Source: Lachnospiraceae bacterium
GTDB taxonomy: Bacteria > Bacillota > Clostridia > Lachnospirales > Lachnospiraceae
DNA length: 52,653 bases
Assembly: GCA_014804785.1 (NCBI GenBank)
Contig: JAAUZD010000055.1
Span: 1-52,653, forward strand
Reading direction: 5' to 3'
Below, piece after piece: positions 1 to 52,653 of this stretch. The stretch's first letter is position 1. Every line of letters begins with the position of its first letter. The notes below the pieces were generated by a model. It was not told the origin of the DNA and ran no database searches. It worked only from the letters and a program-made list of their open reading frames with translations. A program made the translations under genes and the position numbers.

Positions 1-288
1 AAAACTAATGTTTTGCGAATCAAGTTCATCCTTGAGCTGCTTTCCCATGGTTGCATCTAGAGCAGTACCGGGTACCGTTGCCAATAAATTCTCAGTAAGT
101 GTGGGCATTGGACCTGCCGGACCTTGCGGTCCTGTAGCACCCTTATCTCCTTTAGGTCCCTGTGCTCCTGTATCACCTTTTTCTCCCTGTGGACCTACTG
201 GTCCTTCCGGTCCCTGTATTCCACGTTCTCCTTGTGGTCCCTGTACTCCCTGGGGTCCCTTAATATTTCCGATCAATATCCTTCCCAT
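1..288 (-). CDS. Collagen-like phage tail fibre protein (partial)
   Basis: The gene starts at an ATG at 288 and runs off the left edge, leaving 96 codons. The stop codon of the upstream fibre gene lies 1 base before the ATG, and a GGAGGT ribosome site sits 7 bases upstream inside that gene's end. After a short [11 protein letters not shown] head come about 14 Gly-X-Y triplets (GPQG, GEKGDTG), followed by a non-collagen segment ([19 protein letters not shown]). Gly-X-Y stretches in phage tail fibres form trimeric collagen-like stalks that carry receptor-binding tips. The tip of this protein is outside the window. Its position after the tail endopeptidase supports an adsorption role; the receptor is unknown. 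Confidence 0.8.
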
Positions 289-289
289 C

Positions 290-868
290 TTACATACCTC
301 CATCATCTGTTATATAATATAAATTTCCGGTTTCTGCTTCATATTCAAAGTTAGGCGGTGTTTCGCCATCTGGATATTCTGCATATAAATTTCCGGTTTC
401 CGGGTCAAGATATAAGGAGAACATTCCGGATGAAGGGGCTGTTACGCCTGACGGGCCTTGCGGACCTGTATCTCCTTTTTCACCTTTTTCTCCCTGCGGT
501 CCCGCCGGTCCGGCTGGTCCCTGCGGACCCTGTACTCCCTGTTCCCCTTGCGGACCTTGCGGTCCAGTGAGTTCACCGGCATCAAGTCTTCGCTGCACCT
601 CATTTGCTATATCCGTGGCATTTTTTGCCGCCACATCTGCCTGTGCTTCCGCTTCCAGCGCCGCTGCTTCCGCTGCCCTCGCATCTTTAGTAGCACTGAT
701 TGCCTCCTGTGTGGCTGTATTCGTCCGATTTACCGCCGCATCTACATCCCCTGTATTTGTCTCCACTTCTTTATTCAGTTTCTCCGCAAGGGATATCATG
801 CTTCCGCGGACTTCCTCACCGTATATTGCCTGGCTGAAATCATTTATTTCTTTTGATATATCTGCCAT
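290..868 (-). CDS. Collagen-like tail fibre/baseplate protein
   Basis: This 192-residue protein has an N-terminal alpha-helical, Ala/Glu-rich region (about residues 10-95, probably coiled coil). A run of about 14 Gly-X-Y triplets follows (about residues 99-140), then a short C-terminal tail containing two GNLYxxY(P/I) repeats. It lies 2 bases after the tail endopeptidase gene and 1 base before the next fibre gene, so the three are translationally linked. A coiled coil plus collagen stalk is a common architecture in siphovirus fibres, where both segments drive trimerisation. The target receptor cannot be read from the sequence. Confidence 0.8.
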
Positions 869-870
869 TC

Positions 871-2880
871 TTAGCCTCCCATCTTTTTTTCCAGATCTGA
901 CACTCTGCTTGCCAGATCTGAAATTTCTGAATTACGAATGCTTCCGCTTACTTCAATGCTTCCGTGAAATATTCCGCTTCCCCTACAATCAAAACCTCCG
1001 TTACATTCCATGTCCCCGGCTGAAATCACCTTATTTCCTGCGCTTACATTGCCCTGCGCTGCTACCTCTCCTTTATAGGCATCCAGAACAACACCTTTCG
1101 CGCCATGAAGGACGATTAAGCCTGAACCCTCACGTCCAAGGTTTTCCCATCCCCCGTCACCCATATAGGCAATCGGGCTCGATTCTGAACCTTTCCACAC
1201 TTTGAATGACCCGTCTGTTACGGTAGCCCTGTCTTCGCCGTTTTGCGCGTAATTTGCAAGCATGCCTCTGTAAATGTTCATACCATTCTTGTCGGCTGAT
1301 GTACTAAGATTTCCATTAGCATCAAAGATTTTCAATCCATCTATATCTATCCTGATCATCAGACGGTCTGACCTGTCGCGTAATATGATAGAACCACCTT
1401 TCCCAAGACCAGAGCCTCCTACCTCGAATGTGCCTCCCCTGATGCGGTCAGCAAGCATGGTTCCTGTCGTAACAAAATCAGCTACAAGGTTCCCGTCAAT
1501 GGTCCATGCATTACGGTATGGACCATTGATTCCGGAAGTTGAAAAGCCGATACCATTCTGATTAATCTGGATGATATTCTGGGCCGTTTCTTTGTCCGGT
1601 GCATTCATTATCAAAATACGCCATGGGTGCATCTTTTTCCCTGTTTGAGGGTCTATATTGTCCAGTACCACATATCCACCAAAACCACCAGTGATCAGTG
1701 TTGTTGCATTCTCCACTTTTCGATTGATTTCAATCGACATTTCTTCTGCCATCTGCTGTACCCTGCGTGATACATCAAGCATATTGCGGGCACTTGATGC
1801 TGAAAATGATGTCGTTGTCCTGCCAAGTGTTACTGTGTTGTTTCCGGGGTCATCCAGATATATGACTTTTTTGGTTAGCAGGTATTGCCCTGTAATGTTA
1901 TGAGGTCCGGATATAACTCTTGTCCAATATCCAAGATGCAACTGCTCTATATTCACATCAATTATTGATAGATCTACGGCTTTAAGCTCCATTGTCACCG
2001 GAAGATATATGGCTTCATCTAGATATGCCTTTGCTTTTGTCAACAGATTTTGTGGCAGTGTTACATCTTCCCACTTTTGCACGCCAAAAATCCATCCATA
2101 CTGGCTCACCGCATTTTCATTGTATATATAATCTTCTCCGCCGTTGACGGATGTAATATCAATAATCTTGGTCTGTGTCTCACCTAATTCATCCTCATAT
2201 TCCACTTTTGCACCACGGGGAATTAGGGCGGTTATGATTGTTGAGCTGTCCATGTATCTTGTCATATCAAGCAGGTTTTCCCCCAGCCGGATTACCTGAT
2301 TGTTAATCCCGCCGTAATCATAGACATAATCCAAATACCTTGTTTTTCCTGCTACACGTGTGCGCAGATAGCCGCCATGTGTAGTTACCAGCTTATCACG
2401 CAGGCATGTCAGTGTATCGGAATAATTGCTATTGCTGCGGTTGATGTAATTGTTGTTGTCTACCACATTAACGATGCCACGTGTGAAACGCTTACGTTGC
2501 TCCACAGAATTATTATGCTGAATCAGCCGGCCATCTAAAAACTCTACAATACTCCCCTTGTGCTCATATGGGCGCTGCTGGCTGTCTAGCAGATAGGCTA
2601 AATCACCCTCACAGGTTATCGTACCTGTTAAATAGAAATCCTCTTTCCGTCCGATATAACGCCCCCTGAATATTTCCTCGTCATCCTGGTACACATAAAA
2701 TTCCGAAGACAAGATTTTTATTTTCTCACGATAAGGATGCGAAACCGGCATTTGAAAAGTCAGACTTCCCTGCATTCCCATTTCCAGCGTCAATGTTGGG
2801 TTTAAGAGCGCAAGTTCTTCAACTCCCGGCAGGAACAATGGATATATTTCTCCATCTGTTAATACTTTTATGGCATACAT
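871..2880 (-). CDS. Tail-associated endopeptidase/baseplate protein (Gp37-like)
   Basis: This is a 669-residue tail-tip protein. The N-terminal half (about residues 1-370) matches in character and position the Siphovirus ReqiPepy6 Gp37-like/prophage tail endopeptidase family, with a beta-rich start ([16 protein letters not shown]) and a [18 protein letters not shown] segment before a linker. The C-terminal half is beta-rich, with many GNG/GSI turns, and ends in a short coiled coil ([16 protein letters not shown]). Its ATG overlaps the Dit stop codon by one base. Tail proteins of this class form the hub at the tail tip and often help open the cell wall. No catalytic motif was verified, so the enzymatic role is inferred from family and position. 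Confidence 0.75.
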
Positions 2881-3584
2881 TATAAGATTCCTCCTCTATA
2901 CAGAACAGATACCGCCCCATTTCCAGTAAATGTCATGACATGCTCTCCCTCCGCCAGCAGTAGTTCATATAGCTTTGTGTGACCTGCCGAAAGCTGGAAT
3001 GTCTTTCCTTCACAATTTAGTGTCATGGGGGCGTTACAGATGATTTCCGGCACTGCGTGCTTTTGACGTCCCACTACCGTTATGCTTCCAGTCCCCCGGA
3101 TAGGAATATTTGAGTAATTTCTTATTATTCCATCCACAAAAGAAAAAGGATCCCAGCGCCACGGTTCGATTCCGTCATAAAGTTCATATTTGTATGGATC
3201 CGCATCCACTGTTATTACCAGCGTTCCCACCATTCTTTTTCGGCTATAGCTTGATACCGCTGCCCGTCCGGAGTAATAATAACCTCTGTCATCATCAAAA
3301 ATTACTTTAACTTTTTTTCCATGAAATTCTTTTTGAATTTCACTATACAGGAATGGCCATTCATCCTTTACGTGTCCGGACCCAAACTTCATGGTAATTA
3401 CCCTGTTTTGGTAGACCGGATACCCTGTAACAGCTTCTGACAGGTCGAGGGCACCGTCACTGGCCGGCATATTCACTACATTACTTTTGAGTTTCGGCGG
3501 CTGTACACAGTGCATTTCCGCCAGTGCCATTTTATAGCGTTTGAACATGTGGATTTCATTTATGGATACACTGTAAAAAATCAT
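2880..3584 (-). CDS. Distal tail protein (Dit)
   Basis: This 234-residue protein lies between the tape measure and the tail-tip hub, the fixed place of Dit in siphoviruses. The N-terminal part resembles the siphovirus tail component family (start MIFYSVSINEIHMFKRYK, later YQNRVITMKFG and KVKVIFDDDRGYYYSGR), followed by a beta-sandwich-like C-terminus. Dit forms the hexameric ring that joins the tail tube to the baseplate. Its ATG overlaps the tape-measure stop by 4 bases (ATGA). Confidence 0.82.
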   Translation of the reverse strand: MIFYSVSINEIHMFKRYKMALAEMHCVQPPKLKSNVVNMPASDGALDLSEAVTGYPVYQNRVITMKFGSGHVKDEWPFLYSEIQKEFHGKKVKVIFDDDRGYYYSGRAAVSSYSRKRMVGTLVITVDADPYKYELYDGIEPWRWDPFSFVDGIIRNYSNIPIRGTGSITVVGRQKHAVPEIICNAPMTLNCEGKTFQLSAGHTKLYELLLAEGEHVMTFTGNGAVSVLYRGGIL

Positions 3585-6500
3585 GTGACACCGCCTCTCA
3601 TATAATAGGTCTGGCTCTGCTGCATCCGCTGGTCAATCTGCGGCATCAGCTTCCCTACCAAAGTATTGCCGTCAAGATACAAATCGCCAGACTTATCCGC
3701 GATAACCTTCAAGTAGGAGAGCATCTCTTCTGTAAGAGCATTGCTGGACGCTCCTGTTAAATCTATATTTCCATATTGTGGAGTCTCAACAGCATCCATA
3801 TTTACCATATCCGCCATAGCGGAGCGGATCTGTGCATTCATTTCCCCCAGTCTTTCAAGCGTTCCTTCTCCAAAGCCTTCTGCATACATTTCACCCAGCC
3901 ATCGGGCTTTTTTAGAAGGGGAATTTACCTGTAATTCTGTCTTGCTGGCATTATATGCTTCCCTTGCTATTTCCCTGGCAGCTTCTATTGCCACGTGCAT
4001 CTGTTCTCTAATGCCTGCTGCCATACCAGTACTTACAGCATTGCCTATTTTTTTGAATGTGCCACTTTCATTGCCGCTGATTTCCAAGTTTGACTCTGCT
4101 TCACTAATAGCATTCCCTGCGACCTCTCCTGTGGCAGTAACAACTTTCGCACCGTCTTCTTTCACAGTCTTTTCAAGCGTCTGCATTGTCGCTTTGGTAG
4201 CATCTATCACTTTATCGTTCGCATCAGATACAGTGGTGACAAATTCTTCACTTTTTGTATCCCAGTCATCTGCCATACTTGCTGTAGCTTCCGTCTGCGC
4301 ATTCAGGAGCAATTTCATCTGTTCGGAATACCCCGACTGCATATCCGCCATAGTGTCAATTAATATTTCCTTCGCCTCGCTCATTTCAGACCAGCCATCC
4401 AGTACTCTTTGGAAAGATTCATCTCCTTCCTCAAATGCCTGCACAAGTTCATCCAGATATCCGGCACCGGAGATTCCCATGTCCATAATCGACTGTACAA
4501 TATCATCAAAGCTCCCTGTTGTATCTTCTTTCATGATCTGTGCAGCTTTTGCAAGATTCTCCGTATACTGGGTGTAAGTATCTTTCTGGGAGGCAAGGTT
4601 ATCTGCCATCTGCTGTACAGTCAGGTCAGATTCTGTTTTTAATTCCTGAAACAATCCTACCTGGCCGTTTATTGCTTCTTCTGCCTTTTCCCGCACTTCG
4701 TCATACGCATCACGCAGCGTCTCCTGTGCTGCCGCCACTTCTGCCGTAGCTTCATAAGCTACTCCTTCAAAATAGATAGTCTGTGTCGCCAGTGTCTCTG
4801 CACCGGTAGCTGCTGTTTCTGCTGCTTCGGCCAGTTCCTGATATTCTGACTCGAGATCATCCATAGTAGCGCTGAGTTCTTCTTCCTGCTCTGTTTGTTC
4901 CTTAACGGCATCGGTCAGTTCGGCAATCCTTAACCTGTAGTTATCAGCTTCATTATTCAGGGCATATGCCGCGGTGACATCATTAAGAGCCTCGCTGTTA
5001 TCTTTCAGAAACTTATTGTATTCCTCGGTTACTTCCGCCAGCTCCTGTTCCGTCTGTTTACGCTGCTCAATTATTTCATTCCGCTGCTTGTCTGCTTCAT
5101 AATACTGGTGTGCCGCTTCTTCTGCATCTGCCTGACGGAATTTTGCCTCCAGCACCGCAAGCTGGGCTTCTGCATTCGCTTCCCAACCTTCAGTATTTTC
5201 AGCCAGTTTTCCTGTCTGCTCGTCAATAATAAGATTCAGCTCCGGCATCTCCTGGTTGAGTTGCTGCACAATGAGCTTCATTTTATTTTTTTCTTCTGTG
5301 GAGAGTTTTTCTTTACTGTTCAATTCTGATAACTGGGTTTTCAGAATTTTTAATGTTCCTATTTCGGCTTCATTTGCCGCAGTTGCATCCTTCCGGCTGG
5401 AAATTTCAGTATTCAGTGTGTCGATCTGCTCCTGATTTGCATCCAGCATTTCCCTGACTTCGCCTGCAGCAGTTGCATTTATGGCGGCATAGGCTGCCAC
5501 GGCTGTTGTAATGCCAACAATAGCAGTGATTAAAATGCCGGCTGGACTTGCATTCATGGCCGTAGTCAATAACCATTGTGTAACCGTAGCCTCTTCATTC
5601 GCTGTTTTATATGCTTTCCATGCCGCAGTCACTGCCTCGATTGCAGGTCCTATTACCTTCATTTCCAGATTTGCGGCAGTAATTCCTGCAATCCCCGCAA
5701 TAACCAGATCAGAATTTTCCAGTACCCACGACAACCCATCTATGACCAGAGGGAGTGCATCCTCGGCAAATCCGATTGCGCCTTCGGCAGCATCTCCTAA
5801 AGCACTTGCAAACTCGTCCATGGATCTGCCAAGTTTTCCGTTGTCCATCGAATCTTGCAGTTTTCCCACAGAATCCGTTGCAGCATCTACGGAATTTTTC
5901 AAAGTACCTTCAATCTTTTCATATGCAGAAATTCCCAGAGACTCCAGCGCGCTCTGTAGAATCGTTACTTTTCCGGCCAGATTTGCTTCCATTGTTTCAG
6001 CCATATTCTGGGCTGCTCCCTCGCAGTCTTTCAGCTGTGCCTTTAAGTTCTCAAATTCATCTCCGGTACCTTCCAAGAGGGCATTGACTGCCGCAATATC
6101 AGTCTTATTGAATATGGCGCTTATCTTCCGGGTTTTTTCAGAAGAGGACAAACCATCTAATGATGCCTTTAAGTCGACCATAATGTCGTTCATATCCCTC
6201 ATATTGCCCTGGCTGTCTGTAATATTTAGTCCCAAACTTTTTATTTCCTTAGCGGCAGTTTTGGTAGGTGCTGATAACGACAAAATGATATTTCTTAAGT
6301 GGGTTCCGCCTTCTGCTCCCTTGATACCTCTATTTGCAAGTACTCCCAATTCCGAATTCATAGTTTCAAGGCTCTGATTTGACAGGGATACTGTGCCGGC
6401 ACATACCAGCGTTGCTTCTCCAAGCTGGGCTACGCTGGTATTTGATTTCTGGGCAGTTCTTGCCATTTCATCTATGTAATTATTCAGTTGTGAGGTTTCT

Positions 6501-7522
6501 ATTCCCAGAGCAGCCATACTGTCTGTTACCAGATCGGATGCATAAGCCAGATCCATGCCGCCGGCAGATGCAATACTAAGAACGCTTGGGAGCGTCTCTG
6601 CTGCTTTTTGCGCGTCATATCCTGCAAGGGCAAGATAATTTAGTGCTTCTCCTGCCTGGCTGGCAGAATACTTGGTTTCCTTTCCACTCTTTTTCGCCGC
6701 CTCTTCTAAAATCTCATAAGACCTGCTTCCTGCCTCAATTTCTTCTGCCGTTATTCCCATAGTTGCGGCTACCTGCGACATGGAACTTTCAAAGCTGCTT
6801 CCTACACTGACTGCTGAGGAAGATATTTCTTTAATTCCTTCCGCAATCTTTTTGGCACCCTGGATCACCAGCTCACTCACAAGATTTGCCTTTAATACAT
6901 CCCCGAAAATACTGGTTTTGTCAGACGCGTTTCCGACCTCTTTTTCATAATCTTCTACAGCATCTGTCGTGTCTTCGGTTGCAGCTTCCGCTTCTTTCAG
7001 ACTTTGACTGTTCTTTTCCAGTTCAGTGTTGATCTTTGTGGCTTCGGTTTTGGCATTGGTCAGGCTGATCTTATATTTAGATACCTTGTTTTCTGACGTT
7101 TCATATGCCCGTTCTGCATTCTGTAGTTTGTTTTCTAACTCTTCAACAACTTTCTGCTGTTGTTCTAATTCTTCTGTTGTGGTATCTGCAGAAGACTGCA
7201 TGCGTTTCATTTCATCTTCTGCATCTGCCAGCTGTTCTTTAAGTTCTTCTACTCTTTGTCCAGCATTTTCATTTACGTTCTGCCACGTCTTGAGCTGCTC
7301 ACTGTTTAATTCAACCTTTTTGTTTGCCTGCTCCAGTTGTTTTGACAGATTCTCGTGTTTTTCCGTCAATGCTTCCAGGGATTTTGCATTATCCCCGTAC
7401 CTTGCTTCAATCTCTTTTGACTGTGACTGTAGGAGCTTTAATTCGGAAGTCACCTCACGAATTCCAGCTTTAAATTCTTTTTCGCCATCAAGGGCTAGTC
7501 CGATACCAATATTAAAAGACAT
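3581..7522 (-). CDS. Tail tape measure protein (TP901 family)
   Basis: This 1,313-residue protein is the largest in the window. Long coiled coils cover about residues 30-200 and 690-900. A TP901-type core lies at about 270-560 (SIASAGGMDLAYASDLVTDS, LGEATLVCAGTVSLS, NRGIKGAEGGTHLRN), and a hydrophobic section at about 590-690 (SPAGILITAIVGITTAVAAY) may enter the host membrane. The protein sets tail length and is ejected with the DNA. From the usual rule of about 0.15 nm per residue, the tail would be near 200 nm (inference). The start follows a TAGGAGGTAAAG ribosome site and lies 9 bases after the chaperone frame ends. Confidence 0.92.
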   Translation of the reverse strand: MSFNIGIGLALDGEKEFKAGIREVTSELKLLQSQSKEIEARYGDNAKSLEALTEKHENLSKQLEQANKKVELNSEQLKTWQNVNENAGQRVEELKEQLADAEDEMKRMQSSADTTTEELEQQQKVVEELENKLQNAERAYETSENKVSKYKISLTNAKTEATKINTELEKNSQSLKEAEAATEDTTDAVEDYEKEVGNASDKTSIFGDVLKANLVSELVIQGAKKIAEGIKEISSSAVSVGSSFESSMSQVAATMGITAEEIEAGSRSYEILEEAAKKSGKETKYSASQAGEALNYLALAGYDAQKAAETLPSVLSIASAGGMDLAYASDLVTDSMAALGIETSQLNNYIDEMARTAQKSNTSVAQLGEATLVCAGTVSLSNQSLETMNSELGVLANRGIKGAEGGTHLRNIILSLSAPTKTAAKEIKSLGLNITDSQGNMRDMNDIMVDLKASLDGLSSSEKTRKISAIFNKTDIAAVNALLEGTGDEFENLKAQLKDCEGAAQNMAETMEANLAGKVTILQSALESLGISAYEKIEGTLKNSVDAATDSVGKLQDSMDNGKLGRSMDEFASALGDAAEGAIGFAEDALPLVIDGLSWVLENSDLVIAGIAGITAANLEMKVIGPAIEAVTAAWKAYKTANEEATVTQWLLTTAMNASPAGILITAIVGITTAVAAYAAINATAAGEVREMLDANQEQIDTLNTEISSRKDATAANEAEIGTLKILKTQLSELNSKEKLSTEEKNKMKLIVQQLNQEMPELNLIIDEQTGKLAENTEGWEANAEAQLAVLEAKFRQADAEEAAHQYYEADKQRNEIIEQRKQTEQELAEVTEEYNKFLKDNSEALNDVTAAYALNNEADNYRLRIAELTDAVKEQTEQEEELSATMDDLESEYQELAEAAETAATGAETLATQTIYFEGVAYEATAEVAAAQETLRDAYDEVREKAEEAINGQVGLFQELKTESDLTVQQMADNLASQKDTYTQYTENLAKAAQIMKEDTTGSFDDIVQSIMDMGISGAGYLDELVQAFEEGDESFQRVLDGWSEMSEAKEILIDTMADMQSGYSEQMKLLLNAQTEATASMADDWDTKSEEFVTTVSDANDKVIDATKATMQTLEKTVKEDGAKVVTATGEVAGNAISEAESNLEISGNESGTFKKIGNAVSTGMAAGIREQMHVAIEAAREIAREAYNASKTELQVNSPSKKARWLGEMYAEGFGEGTLERLGEMNAQIRSAMADMVNMDAVETPQYGNIDLTGASSNALTEEMLSYLKVIADKSGDLYLDGNTLVGKLMPQIDQRMQQSQTYYMRGGVT

Positions 7523-7531
7523 CTTTACCTC

Positions 7532-7780
7532 CTAAAAATACGCAACGTCAATTTCCTGCGCATTTGGCTTATCATCTGCCGGTATCTTGTAAACCATTCT
7601 TTGTACATTCAAATTGTGGAAATATTTATACTGTTCAAAAAGGGCTAGGTATTTCCAGAACTGCAGGTGTCCTGCTTCTTTTTCCGTAAAGCCGAAAATA
7701 ACCCTCGCAACGTACAGGAACCGTGCAAAGTCGACTTGTACTTCTTCTTCTCTTCCATCTTCCCCTGCACGGTTAACACG
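7532..7780 (-). CDS. Tail assembly chaperone T extension, made by -1 frameshift
   Basis: This 82-codon segment has no good start of its own. It continues the upstream chaperone after a -1 slip at A-AAA-AAC (7786-7780): the zero frame reads GGA AAA AAC GTG, and the shifted frame resumes with CGT GTT AAC. The fused protein would be about 210 residues (128 + 82), ending DDKPNAQEIDVAYF just before the tape-measure gene. In siphoviruses the G and GT products wrap the tape measure before the tube forms. An ATG at 7798 opens the same frame but lacks a ribosome site, so independent translation is less likely. Confidence 0.8.
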   Translation of the reverse strand, partial: RVNRAGEDGREEEVQVDFARFLYVARVIFGFTEKEAGHLQFWKYLALFEQYKYFHNLNVQRMVYKIPADDKPNAQEIDVAYF

Positions 7781-8163
7781 TTTTTTCCTACAATACATTC
7801 CGTCATTTCTGTAAGCACCAGCGTTGCAGCATCCGAAAGGGAAATGCCCGCTTCCCGCAGAATCATACTTGCCTGCTGCCTTGTGATACGGCTCATAATC
7901 TGCTCGTCAGCATCTTCCCGTTTCCAGTTGTGCACATCAATACCTTCATTGACCATTGTTGTAAATCCATCCATCATTGCTGCCACATTAATAGGCGTAT
8001 ATGTTTTTTTCCCATCAGCATCCGCTGCAATTCCTGATACAAGGTTCTGGAAACGCTGAATAGATTCATAATTGTTCTGGATATATTCCAGCGTATTCAT
8101 AGTGCAGATCAGTGGATATTTTTCTTTTCCCGCCTCAATATATTTCATACATTTTTCCAACAT
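7645..8163 (-). CDS. Tail assembly chaperone G (zero-frame product)
   Basis: This 172-residue protein lies between the major tail protein and the tape measure, the usual place of the tail assembly chaperone. It is helical (MLEKCMKYIEAGKEKYPLIC, later DAATLVLTEMTECIVG). Residues 1-128 are shared with the frameshift product. The last 44 residues are Lys/Arg/Ser-rich and exist only if no slip occurs. The start has an AAAGGAG-type site upstream. The family's role is to keep the tape measure soluble and to recruit tail tube protein. Confidence 0.8.
   Translation of the reverse strand: MLEKCMKYIEAGKEKYPLICTMNTLEYIQNNYESIQRFQNLVSGIAADADGKKTYTPINVAAMMDGFTTMVNEGIDVHNWKREDADEQIMSRITRQQASMILREAGISLSDAATLVLTEMTECIVGKNVLTVQGKMEEKKKYKSTLHGSCTLRGLFSALRKKKQDTCSSGNT
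7719..7786 (-). promoter_or_regulatory. Programmed -1 ribosomal frameshift signal
   Basis: The slippery heptamer A AAA AAC lies at 7786-7780 in the zero frame. Five bases later a perfect 9-bp stem begins (AACCGTGCA at 7774-7766 with TGCACGGTT at 7727-7719) around a 38-base loop. Heptamer type, frame, spacer length and downstream stem all agree with a classic -1 signal. The slip joins the two open frames of the tail chaperone. Confidence 0.85.
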
Positions 8164-8186
8164 TTCTTTTCTCCTTAAAACGTAAC

Positions 8187-8216
8187 AAGGGAGTCCGGCT
8201 TTTGCCGTCCTCCCTT
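8187..8216 (-). terminator. Stem-loop after the major tail protein gene
   Basis: AAGGGAG (8187-8193) pairs with CTCCCTT (8210-8216), and an inner CGGC/GCCG stem closes on a TTTT loop. It falls between the major tail protein stop and the chaperone start. A leaky terminator or mRNA-stabilising hairpin here would favour high expression of the tail tube gene. The downstream U-tract is weak (GTTACGTTTT), so termination is uncertain. Confidence 0.5.
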
Positions 8217-8223
8217 ATACTCT

Positions 8224-8844
8224 TTACTCTGTCTGGTCGTCATCTTTTATCTGAACATCATCCTCTGGCTCACTGCCGAAATCCGGCGGTGTCGCTCCAA
8301 ACATTGCGTACAGCACCTTAATCGCTTCTTCCATAGTCGAATACCGGTCCTCTATAATGTAGTCTCCGTTTTCCAGACAATATATGCTGCCTGTCACAGT
8401 CGGATTTTTATAGTCCGGGGTGTCTTTCCCCGTCTGCGCCTCTGTATCATATGGAGCAAAGGTTACTTTCGGATAGAATTTGACTCTGTAATATGCAACT
8501 GTTGTTCCTACACGTTCATTTTCGATCAATCCAAAGCCTACAGGAATCGGCATATCTTCTGTGTTTCCCACATTAACCTCGTGGTCTCCAATTTTCTTTT
8601 TCTTTCTTCCCAGCAAAGGCGTAAATATTTTAGGGTCGTCATCCAAAATCTCAAGCGCAACGTTTCCCCCTGTTACTGAATTATCCTCAAATTGTTTAAT
8701 ATTATCTGCATACACAGTCACCGAATTTTTCGTTAAACTTTCCTTGTACGAAATAGCTGCCGCCAGCTTTTTGACCTTGCCATAAGTCAAGGTACTTTCA
8801 TCTAACGGTGCGTATAAAAATGTGCTTAATCCTTTCTTAGCCAT
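8224..8844 (-). CDS. Major tail (tube) protein
   Basis: This 206-residue protein opens with MAKKGLSTFLYAPLDE and contains GKVKKLAAAISYKESLTKNS, SVTGGNVALEIL, and a late VTGSIYCLENGDYIIEDRYS segment, a pattern typical of phi13-type siphovirus major tail proteins. It polymerises into the tail tube. The C-terminus is strongly acidic (SEPEDDVQIKDDDQTE). It sits between the tail terminator-type gene and the chaperones, as expected, and a hairpin follows it. The start follows GAGAGGAAGGA. Confidence 0.88.
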   Translation of the reverse strand: MAKKGLSTFLYAPLDESTLTYGKVKKLAAAISYKESLTKNSVTVYADNIKQFEDNSVTGGNVALEILDDDPKIFTPLLGRKKKKIGDHEVNVGNTEDMPIPVGFGLIENERVGTTVAYYRVKFYPKVTFAPYDTEAQTGKDTPDYKNPTVTGSIYCLENGDYIIEDRYSTMEEAIKVLYAMFGATPPDFGSEPEDDVQIKDDDQTE

Positions 8845-8847
8845 ACG

Positions 8848-9213
8848 TCAATCCTTCCTCTCTTCATTACTTGTTAAAATGTTGCAGTGGAAAACTGCAT
8901 GTCTCCACTTCTCTTCTTCTCTCCGCCGCTGCGTTCCTCCGTTAAAGGAAAAACCATATCTTCGTAGAATTTTTTTGATTTTTCTTACTGCCTCCTTGGA
9001 ATCCTCTTTGTCTTTTGGAAAAAGCGGACAGAAATAGTGAATCTGAAAGTATGTAATATCGTCCACAGGTAGATTATCCGCATAGGAAAATTCATCTTGA
9101 AGTTCCTCTATATAGACGACATATTTCTTTGCAGTTCCGCAATATTTTTCCTCCGCCCATGCAAGACCTGTTTCTTCCAGAGCCTTTTCCAATATCGCAC
9201 AAGCATCTATCAT
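8848..9213 (-). CDS. Tail terminator/tail-completion protein
   Basis: This 121-residue protein lies in the slot between the HK97 gp10-like protein and the major tail protein, where siphoviruses carry the tail terminator that caps the tube and binds the neck. The sequence (MIDACAILEKALEETGLAWA, later VDDITYFQIHYFCPLFPKDK) has the alpha/beta character of this group, but identity rests mainly on gene order. Its start overlaps the previous stop by 4 bases. Confidence 0.65.
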   Translation of the reverse strand: MIDACAILEKALEETGLAWAEEKYCGTAKKYVVYIEELQDEFSYADNLPVDDITYFQIHYFCPLFPKDKEDSKEAVRKIKKILRRYGFSFNGGTQRRREEEKWRHAVFHCNILTSNEERKD

Positions 9214-9599
9214 TTCAAGCTCCTCTCCAGACTTTTTTCAACTTGTTCAGCAACTTCTTTTTCCACTGACTGCCTGACAGCTGCGCATACAGGCTGTGCA
9301 GCCTGCTTTGCAGTTCCATATTCCAGATATGCAAGTTTCTCCATGTTTCGCACACCGTCTTTATCCTTTCCGGTTGGACGGATGTAATCAAAAATACCTT
9401 TAGAATTCTCCTTTGGGCCAGTTGCCTTAATAGAGTTCTGCATGCTTCCTGTATTCTTGTGTCCTTCCAGTCCTTTTTTCATTGCTCCGATTACCAAGGG
9501 TTCTGCTTCTTTCAATGCTTTTTTTTCAGCGACTTCAATATCAGCAAGTTTCTCCAATGTATTTAGCAAATCCTGCGGTATGTCCAGTCTCATATTCAT
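9210..9599 (-). CDS. HK97 gp10-like head-tail/neck protein
   Basis: This 129-residue protein has a long N-terminal helix, the GHKNTGSMQNSIKATGP segment and the LAYLEYGTAKQAAQP motif typical of the HK97 gp10 family. The family takes part in head-tail joining or tail completion. It sits after the head-closure gene and overlaps the tail terminator gene by 4 bases. Confidence 0.8.
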   Translation of the reverse strand: MNMRLDIPQDLLNTLEKLADIEVAEKKALKEAEPLVIGAMKKGLEGHKNTGSMQNSIKATGPKENSKGIFDYIRPTGKDKDGVRNMEKLAYLEYGTAKQAAQPVCAAVRQSVEKEVAEQVEKSLERSLK

Positions 9600-9600
9600 G

Positions 9601-9948
9601 CTATCTCTCCCTGAAAAAATTCAGCGTCAAATCCGTACATGGTGGAATCATATCTTGATAGCTCTGTGCCCTTTCGATCTTGTATAGTTTTTTCTCAATT
9701 TCCGCAAAAAATCTGTTTTTGTTATCCTCGTCAATATTGCGGTACATCGGTATCCTGATACGGCGGCTGATTTCTACATCCGCCGCCTTTGCCTCAAAAA
9801 ACTGTACTTCCCCTACGATCCGGTTTGAAAATCTTGTGGATACTTCTGGTTTAGTTTTAGGTTCTCCTGATTCTGCGATTCCAAAAATCTTTACGACACC
9901 ATCATTAAATGTTTCAAACTGTCTGCTCCTAACTCTTGGCATAATCAT
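9601..9948 (-). CDS. Head closure/head-tail adaptor protein
   Basis: This 115-residue, beta-rich protein (MIMPRVRSRQFETFNDGVVK, then SNRIVGEVQFFEAKA and CTDLTLNFFRER) occupies the head-tail stopper slot between the gp6-like connector and the gp10-like protein. Stoppers of this class close the portal channel after packaging. It overlaps the connector gene by 20 bases. Family-level identity is inferred from gene order and size. Confidence 0.65.
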   Translation of the reverse strand: MIMPRVRSRQFETFNDGVVKIFGIAESGEPKTKPEVSTRFSNRIVGEVQFFEAKAADVEISRRIRIPMYRNIDEDNKNRFFAEIEKKLYKIERAQSYQDMIPPCTDLTLNFFRER

Positions 9949-10225
9949 CTACCTTTCTGCTTATCTGCAAAGAGACGATTTCCTCTTTATAGTTGGTCCA
10001 AAACTGCGGTGTCTCTCCGGCTCTCGCATACATGACATAGTCAAAAAGGAGTGCACGTTCCTGAGTTTCCTCAAGGAAATTGCACTCCCCTATTTTCCCG
10101 GATATGGCAGCCATTCCCCTCTTAATCATCCCTGCGATCTTCTTGTCCCCTTCCGGGTCCTTCCATGTGATATCCAGATAATTTTTCATATCCTTTAGGA
10201 GGGTCTTTTCTTCTTTGACTGTCAT
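9929..10225 (-). CDS. gp6-like head-tail connector
   Basis: This 98-residue, all-helical protein (MTVKEEKTLLKDMKNYLDIT, ALLFDYVMYARAGETPQFWT) matches the gp6-like head-tail connector family, which forms a ring below the portal. It directly follows the capsid gene and overlaps the head-closure gene. Confidence 0.8.
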   Translation of the reverse strand: MTVKEEKTLLKDMKNYLDITWKDPEGDKKIAGMIKRGMAAISGKIGECNFLEETQERALLFDYVMYARAGETPQFWTNYKEEIVSLQISRKVDDYAKS

Positions 10226-10232
10226 CCTTCTT

Positions 10233-11690
10233 TTACTCCTTTGTTACTGTCACTGTATAGGTTTCCGTTGCAGATCCATCTTTAACTGTAATGGTCACTG
10301 TGTTGGTACCTGTATTCCATGTTACCGCTCCGCCATTTGCCACATCCTTATCAGCAACTTTGATGTTTATATCTGCAGAACCGCTGAACGGAATCGCAGT
10401 GATCGTATTGCTTGCATTCTGGGTAGCTGCTGTATATGTCTTTGTATTGGCGTTAAATTCAGGTGAAAGCGTGAGGCTTCCAATCTTTATATTTGTCAAT
10501 GTTGCATCTTCTGTTTTTGCATCTGTCTCAGAAACAACATGAAAACGTGTCGGCTTTAAATCTGTGATATCCAGCACCTGAAAAGCATTATCGTCTTTTG
10601 CAAATCCGTTTGCATACATCTTGATGATATAGACTCTCTCGTCCTCTAGGAAATGATATTCGTCAGAATATTCAATCTTTCCATTCCTCGCCATTCCTAC
10701 TCCCAGAAAATACTTGGAGGCCATACCGTACACAGCCTTGCCCTCTGGAACTGCTGCGGACTGAATGATGTCTGCCGGAACAGGCAGTGTAGTTACATAT
10801 ACTCCGTCCGGCGTCAGCATTCTGGTTGCGGGCAACACCTTTTTCCAGTAATCCACCGGATTTACCACCATGATCAAATCCTTTACGGTTCTGGTTTGTC
10901 CGTTAGCGTTTCTGGCAATGATTGCCGTTACTTTTCCCATCTGCTCCATATCCAGATGCGTCATTTTTATTTCTTTTTTCATCGGGTATTCCCCGCCTGT
11001 GACCACAACACCTTCGCCTACCTGACGCATCATGCCAATCGGCATGTCTTTACCGTTTCCGTAGACTGCTCCATATTCTAGGCCATTGGAAAGCGCTTCG
11101 AGAAGTATCTGTCGGATATATTTATCCAGCCACGCAGGACCTAAATCTAACATAGCCTTGGCTACCGGCAGGAACGCGCTCAGCTTGTCCTGGGTAACAT
11201 CCACCTCCTTAAATCCAGAGGTCAGTTCCTCTATGATCTTAGCGGTCAGTTTGCCCCATGTGGCTCTCTGGTCTCCGTTGGTATTCATCATCATTCTGGT
11301 CAGCCCTGTTACTGTTGTTGCAGATAATTTTGCCAGCAGCGGATGATTCGTTGAAAGTTCTTCGAATACAGAATCAATAATAGTTTCCGGCATTACCACG
11401 TCTACATCATTAAGTGCCTGCTTTGGATCTGTCGATCTCATAGCCTCGATTATTTTCTCATAATATGCCTTTTCCTTGGAGGTCAGCTGACGCACGCCTC
11501 TCTGCGCAAGGATTGCAGCATCCTGTTCTGCCATTAATTCTTTCGCCTGTTCGAGAACATTTTCCTCAATCTTTTGACAAAGTTCAATAAATGATTCACT
11601 GAATGCCTTGGCATCATCATCCCTGATTGCCTGATTCATTTTTTCTACGATTTTGGCTTTTTCCATTGCTAATACATCTTTGTTTTTCAT
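10233..11690 (-). CDS. HK97-type major capsid protein with C-terminal Ig-like domain
   Basis: This is a 485-residue protein. An N-terminal helical, charged delta-like region (about residues 1-75) is followed by an HK97-fold core (about 85-395; TMPETIIDSVFEELSTNHPL-like segment, LIMVVNPVDYWKKVLP, FLGVGMARNGKIEYSDEYHF). A cadherin-like beta-sandwich follows (about 396-485; LTNIKIGSLTLSPEFNANTK and ending TATETYTVTV-like). Residues 1 to about 75 are probably removed by the adjacent protease. The extra domain would project from the capsid surface and may help virions stick to mucus or cells, as proposed for Ig-like phage domains. Order protease-capsid-connector is standard. Confidence 0.92.
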   Translation of the reverse strand: MKNKDVLAMEKAKIVEKMNQAIRDDDAKAFSESFIELCQKIEENVLEQAKELMAEQDAAILAQRGVRQLTSKEKAYYEKIIEAMRSTDPKQALNDVDVVMPETIIDSVFEELSTNHPLLAKLSATTVTGLTRMMMNTNGDQRATWGKLTAKIIEELTSGFKEVDVTQDKLSAFLPVAKAMLDLGPAWLDKYIRQILLEALSNGLEYGAVYGNGKDMPIGMMRQVGEGVVVTGGEYPMKKEIKMTHLDMEQMGKVTAIIARNANGQTRTVKDLIMVVNPVDYWKKVLPATRMLTPDGVYVTTLPVPADIIQSAAVPEGKAVYGMASKYFLGVGMARNGKIEYSDEYHFLEDERVYIIKMYANGFAKDDNAFQVLDITDLKPTRFHVVSETDAKTEDATLTNIKIGSLTLSPEFNANTKTYTAATQNASNTITAIPFSGSADINIKVADKDVANGGAVTWNTGTNTVTITVKDGSATETYTVTVTKE

Positions 11691-11705
11691 ATCTTTTCCC
11701 TTTCT

Positions 11706-12473
11706 TTACATATTTTTCATAACATTTGCCAGCTGGTTCATGAGTTTCTTCGGTGCAGGTACAGGATCCGGTTTGGCTGATTGACGAAGTTCCTGCATCT
11801 GTGTATGAAAATCTTTTATCTGCGCAACCAGATTTTCCATCTGCTGCACCTGCTGCCTTAGATTTTCCTGAGCACTCTGTGCATCCTCTTGAGATATACT
11901 GTAACTGTCGATTTCATCAATCAGTCCGTATTCCAGGCACTGATCCGGCGTCAAAAATGTTTCTGCCTCCATCATCTCGGCAAGCTGATTCTCTTCCAGC
12001 TTGGAACGTTCTAAGAATATCTTTCGGTTCGATTCCATCAGCACATCTAAGTCATCTGCTATTTTTCTGAGTTCTTTGGAATTTCCGCATGCTTCAATCC
12101 ATATTTCATGGACAAGTGCGGATGTCCCCATTCCCATAACCCTGTGATCGCATGCCTGCAAAATAACAAAAGCAACACTGTACGCGACTCCATCTACGTA
12201 TCCGGTCTTTTTACAGGCTTTCTGTTTCAGCTGATTATAAATCGCAACGCCTTCTTTTACAGAACCTCCGTTTGAGTTGATATGTAACTCAATCGTGTCT
12301 GTGTCTGGAATTGCTGCCAGCTGGTCCCTGAAAAACTTGGCTGACGTTTCAGAATCGTCATAACTCCATGTACTCCAGTTAAATTTTCCGTAAGCTGTCA
12401 CATCATCATAAATATACAGCTTATGAGTGTTGTTTCCTTCCTGCCGAAAGCAAAAATTAAACGGTTTTGTCAC
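11706..12473 (-). CDS. ClpP-type prohead protease
   Basis: This S14-type protease has the ClpP fold: LYIYDDVTAYG, INSNGGSVKEGVAIYNQL, catalytic serine in VDGVAYSVAF and histidine in SALVHEIW, followed by TFLTPDQCLEYGLIDEI. In this family it digests the scaffold and trims the capsid N-terminus during prohead maturation. The start chosen is GTG at 12473 (255 residues), because AAGGGGGTGA lies 5 bases upstream. A TTG at 12506 would add 11 residues inside the portal gene but has no ribosome site. A C-terminal coiled coil (about 195-235) may act as a scaffold-like segment. Confidence 0.88.
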   Translation of the reverse strand: MTKPFNFCFRQEGNNTHKLYIYDDVTAYGKFNWSTWSYDDSETSAKFFRDQLAAIPDTDTIELHINSNGGSVKEGVAIYNQLKQKACKKTGYVDGVAYSVAFVILQACDHRVMGMGTSALVHEIWIEACGNSKELRKIADDLDVLMESNRKIFLERSKLEENQLAEMMEAETFLTPDQCLEYGLIDEIDSYSISQEDAQSAQENLRQQVQQMENLVAQIKDFHTQMQELRQSAKPDPVPAPKKLMNQLANVMKNM

Positions 12474-13653
12474 TCTTCTCACCCCCTTCTTCTTTGAGAT
12501 AGTCAATTAACTCCTGTATAGTAGAATAATTTTTGGTCATGAAATGCTGATTAGCCCATGGTTCATCAATCTCAGTCTCTCCTATTGCGCGCAGAATCAT
12601 ATTTACAGTGTAGATGCCCGAACTGATAAGTTTGTCTACGGATGTTGCTATACCGAACATATCTATATGTTTGACCTTGGTAGTATCCACCCGCATATAT
12701 GTCCCATTTTTCATTTCACTTTTGCCTGTCCTCTTGCGGTTGATTTCCTGCATAAGCATATTCGCCAGCGGATCAAGGCAGAAAGTAAGCATTTCATCCA
12801 CCGCTTTACTCGTGTCCTGTACGTCCCCTTTGACCAATGACGGAGGTATGGAAAATCCCCTGGCTGTAAAATCAAAAATATCATCATACTGGTGCTTGAT
12901 ATCCCTTGATGTCCCTTCGTTGTAGGTTTTTGAGCCTAAATCTGTATATTTATATCCCTCATACAATGGCAGGACCGCATTTGAACTGCTGAAAAATAAT
13001 TTAAAGTATTCATTCATCAATTTTGTTAGTTTTTCATCAAAATTCTTATCGCTTTGCGCCAATGCAGAAATTTCCACTATTCCCCTGCTGCCTCTGCTTT
13101 TCAAATATGATTTCTCGGAATAATCAATCATTTTGATGTATGAATTATATAAACCGTGAATAACCAGATTGACATTCTGATTGTTTAGTTTCCAGTGCAT
13201 CACTTCCTTGGCTCTGAATGCTCCTGAAAACTGATATTCATCTACCGCTACATCACTATATGTGTCGCCATATAAAGTGTCATGCGTCACTGTAAAGCTA
13301 TCTGCCACAAAAAGCTGACCACCATACCCCTCTACAATCAGCAGTTCATTTTTCCGGAATAGCTGCTCCATTGCCTTGCTTATGAATTCTGCTTTATTCT
13401 GGTTCCGGTTTGGCTCGTAATTCCAGAGATAATATTCATCCTCAAAAATTTCCTTGCCCTGATGAAAAGTTCTGAATTCGCATTTTGTCAGTGCGTTAGC
13501 AATCTTGCTAACACATGCCCAGAAAGCCAATTCACGCAGACATATTTCTTGTGCAGCCTCCCTTATCTGTTGATCCGTGATTTCTATGGCGGTCACTTTC
13601 TCCGTCTCAGGCGTTTCCCTGCTCCTGAAAAGCCTTTTTATACTAAATCCCAC
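12457..13653 (-). CDS. Portal protein (HK97 family)
   Basis: This 398-residue protein has typical portal features: MGFSIKRLFRSRETPETEK start, FWACVSKIANALTKCEFRTF, LWNYEPNRNQNKAEF, GFSIPPSLVKGD and a C-terminal NMILRAIGETEIDEPWANQ. The portal forms the dodecameric gate for DNA packaging and ejection and is the dock for the terminase. The GTG start lies behind AAAGGAGGAAAACT. It overlaps the protease gene, showing tight coupling of packaging and head genes. Confidence 0.92.
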   Translation of the reverse strand: MGFSIKRLFRSRETPETEKVTAIEITDQQIREAAQEICLRELAFWACVSKIANALTKCEFRTFHQGKEIFEDEYYLWNYEPNRNQNKAEFISKAMEQLFRKNELLIVEGYGGQLFVADSFTVTHDTLYGDTYSDVAVDEYQFSGAFRAKEVMHWKLNNQNVNLVIHGLYNSYIKMIDYSEKSYLKSRGSRGIVEISALAQSDKNFDEKLTKLMNEYFKLFFSSSNAVLPLYEGYKYTDLGSKTYNEGTSRDIKHQYDDIFDFTARGFSIPPSLVKGDVQDTSKAVDEMLTFCLDPLANMLMQEINRKRTGKSEMKNGTYMRVDTTKVKHIDMFGIATSVDKLISSGIYTVNMILRAIGETEIDEPWANQHFMTKNYSTIQELIDYLKEEGGEKSDKTV

Positions 13654-13671
13654 AGTTTTCCTCCTTTTTCT

Positions 13672-15363
13672 CTAATATGTGTATACACCTAAATCCGGTG
13701 TATTTGTTGCCTGCGCATATGGTATGGCATCCTCTATGACCATGGATGCCACCACTGCCATGAATGGATCGGTTTTTCTGGATTTTGCTTCCATTTTTCC
13801 GTATACAAAATTACCGATATCTGCATCATCCTCTTTTCCTACTTTGCGCCCATATCTTATCATCTTTGTATTGTTCACCGCCCATCTTAGCGTAGGATTA
13901 TCGCCCCAGAAAAAATAATCATTTGCAAAGCAGCTGTCTATTACCGGCGCTACTTTCATGATGTCACTAGGTCTTACCATTTTTAGGTTTTTATAAATTT
14001 TGGCGTCAAAACCTATTGCCCGCAGGTATTGCGCCAATAGTGCATACCTAAAATCATCTATCGCTATCATTTTTATACAATAAAATTCCATTTGCATTGC
14101 AATGTAGTCTGTAATTATACTGGGGTGAATTTCTACGTCATCTACCAAATCTATCAGCCCTCTTTTCGCCCATTCTTTCCACGGACATTTCAGTCTCGGA
14201 ATATCTTTTGACTTTAGACACATCCACGAATGATTAAGATCATACCGGAAATCACCCTCTCTGAAATGCAGATTGACCGATACCATATCTGTGAGCATTG
14301 AATAGTCAATGCCGCAGGTGCAGATTCTTCCCTGTAACTCTGGCACCGGCTTGTTGGTCGCTTTAATTTTTTCATAGTCACATACCTTTACTTCGTTGGA
14401 ACCATCCGGCAGATTCATTCTCTTTGTCATAAATGACGTAAGTCTTTCCGGATGTTTAACCCACTCTCTGTACTCTTTCCGTGTTTCAGCCATAAGAGTT
14501 GGCAGATATGGCAAAGAGGGATTTGCTTTTTCCCAGTTCGCTTCATCATGAACCTCGTCTTTGCTGTCCAGACGACAAATAAAAGGCAGTAATCCATTAT
14601 CCGGATCACCGCCAAACAATATTTCTTCTGATGTGTCCAGGAGATCATCTAACGGGCCTTCCCGAACATCTCCTTGAGTTGTGTAATAGGACCGCCGTGG
14701 ATGCTGCTTTTTACCCAGACCAGTTGTAAATACATTGATATTTTTATAATCTTCATATTGATGGATCTCGTTAAATACCACAAGACCGGAACGGAGTCCA
14801 TCTTTTCCCCCGGGGTTATTCGTTCTTCCCAGAATGGTGCTTTTGGTATCCAGCCCTATTACTTTTTCTGTAGTCCAATAAAAAAAGCGCCTCAGCTTTT
14901 TTAAAAATTGTGGCTGCTCAAGAGCTGCCACAATATCTTTCACCGGGCGTATAGCCTGTTCTTCATTGTTTGCACATATATCAACATCATATTCACGTAT
15001 TCCATTGTACGGAGATATCAGCGCTATACTCTCCAACGCAATGGTTCCGTCTTTTCCAGCCCCACGACCTATCAGACAAAACAGATCCGTCCAGCGTGGT
15101 GTTCCGGAATCTCTCCAATAAGTACAATCATGCAGCCCAATCACAAACTGCTGCCATGGAAATATCTGATCGTACGGAAAGTATTTTGCCAGTCCCAAAT
15201 AATCTGTTAACTGCTCCTGATCGACGTAAATATCTTCGTTTTCAAAGCAATATCGGATATGGGCTACCAGTGCTTTCACTTCTTTCGAAGTGCGAATTTC
15301 CCCGTTTTCCACGGATTCCATAAATGCTTCTATGCGCGGATCACAATTTGTCATCTGCATCAT
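13672..15363 (-). CDS. Terminase large subunit
   Basis: This 563-residue packaging motor has the Walker A-like CLIGRGAGKDG at about residue 97, the Walker B-like LVVFNEIH, and a C-terminal RNase H-fold nuclease start (CTCGIDYSMLTD) with later acidic residues (IAIDDFRY, DADIGNF). It translocates DNA into the prohead and cuts the concatemer. It follows a P27-type small subunit, an arrangement typical of cos-type HK97-like phages. Starts at 15363 (ATG) or 15354 (ATG) are both possible; AAAGGA precedes them. Confidence 0.94.
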   Translation of the reverse strand: MMQMTNCDPRIEAFMESVENGEIRTSKEVKALVAHIRYCFENEDIYVDQEQLTDYLGLAKYFPYDQIFPWQQFVIGLHDCTYWRDSGTPRWTDLFCLIGRGAGKDGTIALESIALISPYNGIREYDVDICANNEEQAIRPVKDIVAALEQPQFLKKLRRFFYWTTEKVIGLDTKSTILGRTNNPGGKDGLRSGLVVFNEIHQYEDYKNINVFTTGLGKKQHPRRSYYTTQGDVREGPLDDLLDTSEEILFGGDPDNGLLPFICRLDSKDEVHDEANWEKANPSLPYLPTLMAETRKEYREWVKHPERLTSFMTKRMNLPDGSNEVKVCDYEKIKATNKPVPELQGRICTCGIDYSMLTDMVSVNLHFREGDFRYDLNHSWMCLKSKDIPRLKCPWKEWAKRGLIDLVDDVEIHPSIITDYIAMQMEFYCIKMIAIDDFRYALLAQYLRAIGFDAKIYKNLKMVRPSDIMKVAPVIDSCFANDYFFWGDNPTLRWAVNNTKMIRYGRKVGKEDDADIGNFVYGKMEAKSRKTDPFMAVVASMVIEDAIPYAQATNTPDLGVYTY

Positions 15364-15655
15364 CCTTTATTGTCTTGTCTGTTGTCAGTCCTAATTTTTC
15401 CAAGATTAACAGCATCTGTTTGTTGACAGCCACCAAATCCTTTACAGACTGGTTCTGTTTTATGATCATGGCTTTTCCCGAAGCGGATGGAGCTTCGTAA
15501 GATACTCCCCTCTTATTTATGTCTGCCTTTAACTTTTTTTTGATGGTATAGAGGGCCATATAATCTTCCAGAAGGTCGGAAAAAACAGAAATGTCCGCCT
15601 GCTTTTTTTTCAGCTGATCTTGTAGACTTTGCAATATATCACTCTTTTTTTCCAC
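15341..15655 (-). CDS. Terminase small subunit (P27 family)
   Basis: This 104-residue, highly charged helical protein (MEKKSDILQSLQDQLKKKQA, SVKDLVAVNKQMLLILEKLG, KTIKDDADDKL) matches the P27-type small terminase family. It recognises the packaging site and loads the large subunit. The GTG start lies 10 bases after GGAGG. It overlaps the large subunit start by 23 bases. Confidence 0.85.
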   Translation of the reverse strand: MEKKSDILQSLQDQLKKKQADISVFSDLLEDYMALYTIKKKLKADINKRGVSYEAPSASGKAMIIKQNQSVKDLVAVNKQMLLILEKLGLTTDKTIKDDADDKL

Positions 15656-15771
15656 CGCGTTTCTGCCTCCATTTTTTTATTTTTTTATCACGCGCGACTC
15701 GCGCGGAATTGTCGTGGGTATCGTGCGGTCTCTCGCATTAAAATTAAAACGCGATTTTTTCAGACCGGGGG
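15656..15771. other. Gap with GC-rich inverted repeat; candidate cos/packaging site
   Basis: Between the HNH and small terminase genes lies CGCGCGA-C-TCGCGCG (15691-15705), a perfect 7-bp inverted repeat of unusual GC richness for this genome. CGTGGGTATCGTGCGG follows it, and GACCGGGGGTC lies at 15763-15773 beside the HNH stop. Cos sites of HK97-like phages often lie near HNH/terS. Assignment as cos is inference from location and composition. Confidence 0.35.
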
Positions 15772-16116
15772 TCAATCCCATCTTTCTTCTGTCAAAGGTT
15801 TCTTATCCTCTGGCTTTCGATATCCATGTACAGCTTCATGACAGTCTCGACACAAACTGATTAGATTTCTTTTCTTTATTCCCCCCTGCTCATACCATAT
15901 TTCCAGCGCCAATTCTGGATGCCGCTTCACACGGTTAATATGGTGCACAGTTGTAGCTTTCTTATATATTTTGTTTTTTCTTCTACATCGCTGACATTCC
16001 TTATGATCCATTTCTAACACATCTTTGCGAATCCTTTTCCACGGTCCCCAAATATAAAATTCATGTATGTCCTTGCGGATACATTGTTTTACATATTCAA
16101 TTTCTTCATTGCTCAT
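15772..16116 (-). CDS. HNH endonuclease beside terminase
   Basis: This 114-residue protein has zinc-binding CQRC..., the HNH core VHHINRVKRHPELAL, LISLCRDCHEAVHG, and a helical N-terminus. In many HK97-like phages an HNH nuclease next to terminase is needed for cos cleavage and DNA packaging. The ATG start has no clear ribosome site and lies 7 bases after a strong stem-loop, so expression may be coupled or reduced. Confidence 0.9.
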   Translation of the reverse strand: MSNEEIEYVKQCIRKDIHEFYIWGPWKRIRKDVLEMDHKECQRCRRKNKIYKKATTVHHINRVKRHPELALEIWYEQGGIKKRNLISLCRDCHEAVHGYRKPEDKKPLTEERWD

Positions 16117-16123
16117 GTATTTA

Positions 16124-16165
16124 AAGGGGCTGTCACGCTAATATCAACTAGCGCGACAGCCCCTT
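16124..16165 (-). terminator. Strong 16-bp stem-loop upstream of the HNH gene
   Basis: Sixteen-base arms 16124-16139 (AAGGGGCTGTCACGCT) and 16150-16165 (AGCGCGACAGCCCCTT) are complementary at all but one position. The exception is a G-U wobble in the minus-strand RNA but an A-C mismatch in the plus strand, so the RNA fold was kept on the minus strand. Only TTT follows, so it may be an attenuator or mRNA-end stabiliser rather than a full terminator. Confidence 0.6.
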
Positions 16166-16183
16166 CTCCTTTTTTTTATTTTT

Positions 16184-16489
16184 TTAAATAAAAACATTAT
16201 CACCATGTTTCTGTAGTTCCTTGACGTATAATTCACGCATACGCTTCTCTTCTTTCACTATTCGCTTTCTTTTGCTGCGTGAAGGAACACCCTGTAGCTT
16301 CTTTTTCATATCTTCTGTCATAACCGAATATACATAAATCTTTCCGCAGGACGGACAGGCAAATGCCCCTACATAGACAGGCTGCCCAAATAATGCGATT
16401 CCATCCTCCCGCGCCATTATTTCCTTGATTGCAGGTTTGAAAATCTGCCCACACTGGTTACAATATATATTATTCTTAGTGGTATCCAT
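16184..16489 (-). CDS. Small zinc-ribbon phage protein
   Basis: This protein of about 101 residues has two zinc-binding pairs, CNQC and CPSC, about 32 residues apart, and a strongly basic C-terminal half (SRSKRKRIVKEEKRMRELYV). That fits nucleic-acid binding, but the function is unknown. ATG at 16489 is chosen because AGAAGGAA precedes it; an upstream GTG at 16510 overlaps that site. It is the first gene after the candidate late promoter. Confidence 0.7.
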   Translation of the reverse strand: MDTTKNNIYCNQCGQIFKPAIKEIMAREDGIALFGQPVYVGAFACPSCGKIYVYSVMTEDMKKKLQGVPSRSKRKRIVKEEKRMRELYVKELQKHGDNVFI

Positions 16490-16574
16490 GATTAGATTCC
16501 TTCTAGGCACTTCAAATGTGTTTAAAATTGGTACTGCACCTCTTTAATGATTTTTATGTTACACCTTTGGTTAT

Positions 16575-16603
16575 TTTACATTTTAACATATTGAATCCGT
16601 CAA
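16575..16603 (-). promoter_or_regulatory. Candidate late promoter
   Basis: On the minus strand, TTGACG (16603-16598) and TGTAAA (16580-16575) are separated by 17 bases in the gap after the late regulator gene and before the packaging/head genes. Location suggests the start of the late transcript, possibly dependent on the regulator just upstream. Confidence 0.5.
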
Positions 16604-16614
16604 AACCGTCGTTT

Positions 16615-17073
16615 TTAATTTTTTTCTAAAAATCTTTCATGCTTTCGTCTGCAGCTGTCTGCTGTGTACTCATTCTTTTTGTCTAAAGCATTCATTCTAG
16701 AGGCTACCTGTACCCAGTTTAAGTCTTCGATGTAATACAATGTTAATATGCTCCGCATTTCCAAATTGTTTATTTGGGATATGTATTCCTCTACCTGTGT
16801 CACGAGCTCAAGAAGGTTTTGTTCTTCGCGGAGAAGATTTTCTCTTCTCTTTTCCAAAATTGATTTGATTTCCTTATATTCTTTATGTGGAAAACCTGCT
16901 ATAGTTACTGTTCCAAGAGGTTTCTTTCTCTTTCTGCCGCAGGTTACAACATCCGTTGTATAGTAACCACGCTCATTCATTTTTGCAATCCGGTCTTCTA
17001 AGCGCATCACATTTTGCCTGAGAATTTTTATCCTAGATAATGTCTTGCTATATTGTATTAATAACTCCTTCAT
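16615..17073 (-). CDS. RinA/ArpU-like late gene transcriptional regulator
   Basis: This protein of about 152 residues has an N-terminal coiled-coil region (MKELLIQYSKTLSRIKILRQ and on) and a C-terminal sigma-70 region-4-like helix-turn-helix (RSILTLYYIEDLNWVQVASR, DSCRRKHERF). Proteins of this type activate late packaging and structural genes in Gram-positive siphoviruses. The ATG at 17073 follows GAGGAGGACAC; an in-frame start at 17112 lacks a site. It lies directly upstream of the candidate late promoter, as expected for a late switch. Confidence 0.78.
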   Translation of the reverse strand: MKELLIQYSKTLSRIKILRQNVMRLEDRIAKMNERGYYTTDVVTCGRKRKKPLGTVTIAGFPHKEYKEIKSILEKRRENLLREEQNLLELVTQVEEYISQINNLEMRSILTLYYIEDLNWVQVASRMNALDKKNEYTADSCRRKHERFLEKN

Positions 17074-17144
17074 GTGTCCTCCTCGCATGCCTGCTGCCTC
17101 TGGCAAGTTCAATACCTACCCCGTTTTATACACCTGCTGCCGCA

Positions 17145-17498
17145 TCATCTATTTAAATTTGAGTTGCATTTTCCTCCATATGTTTCGCTTTCCAATCGTC
17201 TCAATACGCAATCATCTTTCCCTATACTTAAATAGCATTCCTGGCAATCAGAATCCTCATTGCAATTGTAAACTGCTTTCGCAGCCTCTTTAATTGCTTT
17301 GTTCAGCTGCTCCTGAGTATAATATATTCCTCCACTGTGTAAGGCAGGTGTGATAATCCTTTCATAACACTGCTTGGATACGATTTTGCAAACCTGTTCT
17401 GCTCCATCTTTCCTTTTGATCTCAAACATTCCATTTTCGTATTTGAAAATGTACCAGATTATTAAATTTTTAATTAGTTGCCGAATACGCTTTAACAT
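17145..17498 (-). CDS. Hypothetical phage protein
   Basis: This 117-residue protein has a basic, hydrophobic N-terminus (MLKRIRQLIKNLIIWYIFKY), a middle helix and a cysteine-rich C-terminus (CNEDSDCQEC, C..L). The cysteines may bind metal. The start follows GGAGGATAAATAATC. No family was recognised. It belongs to the run of short accessory genes between the replication block and the late regulator. Confidence 0.65.
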   Translation of the reverse strand: MLKRIRQLIKNLIIWYIFKYENGMFEIKRKDGAEQVCKIVSKQCYERIITPALHSGGIYYTQEQLNKAIKEAAKAVYNCNEDSDCQECYLSIGKDDCVLRRLESETYGGKCNSNLNR

Positions 17499-17504
17499 GA
17501 TTAT

Positions 17505-17708
17505 TTATCCTCCATTGTTTCTAATTTCAATTACCTTTGCTTTTACTGGATATGCAAACTTAACCTTTTGACCGCAATATGGGCAGTTGGAGTAATCTTC
17601 CGATATGGGCATGCCACATTTCTTATTTGGACACTGCCACTCATTATGTCGTTCACCATGGAAGAATGTACATCCAGTCCAATATGCTAATTTACGAATT
17701 ATCTTCAT
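17505..17708 (-). CDS. Zinc-ribbon protein
   Basis: This 67-residue protein has CPNKKC and CPYC zinc-binding pairs 17 residues apart, flanked by basic residues. The start follows GAGGAAAACAG and overlaps the preceding gene by 17 bases. Zinc ribbons of this size in phages usually bind nucleic acid or partner proteins; the exact role is unknown. Confidence 0.68.
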   Translation of the reverse strand: MKIIRKLAYWTGCTFFHGERHNEWQCPNKKCGMPISEDYSNCPYCGQKVKFAYPVKAKVIEIRNNGG

Positions 17709-17967
17709 CTGTTTTCCTCATTTCCGCTTTTACAATTCCAATTGCCCTGTCAATTTTTATATCTGTTCTTTCTGACATCAAGCTACCATCTTCACGATAC
17801 ATAGGGTTCTTTTCTTTTTCAAACTGCTCCACAACCTTATCCATGTCATAGGCGGTAGGCTGTGAATCAATAAGGCTCTGCGCTGCCTCTCGCGTATCTT
17901 TGGCAAAATCAGATTGCCCTTTGAATACCTCATTAAAATCTATTTTATCTGCATCAATCAGTCTCAT
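17692..17967 (-). CDS. Hypothetical phage protein (RLIDADKI type)
   Basis: This 91-residue protein begins MRLIDADKIDFNEVF, a start seen widely in small Clostridia phage proteins of unknown function, and has IDSQPTAYDMDKVVEQFE in the middle. ATG at 17967 is chosen for GGAGGTGTAT just upstream. Helical and charged; no domain is assigned. Confidence 0.68.
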   Translation of the reverse strand: MRLIDADKIDFNEVFKGQSDFAKDTREAAQSLIDSQPTAYDMDKVVEQFEKEKNPMYREDGSLMSERTDIKIDRAIGIVKAEMRKTDEDNS

Positions 17968-17986
17968 ATACACCTCCACTAACCAC

Positions 17987-18487
17987 CTAATTTCCACTCC
18001 TCAACATACAAAACAAAAGTTCCACTATAGATTTTTTCCGCAACTGCGGATTTGAAGCAATCATTGTACAAAGTTTCCAATCCACATCCGCCGATAGCTC
18101 CGTAGGGTTTTCAAATTCCTCATGCTTATCTTTATTTCGTGGAATCGGTACTAAAACGCCAACATTGCGCGGAATATCAAACGCAACCTCTTTGTATGTA
18201 GCCATAGGCATTACAAAGTAGTTCTTTTCCCCTATGAAATTCCTGCCAAATCCACTTTCAAAGTCAGCCTTGCAGCTTTTAACCTCGTAGCAGATAAAGA
18301 TTCCTTTTTCAATTCCGCTTATGCCTACAACGCCCGCTGGTTCAAACTGCATGAAGTCAATACGCCTTACATCTGTTGTGCCATAGTCAATGCTTACTTC
18401 GCTCGCCCAATACTTTCCAATGCCAGAAAACTTCTCTCTTTTTAGCAGTTTTCCAAGAAATTCCGTTATTTCTGTTCTATTGCTCAT
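17987..18487 (-). CDS. PD-(D/E)XK-like (MmcB-type) nuclease-fold protein
   Basis: This 166-residue protein has a beta-alpha layout with an acidic residue in RRIDFMQFEP and an E-X-K in FICYEVKSCKADFESGFGRN, fitting the PD-(D/E)XK fold of MmcB-type DNA-repair-like proteins. The C-terminus (NPQLRKKSIVELLFCMLR) is conserved in phage relatives. The substrate is unknown. The start follows GAGGAGGGAAAGGGAAAA. Confidence 0.6.
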   Translation of the reverse strand: MSNRTEITEFLGKLLKREKFSGIGKYWASEVSIDYGTTDVRRIDFMQFEPAGVVGISGIEKGIFICYEVKSCKADFESGFGRNFIGEKNYFVMPMATYKEVAFDIPRNVGVLVPIPRNKDKHEEFENPTELSADVDWKLCTMIASNPQLRKKSIVELLFCMLRSGN

Positions 18488-18503
18488 TTTTCCCTTTCCC
18501 TCC

Positions 18504-18665
18504 TCAATCCCATTTAACCTTTCCTGTATACTTTTTCGTTGGCAGAGATAAATCTATTTCTGATCCACACTTGCATTTCCCGCTTACACATACAAACCTT
18601 TTACAATCTGGACAGAAATAGGCAATTCCTAATTCTCTGTCATATTTCCATAGTGCCGATTTCAT
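18504..18665 (-). CDS. Short zinc-ribbon protein
   Basis: This 53-residue protein starts at ATG 18665, with GAGAGG 7 bases upstream, just after the MazG-like stop. It holds CPDC and a CKC pair 13 residues later. Longer in-frame starts would run inside the MazG-like gene without ribosome sites. Function unknown. Confidence 0.6.
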   Translation of the reverse strand: MKSALWKYDRELGIAYFCPDCKRFVCVSGKCKCGSEIDLSLPTKKYTGKVKWD

Positions 18666-18675
18666 ATTACGCCTC

Positions 18676-18945
18676 TCAACAATTTCCATAATTCTTACTT
18701 CTGTTTCTTTCAATACATTCAAGCATAGCCATACAAGAAGCCATAGTATGGATTGCCTCAGTATAAATTTGTTCCTCTGTATCGGGTGTTGGATTAAAGC
18801 CAAACTCATTGATGGCTTTACACATCTCTCCGTATTCCTCTCCGATTATCATTCCCCAGACAGGTGCAGTATGGTTCTGCTCTCCCCATTTTGTATCCTG
18901 CCGTTTTCTTTCTTCAAGAACCATGTTTATAATCTTTTTCTGCAT
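18676..18945 (-). CDS. MazG-like nucleotide pyrophosphohydrolase family protein
   Basis: This 89-residue protein has the helical start MQKKIINMVLEERKRQDTKW and the EEYGEMCKAINE motif (EExxE), as in all-alpha NTP pyrophosphatases. MazG-type phage enzymes can change nucleotide pools or alarmones. The typical later ExxD motif is only partly visible (TEAIHTMASCMAM), so activity is uncertain. ATG at 18945 follows AAAGGA. Confidence 0.6.
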   Translation of the reverse strand: MQKKIINMVLEERKRQDTKWGEQNHTAPVWGMIIGEEYGEMCKAINEFGFNPTPDTEEQIYTEAIHTMASCMAMLECIERNRSKNYGNC

Positions 18946-18964
18946 TTCTATTCCTTTCCACAAT

Positions 18965-19004
18965 CCCCCTAAATCCCCTAATGATATGGATTTAGGGGGG
19001 GGGG
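18965..19004 (-). repeat. 12-bp inverted repeat with a G10/C10 tract
   Basis: CCCCCTAAATCC (18965-18976) and GGATTTAGGGGG (18988-18999) form a perfect stem between the Lar-like and MazG-like genes. The right arm runs into ten consecutive G at 18995-19004. No U-tract follows on the minus strand, so this is a stem-loop rather than a clear terminator. Confidence 0.55.
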
Positions 19005-19012
19005 AAGTTGTA

Positions 19013-19207
19013 CTATTTTAAATTTCTCCGGTTCCATTCCTCTTTCACTTCTTCAAGATTTCTTCCTGTTGGATACCCTTCATCTGGAACTGGGCAATCC
19101 GGATTATTGCACTTGACCATATACATGCGTCCACCACTTCTCCATGTTTCAACGACCACATTGTTGACTTTGCATATTCGGCATGGATTAAATTTAATCT
19201 CTCTTAT
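19013..19207 (-). CDS. Lar-family restriction alleviation-like protein, apparent ATA start
   Basis: The frame ending TAG at 19013 reads (ATA)REIKFNPCRICKVNN, then VKCNNPDCPVPDEGYPTG and ends EEWNRRNLK. Two cysteine pairs and a C-terminal WNRR are the hallmark of Lar-type proteins, which relieve type I restriction. No ATG, GTG or TTG lies between the in-frame upstream stop and the conserved part. ATA at 19207, 10 bases after AAAGGAGG, is where an ATG would be expected. It could be a rare start, a recent mutation or a sequencing error. Confidence 0.6.
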   Translation of the reverse strand: MREIKFNPCRICKVNNVVVETWRSGGRMYMVKCNNPDCPVPDEGYPTGRNLEEVKEEWNRRNLK

Positions 19208-19246
19208 TTTCCCTTATCCTCCTTTCAATCATCTGGGTATATCCGT

Positions 19247-19648
19247 TCAAATGTTGGCAATTCCATGTTCATCAAGCCATTTCTTATCATACCTGTGCAT
19301 ATACAAATCATAATTCCATATTGCTTTTTTCTGCTCCTCTGTCGCATTTTCTCCAACTTCGACCAGCAGGTATTCACCTTCTGTCACTTCCCCATCCTCA
19401 CACAATCCGTCCCAGTCTATTTCATCCTTGGTCGCGTCTGGATGCTCCCTATCAGTCAAATCCTCCTGCTCTGCTTCGCTTCCCAACGGACAGGAATGGC
19501 AATAGCAACACCCTCGTTCCTCTTTACCCCATATCTGTGTCTCGCTCTGATCAGGATGATTGCATCCATACCCGTTATTTACATCCCAATCAGAATTGAA
19601 GAATGAACACTGAAATGCAAAATCTTCAAAAAGTACTGCTTTCCTCAC
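19247..19648 (-). CDS. Cysteine-rich hypothetical phage protein
   Basis: This 133-residue acidic protein has about eight cysteines in its N-terminal half (FQCSFFNSDWDVNNGYGCNH, GCCYCHSCPLG), suggesting a metal site. The GTG start overlaps the previous stop as GTGA, with AAAGGAG upstream. The family was not recognised. Confidence 0.65.
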   Translation of the reverse strand: MRKAVLFEDFAFQCSFFNSDWDVNNGYGCNHPDQSETQIWGKEERGCCYCHSCPLGSEAEQEDLTDREHPDATKDEIDWDGLCEDGEVTEGEYLLVEVGENATEEQKKAIWNYDLYMHRYDKKWLDEHGIANI

Positions 19649-20178
19649 GCCTGCTCCTTTCTGAAATCTATGATTTCCATCTTGACGATCATGTTGTTGA
19701 AATCCTCGGCATATCCATCGACATCCAAGGTGTTTCCCTCTGGGTCTTTGAGGGTGGCAGTAAAATAATCGTGCTCACAGTCTTCATGGAATTTCAGATT
19801 GCAGTCACTTTCCAGATTTTCACCTTCGCATTCAAAATCAAAATCCAGAATTGTTTTTCCTTTACAATTCCCGTTAATCCTCTGCGTAACATGCCCTGTA
19901 TATCCCCATTGTTGCAACGTGATTTCAACCGTGTGTGTTCCGTAACATATGTTAGGATCATAGCTTTTCATTCCTGCATCCTTCTTCGCATGATTTGGCA
20001 TTGGCACCAGCGGACACCAACTTTGCCTTGCATTATGTATATTTTCGAGAGTCATACCCTGAAATCCATCAGCATAATTGGTTAATGCACAGCTTGGATT
20101 TTTAGAGTTTTTATTATTACAATAATGACAGTCGCTACAGCATTTCGGCATATCCATTATTAATATTGCTTTACTCAT
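19645..20178 (-). CDS. DUF5406-like protein with cysteine-rich N-terminus
   Basis: This is a 177-residue protein. The N-terminal about 65 residues hold a CCSDCHYCNN cluster and CPLVPMPNH, common in small phage proteins. The C-terminal part (YDPNICYGTHTVEITLQQWG through FTATLKDPEGNTLDVDGYAE) resembles the DUF5406 domain of unknown function, so this looks like a fusion. It overlaps its neighbours on both sides (8 bases upstream and 4 downstream), indicating co-translation. Confidence 0.6.
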   Translation of the reverse strand: MSKAILIMDMPKCCSDCHYCNNKNSKNPSCALTNYADGFQGMTLENIHNARQSWCPLVPMPNHAKKDAGMKSYDPNICYGTHTVEITLQQWGYTGHVTQRINGNCKGKTILDFDFECEGENLESDCNLKFHEDCEHDYFTATLKDPEGNTLDVDGYAEDFNNMIVKMEIIDFRKEQA

Positions 20179-20557
20179 GTTTTTGCCTCCCTACCGTCTC
20201 AATATATGGTTCCGGTAATGGCTGCCACGCAACAATCTTGCAATAAATCATGCATTCATAGTTGTGGGAATGCCATTTTGCATCACTTCCATAAACCGCA
20301 TCATAGACAGAATATGTTTTTGCTCCTTCATCCTCCCAGACAACCGACACTAAATATCTGTGTCCAGGTTCCGGCAACCGCTCACTGCATGGAATCCACT
20401 CGCCGATTTTGGGTTGCTTACCGATTACTTCCATTATGCTTTCATAATCAACTGCATCAATAGATTTATAATCTGTGCAACCGCAATGTGAATCAGACTC
20501 GAAAAGTGTATATTTCTCTTTTGCCATTTCTTCTATTAATTTCTTTTCATCAATCAT
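20171..20557 (-). CDS. DUF551 domain protein
   Basis: This 128-residue protein contains IGEWIPCSERLPEPGHRYLV, the signature of DUF551, in its middle and ends VAWQPLPEPYIE, also typical. DUF551 proteins are frequent in phages and have no established function. ATG at 20557 follows GGAGG at 12 bases; GTG at 20575 is an alternative. Confidence 0.75.
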   Translation of the reverse strand: MIDEKKLIEEMAKEKYTLFESDSHCGCTDYKSIDAVDYESIMEVIGKQPKIGEWIPCSERLPEPGHRYLVSVVWEDEGAKTYSVYDAVYGSDAKWHSHNYECMIYCKIVAWQPLPEPYIETVGRQKHE

Positions 20558-20585
20558 ACTGTGATTTACCTCCACTAAAGTTTAA

Positions 20586-20888
20586 TTATGGTCTGTACCA
20601 TACCCTCATTTGCTTATATCCCAACTTTTCCAAACATTCCGGCTCAATTAAAATATCATCATATCCCCGAAATTTCTCCCATGTCATGCCCTTACGATAT
20701 TTAGGAAAATGATAGCATTTCTCCTTCAGATCTCTTTCAGAATAGAGTTCACATCCATCTATATCACTTGTATATCCACCGAAAGACCTTTCCTCCGCAT
20801 CTTGTGTGCGGTGTCCCCAGAATAATAATGCCCCTGGCCATATACCTGAATGTTCATTACAGACAATTACATATTTTCTTTCATTCAT
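20586..20888 (-). CDS. Hypothetical phage protein
   Basis: This 100-residue protein (MNERKYVIVCNEHSGIWPGA, GHRTQDAEERSFGGYTSDID, late LIEPECLEKLGYKQMRVWY) has no recognised domain. Its start is ATG 20888; a TTG lies 9 bases before it. It belongs to the tightly packed early accessory block. Confidence 0.6.
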   Translation of the reverse strand: MNERKYVIVCNEHSGIWPGALLFWGHRTQDAEERSFGGYTSDIDGCELYSERDLKEKCYHFPKYRKGMTWEKFRGYDDILIEPECLEKLGYKQMRVWYRP

Positions 20889-20932
20889 TTTTACCAATTA
20901 CCCTTTCTGTCATGTTCTTATCATGGTCGAAA

Positions 20933-21088
20933 TTATCTGCGTACGATTGGTATGTTTTTCAATTGTTTTCCAGATTTCCTGAGTGACCTTGTTATCTCAC
21001 TCCACTCCTTATCAAAGCGGATCATGAATTGCACCGTAAATGTTCCGCCTTTCATTAGCTGTATATCTTTTATTGCTTTTTCGGTCAT
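20933..21088 (-). CDS. Small hypothetical protein (51 aa)
   Basis: A short frame from ATG 21088 to TAA 20933 begins MTEKAIKDIQLMKGGTFTVQ and contains RFDKEWSEITRSLRKSG. It starts 1 base after the stop of another tiny frame, suggesting translational coupling. Helical and basic; function unknown. Confidence 0.5.
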   Translation of the reverse strand: MTEKAIKDIQLMKGGTFTVQFMIRFDKEWSEITRSLRKSGKQLKNIPIVRR

Positions 21089-21089
21089 G

Positions 21090-21176
21090 TCAGCTTTTAC
21101 CTGTCCTTTCTACTTTCTCTCTATTTGTCCAATCCTGCTGCCTCTGCAAAGTCAATTTCTTTTCTGTTGGATTCAC
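21090..21176 (-). CDS. Tiny open frame (28 aa) with strong ribosome site
   Basis: GTG at 21176 follows AAAGGAGGAATT, one of the best ribosome sites in the region, and encodes MNPTEKKLTLQRQQDWTNRE and eight more residues before TGA. Its stop is 1 base from the next ATG, so it may act as a leader peptide that couples translation, or be a real mini-protein. Confidence 0.4.
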   Translation of the reverse strand: MNPTEKKLTLQRQQDWTNREKVERTGKS

Positions 21177-21190
21177 AATTCCTCCTTTCT

Positions 21191-21218
21191 GGGAAGTCCT
21201 TCGGGGGAAGAACTTCCC
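21191..21218 (-). terminator. Stem-loop after the 21267-21875 gene
   Basis: The arms GGGAAGTCCTT (21191-21201) and AAGAACTTCCC (21208-21218) pair fully in minus-strand RNA with one G-U wobble. No U-tract follows; the ribosome site of the 28-aa frame comes directly after. It is probably an attenuator or RNA-processing hairpin. Confidence 0.4.
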
Positions 21219-21266
21219 TTGTGCAATAATCATGGCTTCTATGTGATATGTTTTGACCAAAAGGCT

Positions 21267-21875
21267 TTAAAATAGGTTCATCTCCGGCAACTCTATGTTT
21301 TCCAGCAGCTGGAGATATTCTCCGAACTCTTTGTCCTCATTCCTGTCGACTGCTATAGGGAGTATTGCCAGAGTCATTACTTCATTGCCCCAGTACAGGA
21401 TGCTTCCCTTTTCATCGATTGCTTTAGGTCCTTCCGGATGGGATTCCTCACATCCAAGTGCGTTCTTGTCCAGCAAATTTATAAATTTTTCGTTGAATGG
21501 GATGCAGGTTTGTGTTCGGGGGTTCTGTATGATCCGGTATGTCACGCCGTCTTTTTGGTACAGCGCTCTTGTTACCGTCATTTCTTCCACACAACCTTTA
21601 AACTTTTCTCCAATGTTCCATACACTATTTTCAGGGATTAAATATTGGTTATCCTCCCCTTTAGATGCTTTGAACACTAAGCCTGCTGCCGGGAATTCAC
21701 CTGTAAGTTCAATGATGGCTGCTTTTTCCTTGTTGGGAAGTTCGTCTCTGTCTATCCTTAATACCCAGTCCCCCCCCTCAAGGAAAAATTCCTCTTCTGT
21801 AGTACCCATTACAAGTCTTCCGTTGTTGTATGCATCTTTGATCAGTTTCTTGAATCCATTTGTACTGATGAACAT
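21267..21875 (-). CDS. Hypothetical phage protein (202 aa)
   Basis: This 202-residue protein starts MFISTNGFKKLIKDAYNNGR, with GEFPAAGLVFKASKGEDNQY, VTYRIIQNPRTQTCIPFNEK and a C-terminal AIDEKGSILYWGNEVMTLAI. It is mixed alpha/beta; no domain is recognised. The start follows GAGGAAAAGAC. It lies in the block between the HNH nuclease and the small accessory genes. Confidence 0.6.
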   Translation of the reverse strand: MFISTNGFKKLIKDAYNNGRLVMGTTEEEFFLEGGDWVLRIDRDELPNKEKAAIIELTGEFPAAGLVFKASKGEDNQYLIPENSVWNIGEKFKGCVEEMTVTRALYQKDGVTYRIIQNPRTQTCIPFNEKFINLLDKNALGCEESHPEGPKAIDEKGSILYWGNEVMTLAILPIAVDRNEDKEFGEYLQLLENIELPEMNLF

Positions 21876-21887
21876 GTCTTTTCCTCC

Positions 21888-22241
21888 TCAAAAATCATAT
21901 TTTCTATATACCAGTTCCTCTTTGTCCCAATCCGGATAGATGTTCCGCAGGTAGGCTTCAAAATCCTTAAGCATTTCCTCTCTCAAGCCCTCATTTCCAT
22001 TATCCAGTTTACTGTGATGGTAGCGGCATCCAAGGGCACCGTTTTGCTCTATACCTAATCCCAGCTGCGATTTGGGTATGAAGTGCATAATATCTCTTAT
22101 TGTTAAATCAAGCCATGTGGTATTTTCTCTGGGATATCCCATCATGCAGAAGATACAGCCTCCGTCCCTTTCAATGATCTTTTCTCTGGTCTTTATGTCG
22201 AACTGGAGCTCTTTTGTGTATTTATGGGGTTTCTTTGCCAT
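21888..22241 (-). CDS. HNH-fold endonuclease-like protein
   Basis: This 117-residue protein has REKIIERDGGCIFCMMG, DIMHFIPKSQLGLGIEQNGA and CRYHHSKLDNGNEG, the order of an HNH fold: CxxC-like zinc residues, a His in the first strand, Asn, and a final HH. It could nick DNA during replication or recombination. It overlaps the ParB-like gene end by 20 bases, and its ribosome site GGAGGTATCAG lies inside that gene. Confidence 0.7.
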   Translation of the reverse strand: MAKKPHKYTKELQFDIKTREKIIERDGGCIFCMMGYPRENTTWLDLTIRDIMHFIPKSQLGLGIEQNGALGCRYHHSKLDNGNEGLREEMLKDFEAYLRNIYPDWDKEELVYRKYDF

Positions 22242-23697
22242 CTGATACCTCCACGCCTGCTGCCTCCTGCAAGACTTTTATCTGCTTTTTTAATTCTGCA
22301 ATCTCCCGGCATCTCTCCGAATACAGCCTGTCTATCTCTATGATCTGTTCCGGCGTAATGCCTGTTCTTTCATATTCCGCCAGTCTGTCAGCTGCCGGAC
22401 CTATGTAAGCACATTCCCCTGTCTCAGGAATTGGGATTTCTTTCAAGGCAGTGATGTAATATCCTAATTCTTCATGTTTCTCTGTATAGTTCGGTTGCAC
22501 CGGTGCAACTTCCATGTTTTTGGTATTTTCCTCTGCGTCAGGACAGTATTCCGGAAAATCTTTCTCTAATTGCATCTGTCCGGGCAGCTGCTCTTCTCCA
22601 GCATCTGGATCACTTTCCTTGTCGGTTTCATATGATTCAGGATGGCTTTCAGTCGGTTCTGGTTCTTCTGTTCGGGTATCATAGGGTCCATTATCCGGGG
22701 CGATTTCTGGTCTATCTCCAGATTTTTTCTCTGCAGCATTTTCATCGACCTTCTTTTCTGTTTTTGCCTTGGTGACCTTGCTTGGCTTCTTTTGCACTGT
22801 TCTGGCCATCACTGGGGAAGGTTCCGGCTTTTTAGGTTCTTCCCTTGCTGGAAACGTCTCTCCATACAATATCTCCCATTCCTTTTCATGTTCCGGGGAT
22901 GCTTCCGGTACTACCAGAGTGTCGATTGCTGATATCATCTGCTGCCAGCTGAAACTTTCTTTTTCTCCGCTGCGCATGTTTACGACAACGACATCCCTGT
23001 CCGCTCCCTTTATGCTCAGCATCATGCGTCCGATCCCCTGCAGCCTCACGTTATGTATCGCTTCCCCGCAGGGTGCAAGGATTTCTGTAATGATTCTGGA
23101 TGCAATACCTATGTCCTCTGCCTGGCCGGAGTAATCTTCATACCGCGCCTTCAGCATCCGTACATACAGTTCCGGCTGGTCATGTCCCAGCTGGTGGATC
23201 ACTTTGTGGAGCGTGGAGTCCATTGATGCCTGCTGCCGGTCCTGCCCTTCCAGCAGGACTTCAATGTCTGTTATCTTTTTCTCTTCGTAAACCTCTTCCT
23301 TAATCGCCTGGATTTCGCTTTTGGAGTAGCTGCTCGATATTTCCTCCGCAACCGCTACCGGGAGAAGGAGCATGAGTGCCAGCTTCGCATAGCCATAGCC
23401 TCGATACTGTTCTTTCAGCTGGTCGGAATAGCCTCCCTCTGAGTATTCATCATTAATCCGGATGAATCTTGATACCTGGGACTTGTCCAGACCATATTCT
23501 GCCTGTGCAAATTCATTGACACTCCCGTACATGGTATCCTTAAGAATATCCGTATCCCTTGCCAGTTTCAACAGATACCCTATCCGAACAAAACTCTCTG
23601 CTGATTTCTGCATCTCACTGTCAACTGCTGCCTTGTAGTCCTGATAGGTCCTGTATTCGTTATTGATATTGATTACTTCACCTGTTACTATTTCCAT
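22222..23697 (-). CDS. ParB-like/DNA-binding phage protein
   Basis: This protein of about 491 residues has an N-terminal helical part with a helix-turn-helix-like segment (FAQAEYGLDKSQVSRFIRIN), a long acidic, low-complexity linker (about residues 300-400, Glu/Pro rich) and a C-terminal helical domain (CAYIGPAADRLAEYERTGIT). Proteins of this kind near PcfJ are usually called ParB-like or left unnamed; a role in DNA binding or partition is inferred. ATG at 23697 overlaps the PcfJ stop and follows GGAGGTAGATTG. Confidence 0.55.
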   Translation of the reverse strand: MEIVTGEVININNEYRTYQDYKAAVDSEMQKSAESFVRIGYLLKLARDTDILKDTMYGSVNEFAQAEYGLDKSQVSRFIRINDEYSEGGYSDQLKEQYRGYGYAKLALMLLLPVAVAEEISSSYSKSEIQAIKEEVYEEKKITDIEVLLEGQDRQQASMDSTLHKVIHQLGHDQPELYVRMLKARYEDYSGQAEDIGIASRIITEILAPCGEAIHNVRLQGIGRMMLSIKGADRDVVVVNMRSGEKESFSWQQMISAIDTLVVPEASPEHEKEWEILYGETFPAREEPKKPEPSPVMARTVQKKPSKVTKAKTEKKVDENAAEKKSGDRPEIAPDNGPYDTRTEEPEPTESHPESYETDKESDPDAGEEQLPGQMQLEKDFPEYCPDAEENTKNMEVAPVQPNYTEKHEELGYYITALKEIPIPETGECAYIGPAADRLAEYERTGITPEQIIEIDRLYSERCREIAELKKQIKVLQEAAGVEVSDGKETP

Positions 23698-25874
23698 CAA
23701 TCTACCTCCATAAAATCTGCTTCCAGTACATCTGCAAGCAGTCTACCTGCCAATCTGCCATGCCATACCTTATTTCCATCTTTTCTGAGTTTTGCATATT
23801 CATCCAGTCTTGCCTGATTGGATTTTATTCCCAGCACCTTTTCCTCCGCAGTCATCCTCTTCCTGAATTCCTTCTGCCATTTTTTCAGAAATTTAACAGC
23901 TTCCTCGAAATCCTTATTCTGATTATCCCCGGTAGTCCTCTTCTGCCGGATATTTCCTGACGGCTCTACTTCCAGGGTATACCACGGTGCATCTACAAAG
24001 TCCGTCTTCCGTAAGAAGAACAGATACGTTTCATTCTTTTGTATCCTGTCAAAGTAAAAATCGCAGGTATGGACACAATGCTGGAGGATAGTTCCTTCTT
24101 CTACGATATCTATGATTCCGGATGGTGCCAGAATGGTGTATTTTCCGTCTGAATATTCAAATTTTTTTAGTTTTGGCAGGACTTCATTTACCTTTGTCCA
24201 CTTCTTTTCCAGTTTCTTTGCCTGCTCTTCCATAGCTCCTTTTTGGAGGATCCGCACCATCTTATCATGTGCCGCCTGTAAGTTCTTCGGCTTATATACC
24301 ATCTCGCTTTTTGTATCTGCTTTTGCTTTATGCGCCATATTCATGTAGTCTTCCCAAGTAGTTAGCAGCCTTGCCATTTTGTATCCGGTAAGGGCTGATT
24401 GTTTCTTCAGATAATTCCAGATTTTCACATATTTCAGTGACAATGGAAGGAAACCAAAGTTTGAGCTTTTGAATCCTGCATCTCCAAAATCCCTTATCAT
24501 TTCATCAGGCCAGATAGTATTTACCATTTTTTCATACTGCAACCATTTCAGATGGTCAATTTTTCCATCCATGGCTTTTAATCTTCTTAACCTCCCGTTA
24601 TCAATCTTCATCATCTTTGCCAGCTCTGTGGCATCAGGATTGATCAATCCACTTTCATATTTCCTTTCCATGAAATCCTTTGCCAGCCCAAACATCCCAA
24701 TCCTTGCCAGTTTTTCTATCAGTGGGTTTCCATGCTCCACTGCCAGATAATTTGCCGCATCCGTTGGGAGGGGATCCCATAAATCAATTGCACTGTGTTT
24801 TAGTGCACTCTTTTTCAACGCAGACAGATTTCTTTTGTACAGCTTGATTGTCCTCTGGCTGTAGTAAGTTCTCTTGTACGGAATGTAATTTCTGTCAAGT
24901 ATCCATCTGTGGATTTTATTCTTATACAGTCCCCACCAGTATCCTTTCACTACTCCATTCTCCAGCAGCAATATTCTGGATACTTCCTTAAGATAACTAC
25001 GCGGCGCCTTTATATCAGCATCCCGGTACCACTGCATCTGCCTGAACTGTCTGATGACCACTCCGCCTTTGATCTTTTGGATAATCTCGCCCTGATATTC
25101 GTGCGTTCCAAGCGTTTTTATTTTTGAGGATACTTTATATTTCACCTTTACCCCGCAGAGTCTGCATCGCCCCTCCTTGTTATGTCTTGGCTGTTCGACC
25201 GGTACGTACCTGTGGCAGTGGGAACAGTATCCGCTGACTGCTCCTTTTCTGGAATAATCATAAAAGATAAAATACTCGCCTGCTGCCTCTTTCATCATCC
25301 ACTCTTTGAATGCTTTCGGAATATCCGGAACCAGTTTCATATCCGCATCCCACGGAGCCTGTTCCCGCTCCTCTGCTTCCTTAATCTTCCTATCCCTTGC
25401 TGCCTGCTGCCATTCCATGATTCCCCAGATTCCTTTTTCTTTCGTCCCAAAATAATCCTGAATCTCCTTGCTGCCCTCCGGGTTCTGCCATATCCTTTTA
25501 TACATGTTAGGGAACCAGTTTATGTTGTATATGACGTCACCTATCCGCCCCAGATTTAAGAGCATCGCTTTGCTCCATTTAACTTCTTTTCCCTTTTCCA
25601 ATATCCGGGTTATATATTCATTTCCCTCTTTATTGAGATATATTTCATAGGTCGGTGTAAGTTCGCCGGCTGCCACCTTTGAAGGAATAAATACGCACAC
25701 CATAAAGAACCTGCCTCTGGACTGGCATCTCACGAAAATATCGTATCTGGTACTTTTCTCTATTGAAGCCCATTCTGTGCAATACTTTAGTTTCGCGGCA
25801 TTGTCCTTTGCCATTGCAACCATTTTGGGTGTGGCGTTTATCCTCCTTAGATTTCTCAGTTCCTCTTTTCGCAT
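23697..25874 (-). CDS. PcfJ-like protein
   Basis: This 725-residue protein has the general plan of PcfJ, first known from the conjugative plasmid pCF10. It has a central cysteine pair (CSHCHRYVPVEQPRHNKEGR.CRLCG), many aromatic-basic segments, and a C-terminal signature ILQHCVHTCDFYFDRIQKNE followed by FLRKTDFVDAPWYTLEV and RTTGDNQNK. Biochemical function is unknown; it is common in phages and plasmids of Firmicutes next to PcfK-like genes, as here. It overlaps both flanking genes. Confidence 0.75.
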   Translation of the reverse strand: MRKEELRNLRRINATPKMVAMAKDNAAKLKYCTEWASIEKSTRYDIFVRCQSRGRFFMVCVFIPSKVAAGELTPTYEIYLNKEGNEYITRILEKGKEVKWSKAMLLNLGRIGDVIYNINWFPNMYKRIWQNPEGSKEIQDYFGTKEKGIWGIMEWQQAARDRKIKEAEEREQAPWDADMKLVPDIPKAFKEWMMKEAAGEYFIFYDYSRKGAVSGYCSHCHRYVPVEQPRHNKEGRCRLCGVKVKYKVSSKIKTLGTHEYQGEIIQKIKGGVVIRQFRQMQWYRDADIKAPRSYLKEVSRILLLENGVVKGYWWGLYKNKIHRWILDRNYIPYKRTYYSQRTIKLYKRNLSALKKSALKHSAIDLWDPLPTDAANYLAVEHGNPLIEKLARIGMFGLAKDFMERKYESGLINPDATELAKMMKIDNGRLRRLKAMDGKIDHLKWLQYEKMVNTIWPDEMIRDFGDAGFKSSNFGFLPLSLKYVKIWNYLKKQSALTGYKMARLLTTWEDYMNMAHKAKADTKSEMVYKPKNLQAAHDKMVRILQKGAMEEQAKKLEKKWTKVNEVLPKLKKFEYSDGKYTILAPSGIIDIVEEGTILQHCVHTCDFYFDRIQKNETYLFFLRKTDFVDAPWYTLEVEPSGNIRQKRTTGDNQNKDFEEAVKFLKKWQKEFRKRMTAEEKVLGIKSNQARLDEYAKLRKDGNKVWHGRLAGRLLADVLEADFMEVD

Positions 25875-26425
25875 ATCTTTCCTCCCCGTATCCGGTACCA
25901 GATATTTTCCTTGACCTCTTCTCCATCCACGAATACCGGATATACTCCTTCAATTTCTTTGGTCCGCCTCGCCTCTTTTAGCAGGAATAGAAATGAGCCT
26001 TTCACGCCTGCTGCCTCTGGTGATTTTCCCCGGACGATGATAAAGCTGTCTTTCCGGTCACATTTGCCGGTCTTTTCAAGCACGTACCTGCTCTCTGGTT
26101 CTCTCTCTGGATATTTCTGCATGTACATACATGCCAGAGTTGCAAGCTGGATCAGGTCGATTTCCTTTATCAGTGTCAGCCTCGTGCAGGAAATTCTTGT
26201 TCCATATCCATCCTGATTAATATCTCCCTCCGCCTTTACGACAAAAAACCTTGTTCCAGTTCCGTCGTAATAATTCAGGGTGCAGAGGGGATTCTCTGCG
26301 CAGTGAAAACCGTTATGGGCACATTTGCACTCGCTTTCCTCATACGTCTTTCCCGGTTCAAACTGAAAAACCCCCTTCCCCATAGTTGCCTGTAATTTTT
26401 CATTAAAAGCCTTATACGCAATCAC
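25856..26425 (-). CDS. DUF7666-like protein
   Basis: This 189-residue protein starts (V)IAYKAFNEKLQATMG with FQFEPGKTYEESECKCAHNG and FHCAENPLCTLNYYDG, a pattern of the DUF7666 group in which cysteines and histidines cluster early. GTG at 26425 is preferred for GAGGTGA 5 bases upstream; GTG at 26434 is possible. Function unknown. It ends inside the PcfJ start. Confidence 0.6.
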   Translation of the reverse strand: MIAYKAFNEKLQATMGKGVFQFEPGKTYEESECKCAHNGFHCAENPLCTLNYYDGTGTRFFVVKAEGDINQDGYGTRISCTRLTLIKEIDLIQLATLACMYMQKYPEREPESRYVLEKTGKCDRKDSFIIVRGKSPEAAGVKGSFLFLLKEARRTKEIEGVYPVFVDGEEVKENIWYRIRGGKICEKRN

Positions 26426-26435
26426 TCTGGTCACC

Positions 26436-26915
26436 TCACCCCATGTAATATTCTGTAATGATCTGTTTTGCCCTTCCCATTCCCGGAATACCCAATGTGC
26501 AGTGATAATTTACACCTGCTGCCTTGATGATATCTTTATCTACCGGATGCTGGTTTTTAAATGACCATTTCAGCAGGGCCCCGATACACCCCTTAAGGCT
26601 CTTTCCTTTCTTTCTCACAGCTGCTGCCATGTGTTCATCTTCCTGACAGCGCACTTTGATGTAGGAAAGCCAGTCCTGCATGATCTCATAGGGCTTTAAC
26701 TCTGCCTCCTCTATTTTCAGCTTTCCATAAGCAGCCATAAGGGGATTTGCTAATTCAGACACCGCGCCATCTATGAAATCTTGCGCATCCTCTTTATCGA
26801 TTCCATTTTCCTCGGCTATGGCAAGGACTGCCTCTGTATCTCCCTCTTCAAGCTGTGCCGCTGCAGCTTCGTTCATCTCCTGTGCTGAATCAAATTCTCC
26901 AAATCTATCAAACAT
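26436..26915 (-). CDS. PcfK-like / AcrIIA9-family protein
   Basis: This 159-residue protein has an acidic helical N-terminus (AAAQLEEGDTEAVLAIAEEN), then NPLMAAYGKLKIEE, IMQDWLSYIKVRCQEDEHMA, RKKGKSLKGCIGALLKWSFK and a C-terminal LGIPGMGRAKQIITEYYMG. The central part matches what I recall of PcfK-like proteins, a family in which one member, AcrIIA9, inhibits Cas9. Adjacent PcfJ supports the PcfK reading. Whether this copy inhibits Cas9 is not shown by the sequence. Confidence 0.6.
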   Translation of the reverse strand: MFDRFGEFDSAQEMNEAAAAQLEEGDTEAVLAIAEENGIDKEDAQDFIDGAVSELANPLMAAYGKLKIEEAELKPYEIMQDWLSYIKVRCQEDEHMAAAVRKKGKSLKGCIGALLKWSFKNQHPVDKDIIKAAGVNYHCTLGIPGMGRAKQIITEYYMG

Positions 26916-27636
26916 TTTCTTCTCTCCCTTCTGTTTTTGTGGTCAGATCGATCTGAACCTTCGCAACTTCCACCGCCGCCTTGTAGACAAGCGCATATTT
27001 ATTGTCACCGTGGGTCTCCTGCACCTTTTTAAGGAATCTGTCAATCTTGCCAAGGAAACAGCCACATCTGACTGTGATCTCATTATCTTTATCCCTGAAA
27101 AAGGTTGTGAAATCATTCCGGCTGCCAGCTGGTCCGATTACCAGAAGATGGCTTATCTGTAAGACCTCGGCATTACCGCAGACCCAGGCATCACCGTAGA
27201 CCTCGGCATTACCGCAGACCCAGGCATCACCGTAGACCTCGGCATTACCGCAGACCTTGGCATTACCGTAGACCTTGGCATCACCGTAGACCTCGGCATT
27301 ACCGCAGACCTTGGCATTACCGTAGACCTTGGCATTACCGTAGACCTTGGCATTACCGTAGACCTCGGCATTACCGTAGACCTCGGCATTACCGCAGACC
27401 CAGGCATCACCGTAGACCTCGGCATTACCGCAGACCCAGGCATCACCGTAGACCTCGGCATTACCGTAGACCCAGGCATCATTTTCTTGGGAGAGGTTTT
27501 CTTCCTTCTCTATCCATCCACCCAACTCACCGACCTTGACCAGTCCGAATGCAACTGTTGCCCTTATCCTTCTGACTGTAATATCACCCAAAATACCCAC
27601 TTTTTTAGTTTCACCTGTAAATTCATATTTCTTCAT
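26908..27636 (-). CDS. Hexapeptide-repeat beta-helix phage protein
   Basis: This is a 242-residue protein. The N-terminal about 50 residues (MKKYEFTGETKKVGILGDIT, LGGWIEKEENLSQENDAW) lead into about 17 six-residue units of the type NAEVYG/DAWVCG (about residues 53-157), expected to form a left-handed beta-helix. The C-terminal domain (LLVIGPAGSRNDFTTFFRDK, RCGCFLGKIDRFLKKVQETH) recurs in phage proteins of this build. No catalytic function is evident. The repeats are nearly identical DNA units. The start follows AAAGGAGAGTTAAAGA. Confidence 0.7.
   Translation of the reverse strand: MKKYEFTGETKKVGILGDITVRRIRATVAFGLVKVGELGGWIEKEENLSQENDAWVYGNAEVYGDAWVCGNAEVYGDAWVCGNAEVYGNAEVYGNAKVYGNAKVYGNAKVCGNAEVYGDAKVYGNAKVCGNAEVYGDAWVCGNAEVYGDAWVCGNAEVLQISHLLVIGPAGSRNDFTTFFRDKDNEITVRCGCFLGKIDRFLKKVQETHGDNKYALVYKAAVEVAKVQIDLTTKTEGREENV
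27163..27480 (-). repeat. 18-bp tandem repeat array inside the hexapeptide gene
   Basis: About 17-18 copies of an 18-base unit (GTCTACGGTAATGCCAAG-like, minus strand) differ by few bases, mainly TAC/TGC, AAT/GAT and GAG/AAG/TGG. The repeat also keeps a second frame open across 330 bases. The array is liable to gain or lose units without shifting frame. Confidence 0.92.
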
Positions 27637-27639
27637 TCT

Positions 27640-28134
27640 TTAACTCTCCTTTATCTCTAAAATATCCCTTCTTCTTTCCATAGGTTCTACATGATATATT
27701 TGCAGTTCTTTTCTGATAGCTGCCTGCATCAGATTCCCGTAACTGTTCGCCCAGTGCTCCGCTGATACCAGATGCATTTCCATCTTCTCTGACAGAGGGA
27801 TCCATATCTCCTTGTTCTTGACAGGGGTCCCTCTTGCTGTTGTCCATCCATTCTTTTTCCACTTCGGGAGCTGGTGATTATTTATGGTGCCTAAAACGTG
27901 TCCGCATTCTGTATTTACTCGTACGGAACTGCTTTTGGTCATCCTCGAAAATGCTTCATGCAACAGTTCAAGTGTCAGAGCATATTCCGTAATATTTTCT
28001 GCGTATATAAGTCCATCCTTTGTCCCTAATATTCTGTTTTCGTCAACACATTCAAGCACATACATTCCAGCTGCTTTTTTGTATGTCCTTAATCCCTTTA
28101 TGGAGGTCTCTATGTAGATATTTACGTCAAACAC
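27640..28134 (-). CDS. RNase H-like fold protein
   Basis: This 164-residue protein has VNIYIETSIKG at the start, TEYALTLELLHEAFSRM in the middle, then VRVNTECGHVLGTIN, LPKWKKNGWTTARGTPVKNK, EIWIPLSEKMEMHLVS and HWANSYGNLMQAAI. The order and the KNGW...VKNKEIW segment match RNase HI. The usual acidic catalytic residues are changed (the Asp of the first strand and the Asp before the handle are not evident), so it may be non-catalytic. GTG start at 28134 follows GGAGGTGATGGATA, overlapping the rep stop region. Confidence 0.65.
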   Translation of the reverse strand: MFDVNIYIETSIKGLRTYKKAAGMYVLECVDENRILGTKDGLIYAENITEYALTLELLHEAFSRMTKSSSVRVNTECGHVLGTINNHQLPKWKKNGWTTARGTPVKNKEIWIPLSEKMEMHLVSAEHWANSYGNLMQAAIRKELQIYHVEPMERRRDILEIKES

Positions 28135-28934
28135 TATCCATCACCTCCCTTCGGGCGTTGCACCGGTGCAACCTGTCTCTTAGTGGACTTGCGCTCCAGT
28201 TTAATCATGGTAAAATACTGATACTCGTAGCCTGTGACGGGGTTAATTCCCATGACGACCGAATCTTCGTCTATGTAATATCCCGGCAACGGCTCCGGGG
28301 GGTTCTGCATATCTTTTTTAAGCGCCCTTGTGATTTCCGGCTCCGGAACGTGAAGATTACGGCTCCTTGAATAATTTCTTTCAATTCCCTCTTTCTCCGG
28401 CGGCTTGGCGATATAATGTGCCAGCCCTGCAAATCCACCCTCTGCATAGATTGGGGTGAAGCTGTGGAATCCGGTTCCTTCTATCTTTTGCCAGCATTCC
28501 TTGATGATGATATCTCCATCAGGAATCCTGTTTACTAACAAATGATGGTGGGCTGCTCCTTTTTCTCCGATATCTGTCCTTACTACCCACTTGAGCTCAT
28601 GCCCCCGTTTTCTCCATTCCCTCCGCAGCATACGAATAAATCTGCTGAAATCTTTCTTTGCCGATTTGATATTGGTGCGGTATCCACGTCGATATGTAAG
28701 GAGCGTCCAGTAATCATTTTCATTGAAGTTCTCCTCCAGAATCCTTTCTAAATTCTTCTCTCTCCTGTACTGATTCCACCTTGTGATCTGTTCTTCTGTA
28801 GCCTTCTGCTTTTTCGCACGCTTCTTGCCACGTCCTCCGTAATCTCCGGTGCATACTCTTTCTACATGTATGGACGAAGCGAAATAGTAACATCTCTGCT
28901 CCCGCTTATATCTCTTTTTCTTTTTCCTTCTCAT
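28134..28934 (-). CDS. HUH rolling-circle replication initiator-like protein
   Basis: This 266-residue protein has a very basic N-terminus (MRRKKKKRYKREQRCYYFAS), DYWTLLTYRRGYRTNIKSAK, the HUH core AAHHHLLVNRIP and a candidate catalytic tyrosine in GLAHYIAKPPEKEG. HUH enzymes nick one strand at an origin hairpin and stay linked through tyrosine. Here it probably starts prophage replication. ATG at 28934 has GGACCAGGG upstream. An open frame extends to 29054 through the hairpin-rich leader but lacks a ribosome site. See the antisense RNA in the leader. Confidence 0.78.
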   Translation of the reverse strand: MRRKKKKRYKREQRCYYFASSIHVERVCTGDYGGRGKKRAKKQKATEEQITRWNQYRREKNLERILEENFNENDYWTLLTYRRGYRTNIKSAKKDFSRFIRMLRREWRKRGHELKWVVRTDIGEKGAAHHHLLVNRIPDGDIIIKECWQKIEGTGFHSFTPIYAEGGFAGLAHYIAKPPEKEGIERNYSRSRNLHVPEPEITRALKKDMQNPPEPLPGYYIDEDSVVMGINPVTGYEYQYFTMIKLERKSTKRQVAPVQRPKGGDG

Positions 28935-28972
28935 ATACCCTGGTCCTATCTTTAATGTGCTTAACAAGTTGT

Positions 28973-28999
28973 GAAAAGTAGGGAAAATCCCTACTTTTC
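28973..28999. repeat. 12-bp hairpin in the rep leader
   Basis: GAAAAGTAGGGA (28973-28984) and TCCCTACTTTTC (28988-28999) form a perfect stem with a 3-base loop, 39 bases upstream of the rep ATG and touching the -35 box of the antisense promoter. It could be a Rep nicking hairpin, an operator or an RNA regulatory stem. No U-tract follows on either strand. Confidence 0.75.
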
Positions 29000-29028
29000 T
29001 TGACATTCTGGACCATATGCGGTATACT
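29000..29028 (+). promoter_or_regulatory. Consensus promoter antisense to the rep leader
   Basis: TTGACA (29000-29005), 17 bases, then TATACT (29023-29028): a perfect -35 and near-perfect -10 with ideal spacing, reading rightward while all nearby genes read leftward. Its spacer is largely one arm of the inverted repeat 29011-29022/29049-29060. Confidence 0.82.
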
Positions 29029-29060
29029 TTTCTTAGGTGATTAGGTTTCCGCATATGGTC
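29011..29060. repeat. Perfect 12-bp inverted repeat in the rep leader
   Basis: GACCATATGCGG (29011-29022) and CCGCATATGGTC (29049-29060) are separated by 26 bases. In the rep mRNA leader they can form a stem. In DNA the left arm lies between -35 and -10 of the antisense promoter, so it may also be an operator. Confidence 0.85.
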
Positions 29061-29102
29061 GGATGCCAGCGCATAAGTTTTCGCTTATGCGCTATTTTTT
29101 TT
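29035..29102 (+). ncRNA. Candidate countertranscribed RNA of the rep gene
   Basis: A transcript from the promoter at 29000-29028 would start near 29035 and end at a strong terminator: AGCGCATAAG (29068-29077), TTTTCG loop, CTTATGCGCT (29084-29093), then eight T (29095-29102). The RNA is about 66 bases, fully complementary to the rep mRNA leader, and carries one arm of the leader inverted repeat. This is the layout of antisense copy-number control in rolling-circle plasmids. Expression is not shown by sequence. Confidence 0.65.
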
Positions 29103-29354
29103 GCAGTCGCATTCTTCGTCCTTATCCAGATGTGCTCCACAATCGGGACAGATGTCATGCTCGCAATCCAGTCCATCCTGCAAATGGTCTTCTTCTCTTA
29201 TGAGATGTTTGCGATAATTAATGAGCGCTTTCACTACTTCGAAGGCAAGCCTGTCCGCTTTATTTTCCTGTCTCACAGGAGACGTAAAGAACCGGCCCGG
29301 TATCTCTTTTTCAAATTCCAGCTGTATATCCAGTGCTCTTTTCTGTGTTACCAT
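29085..29354 (-). CDS. Hypothetical protein with zinc-ribbon C-terminus
   Basis: This 89-residue protein (MVTQKRALDIQLEFEKEIPG, LAFEVVKALINYRKHLIREE) ends with CPDCGAHLDKDEECDCKKNSA. The first pair is C-P-D-C, the second C-D-C. ATG at 29354 follows AAGGAG. Its last codons and stop lie within the antisense RNA terminator, so that terminator is under coding constraint. Confidence 0.65.
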   Translation of the reverse strand: MVTQKRALDIQLEFEKEIPGRFFTSPVRQENKADRLAFEVVKALINYRKHLIREEDHLQDGLDCEHDICPDCGAHLDKDEECDCKKNSA

Positions 29355-29359
29355 CTTGA

Positions 29360-29557
29360 TCACTCCTTAACTTTCGGTGAAACCAGTTCAATCAATTCTT
29401 TCAGCTGGGTTTCGGTATATGTCCTCTCTTTGGCGTAGTCTTTTCCAGCGTTTATCGTGAGATATATCAGTAGAAACTGGATATTTTTATCACCTGGGTT
29501 TTCAGCAAAATGTTCCTCTAATATTGCTTTCATATGCTTAAGTTCCTGTTGTTTCAT
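29360..29557 (-). CDS. Small hypothetical protein (65 aa)
   Basis: A helical, charged protein (MKQQELKHMKAILEEHFAEN, TYTETQLKELIELVSPKVKE). It starts at ATG 29557 after GGAGGAGGTTGTGCCGG, inside the end of the upstream membrane-peptide gene. Function unknown. Confidence 0.62.
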   Translation of the reverse strand: MKQQELKHMKAILEEHFAENPGDKNIQFLLIYLTINAGKDYAKERTYTETQLKELIELVSPKVKE

Positions 29558-29717
29558 CCGGCACAACCTCCTCCCTGTCTGTAAATCCGTACATTATCAG
29601 TCCGCCCAATACCGTGAAGCATATGGGGAACAGCCTGTCCTTTGAATCCATTCCTGCCATTCCGATACAGGCTAGGATATAGCCTGTCTTTTGCATGATA
29701 TGTACGAATGTCTTCAT
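29538..29717 (-). CDS. Small two-helix membrane protein (59 aa)
   Basis: ATG 29717 follows AAAAGGAGCTGAAC. The protein has two hydrophobic segments, VHIMQKTGYILACIGMAG and LFPICFTVLGGLIMYGF, with a short charged loop between (MDSKDRL) and an acidic tail. It overlaps the next gene by 20 bases. The function is unknown; holin-like size, but the location is early rather than late. Confidence 0.6.
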   Translation of the reverse strand: MKTFVHIMQKTGYILACIGMAGMDSKDRLFPICFTVLGGLIMYGFTDREEVVPDETTGT

Positions 29718-29719
29718 GT

Positions 29720-29788
29720 TCAGCTCCTTTTAATTAAACCGTCTCTTATTGCCTTGTCCATCATTGCCGCTACTTCCAGCTGTCTCAT
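29720..29788 (-). CDS. Tiny open frame (22 aa)
   Basis: MRQLEVAAMMDKAIRDGLIK and two more residues, ending 2 bases before the ATG of the membrane peptide. The ribosome site (GAAGGAGG) is distant at about 17 bases. It may be a leader peptide; weak evidence. Confidence 0.3.
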   Translation of the reverse strand: MRQLEVAAMMDKAIRDGLIKRS

Positions 29789-29798
29789 GACTTGTATC

Positions 29799-30299
29799 TT
29801 ATCTTCCTCCTTCATTCATATGTTCCAGTTCTGCTGACAGGGTCAGAACGGATTCCACATACTCTGACATCTCGCCGGCATCCAGCCTTTCGCCTATCCG
29901 CGATTCGCCGTGGTACCGCATCAGGGGAATCTCCATGTCCTCTCCTTCTTTCAGCAAGTCTGACAGGTAGTCTACTGCTACGGTCATGTTCTGCCGGGTG
30001 TCCAACAGATCTGTAACTCCCAGCTTGTCCATGCGGTCCTGATGCCATCTGGGGTTTATTTGCATGATTCCTATACAGCCACCGTTTTCGGCTTTGGGAT
30101 CAAACCGACTCTCCCACCAGCCGATTGATTGTATTGTTTCCGGGCATATGTCATATTGCGCGCCAAGTTCCTCCGATATCTCTTTGACGTCATCCGGTAC
30201 GATTACCGGTTCTGCTGCATGTACTGTCATTGCAATCAGGAGACTTGTGACTACTGTTAGTGCTGTGGCAGTTATGTAATATTTGAATATCCTTTTCAT
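29799..30299 (-). CDS. Secreted lytic transglycosylase (SLT type)
   Basis: This 166-residue protein has a signal peptide (MKRIFKYYITATALTVVTSL through HAAEP) and an SLT domain: CPETIQSIGWWESRFDPKAE with the catalytic Glu in WWESRF, NGGCIGIMQINPRWH, and TVAVDYLSDLLKEGEDMEI with MRYHGE. The enzyme cleaves peptidoglycan glycan strands outside the membrane. It lies in the early block rather than the lysis block, and resembles VirB1-type enzymes of plasmid transfer systems. The start follows GAAGGAGGACAAGAAAA. Confidence 0.8.
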   Translation of the reverse strand: MKRIFKYYITATALTVVTSLLIAMTVHAAEPVIVPDDVKEISEELGAQYDICPETIQSIGWWESRFDPKAENGGCIGIMQINPRWHQDRMDKLGVTDLLDTRQNMTVAVDYLSDLLKEGEDMEIPLMRYHGESRIGERLDAGEMSEYVESVLTLSAELEHMNEGGR

Positions 30300-30341
30300 T
30301 TTTCTTGTCCTCCTTCTATGTTCTTATTACTTATAGTTCCA

Positions 30342-30370
30342 TTGTTACTTTCATGTTGTTCTCCTATACT
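30342..30370 (+). promoter_or_regulatory. Rightward promoter of the acidic protein gene
   Basis: TTGTTA (30342-30347), 17 bases, TATACT (30365-30370). Five bases later comes TACAGGC, a block repeated at the same distance after the promoter at 31979-32007. Confidence 0.65.
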
Positions 30371-30422
30371 TTTAATACAGGCTCTTCCAGAGTCAAATAC
30401 AAAAAGAAAGAGGAGGACACTT

Positions 30423-30857
30423 ATGGCTATTTATAAAATTCGTGAATTGCAGGATATACTATGCGAAATGGCAGAAGATGGTTATCTTTATGCGGAAATC
30501 GCAGAGCTGGATGCTGATGATGAAAATCCTGCTTCACTATCATTTGATGCTATTGCCCCTTACGAATCTGTCTCTTATGACTGTGTTGATTCCTATGATC
30601 TTGCTCCAGATGATGAATTGTCTCCCGTTACTTTTAAACCTAACGATCGCTGTCACGAAATTGGGTTTACTTACGAGGAAATCGGCACTATTCACCACGC
30701 TGTAAGAAACGTTCTGGAATACTTTAAGGTGCTTGAAAAGGATCCCAAATGTCCAAAGGATGTTAAACGTGACATAAAAGCTCATTCTGTCAAATGCCGG
30801 AATCTCCAAGCCAAACTTTTCAAATTCCTTAATCAGATTGTTCCGAAAGAACAGTGA
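30423..30857 (+). CDS. Acidic hypothetical protein read against the early operon
   Basis: This 144-residue protein has an acidic first half (LDADDENPASLSFDAIAPYE, DCVDSYDLAPDDELSP) and a helical, basic C-terminus (DVKRDIKAHSVKCRNLQAKL). ATG 30423 follows AGAGGAGGACACTT. It has its own promoter on the plus strand and converges with the next minus gene, overlapping it by 29 bases. Function unknown. Confidence 0.65.
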   Translation: MAIYKIRELQDILCEMAEDGYLYAEIAELDADDENPASLSFDAIAPYESVSYDCVDSYDLAPDDELSPVTFKPNDRCHEIGFTYEEIGTIHHAVRNVLEYFKVLEKDPKCPKDVKRDIKAHSVKCRNLQAKLFKFLNQIVPKEQ

Positions 30858-31053
30858 TGGTAAAACTTATCTTTTTTCCTAAAAGGCGATTCAGTTTACG
30901 GATTGCCTTTTTCATTTCTTTCACAACAGCCTTCGCGTGCTCCATATTTTCCATGTGAAAATTCATGTCTACATGGTTTTTCTCCGTTTTATGTGTTCTC
31001 ACGCTTATACACTTATTTCTTGTTGGTAAAATATCCTGTGATGGTATGTAACC
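30829..31053 (-). CDS. Small basic hypothetical protein (74 aa)
   Basis: MGYIPSQDILPTRNKCISVR, then AKAVVKEMKKAIRKLNRLLG. The start follows AGGAGGAGGACAAGAA. Its 3' end overlaps the convergent gene tail to tail, so the two mRNAs can pair. Confidence 0.6.
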   Translation of the reverse strand, partial: GYIPSQDILPTRNKCISVRTHKTEKNHVDMNFHMENMEHAKAVVKEMKKAIRKLNRLLGKKISFTITVLSEQSD

Positions 31054-31070
31054 CATTTCTTGTCCTCCTC

Positions 31071-31277
31071 CTAGCATTCTTTCTTGCGAAATTCATATAT
31101 GTGCTTTGTGTCGGCATCAATAATATTTCCATACTGGTCTGTGGTCAGTGTTATGGTGTCCCCTTTCCAGTCAACAATCCGCACTGCTTTGTCTCCGACC
31201 GGATCAGTTCTTTTTATAGTGCCGGGAACAAATTCTTGGTTGATATAGTCTCTAATGCTTTTCTGTAGATCTGTCAT
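31071..31277 (-). CDS. Hypothetical protein (68 aa)
   Basis: MTDLQKSIRDYINQEFVPGT, then GDKAVRIVDWKGDTITLTTD, a small beta-barrel-like pattern. ATG 31277 follows GGAAAGGACAAGCC; the frame is open to 31328. Function unknown. Confidence 0.6.
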   Translation of the reverse strand: MTDLQKSIRDYINQEFVPGTIKRTDPVGDKAVRIVDWKGDTITLTTDQYGNIIDADTKHIYEFRKKEC

Positions 31278-31299
31278 AGGCTTGTCCTTTCCAGCCGGT

Positions 31300-31410
31300 T
31301 TATGCCGGCTCTTCCTTTTCCTCTGCATCCTCTAAGTGATATTTAATTTCCACATTTTCTTGCTTCGATAGCAGATCTATTAATATTTCATATATTTTTT
31401 CTATTCCCAT
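31300..31410 (-). CDS. Tiny acidic helical protein (36 aa)
   Basis: ATG 31410 follows GCAGGAGGGCAGATAA. The product is MGIEKIYEILIDLLSKQENV plus an acidic tail (HLEDAEEKEEPA). The stop lies in an AGCCGG/CCGGCT hairpin. The strong ribosome site supports translation; function unknown. Confidence 0.5.
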   Translation of the reverse strand: MGIEKIYEILIDLLSKQENVEIKYHLEDAEEKEEPA

Positions 31411-31500
31411 TTATCTGCCCTCCTGCTTTAGTTTATGTGTGACTGGTTGTACATCTTTCCTGTAAGCATCTCATGCCTCAATCTCCCAGTGCTCTTAATT

Positions 31501-31644
31501 TCAGAGACGCTTCTTTTTTTTACCACGGAGATAGCCTAATATACGGATCAAAAAACCAACACTCACCAAAACAAAATACCAATCAGGTGCTTCTATTTGA
31601 ATCCCTATCCATATGAAGCAAATTGCTGTAATAATTTTTCTCAC
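31501..31644 (-). CDS. Small membrane protein (47 aa)
   Basis: GTG 31644 to TGA 31501 encodes MRKIITAICFIWIGIQIEAP, a second hydrophobic segment (DWYFVLVSVGFLIRILGYL) and a basic end (RGKKKKRL). The start lies 4 bases after the preceding stop, with AGAGGG between, so translation is likely coupled. Confidence 0.5.
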   Translation of the reverse strand: MRKIITAICFIWIGIQIEAPDWYFVLVSVGFLIRILGYLRGKKKKRL

Positions 31645-31648
31645 CCCT

Positions 31649-31786
31649 CTACAAAGACATGGGCATTAGCAAATATATAATCACTATTGCTAACAATGTA
31701 ATTCCCAATCCAGTAAGCATCCCATCGCACAAGTACAGGACTTTTCTGTTGTCTTTTAGCGAAATGTTATCCTTCTCCTTTTCCAC
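31649..31786 (-). CDS. Small single-span membrane protein (45 aa)
   Basis: GTG 31786 follows AAAGGTGAGAAG. A charged N-terminus (MEKEKDNISLKDNRKVLYLC) is followed by one hydrophobic helix (LTGLGITLLAIVIIYLLMPM). It is part of a chain of tiny early genes. Function unknown. Confidence 0.5.
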   Translation of the reverse strand: MEKEKDNISLKDNRKVLYLCDGMLTGLGITLLAIVIIYLLMPMSL

Positions 31787-31798
31787 CTTCTCACCTTT

Positions 31799-31963
31799 TC
31801 ATGCTTCTTTGAGCTCTTTTGTATTATTAAATGTTTCCTGCAACATTTCTTCTCTCCTGTAAGCGTCTATACTTGCAGAAATTGCAATACGATGTTCTCT
31901 ATTTAGGCTTTCAAACATCCTCATAGCTTTGTTTAAATCTTCTTTTTCGCTTAATATTCCCAT
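31799..31963 (-). CDS. Small helical protein (54 aa)
   Basis: ATG 31963 follows AAGGAGGAAGAATC. The protein (MGILSEKEDLNKAMRMFESL, NREHRIAISASIDAYRREEM) is fully helical and charged. A second ATG at 31846, with its own AGGAGAG site, could give a 15-residue C-terminal form. Function unknown. Confidence 0.55.
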   Translation of the reverse strand: MGILSEKEDLNKAMRMFESLNREHRIAISASIDAYRREEMLQETFNNTKELKEA

Positions 31964-31978
31964 GATTCTTCCTCCTTC

Positions 31979-32007
31979 TTGCTATTTCCTATTCTCCTTT
32001 CTATAAT
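31979..32007 (+). promoter_or_regulatory. Rightward promoter of the 55-aa gene
   Basis: TTGCTA (31979-31984), 17 bases, TATAAT (32002-32007), then five bases and TACAGGC (32013-32019), matching the promoter at 30342-30370 in spacing and initial transcribed sequence. Confidence 0.7.
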
Positions 32008-32057
32008 CTAGGTACAGGCATCTGCCAATGCTGAGTACGAAAGAAAGGAGAGTTTTT

Positions 32058-32225
32058 ATGACCAATAATGCTTTAATTGATAAAACTGTAGAAATTACCG
32101 TTGCCAAAGTATCAACTGTCGCAGATTCCACCGCCGCTGTCAGTGAAGCTAGCGGCAAAATGATTGCTGAATTTATGCAGGTAATCTACGACAAATTGTG
32201 TGAACTAAATACTGATTCCAATTAG
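32058..32225 (+). CDS. Small hypothetical protein (55 aa)
   Basis: MTNNALIDKTVEITVAKVST, then ADSTAAVSEASGKMIAEFMQ. ATG 32058 follows AAAGGAGAGTTTTT. It has its own promoter and converges with the next minus gene, overlapping by 4 bases. Helical; function unknown. Confidence 0.6.
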   Translation: MTNNALIDKTVEITVAKVSTVADSTAAVSEASGKMIAEFMQVIYDKLCELNTDSN

Positions 32226-32365
32226 TTTGCAGAGGCTCTTGCTGATATTAATACGGTAAGGGCCTTTATCCTTTCTGTAACACTAAACGCCACTTTTCCT
32301 TCGTCCTGTATAGCTTTGCTGATTTCTTCAGCTAATTCCTCAATCAACTTATCCACTTTCTCCAT
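32222..32365 (-). CDS. First early leftward gene (47 aa)
   Basis: ATG 32365 follows GAGGTGAGAAG and gives MEKVDKLIEELAEEISKAIQ then FSVTERIKALTVLISARAS. It is the first gene behind the leftward promoter at 32402-32430, the position held by Cro-like or antirepressor genes. No helix-turn-helix is evident. Confidence 0.55.
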   Translation of the reverse strand: MEKVDKLIEELAEEISKAIQDEGKVAFSVTERIKALTVLISARASAN

Positions 32366-32388
32366 CTTCTCACCTCATCTTTCCGTGT

Positions 32389-32450
32389 TCTGTTTGTGCT
32401 TATTATATGTCTGATTGTGTTTTGTGTCAATACTCTTTTGTCTGTTTGTG
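32389..32450. repeat. Repressor operator-like direct repeats
   Basis: TCTGTTTGTG at 32389-32398 and 32441-32450 and TCTGATTGTG at 32410-32419 lie in the same orientation, on and between the two divergent promoters. The middle copy is inside the leftward promoter spacer. They are the best candidates for repressor binding sites. Confidence 0.6.
32402..32430 (-). promoter_or_regulatory. Main leftward early promoter
   Basis: On the minus strand, TTGACA (32430-32425), 17 bases, TATAAT (32407-32402): a perfect consensus promoter, starting leftward transcription near 32395 into the early genes. Repeated operator-like elements overlap it. Confidence 0.85.
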
Positions 32451-32461
32451 TCATTTTTTTA

Positions 32462-32490
32462 TTGACGTATATGGTTTTCTGTGTAACAAT
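32462..32490 (+). promoter_or_regulatory. Repressor promoter
   Basis: TTGACG (32462-32467), 17 bases, AACAAT (32485-32490), 22 bases before the repressor start. Divergent from the early promoter, giving the usual lysogeny switch layout. Confidence 0.65.
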
Positions 32491-32512
32491 AAGTACAGAA
32501 GGGAGGTGTAAC

Positions 32513-32905
32513 GTGTTTATGGAAACTATTAATGAACGTTTTCGTCGATTACGTATCCAGTGTGATAAAAGTCAAGAGGAATTTGGTAAAATATTAGGTT
32601 TATCACGTTCTGGCGTAAGCGAAATTGAATCAGGACGTAGAGATGTGAATGAACGACATATAATCATGCTTTCCAACTGGAAAGAAGTACATATTAATAT
32701 TGATTGGCTTCGTAATGGCGGACCCGATGAAGATATGTTTAAAGTTGATTTTGAAATTGATGAATTGTCGGATTATTGTGCAGAAATTTCAGAAGGAAAA
32801 GACCCTTTTATTGCTGATATGTTGTTAAAATACAAAAAACTTTCCCCTAGCCACAAGCAAGCTATCTGGGAAATATACGAAGAATTAAAAAAAGAAGAGG
32901 GTTAA
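32513..32905 (+). CDS. CI-like XRE-family repressor
   Basis: This protein of about 130 residues has an N-terminal XRE helix-turn-helix (FRRLRIQCDKSQEEFGKILG, LSRSGVSEIESGRRDVNERH) and a short C-terminal part ending AIWEIYEELKKEEG. There is no LexA-type peptidase domain, so induction by RecA-driven self-cleavage is not expected. GTG at 32513, 4 bases after GGAGGTGTAAC-type site, is preferred; ATG at 32519 is possible. It keeps the prophage silent (inference from position). Confidence 0.85.
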   Translation: MFMETINERFRRLRIQCDKSQEEFGKILGLSRSGVSEIESGRRDVNERHIIMLSNWKEVHINIDWLRNGGPDEDMFKVDFEIDELSDYCAEISEGKDPFIADMLLKYKKLSPSHKQAIWEIYEELKKEEG

Positions 32906-33042
32906 TCCTCTTCCGTTTCTTGATTATGAATTAGAAATACTTTCTTTATATAACTGTAAATCCTTATAATGCGTGGAAGTTCCTTGATTTCATCCACCAT
33001 TCTATGTATTTCTTTTTTATAGTCTTCCATATTTGCTTTCAT
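32902..33042 (-). CDS. Small conserved-type helical protein (46 aa)
   Basis: ATG 33042 to TAA 32902 gives MKANMEDYKKEIHRMVDEIK then LPRIIRIYSYIKKVFLIHNQ. Short proteins of this build are common beside repressors and mobile elements of Clostridia. It has its own consensus-like promoter (33101-33128) and overlaps the repressor stop by 4 bases on the opposite strand. Confidence 0.55.
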   Translation of the reverse strand: MKANMEDYKKEIHRMVDEIKELPRIIRIYSYIKKVFLIHNQETEED

Positions 33043-33100
33043 TACGATGATAGCCCCCTATTCTTTTTTGGTTCTTATCATCGGCGCCTCTGATAATTAA

Positions 33101-33128
33101 ATTATACATGGATTGTCGCATTTTTCAA
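33101..33128 (-). promoter_or_regulatory. Leftward promoter toward the repressor 3' end
   Basis: Minus strand TTGAAA (33128-33123), 16 bases, TATAAT (33106-33101). Reads into the 46-aa gene and toward the 3' end of the repressor mRNA. A 7-bp inverted repeat GATGATA/TATCATC lies just downstream in the leader. Confidence 0.6.
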
Positions 33129-33291
33129 CCAAATAAATAAGCACCCAAGCTGACATTCTCATAAAAATCAGGCGTTTTTTGTTACCTTTTAATAATCAGC
33201 ATGTAATATTTTTATTACTTCATGTCTTTTTTTAATTTGAAATTATAAAAAATTTGTAAAATATCACTTTGTACTTTGTAGGAGGTTTCTA

Positions 33292-33864
33292 ATGATTGTT
33301 TTTGTTATTCTATTAATATTTATCTTGTTATGTATACTATTTCTTTATTATGTTCGCTCTTTAAATTCTAAACCCAAAACTGATGCTCCTCATCCAAATT
33401 CAGGTTCTTTTCACGGATCAAGCATGTTTAAGTTAATTGACGGAATAGATGGATGGGGCAAGGGTATTTTAATAATTAAGGCCGAATTATGGGATGATGG
33501 TATTATGTTTCACCAGTCCGCAATAGGTGATTCTCCACACATTACTCTTTTATATGATCAAATTACCAGCACATCTGTTTATACAGAGGAAGAAATTATT
33601 GAAAAGTCCAAAAGCGTTTTAGGTCGTGCTGCCGCTGGTGCTGTGTTTTTTGGTCCTCTTGGAGCTATTATTGGTGGTATGAGCGGAACAGGTTCTACTA
33701 GCACAAGCAAAACTAATTTCTATTATACGATTAATTATGTTAAATCAGATTCTACTCCTGGCATGATCACACTTGGCACATCATGTTCTGGATGTAATTG
33801 GTCAAAATTTGACAATCTGTTAAAACCTTTTATTCCGCAGAAAAATAATCCAGAATATTTGTAA
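33292..33864 (+). CDS. Membrane-anchored lysogeny-module protein
   Basis: This 190-residue protein has an N-terminal hydrophobic helix (VFVILLIFILLCILFLYYV), a linker and a soluble beta-rich part (GKGILIIKAELWDDGIMFHQ, ITLLYDQITSTSVYTEEEII), with a glycine-rich hydrophobic patch AAGAVFFGPLGAIIGGMSG. The start follows TAGGAGGTTTCTA. Its place between repressor and integrase suggests expression in the lysogen, as for superinfection-exclusion proteins; this is inference, and no known family was recognised. Confidence 0.65.
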   Translation: MIVFVILLIFILLCILFLYYVRSLNSKPKTDAPHPNSGSFHGSSMFKLIDGIDGWGKGILIIKAELWDDGIMFHQSAIGDSPHITLLYDQITSTSVYTEEEIIEKSKSVLGRAAAGAVFFGPLGAIIGGMSGTGSTSTSKTNFYYTINYVKSDSTPGMITLGTSCSGCNWSKFDNLLKPFIPQKNNPEYL

Positions 33865-33865
33865 T

Positions 33866-33937
33866 TAAAAACCGCCCTAGTGCTGTAACACCAGAGCGGC
33901 AAGGTTATACCGGGAAAACCGATATAAATGTCATGAT
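33866..33937 (-). ncRNA. Candidate small RNA antisense to the integrase leader
   Basis: The promoter TTGATT (33972-33967), 17 bases, TATAAT (33949-33944) reads leftward. A stem of 11 pairs (33889-33899 with 33872-33882, loop CTGTAA) followed by five U (33871-33867) ends the RNA. The stem has two G-U pairs on the minus strand that become mismatches on the plus strand, so it is a leftward terminator. The RNA would be about 70 bases, opposite the 3' UTR of the membrane gene and the integrase leader. Confidence 0.6.
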
Positions 33938-34030
33938 TTGCATATTATATCACCTTCCTGGAACGAAATCAAGTTGCCGGGCATTTTTATGTCCTGCTGC
34001 CAGTAAAATAATTGTACAGGAGGATGTTTC

Positions 34031-35428
34031 ATGTCTAAAGTTGAAAGATGTGCTATCTATATACGTGTTTCATCGGCTGAACAGGTCATGCATGGAAAAA
34101 GCCTTGATGCACAGCTCCGTTTCCTAACTGAATATGCTGAAAATAAAGGTTGGAAACTGATCGGGCATTTTGCGGATGAAGGAAAGACTGCTCGAAAGGA
34201 ATTGAAACGAAGAAAGGCAATCAAGGAACTTCTTGAATGTGTCAAAAGAGATGAAGTAGATGTAATTCTATTCTGGAAAATGGATCGCTGGTTTCGTAAT
34301 GTATCCGATTTTTACAAAGTCCAGGATATCCTTGACGCTCATAACTGTTACTGGGTTGCTGCCGCCGAACCCAGTATGAACCTTGAAACCAGAGAGGGAC
34401 GTCTTAACGTTAATATCATGCTTTCAATTAATCAAAATGAAACGGATACTACCAGTGAACGTATTAAATTTGTTAATGAAGCATCTGTACGTCAAGGAAA
34501 GGCAATCTTTGGCGATTCCTCCCTTCCTTTCGGCTATATGGTTCAGATTATTGATGGTGTCAAGCGTATTGTCAAAGATCCTCAAAAGGAACATCTGGTG
34601 GAAGAGATATTTGAACATTACCTTGCCTATCAAAGTAAAACCGGTACAGTTAAATACATCAATGAGAAGTATGGCGAAATCTTTACCATAAATACTATGC
34701 TTAAAATGTGTAAGCATACCTTTTACTATGGTTCCTATCGCGGTAATGATGATTATTGTCCAGCTTATATTACGCGCGAACAGTATGACCAAATGCAGGA
34801 CATAAATCAGAGAAATATCAAAATCAAACAAAGCCAGCAAAAACAGGATCCCTATCTTTTCACTGGTTTATTTGTATGCCCTATCTGCGGACGCCGCCTC
34901 GCTTCGGCTAGAAAGAGAGGGAAGGCCGCTGGAGTATATTACCGTTATTACCGATGTGCTAATCATTACTCGAACAGGCTATGCTCTTATTCCAAGGTTA
35001 TCAATGAAAATGTAGCGGAATCCTTTTTGCTGAATAATATCATGGCAATATATGAAAACAAAAAAATTGTACTGGAACAGGTTTCCGAAAAGAAGGTCCT
35101 TCCTAAAAAAACTGATATCGACAAGCACAGGAAGGAGTTAGACCGTCTGAACAATATGTATCAGAAAGGGCGTATTAGCGAAGAAAAATACGACTCTGAA
35201 TATCTGAGGATAACTTCAATCATCAAGGAATCGGAAAAAGAAATGACATATATTCCTGCTGCCAAGAAATCTTTTGAAAAGATCGATAAGGCTCTTTCAG
35301 GGAATTGGATAGAGATATATCAGGCACTCGACAGAGAAAATAAGCGGACTTTCTGGAGAAGTATCATAGAAAGCATGGAATGCAACACAGAATCTGGCAC
35401 AATTAAATCTATAAATTTTTTACTTTGA
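34031..35428 (+). CDS. Large serine integrase
   Basis: This is a 465-residue protein. It has an N-terminal resolvase domain with catalytic Ser14 in CAIYIRVSS, then SLDAQLRFLTEYAENKGW, DVILFWKMDRWFRNV; a recombinase domain with LPFGYMV; a zinc ribbon (CPICGRRLASA, later YRCANHYSNRLC); and a C-terminal coiled coil (about 375-420). It joins attP to the chromosomal attB. The ATG follows CAGGAGGATGTTTC. It ends 8 bases inside the truncated host gene, as expected at an attachment junction. Confidence 0.95.
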   Translation: MSKVERCAIYIRVSSAEQVMHGKSLDAQLRFLTEYAENKGWKLIGHFADEGKTARKELKRRKAIKELLECVKRDEVDVILFWKMDRWFRNVSDFYKVQDILDAHNCYWVAAAEPSMNLETREGRLNVNIMLSINQNETDTTSERIKFVNEASVRQGKAIFGDSSLPFGYMVQIIDGVKRIVKDPQKEHLVEEIFEHYLAYQSKTGTVKYINEKYGEIFTINTMLKMCKHTFYYGSYRGNDDYCPAYITREQYDQMQDINQRNIKIKQSQQKQDPYLFTGLFVCPICGRRLASARKRGKAAGVYYRYYRCANHYSNRLCSYSKVINENVAESFLLNNIMAIYENKKIVLEQVSEKKVLPKKTDIDKHRKELDRLNNMYQKGRISEEKYDSEYLRITSIIKESEKEMTYIPAAKKSFEKIDKALSGNWIEIYQALDRENKRTFWRSIIESMECNTESGTIKSINFLL

Positions 35429-35460
35429 TTGGTATACTAACTCATGCGCACCGTTGTGGC
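35420..35460. other. Right prophage attachment junction (approximate)
   Basis: The homology of the deacetylase to its family ends just after the HNGA codons (about 35441-35455), and the last eight residues (HELVYQSK) look like phage-derived sequence. The crossover should lie here; the core dinucleotide cannot be set without the other junction. Confidence 0.6.
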
Positions 35461-36160
35461 AAAGGATAATGCTGCCGTTTCCAAGATGCTTATGCTGTGT
35501 CACAGTCTTAATGATGGAGTCCACTCCATAGTCCTTCCAGTCCAGGGAATCCACATCCCATTGAATGGTATAATATCCGCAATCCTTTGCTACATTTACC
35601 ACCGCATTGTCATAATCTCCATAAGGCGGTCTGAATAAAAACATATCATATCCGGTCAGTTCCTGCACTTTCGTGTGTACCTTCATGAGTTCCTCTTTCT
35701 TTTCTTCATCTGACAGCTGACTCATATTTTTATGATTTTCACTGTGATTACCCAGGTCGTGTCCCGCGGCGAGAATGGCCTTTACATCATCCGGATAGCT
35801 TTCCACCCATCCGCCTGTCATAAAAAAGGTTACATGGACATCATGTTTTTTCAGTATTTCCAGAATTTTAGCCGTATCCTCGTTTCCCCACGCCGCATCA
35901 AAGGAAAGCGCAATCTTCTTTTCCTGTGTCTCCACACAATAAATGGGAAGTTCCCGCCCATCTACACTATTGCTTACAGTTATACTTTGTCCTGCCACTA
36001 CAAGCACTCCTCGCAGCACAGCAAACGCCGCCAGCGCAAACACCCCATATTTGATGCCCAGAACCACTCTCTGTTTCGCATACTCTTCTCCGCTCTCTCC
36101 CTCTTGTCTTGGAGGGAAGATTCTAATCAGCTGCTTTACTTTTTCTATGTACTTCTTCAT
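35420..36160 (-). pseudogene. Polysaccharide deacetylase, C-terminus cut by the prophage
   Basis: This 246-residue fragment has an N-terminal membrane helix (VFALAAFAVLRGVLVVAG) and a NodB domain: SFDAAWGNEDTAKILEIL, HDLGNHSENHKN, RPPYGDYDNAV, WDVDSLDW and ILCHNGA. Family members continue about 30-40 residues after HNGA (helix plus a strand before the end); here a stop comes 8 residues later, next to the integrase gene. The enzyme removes acetyl groups from peptidoglycan sugars and this membrane-anchored form is common in sporulating Clostridia. The missing end should lie at the far left of the prophage, outside the window. Confidence 0.8.
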
Positions 36161-36261
36161 AACAAACACCCATCATAATTGTTGTTACAGTCTATGACGG
36201 AGAAGTTTGGACATATGTCAGTTCTTTACTTTTCTGCAGACGCTTTTTACAGGTGAAAATT

Positions 36262-36360
36262 TCAGTTCCGCTTTCACAACTCATAAATGCTCCAGATGCA
36301 AAATCCCATTGCCGTAGGCAATCTAGGATGGATTTTGCATTGTAACTGTGAAGGTACTGA
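36262..36360. repeat. Imperfect long palindromic element
   Basis: TGCAAAATCC (36297-36306) pairs with GGATTTTGCA (36330-36339) around an inner ATTGCC-GTA-GGCAAT stem. Flanking CAGTTCC..CTTTCACA and GTGAAGGTACTG extend the pairing imperfectly. It looks like a dispersed REP-like intergenic element between the deacetylase and HepT genes. Confidence 0.5.
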
Positions 36361-36375
36361 ACAGTTACGATTAAA

Positions 36376-36408
36376 AACAGGAGTCACCATTTTCGTGTGA
36401 TTCCTGTT
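36376..36408 (-). terminator. Terminator of the MntA/HepT operon
   Basis: The 12-base arms 36376-36387 and 36397-36408 (AACAGGAGTCAC and GTGATTCCTGTT) pair, and on the minus strand a TTTTT run follows. It is placed just after the HepT stop. Confidence 0.65.
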
Positions 36409-36417
36409 TAAAAAACA

Positions 36418-36789
36418 TTATTCCGCATTTTCATTACAATAATTGATTCTGCCCTTTATTTCTGCTATAGCCTCTGGTTCAATCATGCTGAAAATATATG
36501 CTTTCAAATATTTTTTGTTAACCTTTTCATAGGTGTGATCTATCATATTTCTAAATGCTTTCAGCACACCGGCATTGATGCATGTCAAAGAATGTTGGGT
36601 ATCGTCTGTCAGCATTTTAGATGCTTCTCCAATCTGCGCCATATAGAAAGCACATAAATCGAATGCCATTTTGTCCTGCTCTAAATTATTCTGACTGCAT
36701 CCGAAACGCTTTATAGCTTCTTTAATGTCATTCTGTCTTTGCAGGATTGACATTAATAGCTGTATATCCTTTTTATATGATCTGGTCAT
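36418..36789 (-). CDS. hepT: HepT-like toxin RNase of a type VII toxin-antitoxin pair
   Basis: This 123-residue, all-helical protein carries the HEPN motif RNMIDHTYEKVN (R-x4-H-x-Y). In the HepT/MntA system HepT cleaves RNA and is neutralised when MntA adds AMP groups near the HEPN tyrosine. The ATG overlaps the MntA stop (ATGA), the usual antitoxin-first arrangement with coupled translation. Confidence 0.85.
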   Translation of the reverse strand: MTRSYKKDIQLLMSILQRQNDIKEAIKRFGCSQNNLEQDKMAFDLCAFYMAQIGEASKMLTDDTQHSLTCINAGVLKAFRNMIDHTYEKVNKKYLKAYIFSMIEPEAIAEIKGRINYCNENAE

Positions 36790-37106
36790 ATCCACCTAAC
36801 TTCCTGCATCACCGTTTTGTATGCTGAATACTTATTTATCGGTAGCCCGTTTTCCACCGCAAATTTGTCCAATTCGTCATCTTCCTTTTTCATTAAATCT
36901 ATCCATAGCACATCTACCGTGATATCAAACAGGCTTTTTATATATTCCATGATATCAACTCTCATGGAATCGCCATCTATCACAACGTCTATGTCACTTG
37001 ATGATTTCTCATTGCCATTTACATAAGACCCCGCTATTCCCAGCCTTATATTGTCGTATTTATTATAAACCTGCTTTAAAATTGCAATAATATCATTCAA
37101 CCCCAT
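36786..37106 (-). CDS. mntA: MntA-like nucleotidyltransferase antitoxin
   Basis: This 106-residue minimal nucleotidyltransferase has GSYVNGNEKSSSDIDVVIDG, the GS-x10-DxD motif, and LWIDLMKKEDDELDKFA. It adenylylates the HepT toxin in this family. It sits upstream of and overlaps hepT. The start follows AGGGTGATGTAGG. Confidence 0.85.
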   Translation of the reverse strand: MGLNDIIAILKQVYNKYDNIRLGIAGSYVNGNEKSSSDIDVVIDGDSMRVDIMEYIKSLFDITVDVLWIDLMKKEDDELDKFAVENGLPINKYSAYKTVMQEVRWI

Positions 37107-37151
37107 CCTACATCACCCTTTTTATTTTATTATACTGCATGGGTGGGGAAT

Positions 37152-39329
37152 TTACAAACGAAAGCTTCCTCCCACCCCTGCGTCTTTCCATGAAGTAACA
37201 CCGCGCTGCTCTTTTCTCCAGTAATCATTTTCAATACAGTCCCAGATAACGTTTTCAAAAATGATTGTAGGAATTGCATCCTCCTCGTCTTTCGGAATGA
37301 CATAATTGACCGTCACAATCTTATAGCCCCACTTAATAATATCAGACACCACATAGCCTTCCGTTTCAATCTCCTGCGCCAGATCAAATCCACAGATTTC
37401 CTCCAACTGCTTCCTTGAAATTATTTCTCCGGCATATCTCTCAACCTCATCAGTATCCCAATTATAATGATAAAAGTATGGCTTATAGGTATGCCCTGTC
37501 CACATATCCTCCTTCATCCAATAAAAATGATCATAGCAATCTTTCCAGATTTCAAAATCACTTCCTCCCCGGTATACTACCTGTCCAATTCGGGACTGTT
37601 CGCTTTCTATAGGTTCTCCATTCACTACTGTCCATAATTCGCTGATATCTGCTGTAAGAACCGTGTCGGTATAAAAAAAGAGATATTTCCTATTTGGTCC
37701 CAGCTTCATCTTCCCATCTATCATGCGATAGTGCTGTTTTTGTAACCGTGTGCACTGATTGGCGCCTGCAAACCAAAGTGTTCCGCTATAGAATTTCTGT
37801 TCTGAATATTCGGTACATTCTCCGCAAAGCACAAATGCTTCATAATTGCCATCTCTGTCATAATCATCATAATCCATCAGTAAAATTGCTGATTCATCCT
37901 CACCTGATTTTATGAGCACATTCCGTTTTAAGACCTCCTCCTGCGTTAAAATCAGATTTTCCAATTCTTCTGTCAGTCTTTCCGAAATATCGGCATCCGC
38001 CATCAAAACGCACATATCGTAATCTATTACCTTTGTGAATCCATCATTCCATGTCAGATAAACCTCGTTATATTGCTCTTTAGTTGACTCCTTACCATCT
38101 ACGCTATACGTATATTCAATCTCTTCGACTCCCTCTACAATCTTACATCGTTCACTGAAACTTATAAGAAGCGTTTCTTCGGTACCCTTTATTTGATACA
38201 CACTAGAATATACATTTCCTCCCTGATCATAATCGTCAAATACAATTCCCTTTTTTTCCTGATACCCCATAGCCCCATACTGCCCATATTCACCAACATA
38301 AATTGTTTTCCCTGCCTCATAAGTATAAACATTGACAGAAGATAAATGCGCCATTCCCTCAATAATCACCAACTCAGGAATCGCATCATCATCCAGATAG
38401 ATCAGTTTAAACCCAGGGGATTTTTGTCCAGCATTTTTTTCCCACTGCTGCACATAATCCGTCAAAAATGATTCATAAGATTTAAGTACCTCTTCCTGCT
38501 CCGTTACCTGTTCCAAAAGTGCCTTGGAATCCTTCTTTAAAATCAATCCGTCTATAGCTTCTGACAGTAACGATTTCAGTTCCGTTTCTTTTATTGGAAT
38601 CCCATCCTCATATCCAATTAGCACATATTCATGGTCTTCATACAATTCCTTCCACTTTGCCTGATATATTTCCTCTTCTACAGAAATTCCATCAATTTCA
38701 TAAAACTCAGTAAAGTCTTCACTTGAATAATCCGGCCAGGAATGCAAATTGCAAATCAGAGTTGCTTTTCCTTCTTCTATCCTAAAAAAGTTATTGATGG
38801 ATTCTCCAAACCCCATAAAATGGCTAAAAATCATTCCTCCTCTTTCTACATACTGCATCCATCCAGAGGAACCAAACTCTCCCAATTCTACCACCATTTC
38901 CTGATTATAAGTGAAAACTTTTACTCCGTTGGCATGACTGTTATCCTCCATTAGCAACAACTCCGGAATTTCATTATCATCAATAAAAACCAGATTGAAC
39001 CTTGCATGTCCTGTTTTTACATAGTTGCTGTCCCCGGCATATTCCTTTAGGAATTCATAATATGCCAAAGCATAAGGCGCGTCCAGTTTTATTTCTTTAT
39101 CTTCCCCCACTTCCTCTGTGGGTGCTTCTTCTATTTTTTCTTCCGGAGCCGATTCCTGCTGTACTTCGCTTATGCTTTCCTCCTCTATCTCTTCACGCGA
39201 GGCTTCTTCCTCTTCTGCCCCTTGAGATATGACACCCGCTCTTAGTCCAAAAATCAGGAAAGAAACTGTTATTCCCACAAAAATCAATAACGATATGACC
39301 CCAATTATTATGCTTTTCTTTTGTTTCAT
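37152..39329 (-). CDS. Membrane-anchored surface protein with duplicated domain
   Basis: This is a 725-residue protein. It has an N-terminal membrane helix (SIIIGVISLLIFVGITVSFL), an acidic spacer (about 38-80, Glu-rich), then two copies of a domain marked by FNLVFIDDNEIPELLLMEDN and FKLIYLDDDAIPELVIIEG, each followed by a VYTY..GEYG(Q/S) segment (about 85-270 and 285-470). A unique C-terminal region (about 480-725) has DYDDYDRDGNYEAFVLCGE. The D-x-D-x-IPEL motifs resemble Ca-binding loops. Function unknown; predicted on the outer face of the membrane. Confidence 0.6.
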   Translation of the reverse strand: MKQKKSIIIGVISLLIFVGITVSFLIFGLRAGVISQGAEEEEASREEIEEESISEVQQESAPEEKIEEAPTEEVGEDKEIKLDAPYALAYYEFLKEYAGDSNYVKTGHARFNLVFIDDNEIPELLLMEDNSHANGVKVFTYNQEMVVELGEFGSSGWMQYVERGGMIFSHFMGFGESINNFFRIEEGKATLICNLHSWPDYSSEDFTEFYEIDGISVEEEIYQAKWKELYEDHEYVLIGYEDGIPIKETELKSLLSEAIDGLILKKDSKALLEQVTEQEEVLKSYESFLTDYVQQWEKNAGQKSPGFKLIYLDDDAIPELVIIEGMAHLSSVNVYTYEAGKTIYVGEYGQYGAMGYQEKKGIVFDDYDQGGNVYSSVYQIKGTEETLLISFSERCKIVEGVEEIEYTYSVDGKESTKEQYNEVYLTWNDGFTKVIDYDMCVLMADADISERLTEELENLILTQEEVLKRNVLIKSGEDESAILLMDYDDYDRDGNYEAFVLCGECTEYSEQKFYSGTLWFAGANQCTRLQKQHYRMIDGKMKLGPNRKYLFFYTDTVLTADISELWTVVNGEPIESEQSRIGQVVYRGGSDFEIWKDCYDHFYWMKEDMWTGHTYKPYFYHYNWDTDEVERYAGEIISRKQLEEICGFDLAQEIETEGYVVSDIIKWGYKIVTVNYVIPKDEEDAIPTIIFENVIWDCIENDYWRKEQRGVTSWKDAGVGGSFRL

Positions 39330-39509
39330 CACGCCCCCATGTTCTTCCAGTATAATTTAATCTCTATTATAAATTACACTTGCATCATTTTTGCATCATA
39401 AACATTGCAAGCAGTATTTTCTTTACGAGATATGTCTTTAATGGTATGATAAAATACAGTAAAGTAGTTCAACCAAATACATGTTTATTTTCAAAAGGAG
39501 ACCTGCCAT

Positions 39510-39974
39510 ATGGGAAAAATGACTGTATTTCATGGCAGTTACACCACCATAGCAAATCCAAAGATTATAAAAGGCAGAAATACGAAGGATTTTGGTCCCG
39601 GTTTCTACTGCACTCTCATCCGCGAACAAGCCGAGCGCTGGGCAAAGCGGTACAGTTCCAGTATCATAAACACTTATACTGTCCAAATGGACACTAACCT
39701 TAAAATATTAGAATTCAGAGAATTATCTGAAGAATGGCTTGATTTCATTATCAACTGCCGCCGAGGCGTTCCCCATGATTACGATATTGTTATAGGCGCT
39801 ATGGCAAATGACCAAATTTATAATTTTATTGCCGACTATATTGACGGCATTATCACAAGGGAGCAATTCTGGGTAATGGCAAAATTTAAATATCCAACCC
39901 ACCAGATTAATTTCCGTACCCCAGCCGCCTTAAATTGCCTTACATTTGCAGAAAGTGAGGAACTTTTCAAATGA
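39510..39974 (+). CDS. DUF3990 protein, possible ADP-ribosyltransferase-like toxin
   Basis: This 154-residue protein starts MGKMTVFHGSYTTIANPKII and has TKDFGPGFYCTLIREQAERW and RRGVPHDYDIVIGAMANDQI. HGS, GFYCT and the following Gln-rich helix match the DUF3990 family, which shares an ADP-ribosyltransferase-like fold. The start follows AAAAGGAGACC. The partner gene overlaps its stop by 4 bases, a toxin-antitoxin-like arrangement. Activity is not proven. Confidence 0.7.
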   Translation: MGKMTVFHGSYTTIANPKIIKGRNTKDFGPGFYCTLIREQAERWAKRYSSSIINTYTVQMDTNLKILEFRELSEEWLDFIINCRRGVPHDYDIVIGAMANDQIYNFIADYIDGIITREQFWVMAKFKYPTHQINFRTPAALNCLTFAESEELFK

Positions 39975-40426
39975 TCGGAAGAGAAAACAGCAAAGAAAAT
40001 GATTTGTTCTTTACCTGCAGCTTAATCGAGTACATTGCCCGCAAAACAAAAAATAAAAGAGCCGATGTCGTAAATGCTCTGGGTAAACCTATAATCGAAA
40101 AAATCTACGACCTTGCCGATGTCTATCACAGCGACAACATCGAAACCGTCAGCGATGACTTTATCAGGCAAGCAGCACTAAGCGAAGGAAGCTTCGACAA
40201 CCTTTCCTGCGCGAAATATACTATCCCAAGCCATTGGGATATAGGCAAAGTATACAAACGCCTGATACTTGGCATTGCCAGTGAAAAGAAAATGGAAATT
40301 GTAGATGCTCTAGTTGCTGCATATAACTCTTTTGTCAGTGATAAAATTGACGATTACAACAGCAGCTTTTATTATGATGCTCCTCAAAACATCTTAAATG
40401 CCTATCTTTATGAAGAACTTGAGTGA
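39971..40426 (+). CDS. DUF3791-like partner protein
   Basis: This 151-residue protein has an N-terminal part (FFTCSLIEYIARKTKNKRAD, KPIIEKIYDLADVYHSDNIE) matching DUF3791, the usual neighbour of DUF3990. The extra C-terminal half (SHWDIGKVYKRLILGIASEK, FYYDAPQNILNAYLYEELE) may bind the toxin or a further partner. Coupled to the DUF3990 gene through ATGA. Confidence 0.65.
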   Translation: MIGRENSKENDLFFTCSLIEYIARKTKNKRADVVNALGKPIIEKIYDLADVYHSDNIETVSDDFIRQAALSEGSFDNLSCAKYTIPSHWDIGKVYKRLILGIASEKKMEIVDALVAAYNSFVSDKIDDYNSSFYYDAPQNILNAYLYEELE

Positions 40427-40573
40427 CCCTGTACAAGAAATCATCTCCAATACTAAGAAATCCACATTTACTATGTAAAAACTTACAAAAAACTATATGG
40501 TAAAATCATTTTTCTGGTAAAATAATATAAAAAGCGAAAATCGGTTTTGCCGGTTGCTGGAACGGGGTGACGT

Positions 40574-42340
40574 ATGACACACAAAGAGCGGGCTGATCAA
40601 TTACTACATCAGCAATATCACTGTTCACAGGCATTATTTGGCGCATTCGCGCAGGATTTAGGAATTGACTTGAAAACTGCACTTAAAATCAGCACATGCT
40701 TCGGCGGCGGCATGCGTCAGGGCGGAACCTGCGGCTGTATTACTGCCGCTATGCTGGTACTTGGAATGGCTCTTGGATTTCATGACTCACTGGATCGGGA
40801 ACTGGAAGTCTACGGAAACAAGAAGACAACCGAATTCATACATCTTTTTACGAAAAGAATGAATGGCATGGTCAACTGCCGGGATATTTTGGGCAAAGAT
40901 ATATCTAAACCGGAGGAGCTGGCTCTCATCCGCAAAGAAGGTCTGATACTTCAAAAATGCCCGCGGGCAATCAATATCAGTATTGAAATCTTAGAAGATA
41001 TGCTTGCTGATCATCTCAAATATATGACGGAAAATGCCATAAACCTAAAAGATCTCCCGGAAAATGACGATATGCACAGCATTCTCAAAAACGTTGTCAA
41101 ACTCCGCCATTTTAGACGAAATGTCAATCAGTTCCTTTTTTCTTCTTCAAGAGAAATCGGATTTATTCAGTTTGACATACGAAAATTCAAAATCATCAAC
41201 GATTTATACGGTGAAAAATTTGGGGATGAAATTTTAGAATTTATTGAAAATCAGCTGCAGGAAATCTGCAGTAAAAATCAGTTTTTTATCAATCTGCGAA
41301 GTGATGTCTTTATGGTCGTGATGGAATACGACAGAGAAGAAGAACTTGTGGATTTCATCCAGCAGCTCGATCAGAGGATCAACTGTTTTAAGAATGTGAA
41401 ACTTCAGATGTCCTATGGCATATACACCGTGGATGACAAAAGCATGGAACTTCGCCAGATGGAAGACCGGGCTGCCATGGCAAGAAAAGCCTCCAAACAG
41501 AATATATTGAGTAATATTCTATTTTACAAGGAACAGTTTAAAGATTCCTTATACAACCGGAAATTTATTGAAGAAAATATGCCCGCCGCAATTGCGGAAA
41601 GGCAATTCAAAATGTATCTTCAGCCCAAATACAGTATTACCAAGAATGAAATCATTGGCGCTGAGGCATTGGTCAGATGGCATCATCCCGACCGCGGAAT
41701 GATTTATCCAAATGAATTCATTCCCATCATAGAAGAAAATGGTTTTATTAAAAAAGTAGATTATTACATATGGGAAGAGGTCTGCCGTTTTGTCAGGGAA
41801 TGCATAGACGCAGGGATTTCATGCTGCCCCGTATCCGTAAATGTATCCAGAGTCCATCTGCGTGACAATGAATGCATACAGGTGCTTTCCAACCTGATAA
41901 GGAAATATGACATCCCAAAGAAACTATTGGAGCTTGAAATAACAGAAACGGCAAATGACCAGCAGGTAAGCATGAAAGCCCTTCAGCTGAAAGAAGTAGG
42001 GTATACCCTTTTGATGGATGATTTCGGCAGCGGCTATTCTTCCCTGAACATTCTTCTGGAAACACCTTTTGATATGATAAAGCTTGACAAAAAATTTGTG
42101 GAAAATATGATGGTATCAAGCAAAGGAAGAATTATACTAGAGCAGGTAGTCCTGATGGCAAACGAATTGAACGTGGGAATTCTTGCAGAAGGTGTGGAGA
42201 CAAAAGAACAAATAGAACAGCTTCAGCGCATCGGCTGCGATCAGGTACAGGGCTTTTATTATGCCAAACCTATGCCAAATGAAGATTTTTTTACTCTTGT
42301 AAAAAAACAATATAATCAAAATGAGGAGAGGGATATATGA
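40574..42340 (+). CDS. C_GCAxxG_C_C redox domain fused to GGDEF/EAL phosphodiesterase
   Basis: This is a 588-residue protein. The N-terminal domain (about 1-150) has YHCSQALFGAFAQDLGID, CFGGGMRQGGTCGCITAAM and a later KCPRAI, the C_GCAxxG_C_C signature. A degenerate GGDEF follows (about 190-300; FDIRKFKIINDLYGEKFGDE, with RSDVF at the active loop). The EAL domain (about 325-580) keeps GAEALVRWHHPDRGM, SVNVSRVH, LLELEITETA, LMDDFGSGYSS, IKLDKKF, AEGVETKEQIE and VQGFYYAKP. It probably degrades c-di-GMP under redox or metal control. Translation is coupled to the M20 gene. Confidence 0.85.
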   Translation: MTHKERADQLLHQQYHCSQALFGAFAQDLGIDLKTALKISTCFGGGMRQGGTCGCITAAMLVLGMALGFHDSLDRELEVYGNKKTTEFIHLFTKRMNGMVNCRDILGKDISKPEELALIRKEGLILQKCPRAINISIEILEDMLADHLKYMTENAINLKDLPENDDMHSILKNVVKLRHFRRNVNQFLFSSSREIGFIQFDIRKFKIINDLYGEKFGDEILEFIENQLQEICSKNQFFINLRSDVFMVVMEYDREEELVDFIQQLDQRINCFKNVKLQMSYGIYTVDDKSMELRQMEDRAAMARKASKQNILSNILFYKEQFKDSLYNRKFIEENMPAAIAERQFKMYLQPKYSITKNEIIGAEALVRWHHPDRGMIYPNEFIPIIEENGFIKKVDYYIWEEVCRFVRECIDAGISCCPVSVNVSRVHLRDNECIQVLSNLIRKYDIPKKLLELEITETANDQQVSMKALQLKEVGYTLLMDDFGSGYSSLNILLETPFDMIKLDKKFVENMMVSSKGRIILEQVVLMANELNVGILAEGVETKEQIEQLQRIGCDQVQGFYYAKPMPNEDFFTLVKKQYNQNEERDI

Positions 42341-43554
42341 CAAGAGAAAGATTACTACAAGAAGCAAGTGAACATGAAGTGGAACTGATTTTATCGAGGC
42401 GTTATCTTCACACCCATCCCGAAACAGGATTTGATCTTGAAAATACCTTTGCACACGTAAAGAAAGAGCTCATTTCCATGGGATACGCTCCAAAAGAATG
42501 CGGCAGGGCAGGTCTTGTTGCTCTTGCTGGAGGTAAACAGAAGGGAAAAGTATTTATGATCCGCAGCGACATGGACGCACTCCCTATTCGTGAAGAAGCT
42601 GATGTTGAATTTCCATCCGAAAATGGAAAAATGCACGCCTGCGGACATGATATGCATACAGCTATGATGCTGGGTGCCGCAAGGCTTTTAAAAGCACACG
42701 AAGATGAAATTTGCGGAACCGTCAAACTGATGTTCCAGCCGGCGGAAGAAATCTTTGAAGGTTCCCATGACATGATCAAGAATGGTCTGCTCAAAAATCC
42801 TGATGTGGATGCAGCCCTGATGATTCACGTCATGGCAGGTCTGCCAATGCCGACCGGTACCGTGGTCGTATGCGGCGGAGGCGTCAGCGCTCCTGCCGCA
42901 GATTATTTTTCAATCAAGATACAAGGAAAAGGCTGCCATGGTTCCATGCCAAATAACGGCATAGACCCAGTCAACGTTGCTGCACATATCATCACTGCCC
43001 TTCAGGAAATACATGCAAGGGAACTCGCACTCTCCGATGAAGCAGTTCTGACCGTCGGCTCCATTCACGGCGGTGATGCCGCTAATGTCATTCCAGATAC
43101 TGTAGAATTATGCGGTACGATTCGCACCTATAATGAGGAAATCAGAAGCTTTTTAAAAACGCGAATGACTGAAATCTCACAGGGAATCGCCTCATCTTTC
43201 CGCGCCAGCGCAGAGGTGTCTTTTGGCAGCGGATGCCCAACTCTTGTAAATGATCCTGACTTGTCCGCATGTACGACTAAATATGTCCAGGAACTTTTAG
43301 GACCTTCCAAAGCTTTTAACGCCGATCAGCTCAGTGCCATGTCCGGTCAGTCAAAGACAGCAGGTTCTGAGGATTTTGCATATGTCAGTCTGGAAGTTCC
43401 TTCTATCATGCTCGCCTTGGCAGCAGGAAATCCCGATCAAGGCTTCTGCTATCCCCAACATCATCCCAAGGTAAAATTTGATGAAGCCGCTTTATCAGTT
43501 GGAAGCGCCATCTACACATATACTGCAATGCGCTGGCTCGAAGAGCACAGTTAA
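42337..43554 (+). CDS. M20 family amidohydrolase
   Basis: This 405-residue protein has the dinuclear metal sites in RSDMDALPI, HACGHDMHTAMMLGAARLL, the catalytic/metal FQPAEEIFEGSHDM, a lid domain with GKGCHGSMP, and the final GSEDFAYVS and YPQHHPKVKFDE. It hydrolyses N-acyl amino acids or related amides. The start overlaps the GGDEF/EAL stop (ATGA), linking its level to that regulator. The exact substrate cannot be assigned. Confidence 0.9.
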   Translation: MTRERLLQEASEHEVELILSRRYLHTHPETGFDLENTFAHVKKELISMGYAPKECGRAGLVALAGGKQKGKVFMIRSDMDALPIREEADVEFPSENGKMHACGHDMHTAMMLGAARLLKAHEDEICGTVKLMFQPAEEIFEGSHDMIKNGLLKNPDVDAALMIHVMAGLPMPTGTVVVCGGGVSAPAADYFSIKIQGKGCHGSMPNNGIDPVNVAAHIITALQEIHARELALSDEAVLTVGSIHGGDAANVIPDTVELCGTIRTYNEEIRSFLKTRMTEISQGIASSFRASAEVSFGSGCPTLVNDPDLSACTTKYVQELLGPSKAFNADQLSAMSGQSKTAGSEDFAYVSLEVPSIMLALAAGNPDQGFCYPQHHPKVKFDEAALSVGSAIYTYTAMRWLEEHS

Positions 43555-43596
43555 TATATATTTATAAATAATAGTTTAGAAAAGAGGTAACTTATC

Positions 43597-44310
43597 ATGA
43601 AACAAATTATTTCAAGCCCATTGCTGCTTACTTTGGTTGTAATCGGTCTGGTCTACATCCTTGGATTTTCACTGGTTTATCTGAAAAAAGCATATACCCG
43701 CTGTCGGGAAATGGGCATCTCAAAAGAGGATTTAGCTAAGGTCATCAAATCGAGTCTAGTCTTCTCCATTGTTCCCAGCCTGTCTATCGTTGTTGGGTTA
43801 TTTGCACTGGTTTCTGTTTTGGGCGTTTTATGGTCATGGTGGAGACTCTCCGTTATCGGTTCCCTTTCCTACGAAACCTTAATTTCAAGCAGTGTAGCAT
43901 CTGCACTCGGTTTTTCTACCAGCGCTGAAATGCTTGAAAACGCTACCGGAACGCAGTTTGGTGTTGTTATGATTCTTATGAGTATCGGCATGCTGAGTGG
44001 CTTCCTGATCTTGATCCCTTTTGGCAAAAAGCTTTCCATGAGCGTCAACAAAACAGAAAATGCAAGCACATGGAAATATGTACTAAGCGGAACCTTTATG
44101 CTCTGTCTGTTTGCTGTCTATGTTCCTGTACTGCTATTTGGCGATACGATTCAGGCTGCTGTCATGCTGACCGGCTTAGTCGTTGCACTGCTCATTGGTT
44201 TCCTAGCCTCAAAGAATCCAAAACTGCGCTGGCTTAGTGAATTCGTCATGGCTTTTTCCATGATAGCAGGTATGATATCCTCCATTTTCTGGACCAGCCT
44301 GTTTCAATAA
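43597..44310 (+). CDS. DUF5058 family membrane protein
   Basis: This 237-residue protein has five or six hydrophobic helices (LLLTLVVIGLVYILGFSLVY, SIVVGLFALVSVLGVLWSWW, FGVVMILMSIGMLSGFLILI) and the SLSYETLISSSVASALGFST segment. DUF5058 proteins often neighbour M20 peptidases and a second membrane protein; the likely role is uptake of an amidohydrolase substrate. RBS AGAGGTAAC. Confidence 0.72.
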   Translation: MKQIISSPLLLTLVVIGLVYILGFSLVYLKKAYTRCREMGISKEDLAKVIKSSLVFSIVPSLSIVVGLFALVSVLGVLWSWWRLSVIGSLSYETLISSSVASALGFSTSAEMLENATGTQFGVVMILMSIGMLSGFLILIPFGKKLSMSVNKTENASTWKYVLSGTFMLCLFAVYVPVLLFGDTIQAAVMLTGLVVALLIGFLASKNPKLRWLSEFVMAFSMIAGMISSIFWTSLFQ

Positions 44311-44333
44311 AAATAGCATAAGGAGAAGTAACT

Positions 44334-45095
44334 ATGAATAAAGAAAATAAAACAACACAACCCATGGATCCCTTTCAGGCATGGAGCCATAAATGGGGAC
44401 GAATCGGCACGGTGATTGCCTTGATCTATATGATTGCACTTCCTTTTATCGTGCTTGCTTATTATGACAGTATTCCACCTTTAGGCTCTGTTTTCAATCT
44501 GGGAACTATCAGTATCCTGATGATTTATATTCCGGTAGGAATTTCTGAAGCGCTCAGCTATACCCCTATCCTTGGGTCTTCCGCCTATCTGACTTTCATT
44601 ACCGGTAATATTATGAATTTAAAGCTGCCCTGTGCAATAAATGCCATGAAACTCGCCAATAAAGAGCCAAACACCCCCGAGGGTGATGCTATTGCCTCAG
44701 TGGGAGTTGCTGTAAGTTCCATTATGACCATCATTATCCTGGCTCTTGCCGCCCTGCTGAGTACATGGATCAGCCCGGTATTTGAACTTCCCGCTGTAAA
44801 AACGGCATCGAACTACCTCATTCCTGCACTGTTCGGTTCCCTGACGCTGGGACTTTTCTCCAGCAGCAACGCCGGCGATAAGGTTGTTAAAAATGGCATT
44901 ATGGGTGTTCTTCCGGTTTTGATCATTGTATCCTTATTGTCCATTTTTGTACGCGTCACAAGCGGCGGTTCCCTGTTTGGCATGATTGGTTTCCTGATTC
45001 TCTTTATGTTACCGATTGCTTTGATTTCTTCCCGCATTATGTGGAAAAAGGGAATCATCAAGGTCGTTGACAAAAATGCTGCTGCAGAAAAATAG
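44334..45095 (+). CDS. Multi-span membrane partner of DUF5058 protein
   Basis: This 253-residue protein has six or seven hydrophobic helices (IGTVIALIYMIALPFIVLAY, MTIIILALAALLSTWI, LTLGLFSSSNAGDKVV). It contains EALSYTPILGSSAYLTFITG near its middle. With the DUF5058 protein it probably forms a transporter for amino acid derivatives. RBS AAGGAGAAG. The terminator at 45130-45167 ends the operon. Confidence 0.68.
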   Translation: MNKENKTTQPMDPFQAWSHKWGRIGTVIALIYMIALPFIVLAYYDSIPPLGSVFNLGTISILMIYIPVGISEALSYTPILGSSAYLTFITGNIMNLKLPCAINAMKLANKEPNTPEGDAIASVGVAVSSIMTIIILALAALLSTWISPVFELPAVKTASNYLIPALFGSLTLGLFSSSNAGDKVVKNGIMGVLPVLIIVSLLSIFVRVTSGGSLFGMIGFLILFMLPIALISSRIMWKKGIIKVVDKNAAAEK

Positions 45096-45129
45096 TTGTA
45101 AAACGTGCGCCGCCAGGCGCAGTAAAAAG

Positions 45130-45167
45130 GAGGGATGCCCTATCAATATTGGCATCCCTCTTTTATT
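45130..45167. terminator. Bidirectional terminator between the M20 operon and carB
   Basis: GAGGGATGCC (45130-45139) and GGCATCCCTC (45151-45160) form a 10-bp stem followed by TTTTATT on the plus strand, with a CCTTTTTAC tract on the minus strand. Converging operons end here. Confidence 0.85.
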
Positions 45168-45190
45168 ATCGTGAGCTATCTATCTCCTTA

Positions 45191-48100
45191 TTAATCATGA
45201 ATCTCACTGTGCAGTTCCTGAAGAGACTTCAGTTCTCCGCTCTCATGGGTCTTCACATAATGAATTCCCTCGGCTGCCACCTTTGCCGCTGCAACGGTGG
45301 TGATATAAGGCGCTTTGGCTTTGATTGCCGCTTTTCTAAGATAACTGTCATCATAGATGCTGTCCTTGCCTACAGGCGAATTGATAATCAAATCAAAATC
45401 TCCGTTTGTAATCATATCTCCTACATTGGGACGGCCTTCAAAGAGTTTCTTCGCCTTTACCGCCGGAATGCCCGCAGCGTTGATCAAATCACAGGTTCCG
45501 CTGGTGGCAACAATCTTAAATCCATCTCCTGCAAGACTTCTTGCAACCTCCACTACTTCATCCTTATCTTTTTTGTTGACGGAAATCAGTACCGTTCCTT
45601 CAAGAGGAAGTTTTGACGAGATCGCCTCCTGTGCCTTAAAGAAGGCCTCGCCGTATGAGCGTGACAGCCCAAGCACCTCTCCTGTGGAACGCATCTCCGG
45701 TCCAAGGATAGGATCCACCTCCGGAAACATATTAAAAGGAAACGCCGCTTCTTTTACCCCATAATTGGGAATTACCTGTTCCTTTAAATCCTTGATCGGA
45801 GAAGGTCTGTTCGTGATTTCAGCGGTAATAATTTCTGTCGCAAGCGGTACCATACGGATATTGCACACCTTAGATACCAGAGGCACTGTACGGGAAGCTC
45901 TGGGATTTGCCTCAAGCACAAAGACTTTTCCATCTTCAATGGCATACTGCATATTCATGAGTCCCTTTACATGCATCTCTTCCGCTATTTTTCTTGTATA
46001 TTCCTTGATGGTTTTCACGCTCTCCTCCGGAATATGCACAGAGGGGATAATACATGCAGAATCACCTGAATGAATACCTGCAAGTTCAATATGCTCCATC
46101 ACGGCCGGTACGAAGGCATGCTCACCGTCGCTGATTGCATCCGCCTCGCACTCCAACGCATGATTTAAGAAACGGTCAATCAGAATCGGCCGATCCGGCG
46201 TAACGCCCACTGCCGCATTCATGTATTCCGTCATACTCTCATCATCATATACTACTTCCATGCCCCGTCCGCCTAACACATAAGAGGGACGTACCATAAC
46301 CGGATATCCTATCCTATCAGCTATAGAAAGGGCTTCTTCCACCGTCGTCGCCATGCCCGACTCCGGCATGGGAATATCCAGCTTCTCCATCATAGCGCGG
46401 AACTGATCCCGGTCTTCTGCCAGATCAATGACAGAAGGAGAGGTACCTAAGATCCGCACACCATTTTTTTCCAGTTCAGACGCCAGATTTAAAGGAGTCT
46501 GACCGCCGAACTGTGCTATCACACCCAGCGGCTTTTCCTTTTTATAGATACTTAAAACATCTTCCAGCGTAAGCGGCTCAAAGTACAGCTTATCGGAAGT
46601 ATCGTAGTCTGTAGATACGGTCTCGGGATTACAATTCACGATAATAGTTTCAAATCCCAGTTTCTTAAGTGCCATTGCCGCATGTACACAACAATAATCA
46701 AATTCAATTCCCTGTCCGATACGGTTGGGTCCTCCGCCTAAGATCATGATTTTAGGTTTATCGGTGCTGACAACACTCTTATCCGGTGCATTATAAGTAG
46801 AGTAATAATAAGCGCTGTCCTTAGTCCCGCTGACATGGACGCCCTCCCAGGCTTCTTCTAATCCCAATGCAATACGGCGGTCACGTATCTCCTCTTCAGG
46901 AATCTCCAACAACTGGCTTAAATATTTATCAGAAAATCCATCCTTCTTGGCAGTGATCAGCATAGCATCTTCCGGCAGAGAACCTTTCTGTTTCAGAAGT
47001 TCTTCCTCTTCCTCCACCAGTTCTTTCATCTGCTCTATAAAATAAGCTTTTACCTTAGTAATCTCATGAATTTCTTCCACCGAAGCGCCTTTGCGGAGAG
47101 CTTCATACATCAGGAAATGACGCTCGCTGGAAGGTGTGATCAGTCTCCTTAACAGTTCTTCCTTGGATAAGGTGTCAAAATCCTTTGCATGTCCAAGCCC
47201 ATAGCGTCCTGTTTCCAAAGAACGGATTGCCTTCTGGAACGCTTCTTTATATGTCTTTCCAATGCTCATGACCTCGCCTACGGCACGCATCTGCGTTCCC
47301 AGCTTGTCCTCTACGCCTTTAAACTTTTCAAATGCCCAGCGTGCAAATTTGATTACCACATAATCGCCGTCGGGAACATATCGGTCTAATGTACCATATT
47401 TACCGCAGGGAATGTCTTTCAAGGTAAGCCCTGCTGCAAGCATGGCGGATACCAGCGCAATGGGAAATCCGGTCGCTTTGGAAGCCAGTGCGGAAGACCT
47501 TGATGTACGGGGATTGATTTCAATGACAATGATACGGTCTGTTACAGGGTCATGGGCGAACTGCACATTCGTGCCGCCGATTACCTGTACGGATTCCACG
47601 ATTTTGTATGCCTGCTCCTGCAGCTTCTTCTGGCACTCCTTGGAAATCGTAAGCATAGGCGCTGAGCAGAAGGAATCTCCTGTATGTACGCCTAAAGGAT
47701 CAATGTTTTCAATAAAACATACTGTAATTATGTTGTTGTCTGCATCACGTACCACTTCCAGTTCCAGTTCTTCCCATCCGAGAATGGATTCCTCCACCAG
47801 AACCTGTCCCACCAGACTCGCCTGCAGACCTCTTGCACATACTGTTTTTAATTCGTCTTTATTATAAACCAAGCCGCCGCCTGCACCGCCCATGGTATAT
47901 GCAGGGCGGAGAACTACCGGGTATCCAAGCTTCTCTGCAATAGACAACGCTTCCTCCACAGAATAGGCAACCTCGCTGCGTGCCATCTCAATGCCAAGCT
48001 TGTCCATGGTCTTTTTAAACTCAATACGGTCTTCTCCCCGCTCAATGGCATCCACCTGCACGCCGATTACCTTTACATTGTATTTCTCCAGAATTCCGGC

Positions 48101-48412
48101 TTTATTCAGTTCCGCACACAAATTAAGACCCGACTGCCCTCCCAGATTCGGCAGCAGCGCATCCGGCCGTTCCTTTGCAATGATCTGCTCCAGACGCTCT
48201 ACGTTGAGCGGTTCGATATAAGTCACATCCGCTGTCTCCGGATCCGTCATAATCGTTGCCGGATTGGAATTTACAAGCACGATCTCATATCCTAACTTCC
48301 GAAGCGCCTTGCACGCCTGTGTTCCCGAATAGTCAAACTCACAGGCCTGTCCGATAATGATAGGTCCTGAACCGATGATCAGCACTTTATGAATATCTGT
48401 TCTCTTAGGCAT
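45191..48412 (-). CDS. carB: Carbamoyl-phosphate synthase large subunit
   Basis: This 1,073-residue protein is full length. Two homologous ATP-grasp halves are visible, each beginning with a GSGPI/GGGPN loop (IIGSGPIIIGQACEFDYSGT; ILGGGPNRIGQGIEFDYCC) and containing GYPVVLRPAYTMGGAGGGL or GYPVMVRPSYVLGGRGMEV. A C-terminal MGS-like allosteric domain follows (about 935-1073, with FKIVATSGTCDLINAAGIP). The enzyme makes carbamoyl phosphate for pyrimidine and arginine synthesis from bicarbonate, ammonia and ATP. It needs CarA for glutamine; no carA lies within this window. ATG 48412 follows AGGAGGACTTTTT. Confidence 0.98.
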   Translation of the reverse strand: MPKRTDIHKVLIIGSGPIIIGQACEFDYSGTQACKALRKLGYEIVLVNSNPATIMTDPETADVTYIEPLNVERLEQIIAKERPDALLPNLGGQSGLNLCAELNKAGILEKYNVKVIGVQVDAIERGEDRIEFKKTMDKLGIEMARSEVAYSVEEALSIAEKLGYPVVLRPAYTMGGAGGGLVYNKDELKTVCARGLQASLVGQVLVEESILGWEELELEVVRDADNNIITVCFIENIDPLGVHTGDSFCSAPMLTISKECQKKLQEQAYKIVESVQVIGGTNVQFAHDPVTDRIIVIEINPRTSRSSALASKATGFPIALVSAMLAAGLTLKDIPCGKYGTLDRYVPDGDYVVIKFARWAFEKFKGVEDKLGTQMRAVGEVMSIGKTYKEAFQKAIRSLETGRYGLGHAKDFDTLSKEELLRRLITPSSERHFLMYEALRKGASVEEIHEITKVKAYFIEQMKELVEEEEELLKQKGSLPEDAMLITAKKDGFSDKYLSQLLEIPEEEIRDRRIALGLEEAWEGVHVSGTKDSAYYYSTYNAPDKSVVSTDKPKIMILGGGPNRIGQGIEFDYCCVHAAMALKKLGFETIIVNCNPETVSTDYDTSDKLYFEPLTLEDVLSIYKKEKPLGVIAQFGGQTPLNLASELEKNGVRILGTSPSVIDLAEDRDQFRAMMEKLDIPMPESGMATTVEEALSIADRIGYPVMVRPSYVLGGRGMEVVYDDESMTEYMNAAVGVTPDRPILIDRFLNHALECEADAISDGEHAFVPAVMEHIELAGIHSGDSACIIPSVHIPEESVKTIKEYTRKIAEEMHVKGLMNMQYAIEDGKVFVLEANPRASRTVPLVSKVCNIRMVPLATEIITAEITNRPSPIKDLKEQVIPNYGVKEAAFPFNMFPEVDPILGPEMRSTGEVLGLSRSYGEAFFKAQEAISSKLPLEGTVLISVNKKDKDEVVEVARSLAGDGFKIVATSGTCDLINAAGIPAVKAKKLFEGRPNVGDMITNGDFDLIINSPVGKDSIYDDSYLRKAAIKAKAPYITTVAAAKVAAEGIHYVKTHESGELKSLQELHSEIHD

Positions 48413-48456
48413 AAAAAGTCCTCCTGACTTCCACAAAAATTTTCCTGCTGTGCATC

Positions 48457-48486
48457 ATTTTATCATTACCTTGGGAACGGTGTCAA
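48457..48486 (-). promoter_or_regulatory. carB promoter
   Basis: Minus strand TTGACA (48486-48481), 18 bases, TAAAAT (48462-48457). It overlaps the last codon of the upstream DUF3021 gene. It gives a short leader without an evident PyrR-type hairpin. Confidence 0.72.
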
Positions 48487-48887
48487 TTCGGATACTTCTC
48501 TTTCAGCCTTTGATTTATTTTTTCCGCCTGTTTTAAGTCAATCAGATAATAAGCAACAAATGCCAGCAGGTAAACTACTGCTACTGACAGAATCATCATA
48601 CAGATTTCCGCCGCATTAAAGGACAGCCATCCGAACCAATATCCGCATGGTATCATCACACCGCACAACACGACATAATGAATACCGCATTTTATGTACG
48701 TCATTTTTTTCCCTGAATAAAACAGCATTGTGATAAGTGTTGTAAGGAATCCAGACAGCAGAATCTGCCATAACGTCATAAGCGGAATCGTATCTGTTCC
48801 TGAAAGTGAAAAATTGACAGCGCATACAATCAGAACTCCTATTGTAATATATTGAAACCATTTAATAAAATCACGAAATATCTCCAT
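48483..48887 (-). CDS. DUF3021 membrane protein
   Basis: This 134-residue protein has four hydrophobic helices (YITIGVLIVCAVNFSLSG, LWQILLSGFLTTLITMLFY, YVVLCGVMIPCGYWFGWLS, MILSVAVVYLLAFVAYYLID) and a charged end. DUF3021 is the usual partner of LytTR-family regulators, possibly controlling them at the membrane. RBS GGAGGAATGAG. Confidence 0.8.
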   Translation of the reverse strand: MEIFRDFIKWFQYITIGVLIVCAVNFSLSGTDTIPLMTLWQILLSGFLTTLITMLFYSGKKMTYIKCGIHYVVLCGVMIPCGYWFGWLSFNAAEICMMILSVAVVYLLAFVAYYLIDLKQAEKINQRLKEKYPN

Positions 48888-48898
48888 CTCATTCCTCC

Positions 48899-49336
48899 TT
48901 AAATCCCCAGCTTCTTCTTCAAGTCCACAATATACTGCCTTGAAATGATGATTTTCTCATCATTTTTCAGCTTTGCCTCAAATCGTCCGTTAAAGATTGG
49001 TCTTAAATAGGCAATTTTTGCAACATTGACAATGGAAGATTTGGAAATCCGCAGGAAATCCATATGCGTGAAATCTTCTTCGATTTCATACAATTTTCTG
49101 CGGACTTCATATACCCCCTTATCCGTGTATGCAAACACTTTGTTATCCACCGATTCAAAATAAAATATCTCCTTCGGGTCCAGTTTGACGATCTTATCCT
49201 CCACATATCCTGTTATCTTATCCTGCCGCATTTTCAAGGCGTAGATCAATTTCATCAGCTGCTCGTCCAAAGCTGCGCAGCGGACTATGATTTCGTCCTC
49301 TTCTCCCGGACGCGGCGTTTCTATGATAATCTTCAT
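48899..49336 (-). CDS. LytTR-family DNA-binding regulator
   Basis: This 145-residue protein has a short N-terminal part (MKIIIETPRPGEEDEIIVRC) and a LytTR domain (about 45-145; LDPKEIFYFESVDNKVFAYT, FLRISKSSIVNVAKIAYLRP, KIIISRQYIVDLKKKLGI). LytTR proteins bind direct repeats about 21 bases apart. It sits in the ABC/DUF3021 operon, and matching direct repeats lie upstream of the operon and of the TraX-like gene. Confidence 0.88.
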   Translation of the reverse strand: MKIIIETPRPGEEDEIIVRCAALDEQLMKLIYALKMRQDKITGYVEDKIVKLDPKEIFYFESVDNKVFAYTDKGVYEVRRKLYEIEEDFTHMDFLRISKSSIVNVAKIAYLRPIFNGRFEAKLKNDEKIIISRQYIVDLKKKLGI

Positions 49337-49348
49337 CTTTCTCTCCCA

Positions 49349-50260
49349 CTATCTGTCTGTCTTTTTCCCATATTTCAGCATACCCGTACCAATGACAAGA
49401 AATACTGTACCAAATATAAGAATTAAAATCCCTTCTTCCATTACACTCACCTCTCTGCCAAACAACTCAAGATCGATACCCATCACAGTGCGATACCCGG
49501 CAATCACTTCATCAGGCAAATCTGCAAAGGTAGTGTCTATGATTCCCTTTGACATCACACTCCGAAACATGGCGGTACCGTAAATAACCGGTGTGCATTT
49601 CATAACATTTCCAATCGACTCAGACAAGGAACCAACAGGGATATAGATCCCGCCAAGGAATCCAACCAGCGTTCCTACCACAGTGCCAAGACCGCTCCAT
49701 GCGCTCTCCGTTTTTGAAATCACTGCCAGAAAATACATGACGGTGGCATAGGTAAAGGAATTGACCATGATCATCCCTATCAGCTGCATATGTACCCCAA
49801 AGGTGAAGGGATCCAATCCCTTTACCACCCCATATACTTCCGTTATGATAAGCGTCAGTCCGCAAATCAATACAGAGGCAGTCCACGCAGATGCCACATA
49901 GCTTGCCGCAATAACCATGCGGCCAATAGGAGCCGTATAGATAGAATTCAGTTTCCCGGTGGCTCTGTCCTTTATCATTGTGGAATAAACTGCCAGTGTT
50001 ACCGTCACAGCATTGATCGAAATGATACCTGCACAGGTCCATGAAAGGACCAGCAGTTCCGCATTCTTTTCATCTGCTATCCTATCTCTGCCCGGAAACT
50101 GATCCAGTATTCCCACAATTGATTCCACTTGCATATCCCCTAAGAAAAATACCATAAGACATATGACAACAAGCATAGACAGCAGGGAAAAAAAGATTGC
50201 GCCTTTGCTCCGAAAATAATTTTTAAGATTACGTCCTGTCATAACCAAAAACTTTTCCAT
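49349..50260 (-). CDS. ABC-2 type transporter permease
   Basis: This 303-residue protein has about six hydrophobic helices (IFFSLLSMLVVICLMVFFLG, TCAGIISINAVTVTLAVYST, LGTVVGTLVGFLGGIYIPVG) with the ABC-2 permease pattern, including DRATGKLNSIYTAPIGR. It pairs with the adjacent ATPase for export of a drug, peptide or lipid. RBS GGGGGGATGAGAC. Confidence 0.85.
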   Translation of the reverse strand: MEKFLVMTGRNLKNYFRSKGAIFFSLLSMLVVICLMVFFLGDMQVESIVGILDQFPGRDRIADEKNAELLVLSWTCAGIISINAVTVTLAVYSTMIKDRATGKLNSIYTAPIGRMVIAASYVASAWTASVLICGLTLIITEVYGVVKGLDPFTFGVHMQLIGMIMVNSFTYATVMYFLAVISKTESAWSGLGTVVGTLVGFLGGIYIPVGSLSESIGNVMKCTPVIYGTAMFRSVMSKGIIDTTFADLPDEVIAGYRTVMGIDLELFGREVSVMEEGILILIFGTVFLVIGTGMLKYGKKTDR

Positions 50261-50274
50261 GTCTCATCCCCCCT

Positions 50275-51210
50275 TTAAACCAATTCTTTTCCCACTGCAT
50301 TTAAGAACATATCATCCATGCTTCCCTGAATCACTTCAAACCCATCTATCAGATCCTTCACCTGATGAATCATGGGAACTGACGACATGGTGGATGGAAT
50401 CTGCACTTCAATGACTCTATCTTCCATTAGTTTCATCTCTCCGCGTACATTGGTCCCAAAACACAGGGAATCCCCAAATTCCAAAACCTGCTCTTCTTTT
50501 CCCTCTTTACAGTACAGCTTCAGTTTATCAGATGCAAACTTTTCTTTTAATTCAAAGGGCGTTCCTTGGGCAATGATATTGCCATGATCCATAATGATAA
50601 TCTGTTCTGCACCTGCTGCCTCCTCCATATAATGCGTCGTGAGGAACACCGTCATTTTTTCAACCTTCTGCAGCGCTTCTATGGTACTCCATACATCCAC
50701 CCGGGTTGCCGGATCAAGCCCTGTTGTCGGTTCATCAAGAAAAAGAATTTCCGGCGTATGCATAAGCGCCGCCGCAATTTCACATTTTCTTTTTTGCCCT
50801 CCGGACAGCATTCTATATTTCTTTTTCATGATATCATCCAGCTTTAATATCCTGCCGAGCCGGTTACACTGTTCTTTTGCTTCCGCCTTAGATGCTCCAT
50901 GGATAATCCCCCTGCACATCAGATTTTCCCTGACCGTCAGAATATCGTCAAGACAGTTCTGCTGATATACGATTCCTATTTTTCTCCGTATTTTCTGATC
51001 ACCTTTTCCCAAAACCTCTCCGCACACTTCCGCCCTGCCTCCATCAGGAGAAAGCAGGGTTGCCAGCATGTTGATAACTGTCGTTTTCCCCGCGCCGTTT
51101 ACTCCCAGGAAAGCCAGCATCGTACCCTTTTCAACTGCAAAGGATACATGATCGACTGCTGTAAAATCACCATATTTCTTCGTAAGATCCTCCACTTTAA
51201 TAATATCCAT
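50275..51210 (-). CDS. ABC transporter ATP-binding protein
   Basis: This 311-residue protein has Walker A (LGVNGAGKTTVINML), Q-loop (GIVYQQNCLDDILT), signature LSGGQKRKCEIAAALMH, Walker B (ILFLDEPTTGLD) and an H-loop (LTTHYMEEA). It has a C-terminal extension (about 215-311) typical of drug-export ATPases. It is the first gene of the four-gene operon. The start follows ATGGAGGAAAA. Confidence 0.92.
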   Translation of the reverse strand: MDIIKVEDLTKKYGDFTAVDHVSFAVEKGTMLAFLGVNGAGKTTVINMLATLLSPDGGRAEVCGEVLGKGDQKIRRKIGIVYQQNCLDDILTVRENLMCRGIIHGASKAEAKEQCNRLGRILKLDDIMKKKYRMLSGGQKRKCEIAAALMHTPEILFLDEPTTGLDPATRVDVWSTIEALQKVEKMTVFLTTHYMEEAAGAEQIIIMDHGNIIAQGTPFELKEKFASDKLKLYCKEGKEEQVLEFGDSLCFGTNVRGEMKLMEDRVIEVQIPSTMSSVPMIHQVKDLIDGFEVIQGSMDDMFLNAVGKELV

Positions 51211-51258
51211 TTTTCCTCCATTCCGAAGCGTTTTAGCGCTTTCATTTCAGATGGAAGT

Positions 51259-51329
51259 ATCATAGCAGTCTCATCAAATCCCAGCAAGATAGAAAACGGT
51301 AAGTTACATTTTGGTATATGTAAGCTGTA
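51259..51329 (-). promoter_or_regulatory. LytTR-type operator and promoter of the ABC operon
   Basis: Two direct repeats, TAAGTTACA (51300-51308) and TAAGCTGTA (51321-51329), have a 21-base period, the LytTR arrangement. Downstream on the minus strand lie TTGCTG (51287-51282), 17 bases, TATGAT (51264-51259). The inner edge of the operator lies 90 bases from the ABC ATPase start. Confidence 0.68.
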
Positions 51330-51330
51330 A

Positions 51331-51358
51331 AAAAAGGCACTTGTTTCTTAAGCGCCTT
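51331..51358 (-). terminator. Terminator of the TraX-like gene
   Basis: AAGGCGCTT and AAGTGCCTT (minus strand, 51358-51335) form a stem with an AAGAAAC loop followed by a T-rich tract. It sits next to the LytTR operator of the ABC operon. Confidence 0.65.
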
Positions 51359-51368
51359 TTCCTCTTTC

Positions 51369-52124
51369 TTAGAAATTCGCAGTTGCCGTAACCGAATCTA
51401 TCCCCCACATTATAATACGAATCAAACCGCAGACCACCAAATGTGCAGGATAGTATACATAAAACAGTTTTCCCATACTCTTTAAAGATCCTCTTTTTCC
51501 ATTATACAAACGCAGCAGGGGGATTGTCAGGCATGTTCCCATTTGAATAACCGCGTAAACTTTGTCAATAAATATAAAGTATACCACTCCATAAAAGAAC
51601 GTCCAGATTACAATAGAAGCCATCTGCTTTTTAAAATTCCCCCGGTTCACTCCGATAGACATGATCGCTATAGCCGCAATACAGCTCCAATCCGATGGAA
51701 AAGTGATAACGCAGATCATAATTGCGATCACTCTTTTCTGCCATTCTTTTAGCTCTTTGCTCTCCATGACAGATAGCAGCACCAGCCCCCACGCCAGCGG
51801 CCACGCAACGCTGGTTTGATTAAATACAGACCTTTCAAATGGAATAAAAGAAATTCCAAAACAAAAGTTATAGGCAAAATGCGATACGGCAGCCAGCAGG
51901 AACAATCGTCCCGCATACTTTTTCAAATTATGTGTATAGTGATAACCTTCCGCAACAAAAAACCACATAATCGGTGCAGTCAGACGCCCTATTATATGAA
52001 ACAGCAAGACCCACCATATCCTCGAATATCCGGGTACAATAGTCCATGTAAGATGATCTATCGTCATCGCTATTATTGCAATGACCTTCAATTGATTTCC
52101 GTTTAATCCCCATTCTCGCTCCAA
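51369..52124 (-). CDS. TraX-family membrane protein
   Basis: This 251-residue protein has eight or so hydrophobic helices and the TraX start GLNGNQLKVIAIIAMTIDHL followed by GRLTAPIMWFFVAEGYHYTH. TraX-type proteins are related to acyltransferase-3 and were named for pilin acetylation; in Clostridia the substrate is unknown. TTG at 52124 follows GGGAGGGAGATACGA. A LytTR-like operator lies 89 bases upstream. Confidence 0.8.
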   Translation of the reverse strand: MEREWGLNGNQLKVIAIIAMTIDHLTWTIVPGYSRIWWVLLFHIIGRLTAPIMWFFVAEGYHYTHNLKKYAGRLFLLAAVSHFAYNFCFGISFIPFERSVFNQTSVAWPLAWGLVLLSVMESKELKEWQKRVIAIMICVITFPSDWSCIAAIAIMSIGVNRGNFKKQMASIVIWTFFYGVVYFIFIDKVYAVIQMGTCLTIPLLRLYNGKRGSLKSMGKLFYVYYPAHLVVCGLIRIIMWGIDSVTATANF

Positions 52125-52172
52125 TCGTATCTCCCTCCCAACTCACATATTATTAAATTCTTTCGCGATACC

Positions 52173-52242
52173 ATACTATCACACCCCGACCATCATTTCA
52201 TTACTCCTTGCCCAAGTTGCATTTTAAAATATGTAAGTTGTA
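52173..52242 (-). promoter_or_regulatory. LytTR-type operator and promoter of the TraX-like gene
   Basis: CAAGTTGCA (52213-52221) and TAAGTTGTA (52234-52242) repeat with a 21-base period, as in the ABC operon. On the minus strand the -10-like TAGTAT lies at 52178-52173, 35 bases from the operator, with no good -35, which fits activator-dependent control. The operator-to-start distance of 89 bases nearly equals the 90 of the ABC operon. Confidence 0.62.
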
Positions 52243-52312
52243 AAAAAAGCACCTTACCTTGTAATCCATAATAAAGCCGTACACATTCGCTCGTACCTTC
52301 ATCTACTACGCA

Positions 52313-52653
52313 TTACATTGCATTTTGAAATTCTTCAACAGAACCTGCCCGAGCTGCCAACTTAAGCCAACGGACAAGAACATCCAGATTTCGCTCATAT
52401 AAGATTCTTTTTCGTAACTCATCAGGAATTTTCCCACAATCTCCTAAAAGTTCCAACACATTTTCGGCTTTTCCTTCAGCTATTCCAAGTCTTATCCCCT
52501 CTGCCCTTTTTGCCTCAAGTTCATCTGCCATCAGCTCCTCCAATGCCTTGCACATACACATATCCTTCGCCTCCTTAAATATCGCATTATTTGCCCGCAC
52601 AATCAAATCCATCACCGATGCATGCAAATGGTCATTTTCCCTTTTTTCATATT
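52313..52653 (-). CDS. Rpn-family/PD-(D/E)XK nuclease, C-terminal part
   Basis: The frame is open to the right edge, so this is the C-terminal 112 residues of a longer gene. LEELMADELEAKRAEGIRLG then IAEGKAENVLELLGDCGKIP and DVLVRWLKLAARAGSVEEFQ are the usual ending of Rpn-type putative transposase/recombination-promoting nucleases. The nuclease domain lies outside the window. A TTG at 52627 is not the real start. Confidence 0.7.
   Translation of the reverse strand, partial: YEKRENDHLHASVMDLIVRANNAIFKEAKDMCMCKALEELMADELEAKRAEGIRLGIAEGKAENVLELLGDCGKIPDELRKRILYERNLDVLVRWLKLAARAGSVEEFQNAM

What the first reader, a model, noticed from the sequence alone, without database searches (positions are those of the whole stretch)
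28934..29102. Antisense RNA unit in the leader of a phage HUH rep gene
A consensus promoter (TTGACA-17-TATACT, 29000-29028) and a strong terminator (10-bp stem plus eight T, 29068-29102) bracket about 66 bases on the strand opposite the rep leader. No gene on that strand is served. The leader also holds two perfect 12-bp inverted repeats, one arm of which lies in the promoter spacer. Antisense RNA over a rep leader is how rolling-circle plasmids such as pT181 control copy number. Finding the same layout with an HUH Rep inside a siphovirus-like prophage suggests plasmid-type replication control in a temperate phage. The open question is whether the RNA blocks Rep translation or folding, or marks the origin.
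Basis: partly seen in the sequence, partly recalled or inferred. Interest (0 to 1): 0.75.

Follow-up and report, generated by a model that had tools for sequence, protein, structure and literature searches.

The report
Antisense RNA lock on phage genes
A prophage carries a short RNA made backwards across the start of its replication gene, and a second one across its integrase gene; the same design recurs in many related prophages and is predicted to switch the replication gene off by releasing an RNA arm that covers the ribosome site.

Summary
The 67-nt antisense unit (promoter 29000-29028, terminator 29068-29102) opposes the leader of an HUH rep gene and belongs to a conserved RNA family without an Rfam 15 match. 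Hairpin H1, one arm of which lies in the antisense promoter's spacer, and the terminator stem covary strongly. In 397 genomes of the host family, 33 of 46 model hits precede rep and 8 precede integrases (19 and 8 of 32 without training loci). The window holds a second unit (33864-33972, minus strand) before its serine integrase gene.

Best mechanism (predicted; no transcript seen): the antisense RNA takes H1's 5' arm and the freed 3' arm covers rep's ribosome site and start codon. This complementarity is lineage-specific (0 of 5000 permutations); in the window, predicted pairing to that arm rises from 0.00 to 0.80, though across relatives total start-site pairing rises little (0.55 to 0.63). 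It resembles pSK41 control more than pT181's terminator switch, not supported here. The origin-like motif also occurs where the unit is absent. The unit is common, not universal: 42 of 111 relatives give no model hit. Antisense sRNAs before Streptococcus pyogenes prophage integrases are published: a new variant.

The parts
29000..29028 (+). antisense promoter TTGACA-17-TATACT; its spacer (29011-29022) carries one arm of H1
29035..29102 (+). predicted antisense RNA, about 67 nt (start A29035 inferred from -10 spacing)
   Evidence: model R2, built on a set that includes it, hits 29000-29102 with 90.1 bits, E 4.3e-15; fold z -4.2
29068..29102 (+). intrinsic terminator of the antisense RNA (H3)
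   Evidence: 11 of 11 stem pairs change on both sides among 21 relatives, 95.2% of cells paired (alignment fitted to the structure)
29011..29060 (-). H1: rep-leader hairpin. 5' arm 29060-29049, loop holds the antisense -10 and start, 3' arm 29022-29011 (the anti-start arm)
   Evidence: 15 of 15 pairs change on both sides; own energy -17.6 against -9.95 swapped (n=36) and -17.25 against -9.17 (n=44)
28973..28999 (-). H2: perfect 12-bp hairpin between antisense promoter and rep, weakly terminator-like in the sense direction
   Evidence: C:D swap test 13 of 36 and 10 of 44 in the best 5%
28946..28962 (-). origin-like motif, consensus AAGTATATTAAAGTTAG (14 of 17 here)
28932..28947 (-). rep ribosome-site/start stretch AGGACCAGGGTATATG, complementary to the H1 3' arm (-17.1 kcal/mol)
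28137..28934 (-). rep, 266 aa HUH replication initiator (HHH, single-Tyr YxxK)
33864..33972 (-). second antisense unit: TTGATT-17-TATAAT 33972-33944, terminator 33900-33871, opposite the integrase leader
   Evidence: R3 (built without it) E 1.4e-12; R2 E 1.6e-4
34031..35428 (+). serine integrase gene whose leader the second unit opposes
   Evidence: PHROG 95 E 2.3e-99; Pfam Resolvase, Recombinase, Zn_ribbon_recom

Best explanation
A cis-encoded antisense RNA (about 67 nt) negatively controls the phage HUH rep gene through its mRNA leader. In free rep mRNA, H1 forms: its 5' arm, which resembles the rep start region, holds its 3' arm, and the rep ribosome site and start codon stay accessible. 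The antisense RNA starts inside the H1 loop and is complementary to the 5' half of the loop, the H1 5' arm and the stretch above it. When it binds, the H1 3' arm is freed and pairs with GGACCAGGGTATATG at the rep start, blocking translation. A near-consensus promoter would keep leaky rep expression off in the lysogen and damp it after induction. A sister unit opposes the integrase gene of the same phage. Shown by computation: the unit, its conservation with rep, H1 and terminator covariation, lineage-specific complementarity of the H1 3' arm to the rep start. Inferred: that the RNA is made, that it represses, and when.
For: Genome-wide association: 46 R2 hits in 41 of 397 genomes, 33 before rep, 8 before integrases, 1 before an AAA_25/DnaB-like ATPase, 4 before no clear gene; without the 14 training loci 19/8/1/4 of 32. 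H1 arms sit in the promoter spacer and in the RNA, so their covariation constrains the sense leader (or DNA), not the antisense RNA. H1 3' arm against the rep start region: own -13.53, swapped -9.84, 12 of 43 in the best 5%, 0 of 5000 permutations reach the mean; window -17.1, better than all its swaps; four neighbouring windows give 1222, 128, 1111 and 1305 of 2000. Predicted pairing of the start region to that arm: mean 0.16 free, 0.44 with antisense bound, rise of at least 0.2 in 26 of 43; arms swapped between loci give 0.28 (0.22-0.33); window 0.00 to 0.80, and its total start-region pairing 0.30 to 0.81. The unit stays with rep while upstream ORFs, picked mechanically, fall in 30 clusters among 41 loci.
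Against: No transcript data. Folds are equilibrium predictions without proteins or kinetics; binding of the antisense RNA was modelled by removing the bound stretch. Averaged over 43 loci, total pairing of the start region rises only from 0.55 to 0.63, since many starts are partly paired already in the free leader; for the window's integrase it does not change (0.76 and 0.76), only the partner does. 17 of 43 loci show no rise of 0.2 in pairing to the arm, and some (L192, L139, L248) pair no better than swapped arms. Part of the arm-start complementarity is shared by all (AGTATANCAT against ATGGCATACT) and may partly follow from the -10 box. Start codons were chosen by a script; one of 44 loci had none and was dropped. 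42 of 111 rep leaders have no R2 hit near. Arawn-type Butyrivibrio and Faecalibacterium phages lack a visible unit.
Confidence: 0.55

Rival explanations
1. pT181-type transcriptional attenuation: the bound antisense RNA lets a sense terminator (H2, or H1 3' arm with the H2 3' arm) form before rep.
For: H2 is conserved (13 of 36 and 10 of 44 in best 5%) and followed by short U runs. In a subset the H1 3' arm pairs well with the H2 3' arm (7 of 36 in best 5%). 12 of 41 rep leaders show a rise of 0.2 or more in the hairpin before a T run. For integrases the H1 3' arm pairs with the stretch -65..-26 better than swapped (1 of 2000 permutations).
Against: In the larger rep set that pairing is not better than swapped (own -8.76, swapped -8.32, 5 of 44; window rank 0.895). 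In the window the H2 hairpin is equally formed in both states (0.84 and 0.84). The U run in the window is only four long.
Confidence: 0.2
2. lambda pO/OOP-like: the convergent promoter acts by transcriptional interference or near the origin, or the RNA acts on the 3' end of the upstream gene, not by pairing with the rep leader.
For: Similar geometry: a short antisense unit next to a replication gene, here ending at the 3' end of the ORF before it; pO activity itself affects lambda replication, and OOP RNA acts on cII (PMC3985674, passages).
Against: Upstream ORFs differ (30 clusters among 41 loci) while rep is constant; the covarying H1 and its complementarity to the rep start are unexplained by interference alone; sister units precede integrases.
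Confidence: 0.14
3. The palindromes are mainly DNA elements of the rolling-circle origin (Rep binding or nicking), the promoter being incidental.
For: HUH Rep; a conserved AT-rich motif and H2 lie right before rep; dsos often lie upstream of rep in RCR plasmids (PMC5703833, passages). H1 covariation would fit a DNA cruciform too.
Against: The motif is found in 38 of 42 leaders without an R2 hit, so origin and unit separate; the T run is on one strand only; the same design precedes integrases.
Confidence: 0.08

Closest known systems
pSK41 RNAI (RepA_N plasmids of staphylococci)
   Same: Short antisense RNA on the rep leader, about 100 nt upstream of the start; binding is proposed to induce a stem-loop that hides the ribosome site (PMC5703833, passages).
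   Different: Different Rep family; plasmid, not phage; here the anti-start arm lies inside the antisense promoter's spacer.
pT181 RNAI and pIP501 RNAIII attenuators
   Same: Antisense RNA on a rep leader with competing hairpins (PMC5703833, passages).
   Different: They work by transcription termination; that pairing was tested by prediction and not supported for this rep. pT181 Rep is Rep_trans, here PF23343.
Streptococcus pyogenes prophage antisense sRNAs SP119_SR034/071/086/106
   Same: A transcriptome study reports a family of antisense sRNAs in the intergenic region upstream of integrase genes of four prophages and suggests silencing in lysogeny (PMC6431027, passages). Two streptococcal phage integrase leaders looked at here (L135, L136) have an antisense promoter and terminator by eye.
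   Different: R3 finds no hit in L134-L136 up to E 0.5 and R2 only E 0.43 in L134, so no homology shown; integrase only, not rep; no mechanism in the passages seen.
lambda OOP RNA / pO promoter
   Same: Short antisense unit immediately before a phage replication gene (PMC3985674, passages).
   Different: OOP acts on cII mRNA; the promoter acts on transcription towards ori.
RNA-based origins of mycobacteriophage prophages (RedRock, Alma and others)
   Same: Plasmid-like RNA replication system in temperate phages (PMC7157519, passages).
   Different: Initiator RNA instead of a Rep protein, extrachromosomal prophages; no HUH rep leader control in the passages seen.

Membership tests
Countertranscribed RNA of a rep gene (general kind) | antisense promoter and terminator within the rep leader | tested here: met
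Countertranscribed RNA of a rep gene (general kind) | RNA is made and lowers Rep | not testable with these tools
   no transcript or expression data held
pT181-type attenuator | antisense binding frees the 5' arm of a terminator before rep | tested here: not met
   by prediction, for the window's rep: B:D 7 of 36 (window rank 0.986) and 5 of 44 (window rank 0.895); window hairpin 0.84 in both states
pT181-type attenuator | Rep_trans initiator | tested here: not met
   only Pfam hit PF23343 REP_ORF2-G2P
pSK41 RNAI type | antisense binding induces a hairpin that hides the rep ribosome site | tested here: inconclusive
   prediction positive for the window and 26 of 43 loci, small change in mean total pairing; no experiment
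pSK41 RNAI type | RepA_N initiator | tested here: not met
Any Rfam 15 family | match at gathering score | tested here: not met
   window 0 matches; in 13 rep loci at E up to 5 four weak hits, all below gathering, one a ctRNA_pGA1 hit of 28.3 bits (gathering 45) on the unit of L009; no hit on the integrase units of 7 loci
lambda OOP type | target is the gene upstream | tested here: not met
   upstream ORFs not conserved, 30 clusters among 41; indirect test
HUH rolling-circle initiator | HUH motif and catalytic Tyr | tested here: met
   H129, H131, Y174 and K177 invariant in 29 sequences; nicking itself not tested

The most novel reading that the evidence does not exclude
A previously unnamed class of antisense RNA switches, built so that the antisense promoter's own spacer encodes the anti-ribosome-site arm, locks both the replication and the integration gene of many Lachnospiraceae prophages. 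Because antisense RNAs can act in trans and H1 sequences diverge fast, it may also give RNA-based superinfection immunity or incompatibility groups between prophages.
Probability: 0.25. Interest if true: 0.88.

Novelty: new variant of a known kind. Interest (0 to 1): 0.72.

Why it matters
Temperate phage replication and integration are usually explained by protein repressors. Here the sequence data point to a widespread RNA layer acting on two key genes of one prophage, with a compact design (promoter spacer = anti-start arm) that ties the regulator's promoter to the target's ribosome site. It gives testable predictions for lysogeny, induction and prophage compatibility in gut bacteria, and covariance models with which to find such units.

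Tried and rejected
Rejected or led nowhere: single-protein scans of viral contigs and genome contigs found nothing; no plasmid relative of the window Rep by tblastn. A distant Rep sits on a Paraclostridium sordellii phage-plasmid, without a clear unit. A pC194/phiX174-like nick site CTTGATA in the leader is recalled, not looked up, and fits only part of the relatives, so I do not claim it. Pairings tested in the swap design and not supported: arm A with C (3 of 36) or D (0 of 36), B with C (0 of 36, 1 of 44), loop with H2 (0 of 36). The integrase H1 swap test (4 of 22) and integrase start-region test (146 of 2000) are inconclusive because the arms are nearly the same in all. Phylum-wide R2 search: 5 genomes besides the window's own, none with rep or another long ORF close behind the hit. 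MAFFT alone misaligned H1 in mixed sets, hence a 3-sequence seed model; R2 is then fitted to that structure, which is why the unfitted swap tests matter. The genome search's first look is loose: with R2 it missed the window's own integrase unit, which a direct search finds, so the genome counts are lower bounds.

Rows dropped: of 42 rep loci, 36 with a promoter score of at least 11.5 went into (one duplicate, L003, out) and 31 into alignments A1 and A2. The 21 rows of A8 are those with R1 E up to 8e-5. L200 (rep too near the contig end) is left out of the 111. L243 had no start found and is out. In one search, 4 of 45 rep leaders had no T run. L073 (contig end) was not examined for a unit. In the tree, 26 rows were labelled by hand and 6 phage rows were unlabelled.

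Full report
WHAT IS THERE. The window is one whole contig of 52,653 bases and holds a prophage: tail tape measure, major head protein, portal, TerL and a serine integrase, with chromosomal-looking genes (EAL/GGDEF, M20 peptidase, carbamoyl-phosphate synthase) to the right. The rep gene 28137-28934 (-) encodes a 266-aa HUH initiator (PHROG 3584, Pfam PF23343); in 29 relatives the two H of HUH, the Tyr and the Lys of YxxK are invariant. The named features are confirmed at the given coordinates. Promoter matches alone are not above chance in 24000-34000, but a promoter/terminator pair occurs only twice in the window on both strands: here and at 33972 (-).

CONSERVATION WITH REP. In rep relatives of roughly 30-47% identity the antisense strand of the leader often keeps TTGACT-17-TATACT and, some 65 nt on, a terminator. 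By a mechanical rule 23 of 41 rep leaders have such a pair on the antisense strand and 0 of 41 on the sense strand; 21 pairs occur in 695,394 strand-bases of window and flanking DNA, 12 of them in rep leaders. A covariance model (R1 from 3, R2 from 21 sequences) was run over 397 genomes of the host family: 46 hits in 41 genomes at E up to 0.01. Behind them: 33 rep (28 of 30 fetched loci by a rep HMM; 5 more by position), 8 integrases (Pfam; one, L119, just under the curated cut-off), 1 AAA_25/DnaB-like ATPase, 4 with no clear gene. Fourteen of the 46 are training loci; the other 32 split 19/8/1/4. In 112 rep loci from named genomes (55, mostly Lachnospiraceae or other Clostridia by title) and IMG/VR (57; one too near a contig end), R2 hits at E up to 0.01 lie on the opposite strand just upstream of rep in 28 of 56 viral and 24 of 55 genome loci, and at E up to 1 in 34 of 56 and 35 of 55. 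A few of these (such as L137-L140, L188 and L232) repeat training loci. On a FastTree tree of 144 Reps, with several long branches, the label (138 rows, 26 set by hand) needs 23 changes against 40.5 in shuffles; unit-less rows fall largely in tight clades. Units are seen by eye in four Latilactobacillus phages, a Terrisporobacter phage and three uncultured phages, and not clearly in Butyrivibrio Arawn-type and Faecalibacterium Toutatis/Lelie phages, two uncultured phages, a Paraclostridium phage-plasmid and a Brevibacterium plasmid; R2 scores four of the former eight weakly (E 0.05-0.4) and the other four not at all.

STRUCTURE. H1 pairs the antisense promoter's spacer with a stretch about 20 nt beyond the -10. 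Only one arm is in the antisense RNA, so H1 can act only in the rep mRNA or in DNA. In A8, fitted to the structure, 86.1% of cells pair against 49.1% in shuffles and under 40% when slid; covariation score 0.782 against 0.200. Without any fitted alignment, H1 arms fit their own partner far better than those of other loci: -17.6 against -9.95 (20 of 36 in the best 5%) and -17.25 against -9.17 (28 of 44). H2 is weaker but real (13 of 36; 10 of 44).

MECHANISM. I tested which pairing the freed H1 3' arm could make. With the H2 3' arm (pT181-like terminator): a subset fits in the first set (7 of 36) but the larger set is no better than swapped (5 of 44), and the window's own pairing ranks 0.986 and 0.895. 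With the rep start region (-25..+14): own -13.53, swapped -9.84, 12 of 43 in the best 5%, 0 of 5000 permutations reach the mean; neighbouring windows are null or nearly so (1222, 128, 1111, 1305 of 2000); the window's own pairing is -17.1 kcal/mol at AGGACCAGGGTATATG. In folds, removal of the antisense-bound stretch raises pairing of the start region to this arm from 0.16 to 0.44 on average (26 of 43 rise by 0.2 or more; swapped arms 0.28); in the window from 0.00 to 0.80. Against this, total pairing of the start region changes little on average (0.55 to 0.63), though in the window it goes from 0.30 to 0.81. The 120-nt leader without the bound part folds with the start region closed, while a 135-nt leader that keeps the H1 5' arm forms H1 instead; both are stabler than all 200 shuffles. 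So H1's 5' arm would act as a decoy of the start site, and the antisense RNA, by taking it, would expose the anti-start arm. That is how pSK41 control is described (PMC5703833, passages). It is a prediction: no RNA has been seen.

THE INTEGRASE UNIT. The second pair in the window opposes the leader of the serine integrase gene. R3, built from six other integrase-leader units, finds it at E 1.4e-12, and the rep model R2 at 1.6e-4. In 299 genomes of the family 67 have an R3 hit at E up to 0.01; some of these lie at rep units, which R3 also detects. Of the 30 loci given, 5 are seeds. Of the other 25, 19 precede tyrosine or serine recombinases by Pfam: 18 of the 20 tested (one, L258, under the curated cut-off), plus the window. 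Two tested fragments had no Pfam hit (L259, L261), and four were not tested (L262, L274, L276, L277). R3 also finds a second unit kilobases from the rep unit in other phages, such as L110, L193, L207 and L246. Here the arm pairs with the stretch -65..-26 before int better than swapped (1 of 2000) and the start-region test is inconclusive (146 of 2000). In all 22 leaders tested the bases before some T run are paired when bound (mean 0.88), but in at least four (window, L121, L257, L266) that stretch is the ribosome site, not a terminator; 4 of 22 show a rise of 0.2. For the window's integrase, start-region pairing to the arm goes from 0.00 to 0.34 while total pairing stays at 0.76. So for int the route remains open.

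ORIGIN. A motif AAGTATATTAAAGTTAG sits between the antisense promoter and rep in 69 of 69 leaders with an R2 hit (at least 12 of 17 matches within 150 nt of rep), 38 of 42 without, and 45 of 555 random windows. The likely origin element is thus separate from the antisense unit. The window has 14 of 17.

LITERATURE. Eight searches (open PMC papers only, mostly seen as listings) showed no description of this RNA on phage rep genes. Nearest in print: antisense sRNAs upstream of four S. pyogenes prophage integrases (PMC6431027, passages), RNA-based origins in mycobacteriophages (PMC7157519, passages), lambda pO/OOP (PMC3985674, passages), a 2025 review of phage sRNAs whose text does not hold the word integrase (PMC12197685, passages). 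A paper on L. curvatus temperate phages does not hold the word antisense (PMC10688831, passages).

LIMITS. Calibration of the models is short, so E-values are rough; the genome search's first look loses weak hits (it missed the window's own integrase unit with R2). Bound states were modelled, not measured.

Noticed in passing
window 33864-33972 (-): Second antisense unit before the serine integrase gene, same architecture as the rep unit.
   Followed up: yes
L122 2898-3002 (-), gene 3029-4003 (+): R2 hit (E 0.0048) directly before a DnaB/AAA_25-type ATPase gene, perhaps another replication gene under such control.
   Followed up: partly
L187 2316-2400 (-); L227 3783-3870 (-): Weak R2 hits (E 0.036, 0.017) directly before ORFs of 149 and 143 aa that look alike by eye; function not tested.
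   Followed up: no
L009 2372-2430 (+): The only Rfam hint on a rep unit: ctRNA_pGA1, 28.3 bits, below gathering 45.
   Followed up: no
L071 (Paraclostridium sordellii plasmid, 33,930 bases): Circular element with phage tail genes, ParM and a related Rep: a phage-plasmid; no clear antisense unit in its rep leader.
   Followed up: partly
window 26908-27636 (-): Beta-solenoid repeat protein (YdcK-type, Pfam PF18836) in the prophage, with near-identical DNA repeats around 27400-27480.
   Followed up: no
L013 535-603 (+): Type II hammerhead-like hit (33.4 bits, gathering 37) near a rep locus; FuFi-1 (L120) and skipping-rope (L118) RNAs lie near integrase units.
   Followed up: no
L134 772-805 (-): The Lactococcus phage BK5-T record already annotates a putative antisense terminator in its integrase leader.
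   Followed up: partly
L157: A contig binned as Bacteroides carries a rep close to one binned as Clostridium (L159) within the Lachnospiraceae set; possibly a binning error.
   Followed up: no
L016 (own genome C23 342076-342588): A second, distant Rep relative (28% identity) elsewhere in the host genome, without an R2 hit at E up to 1.
   Followed up: partly
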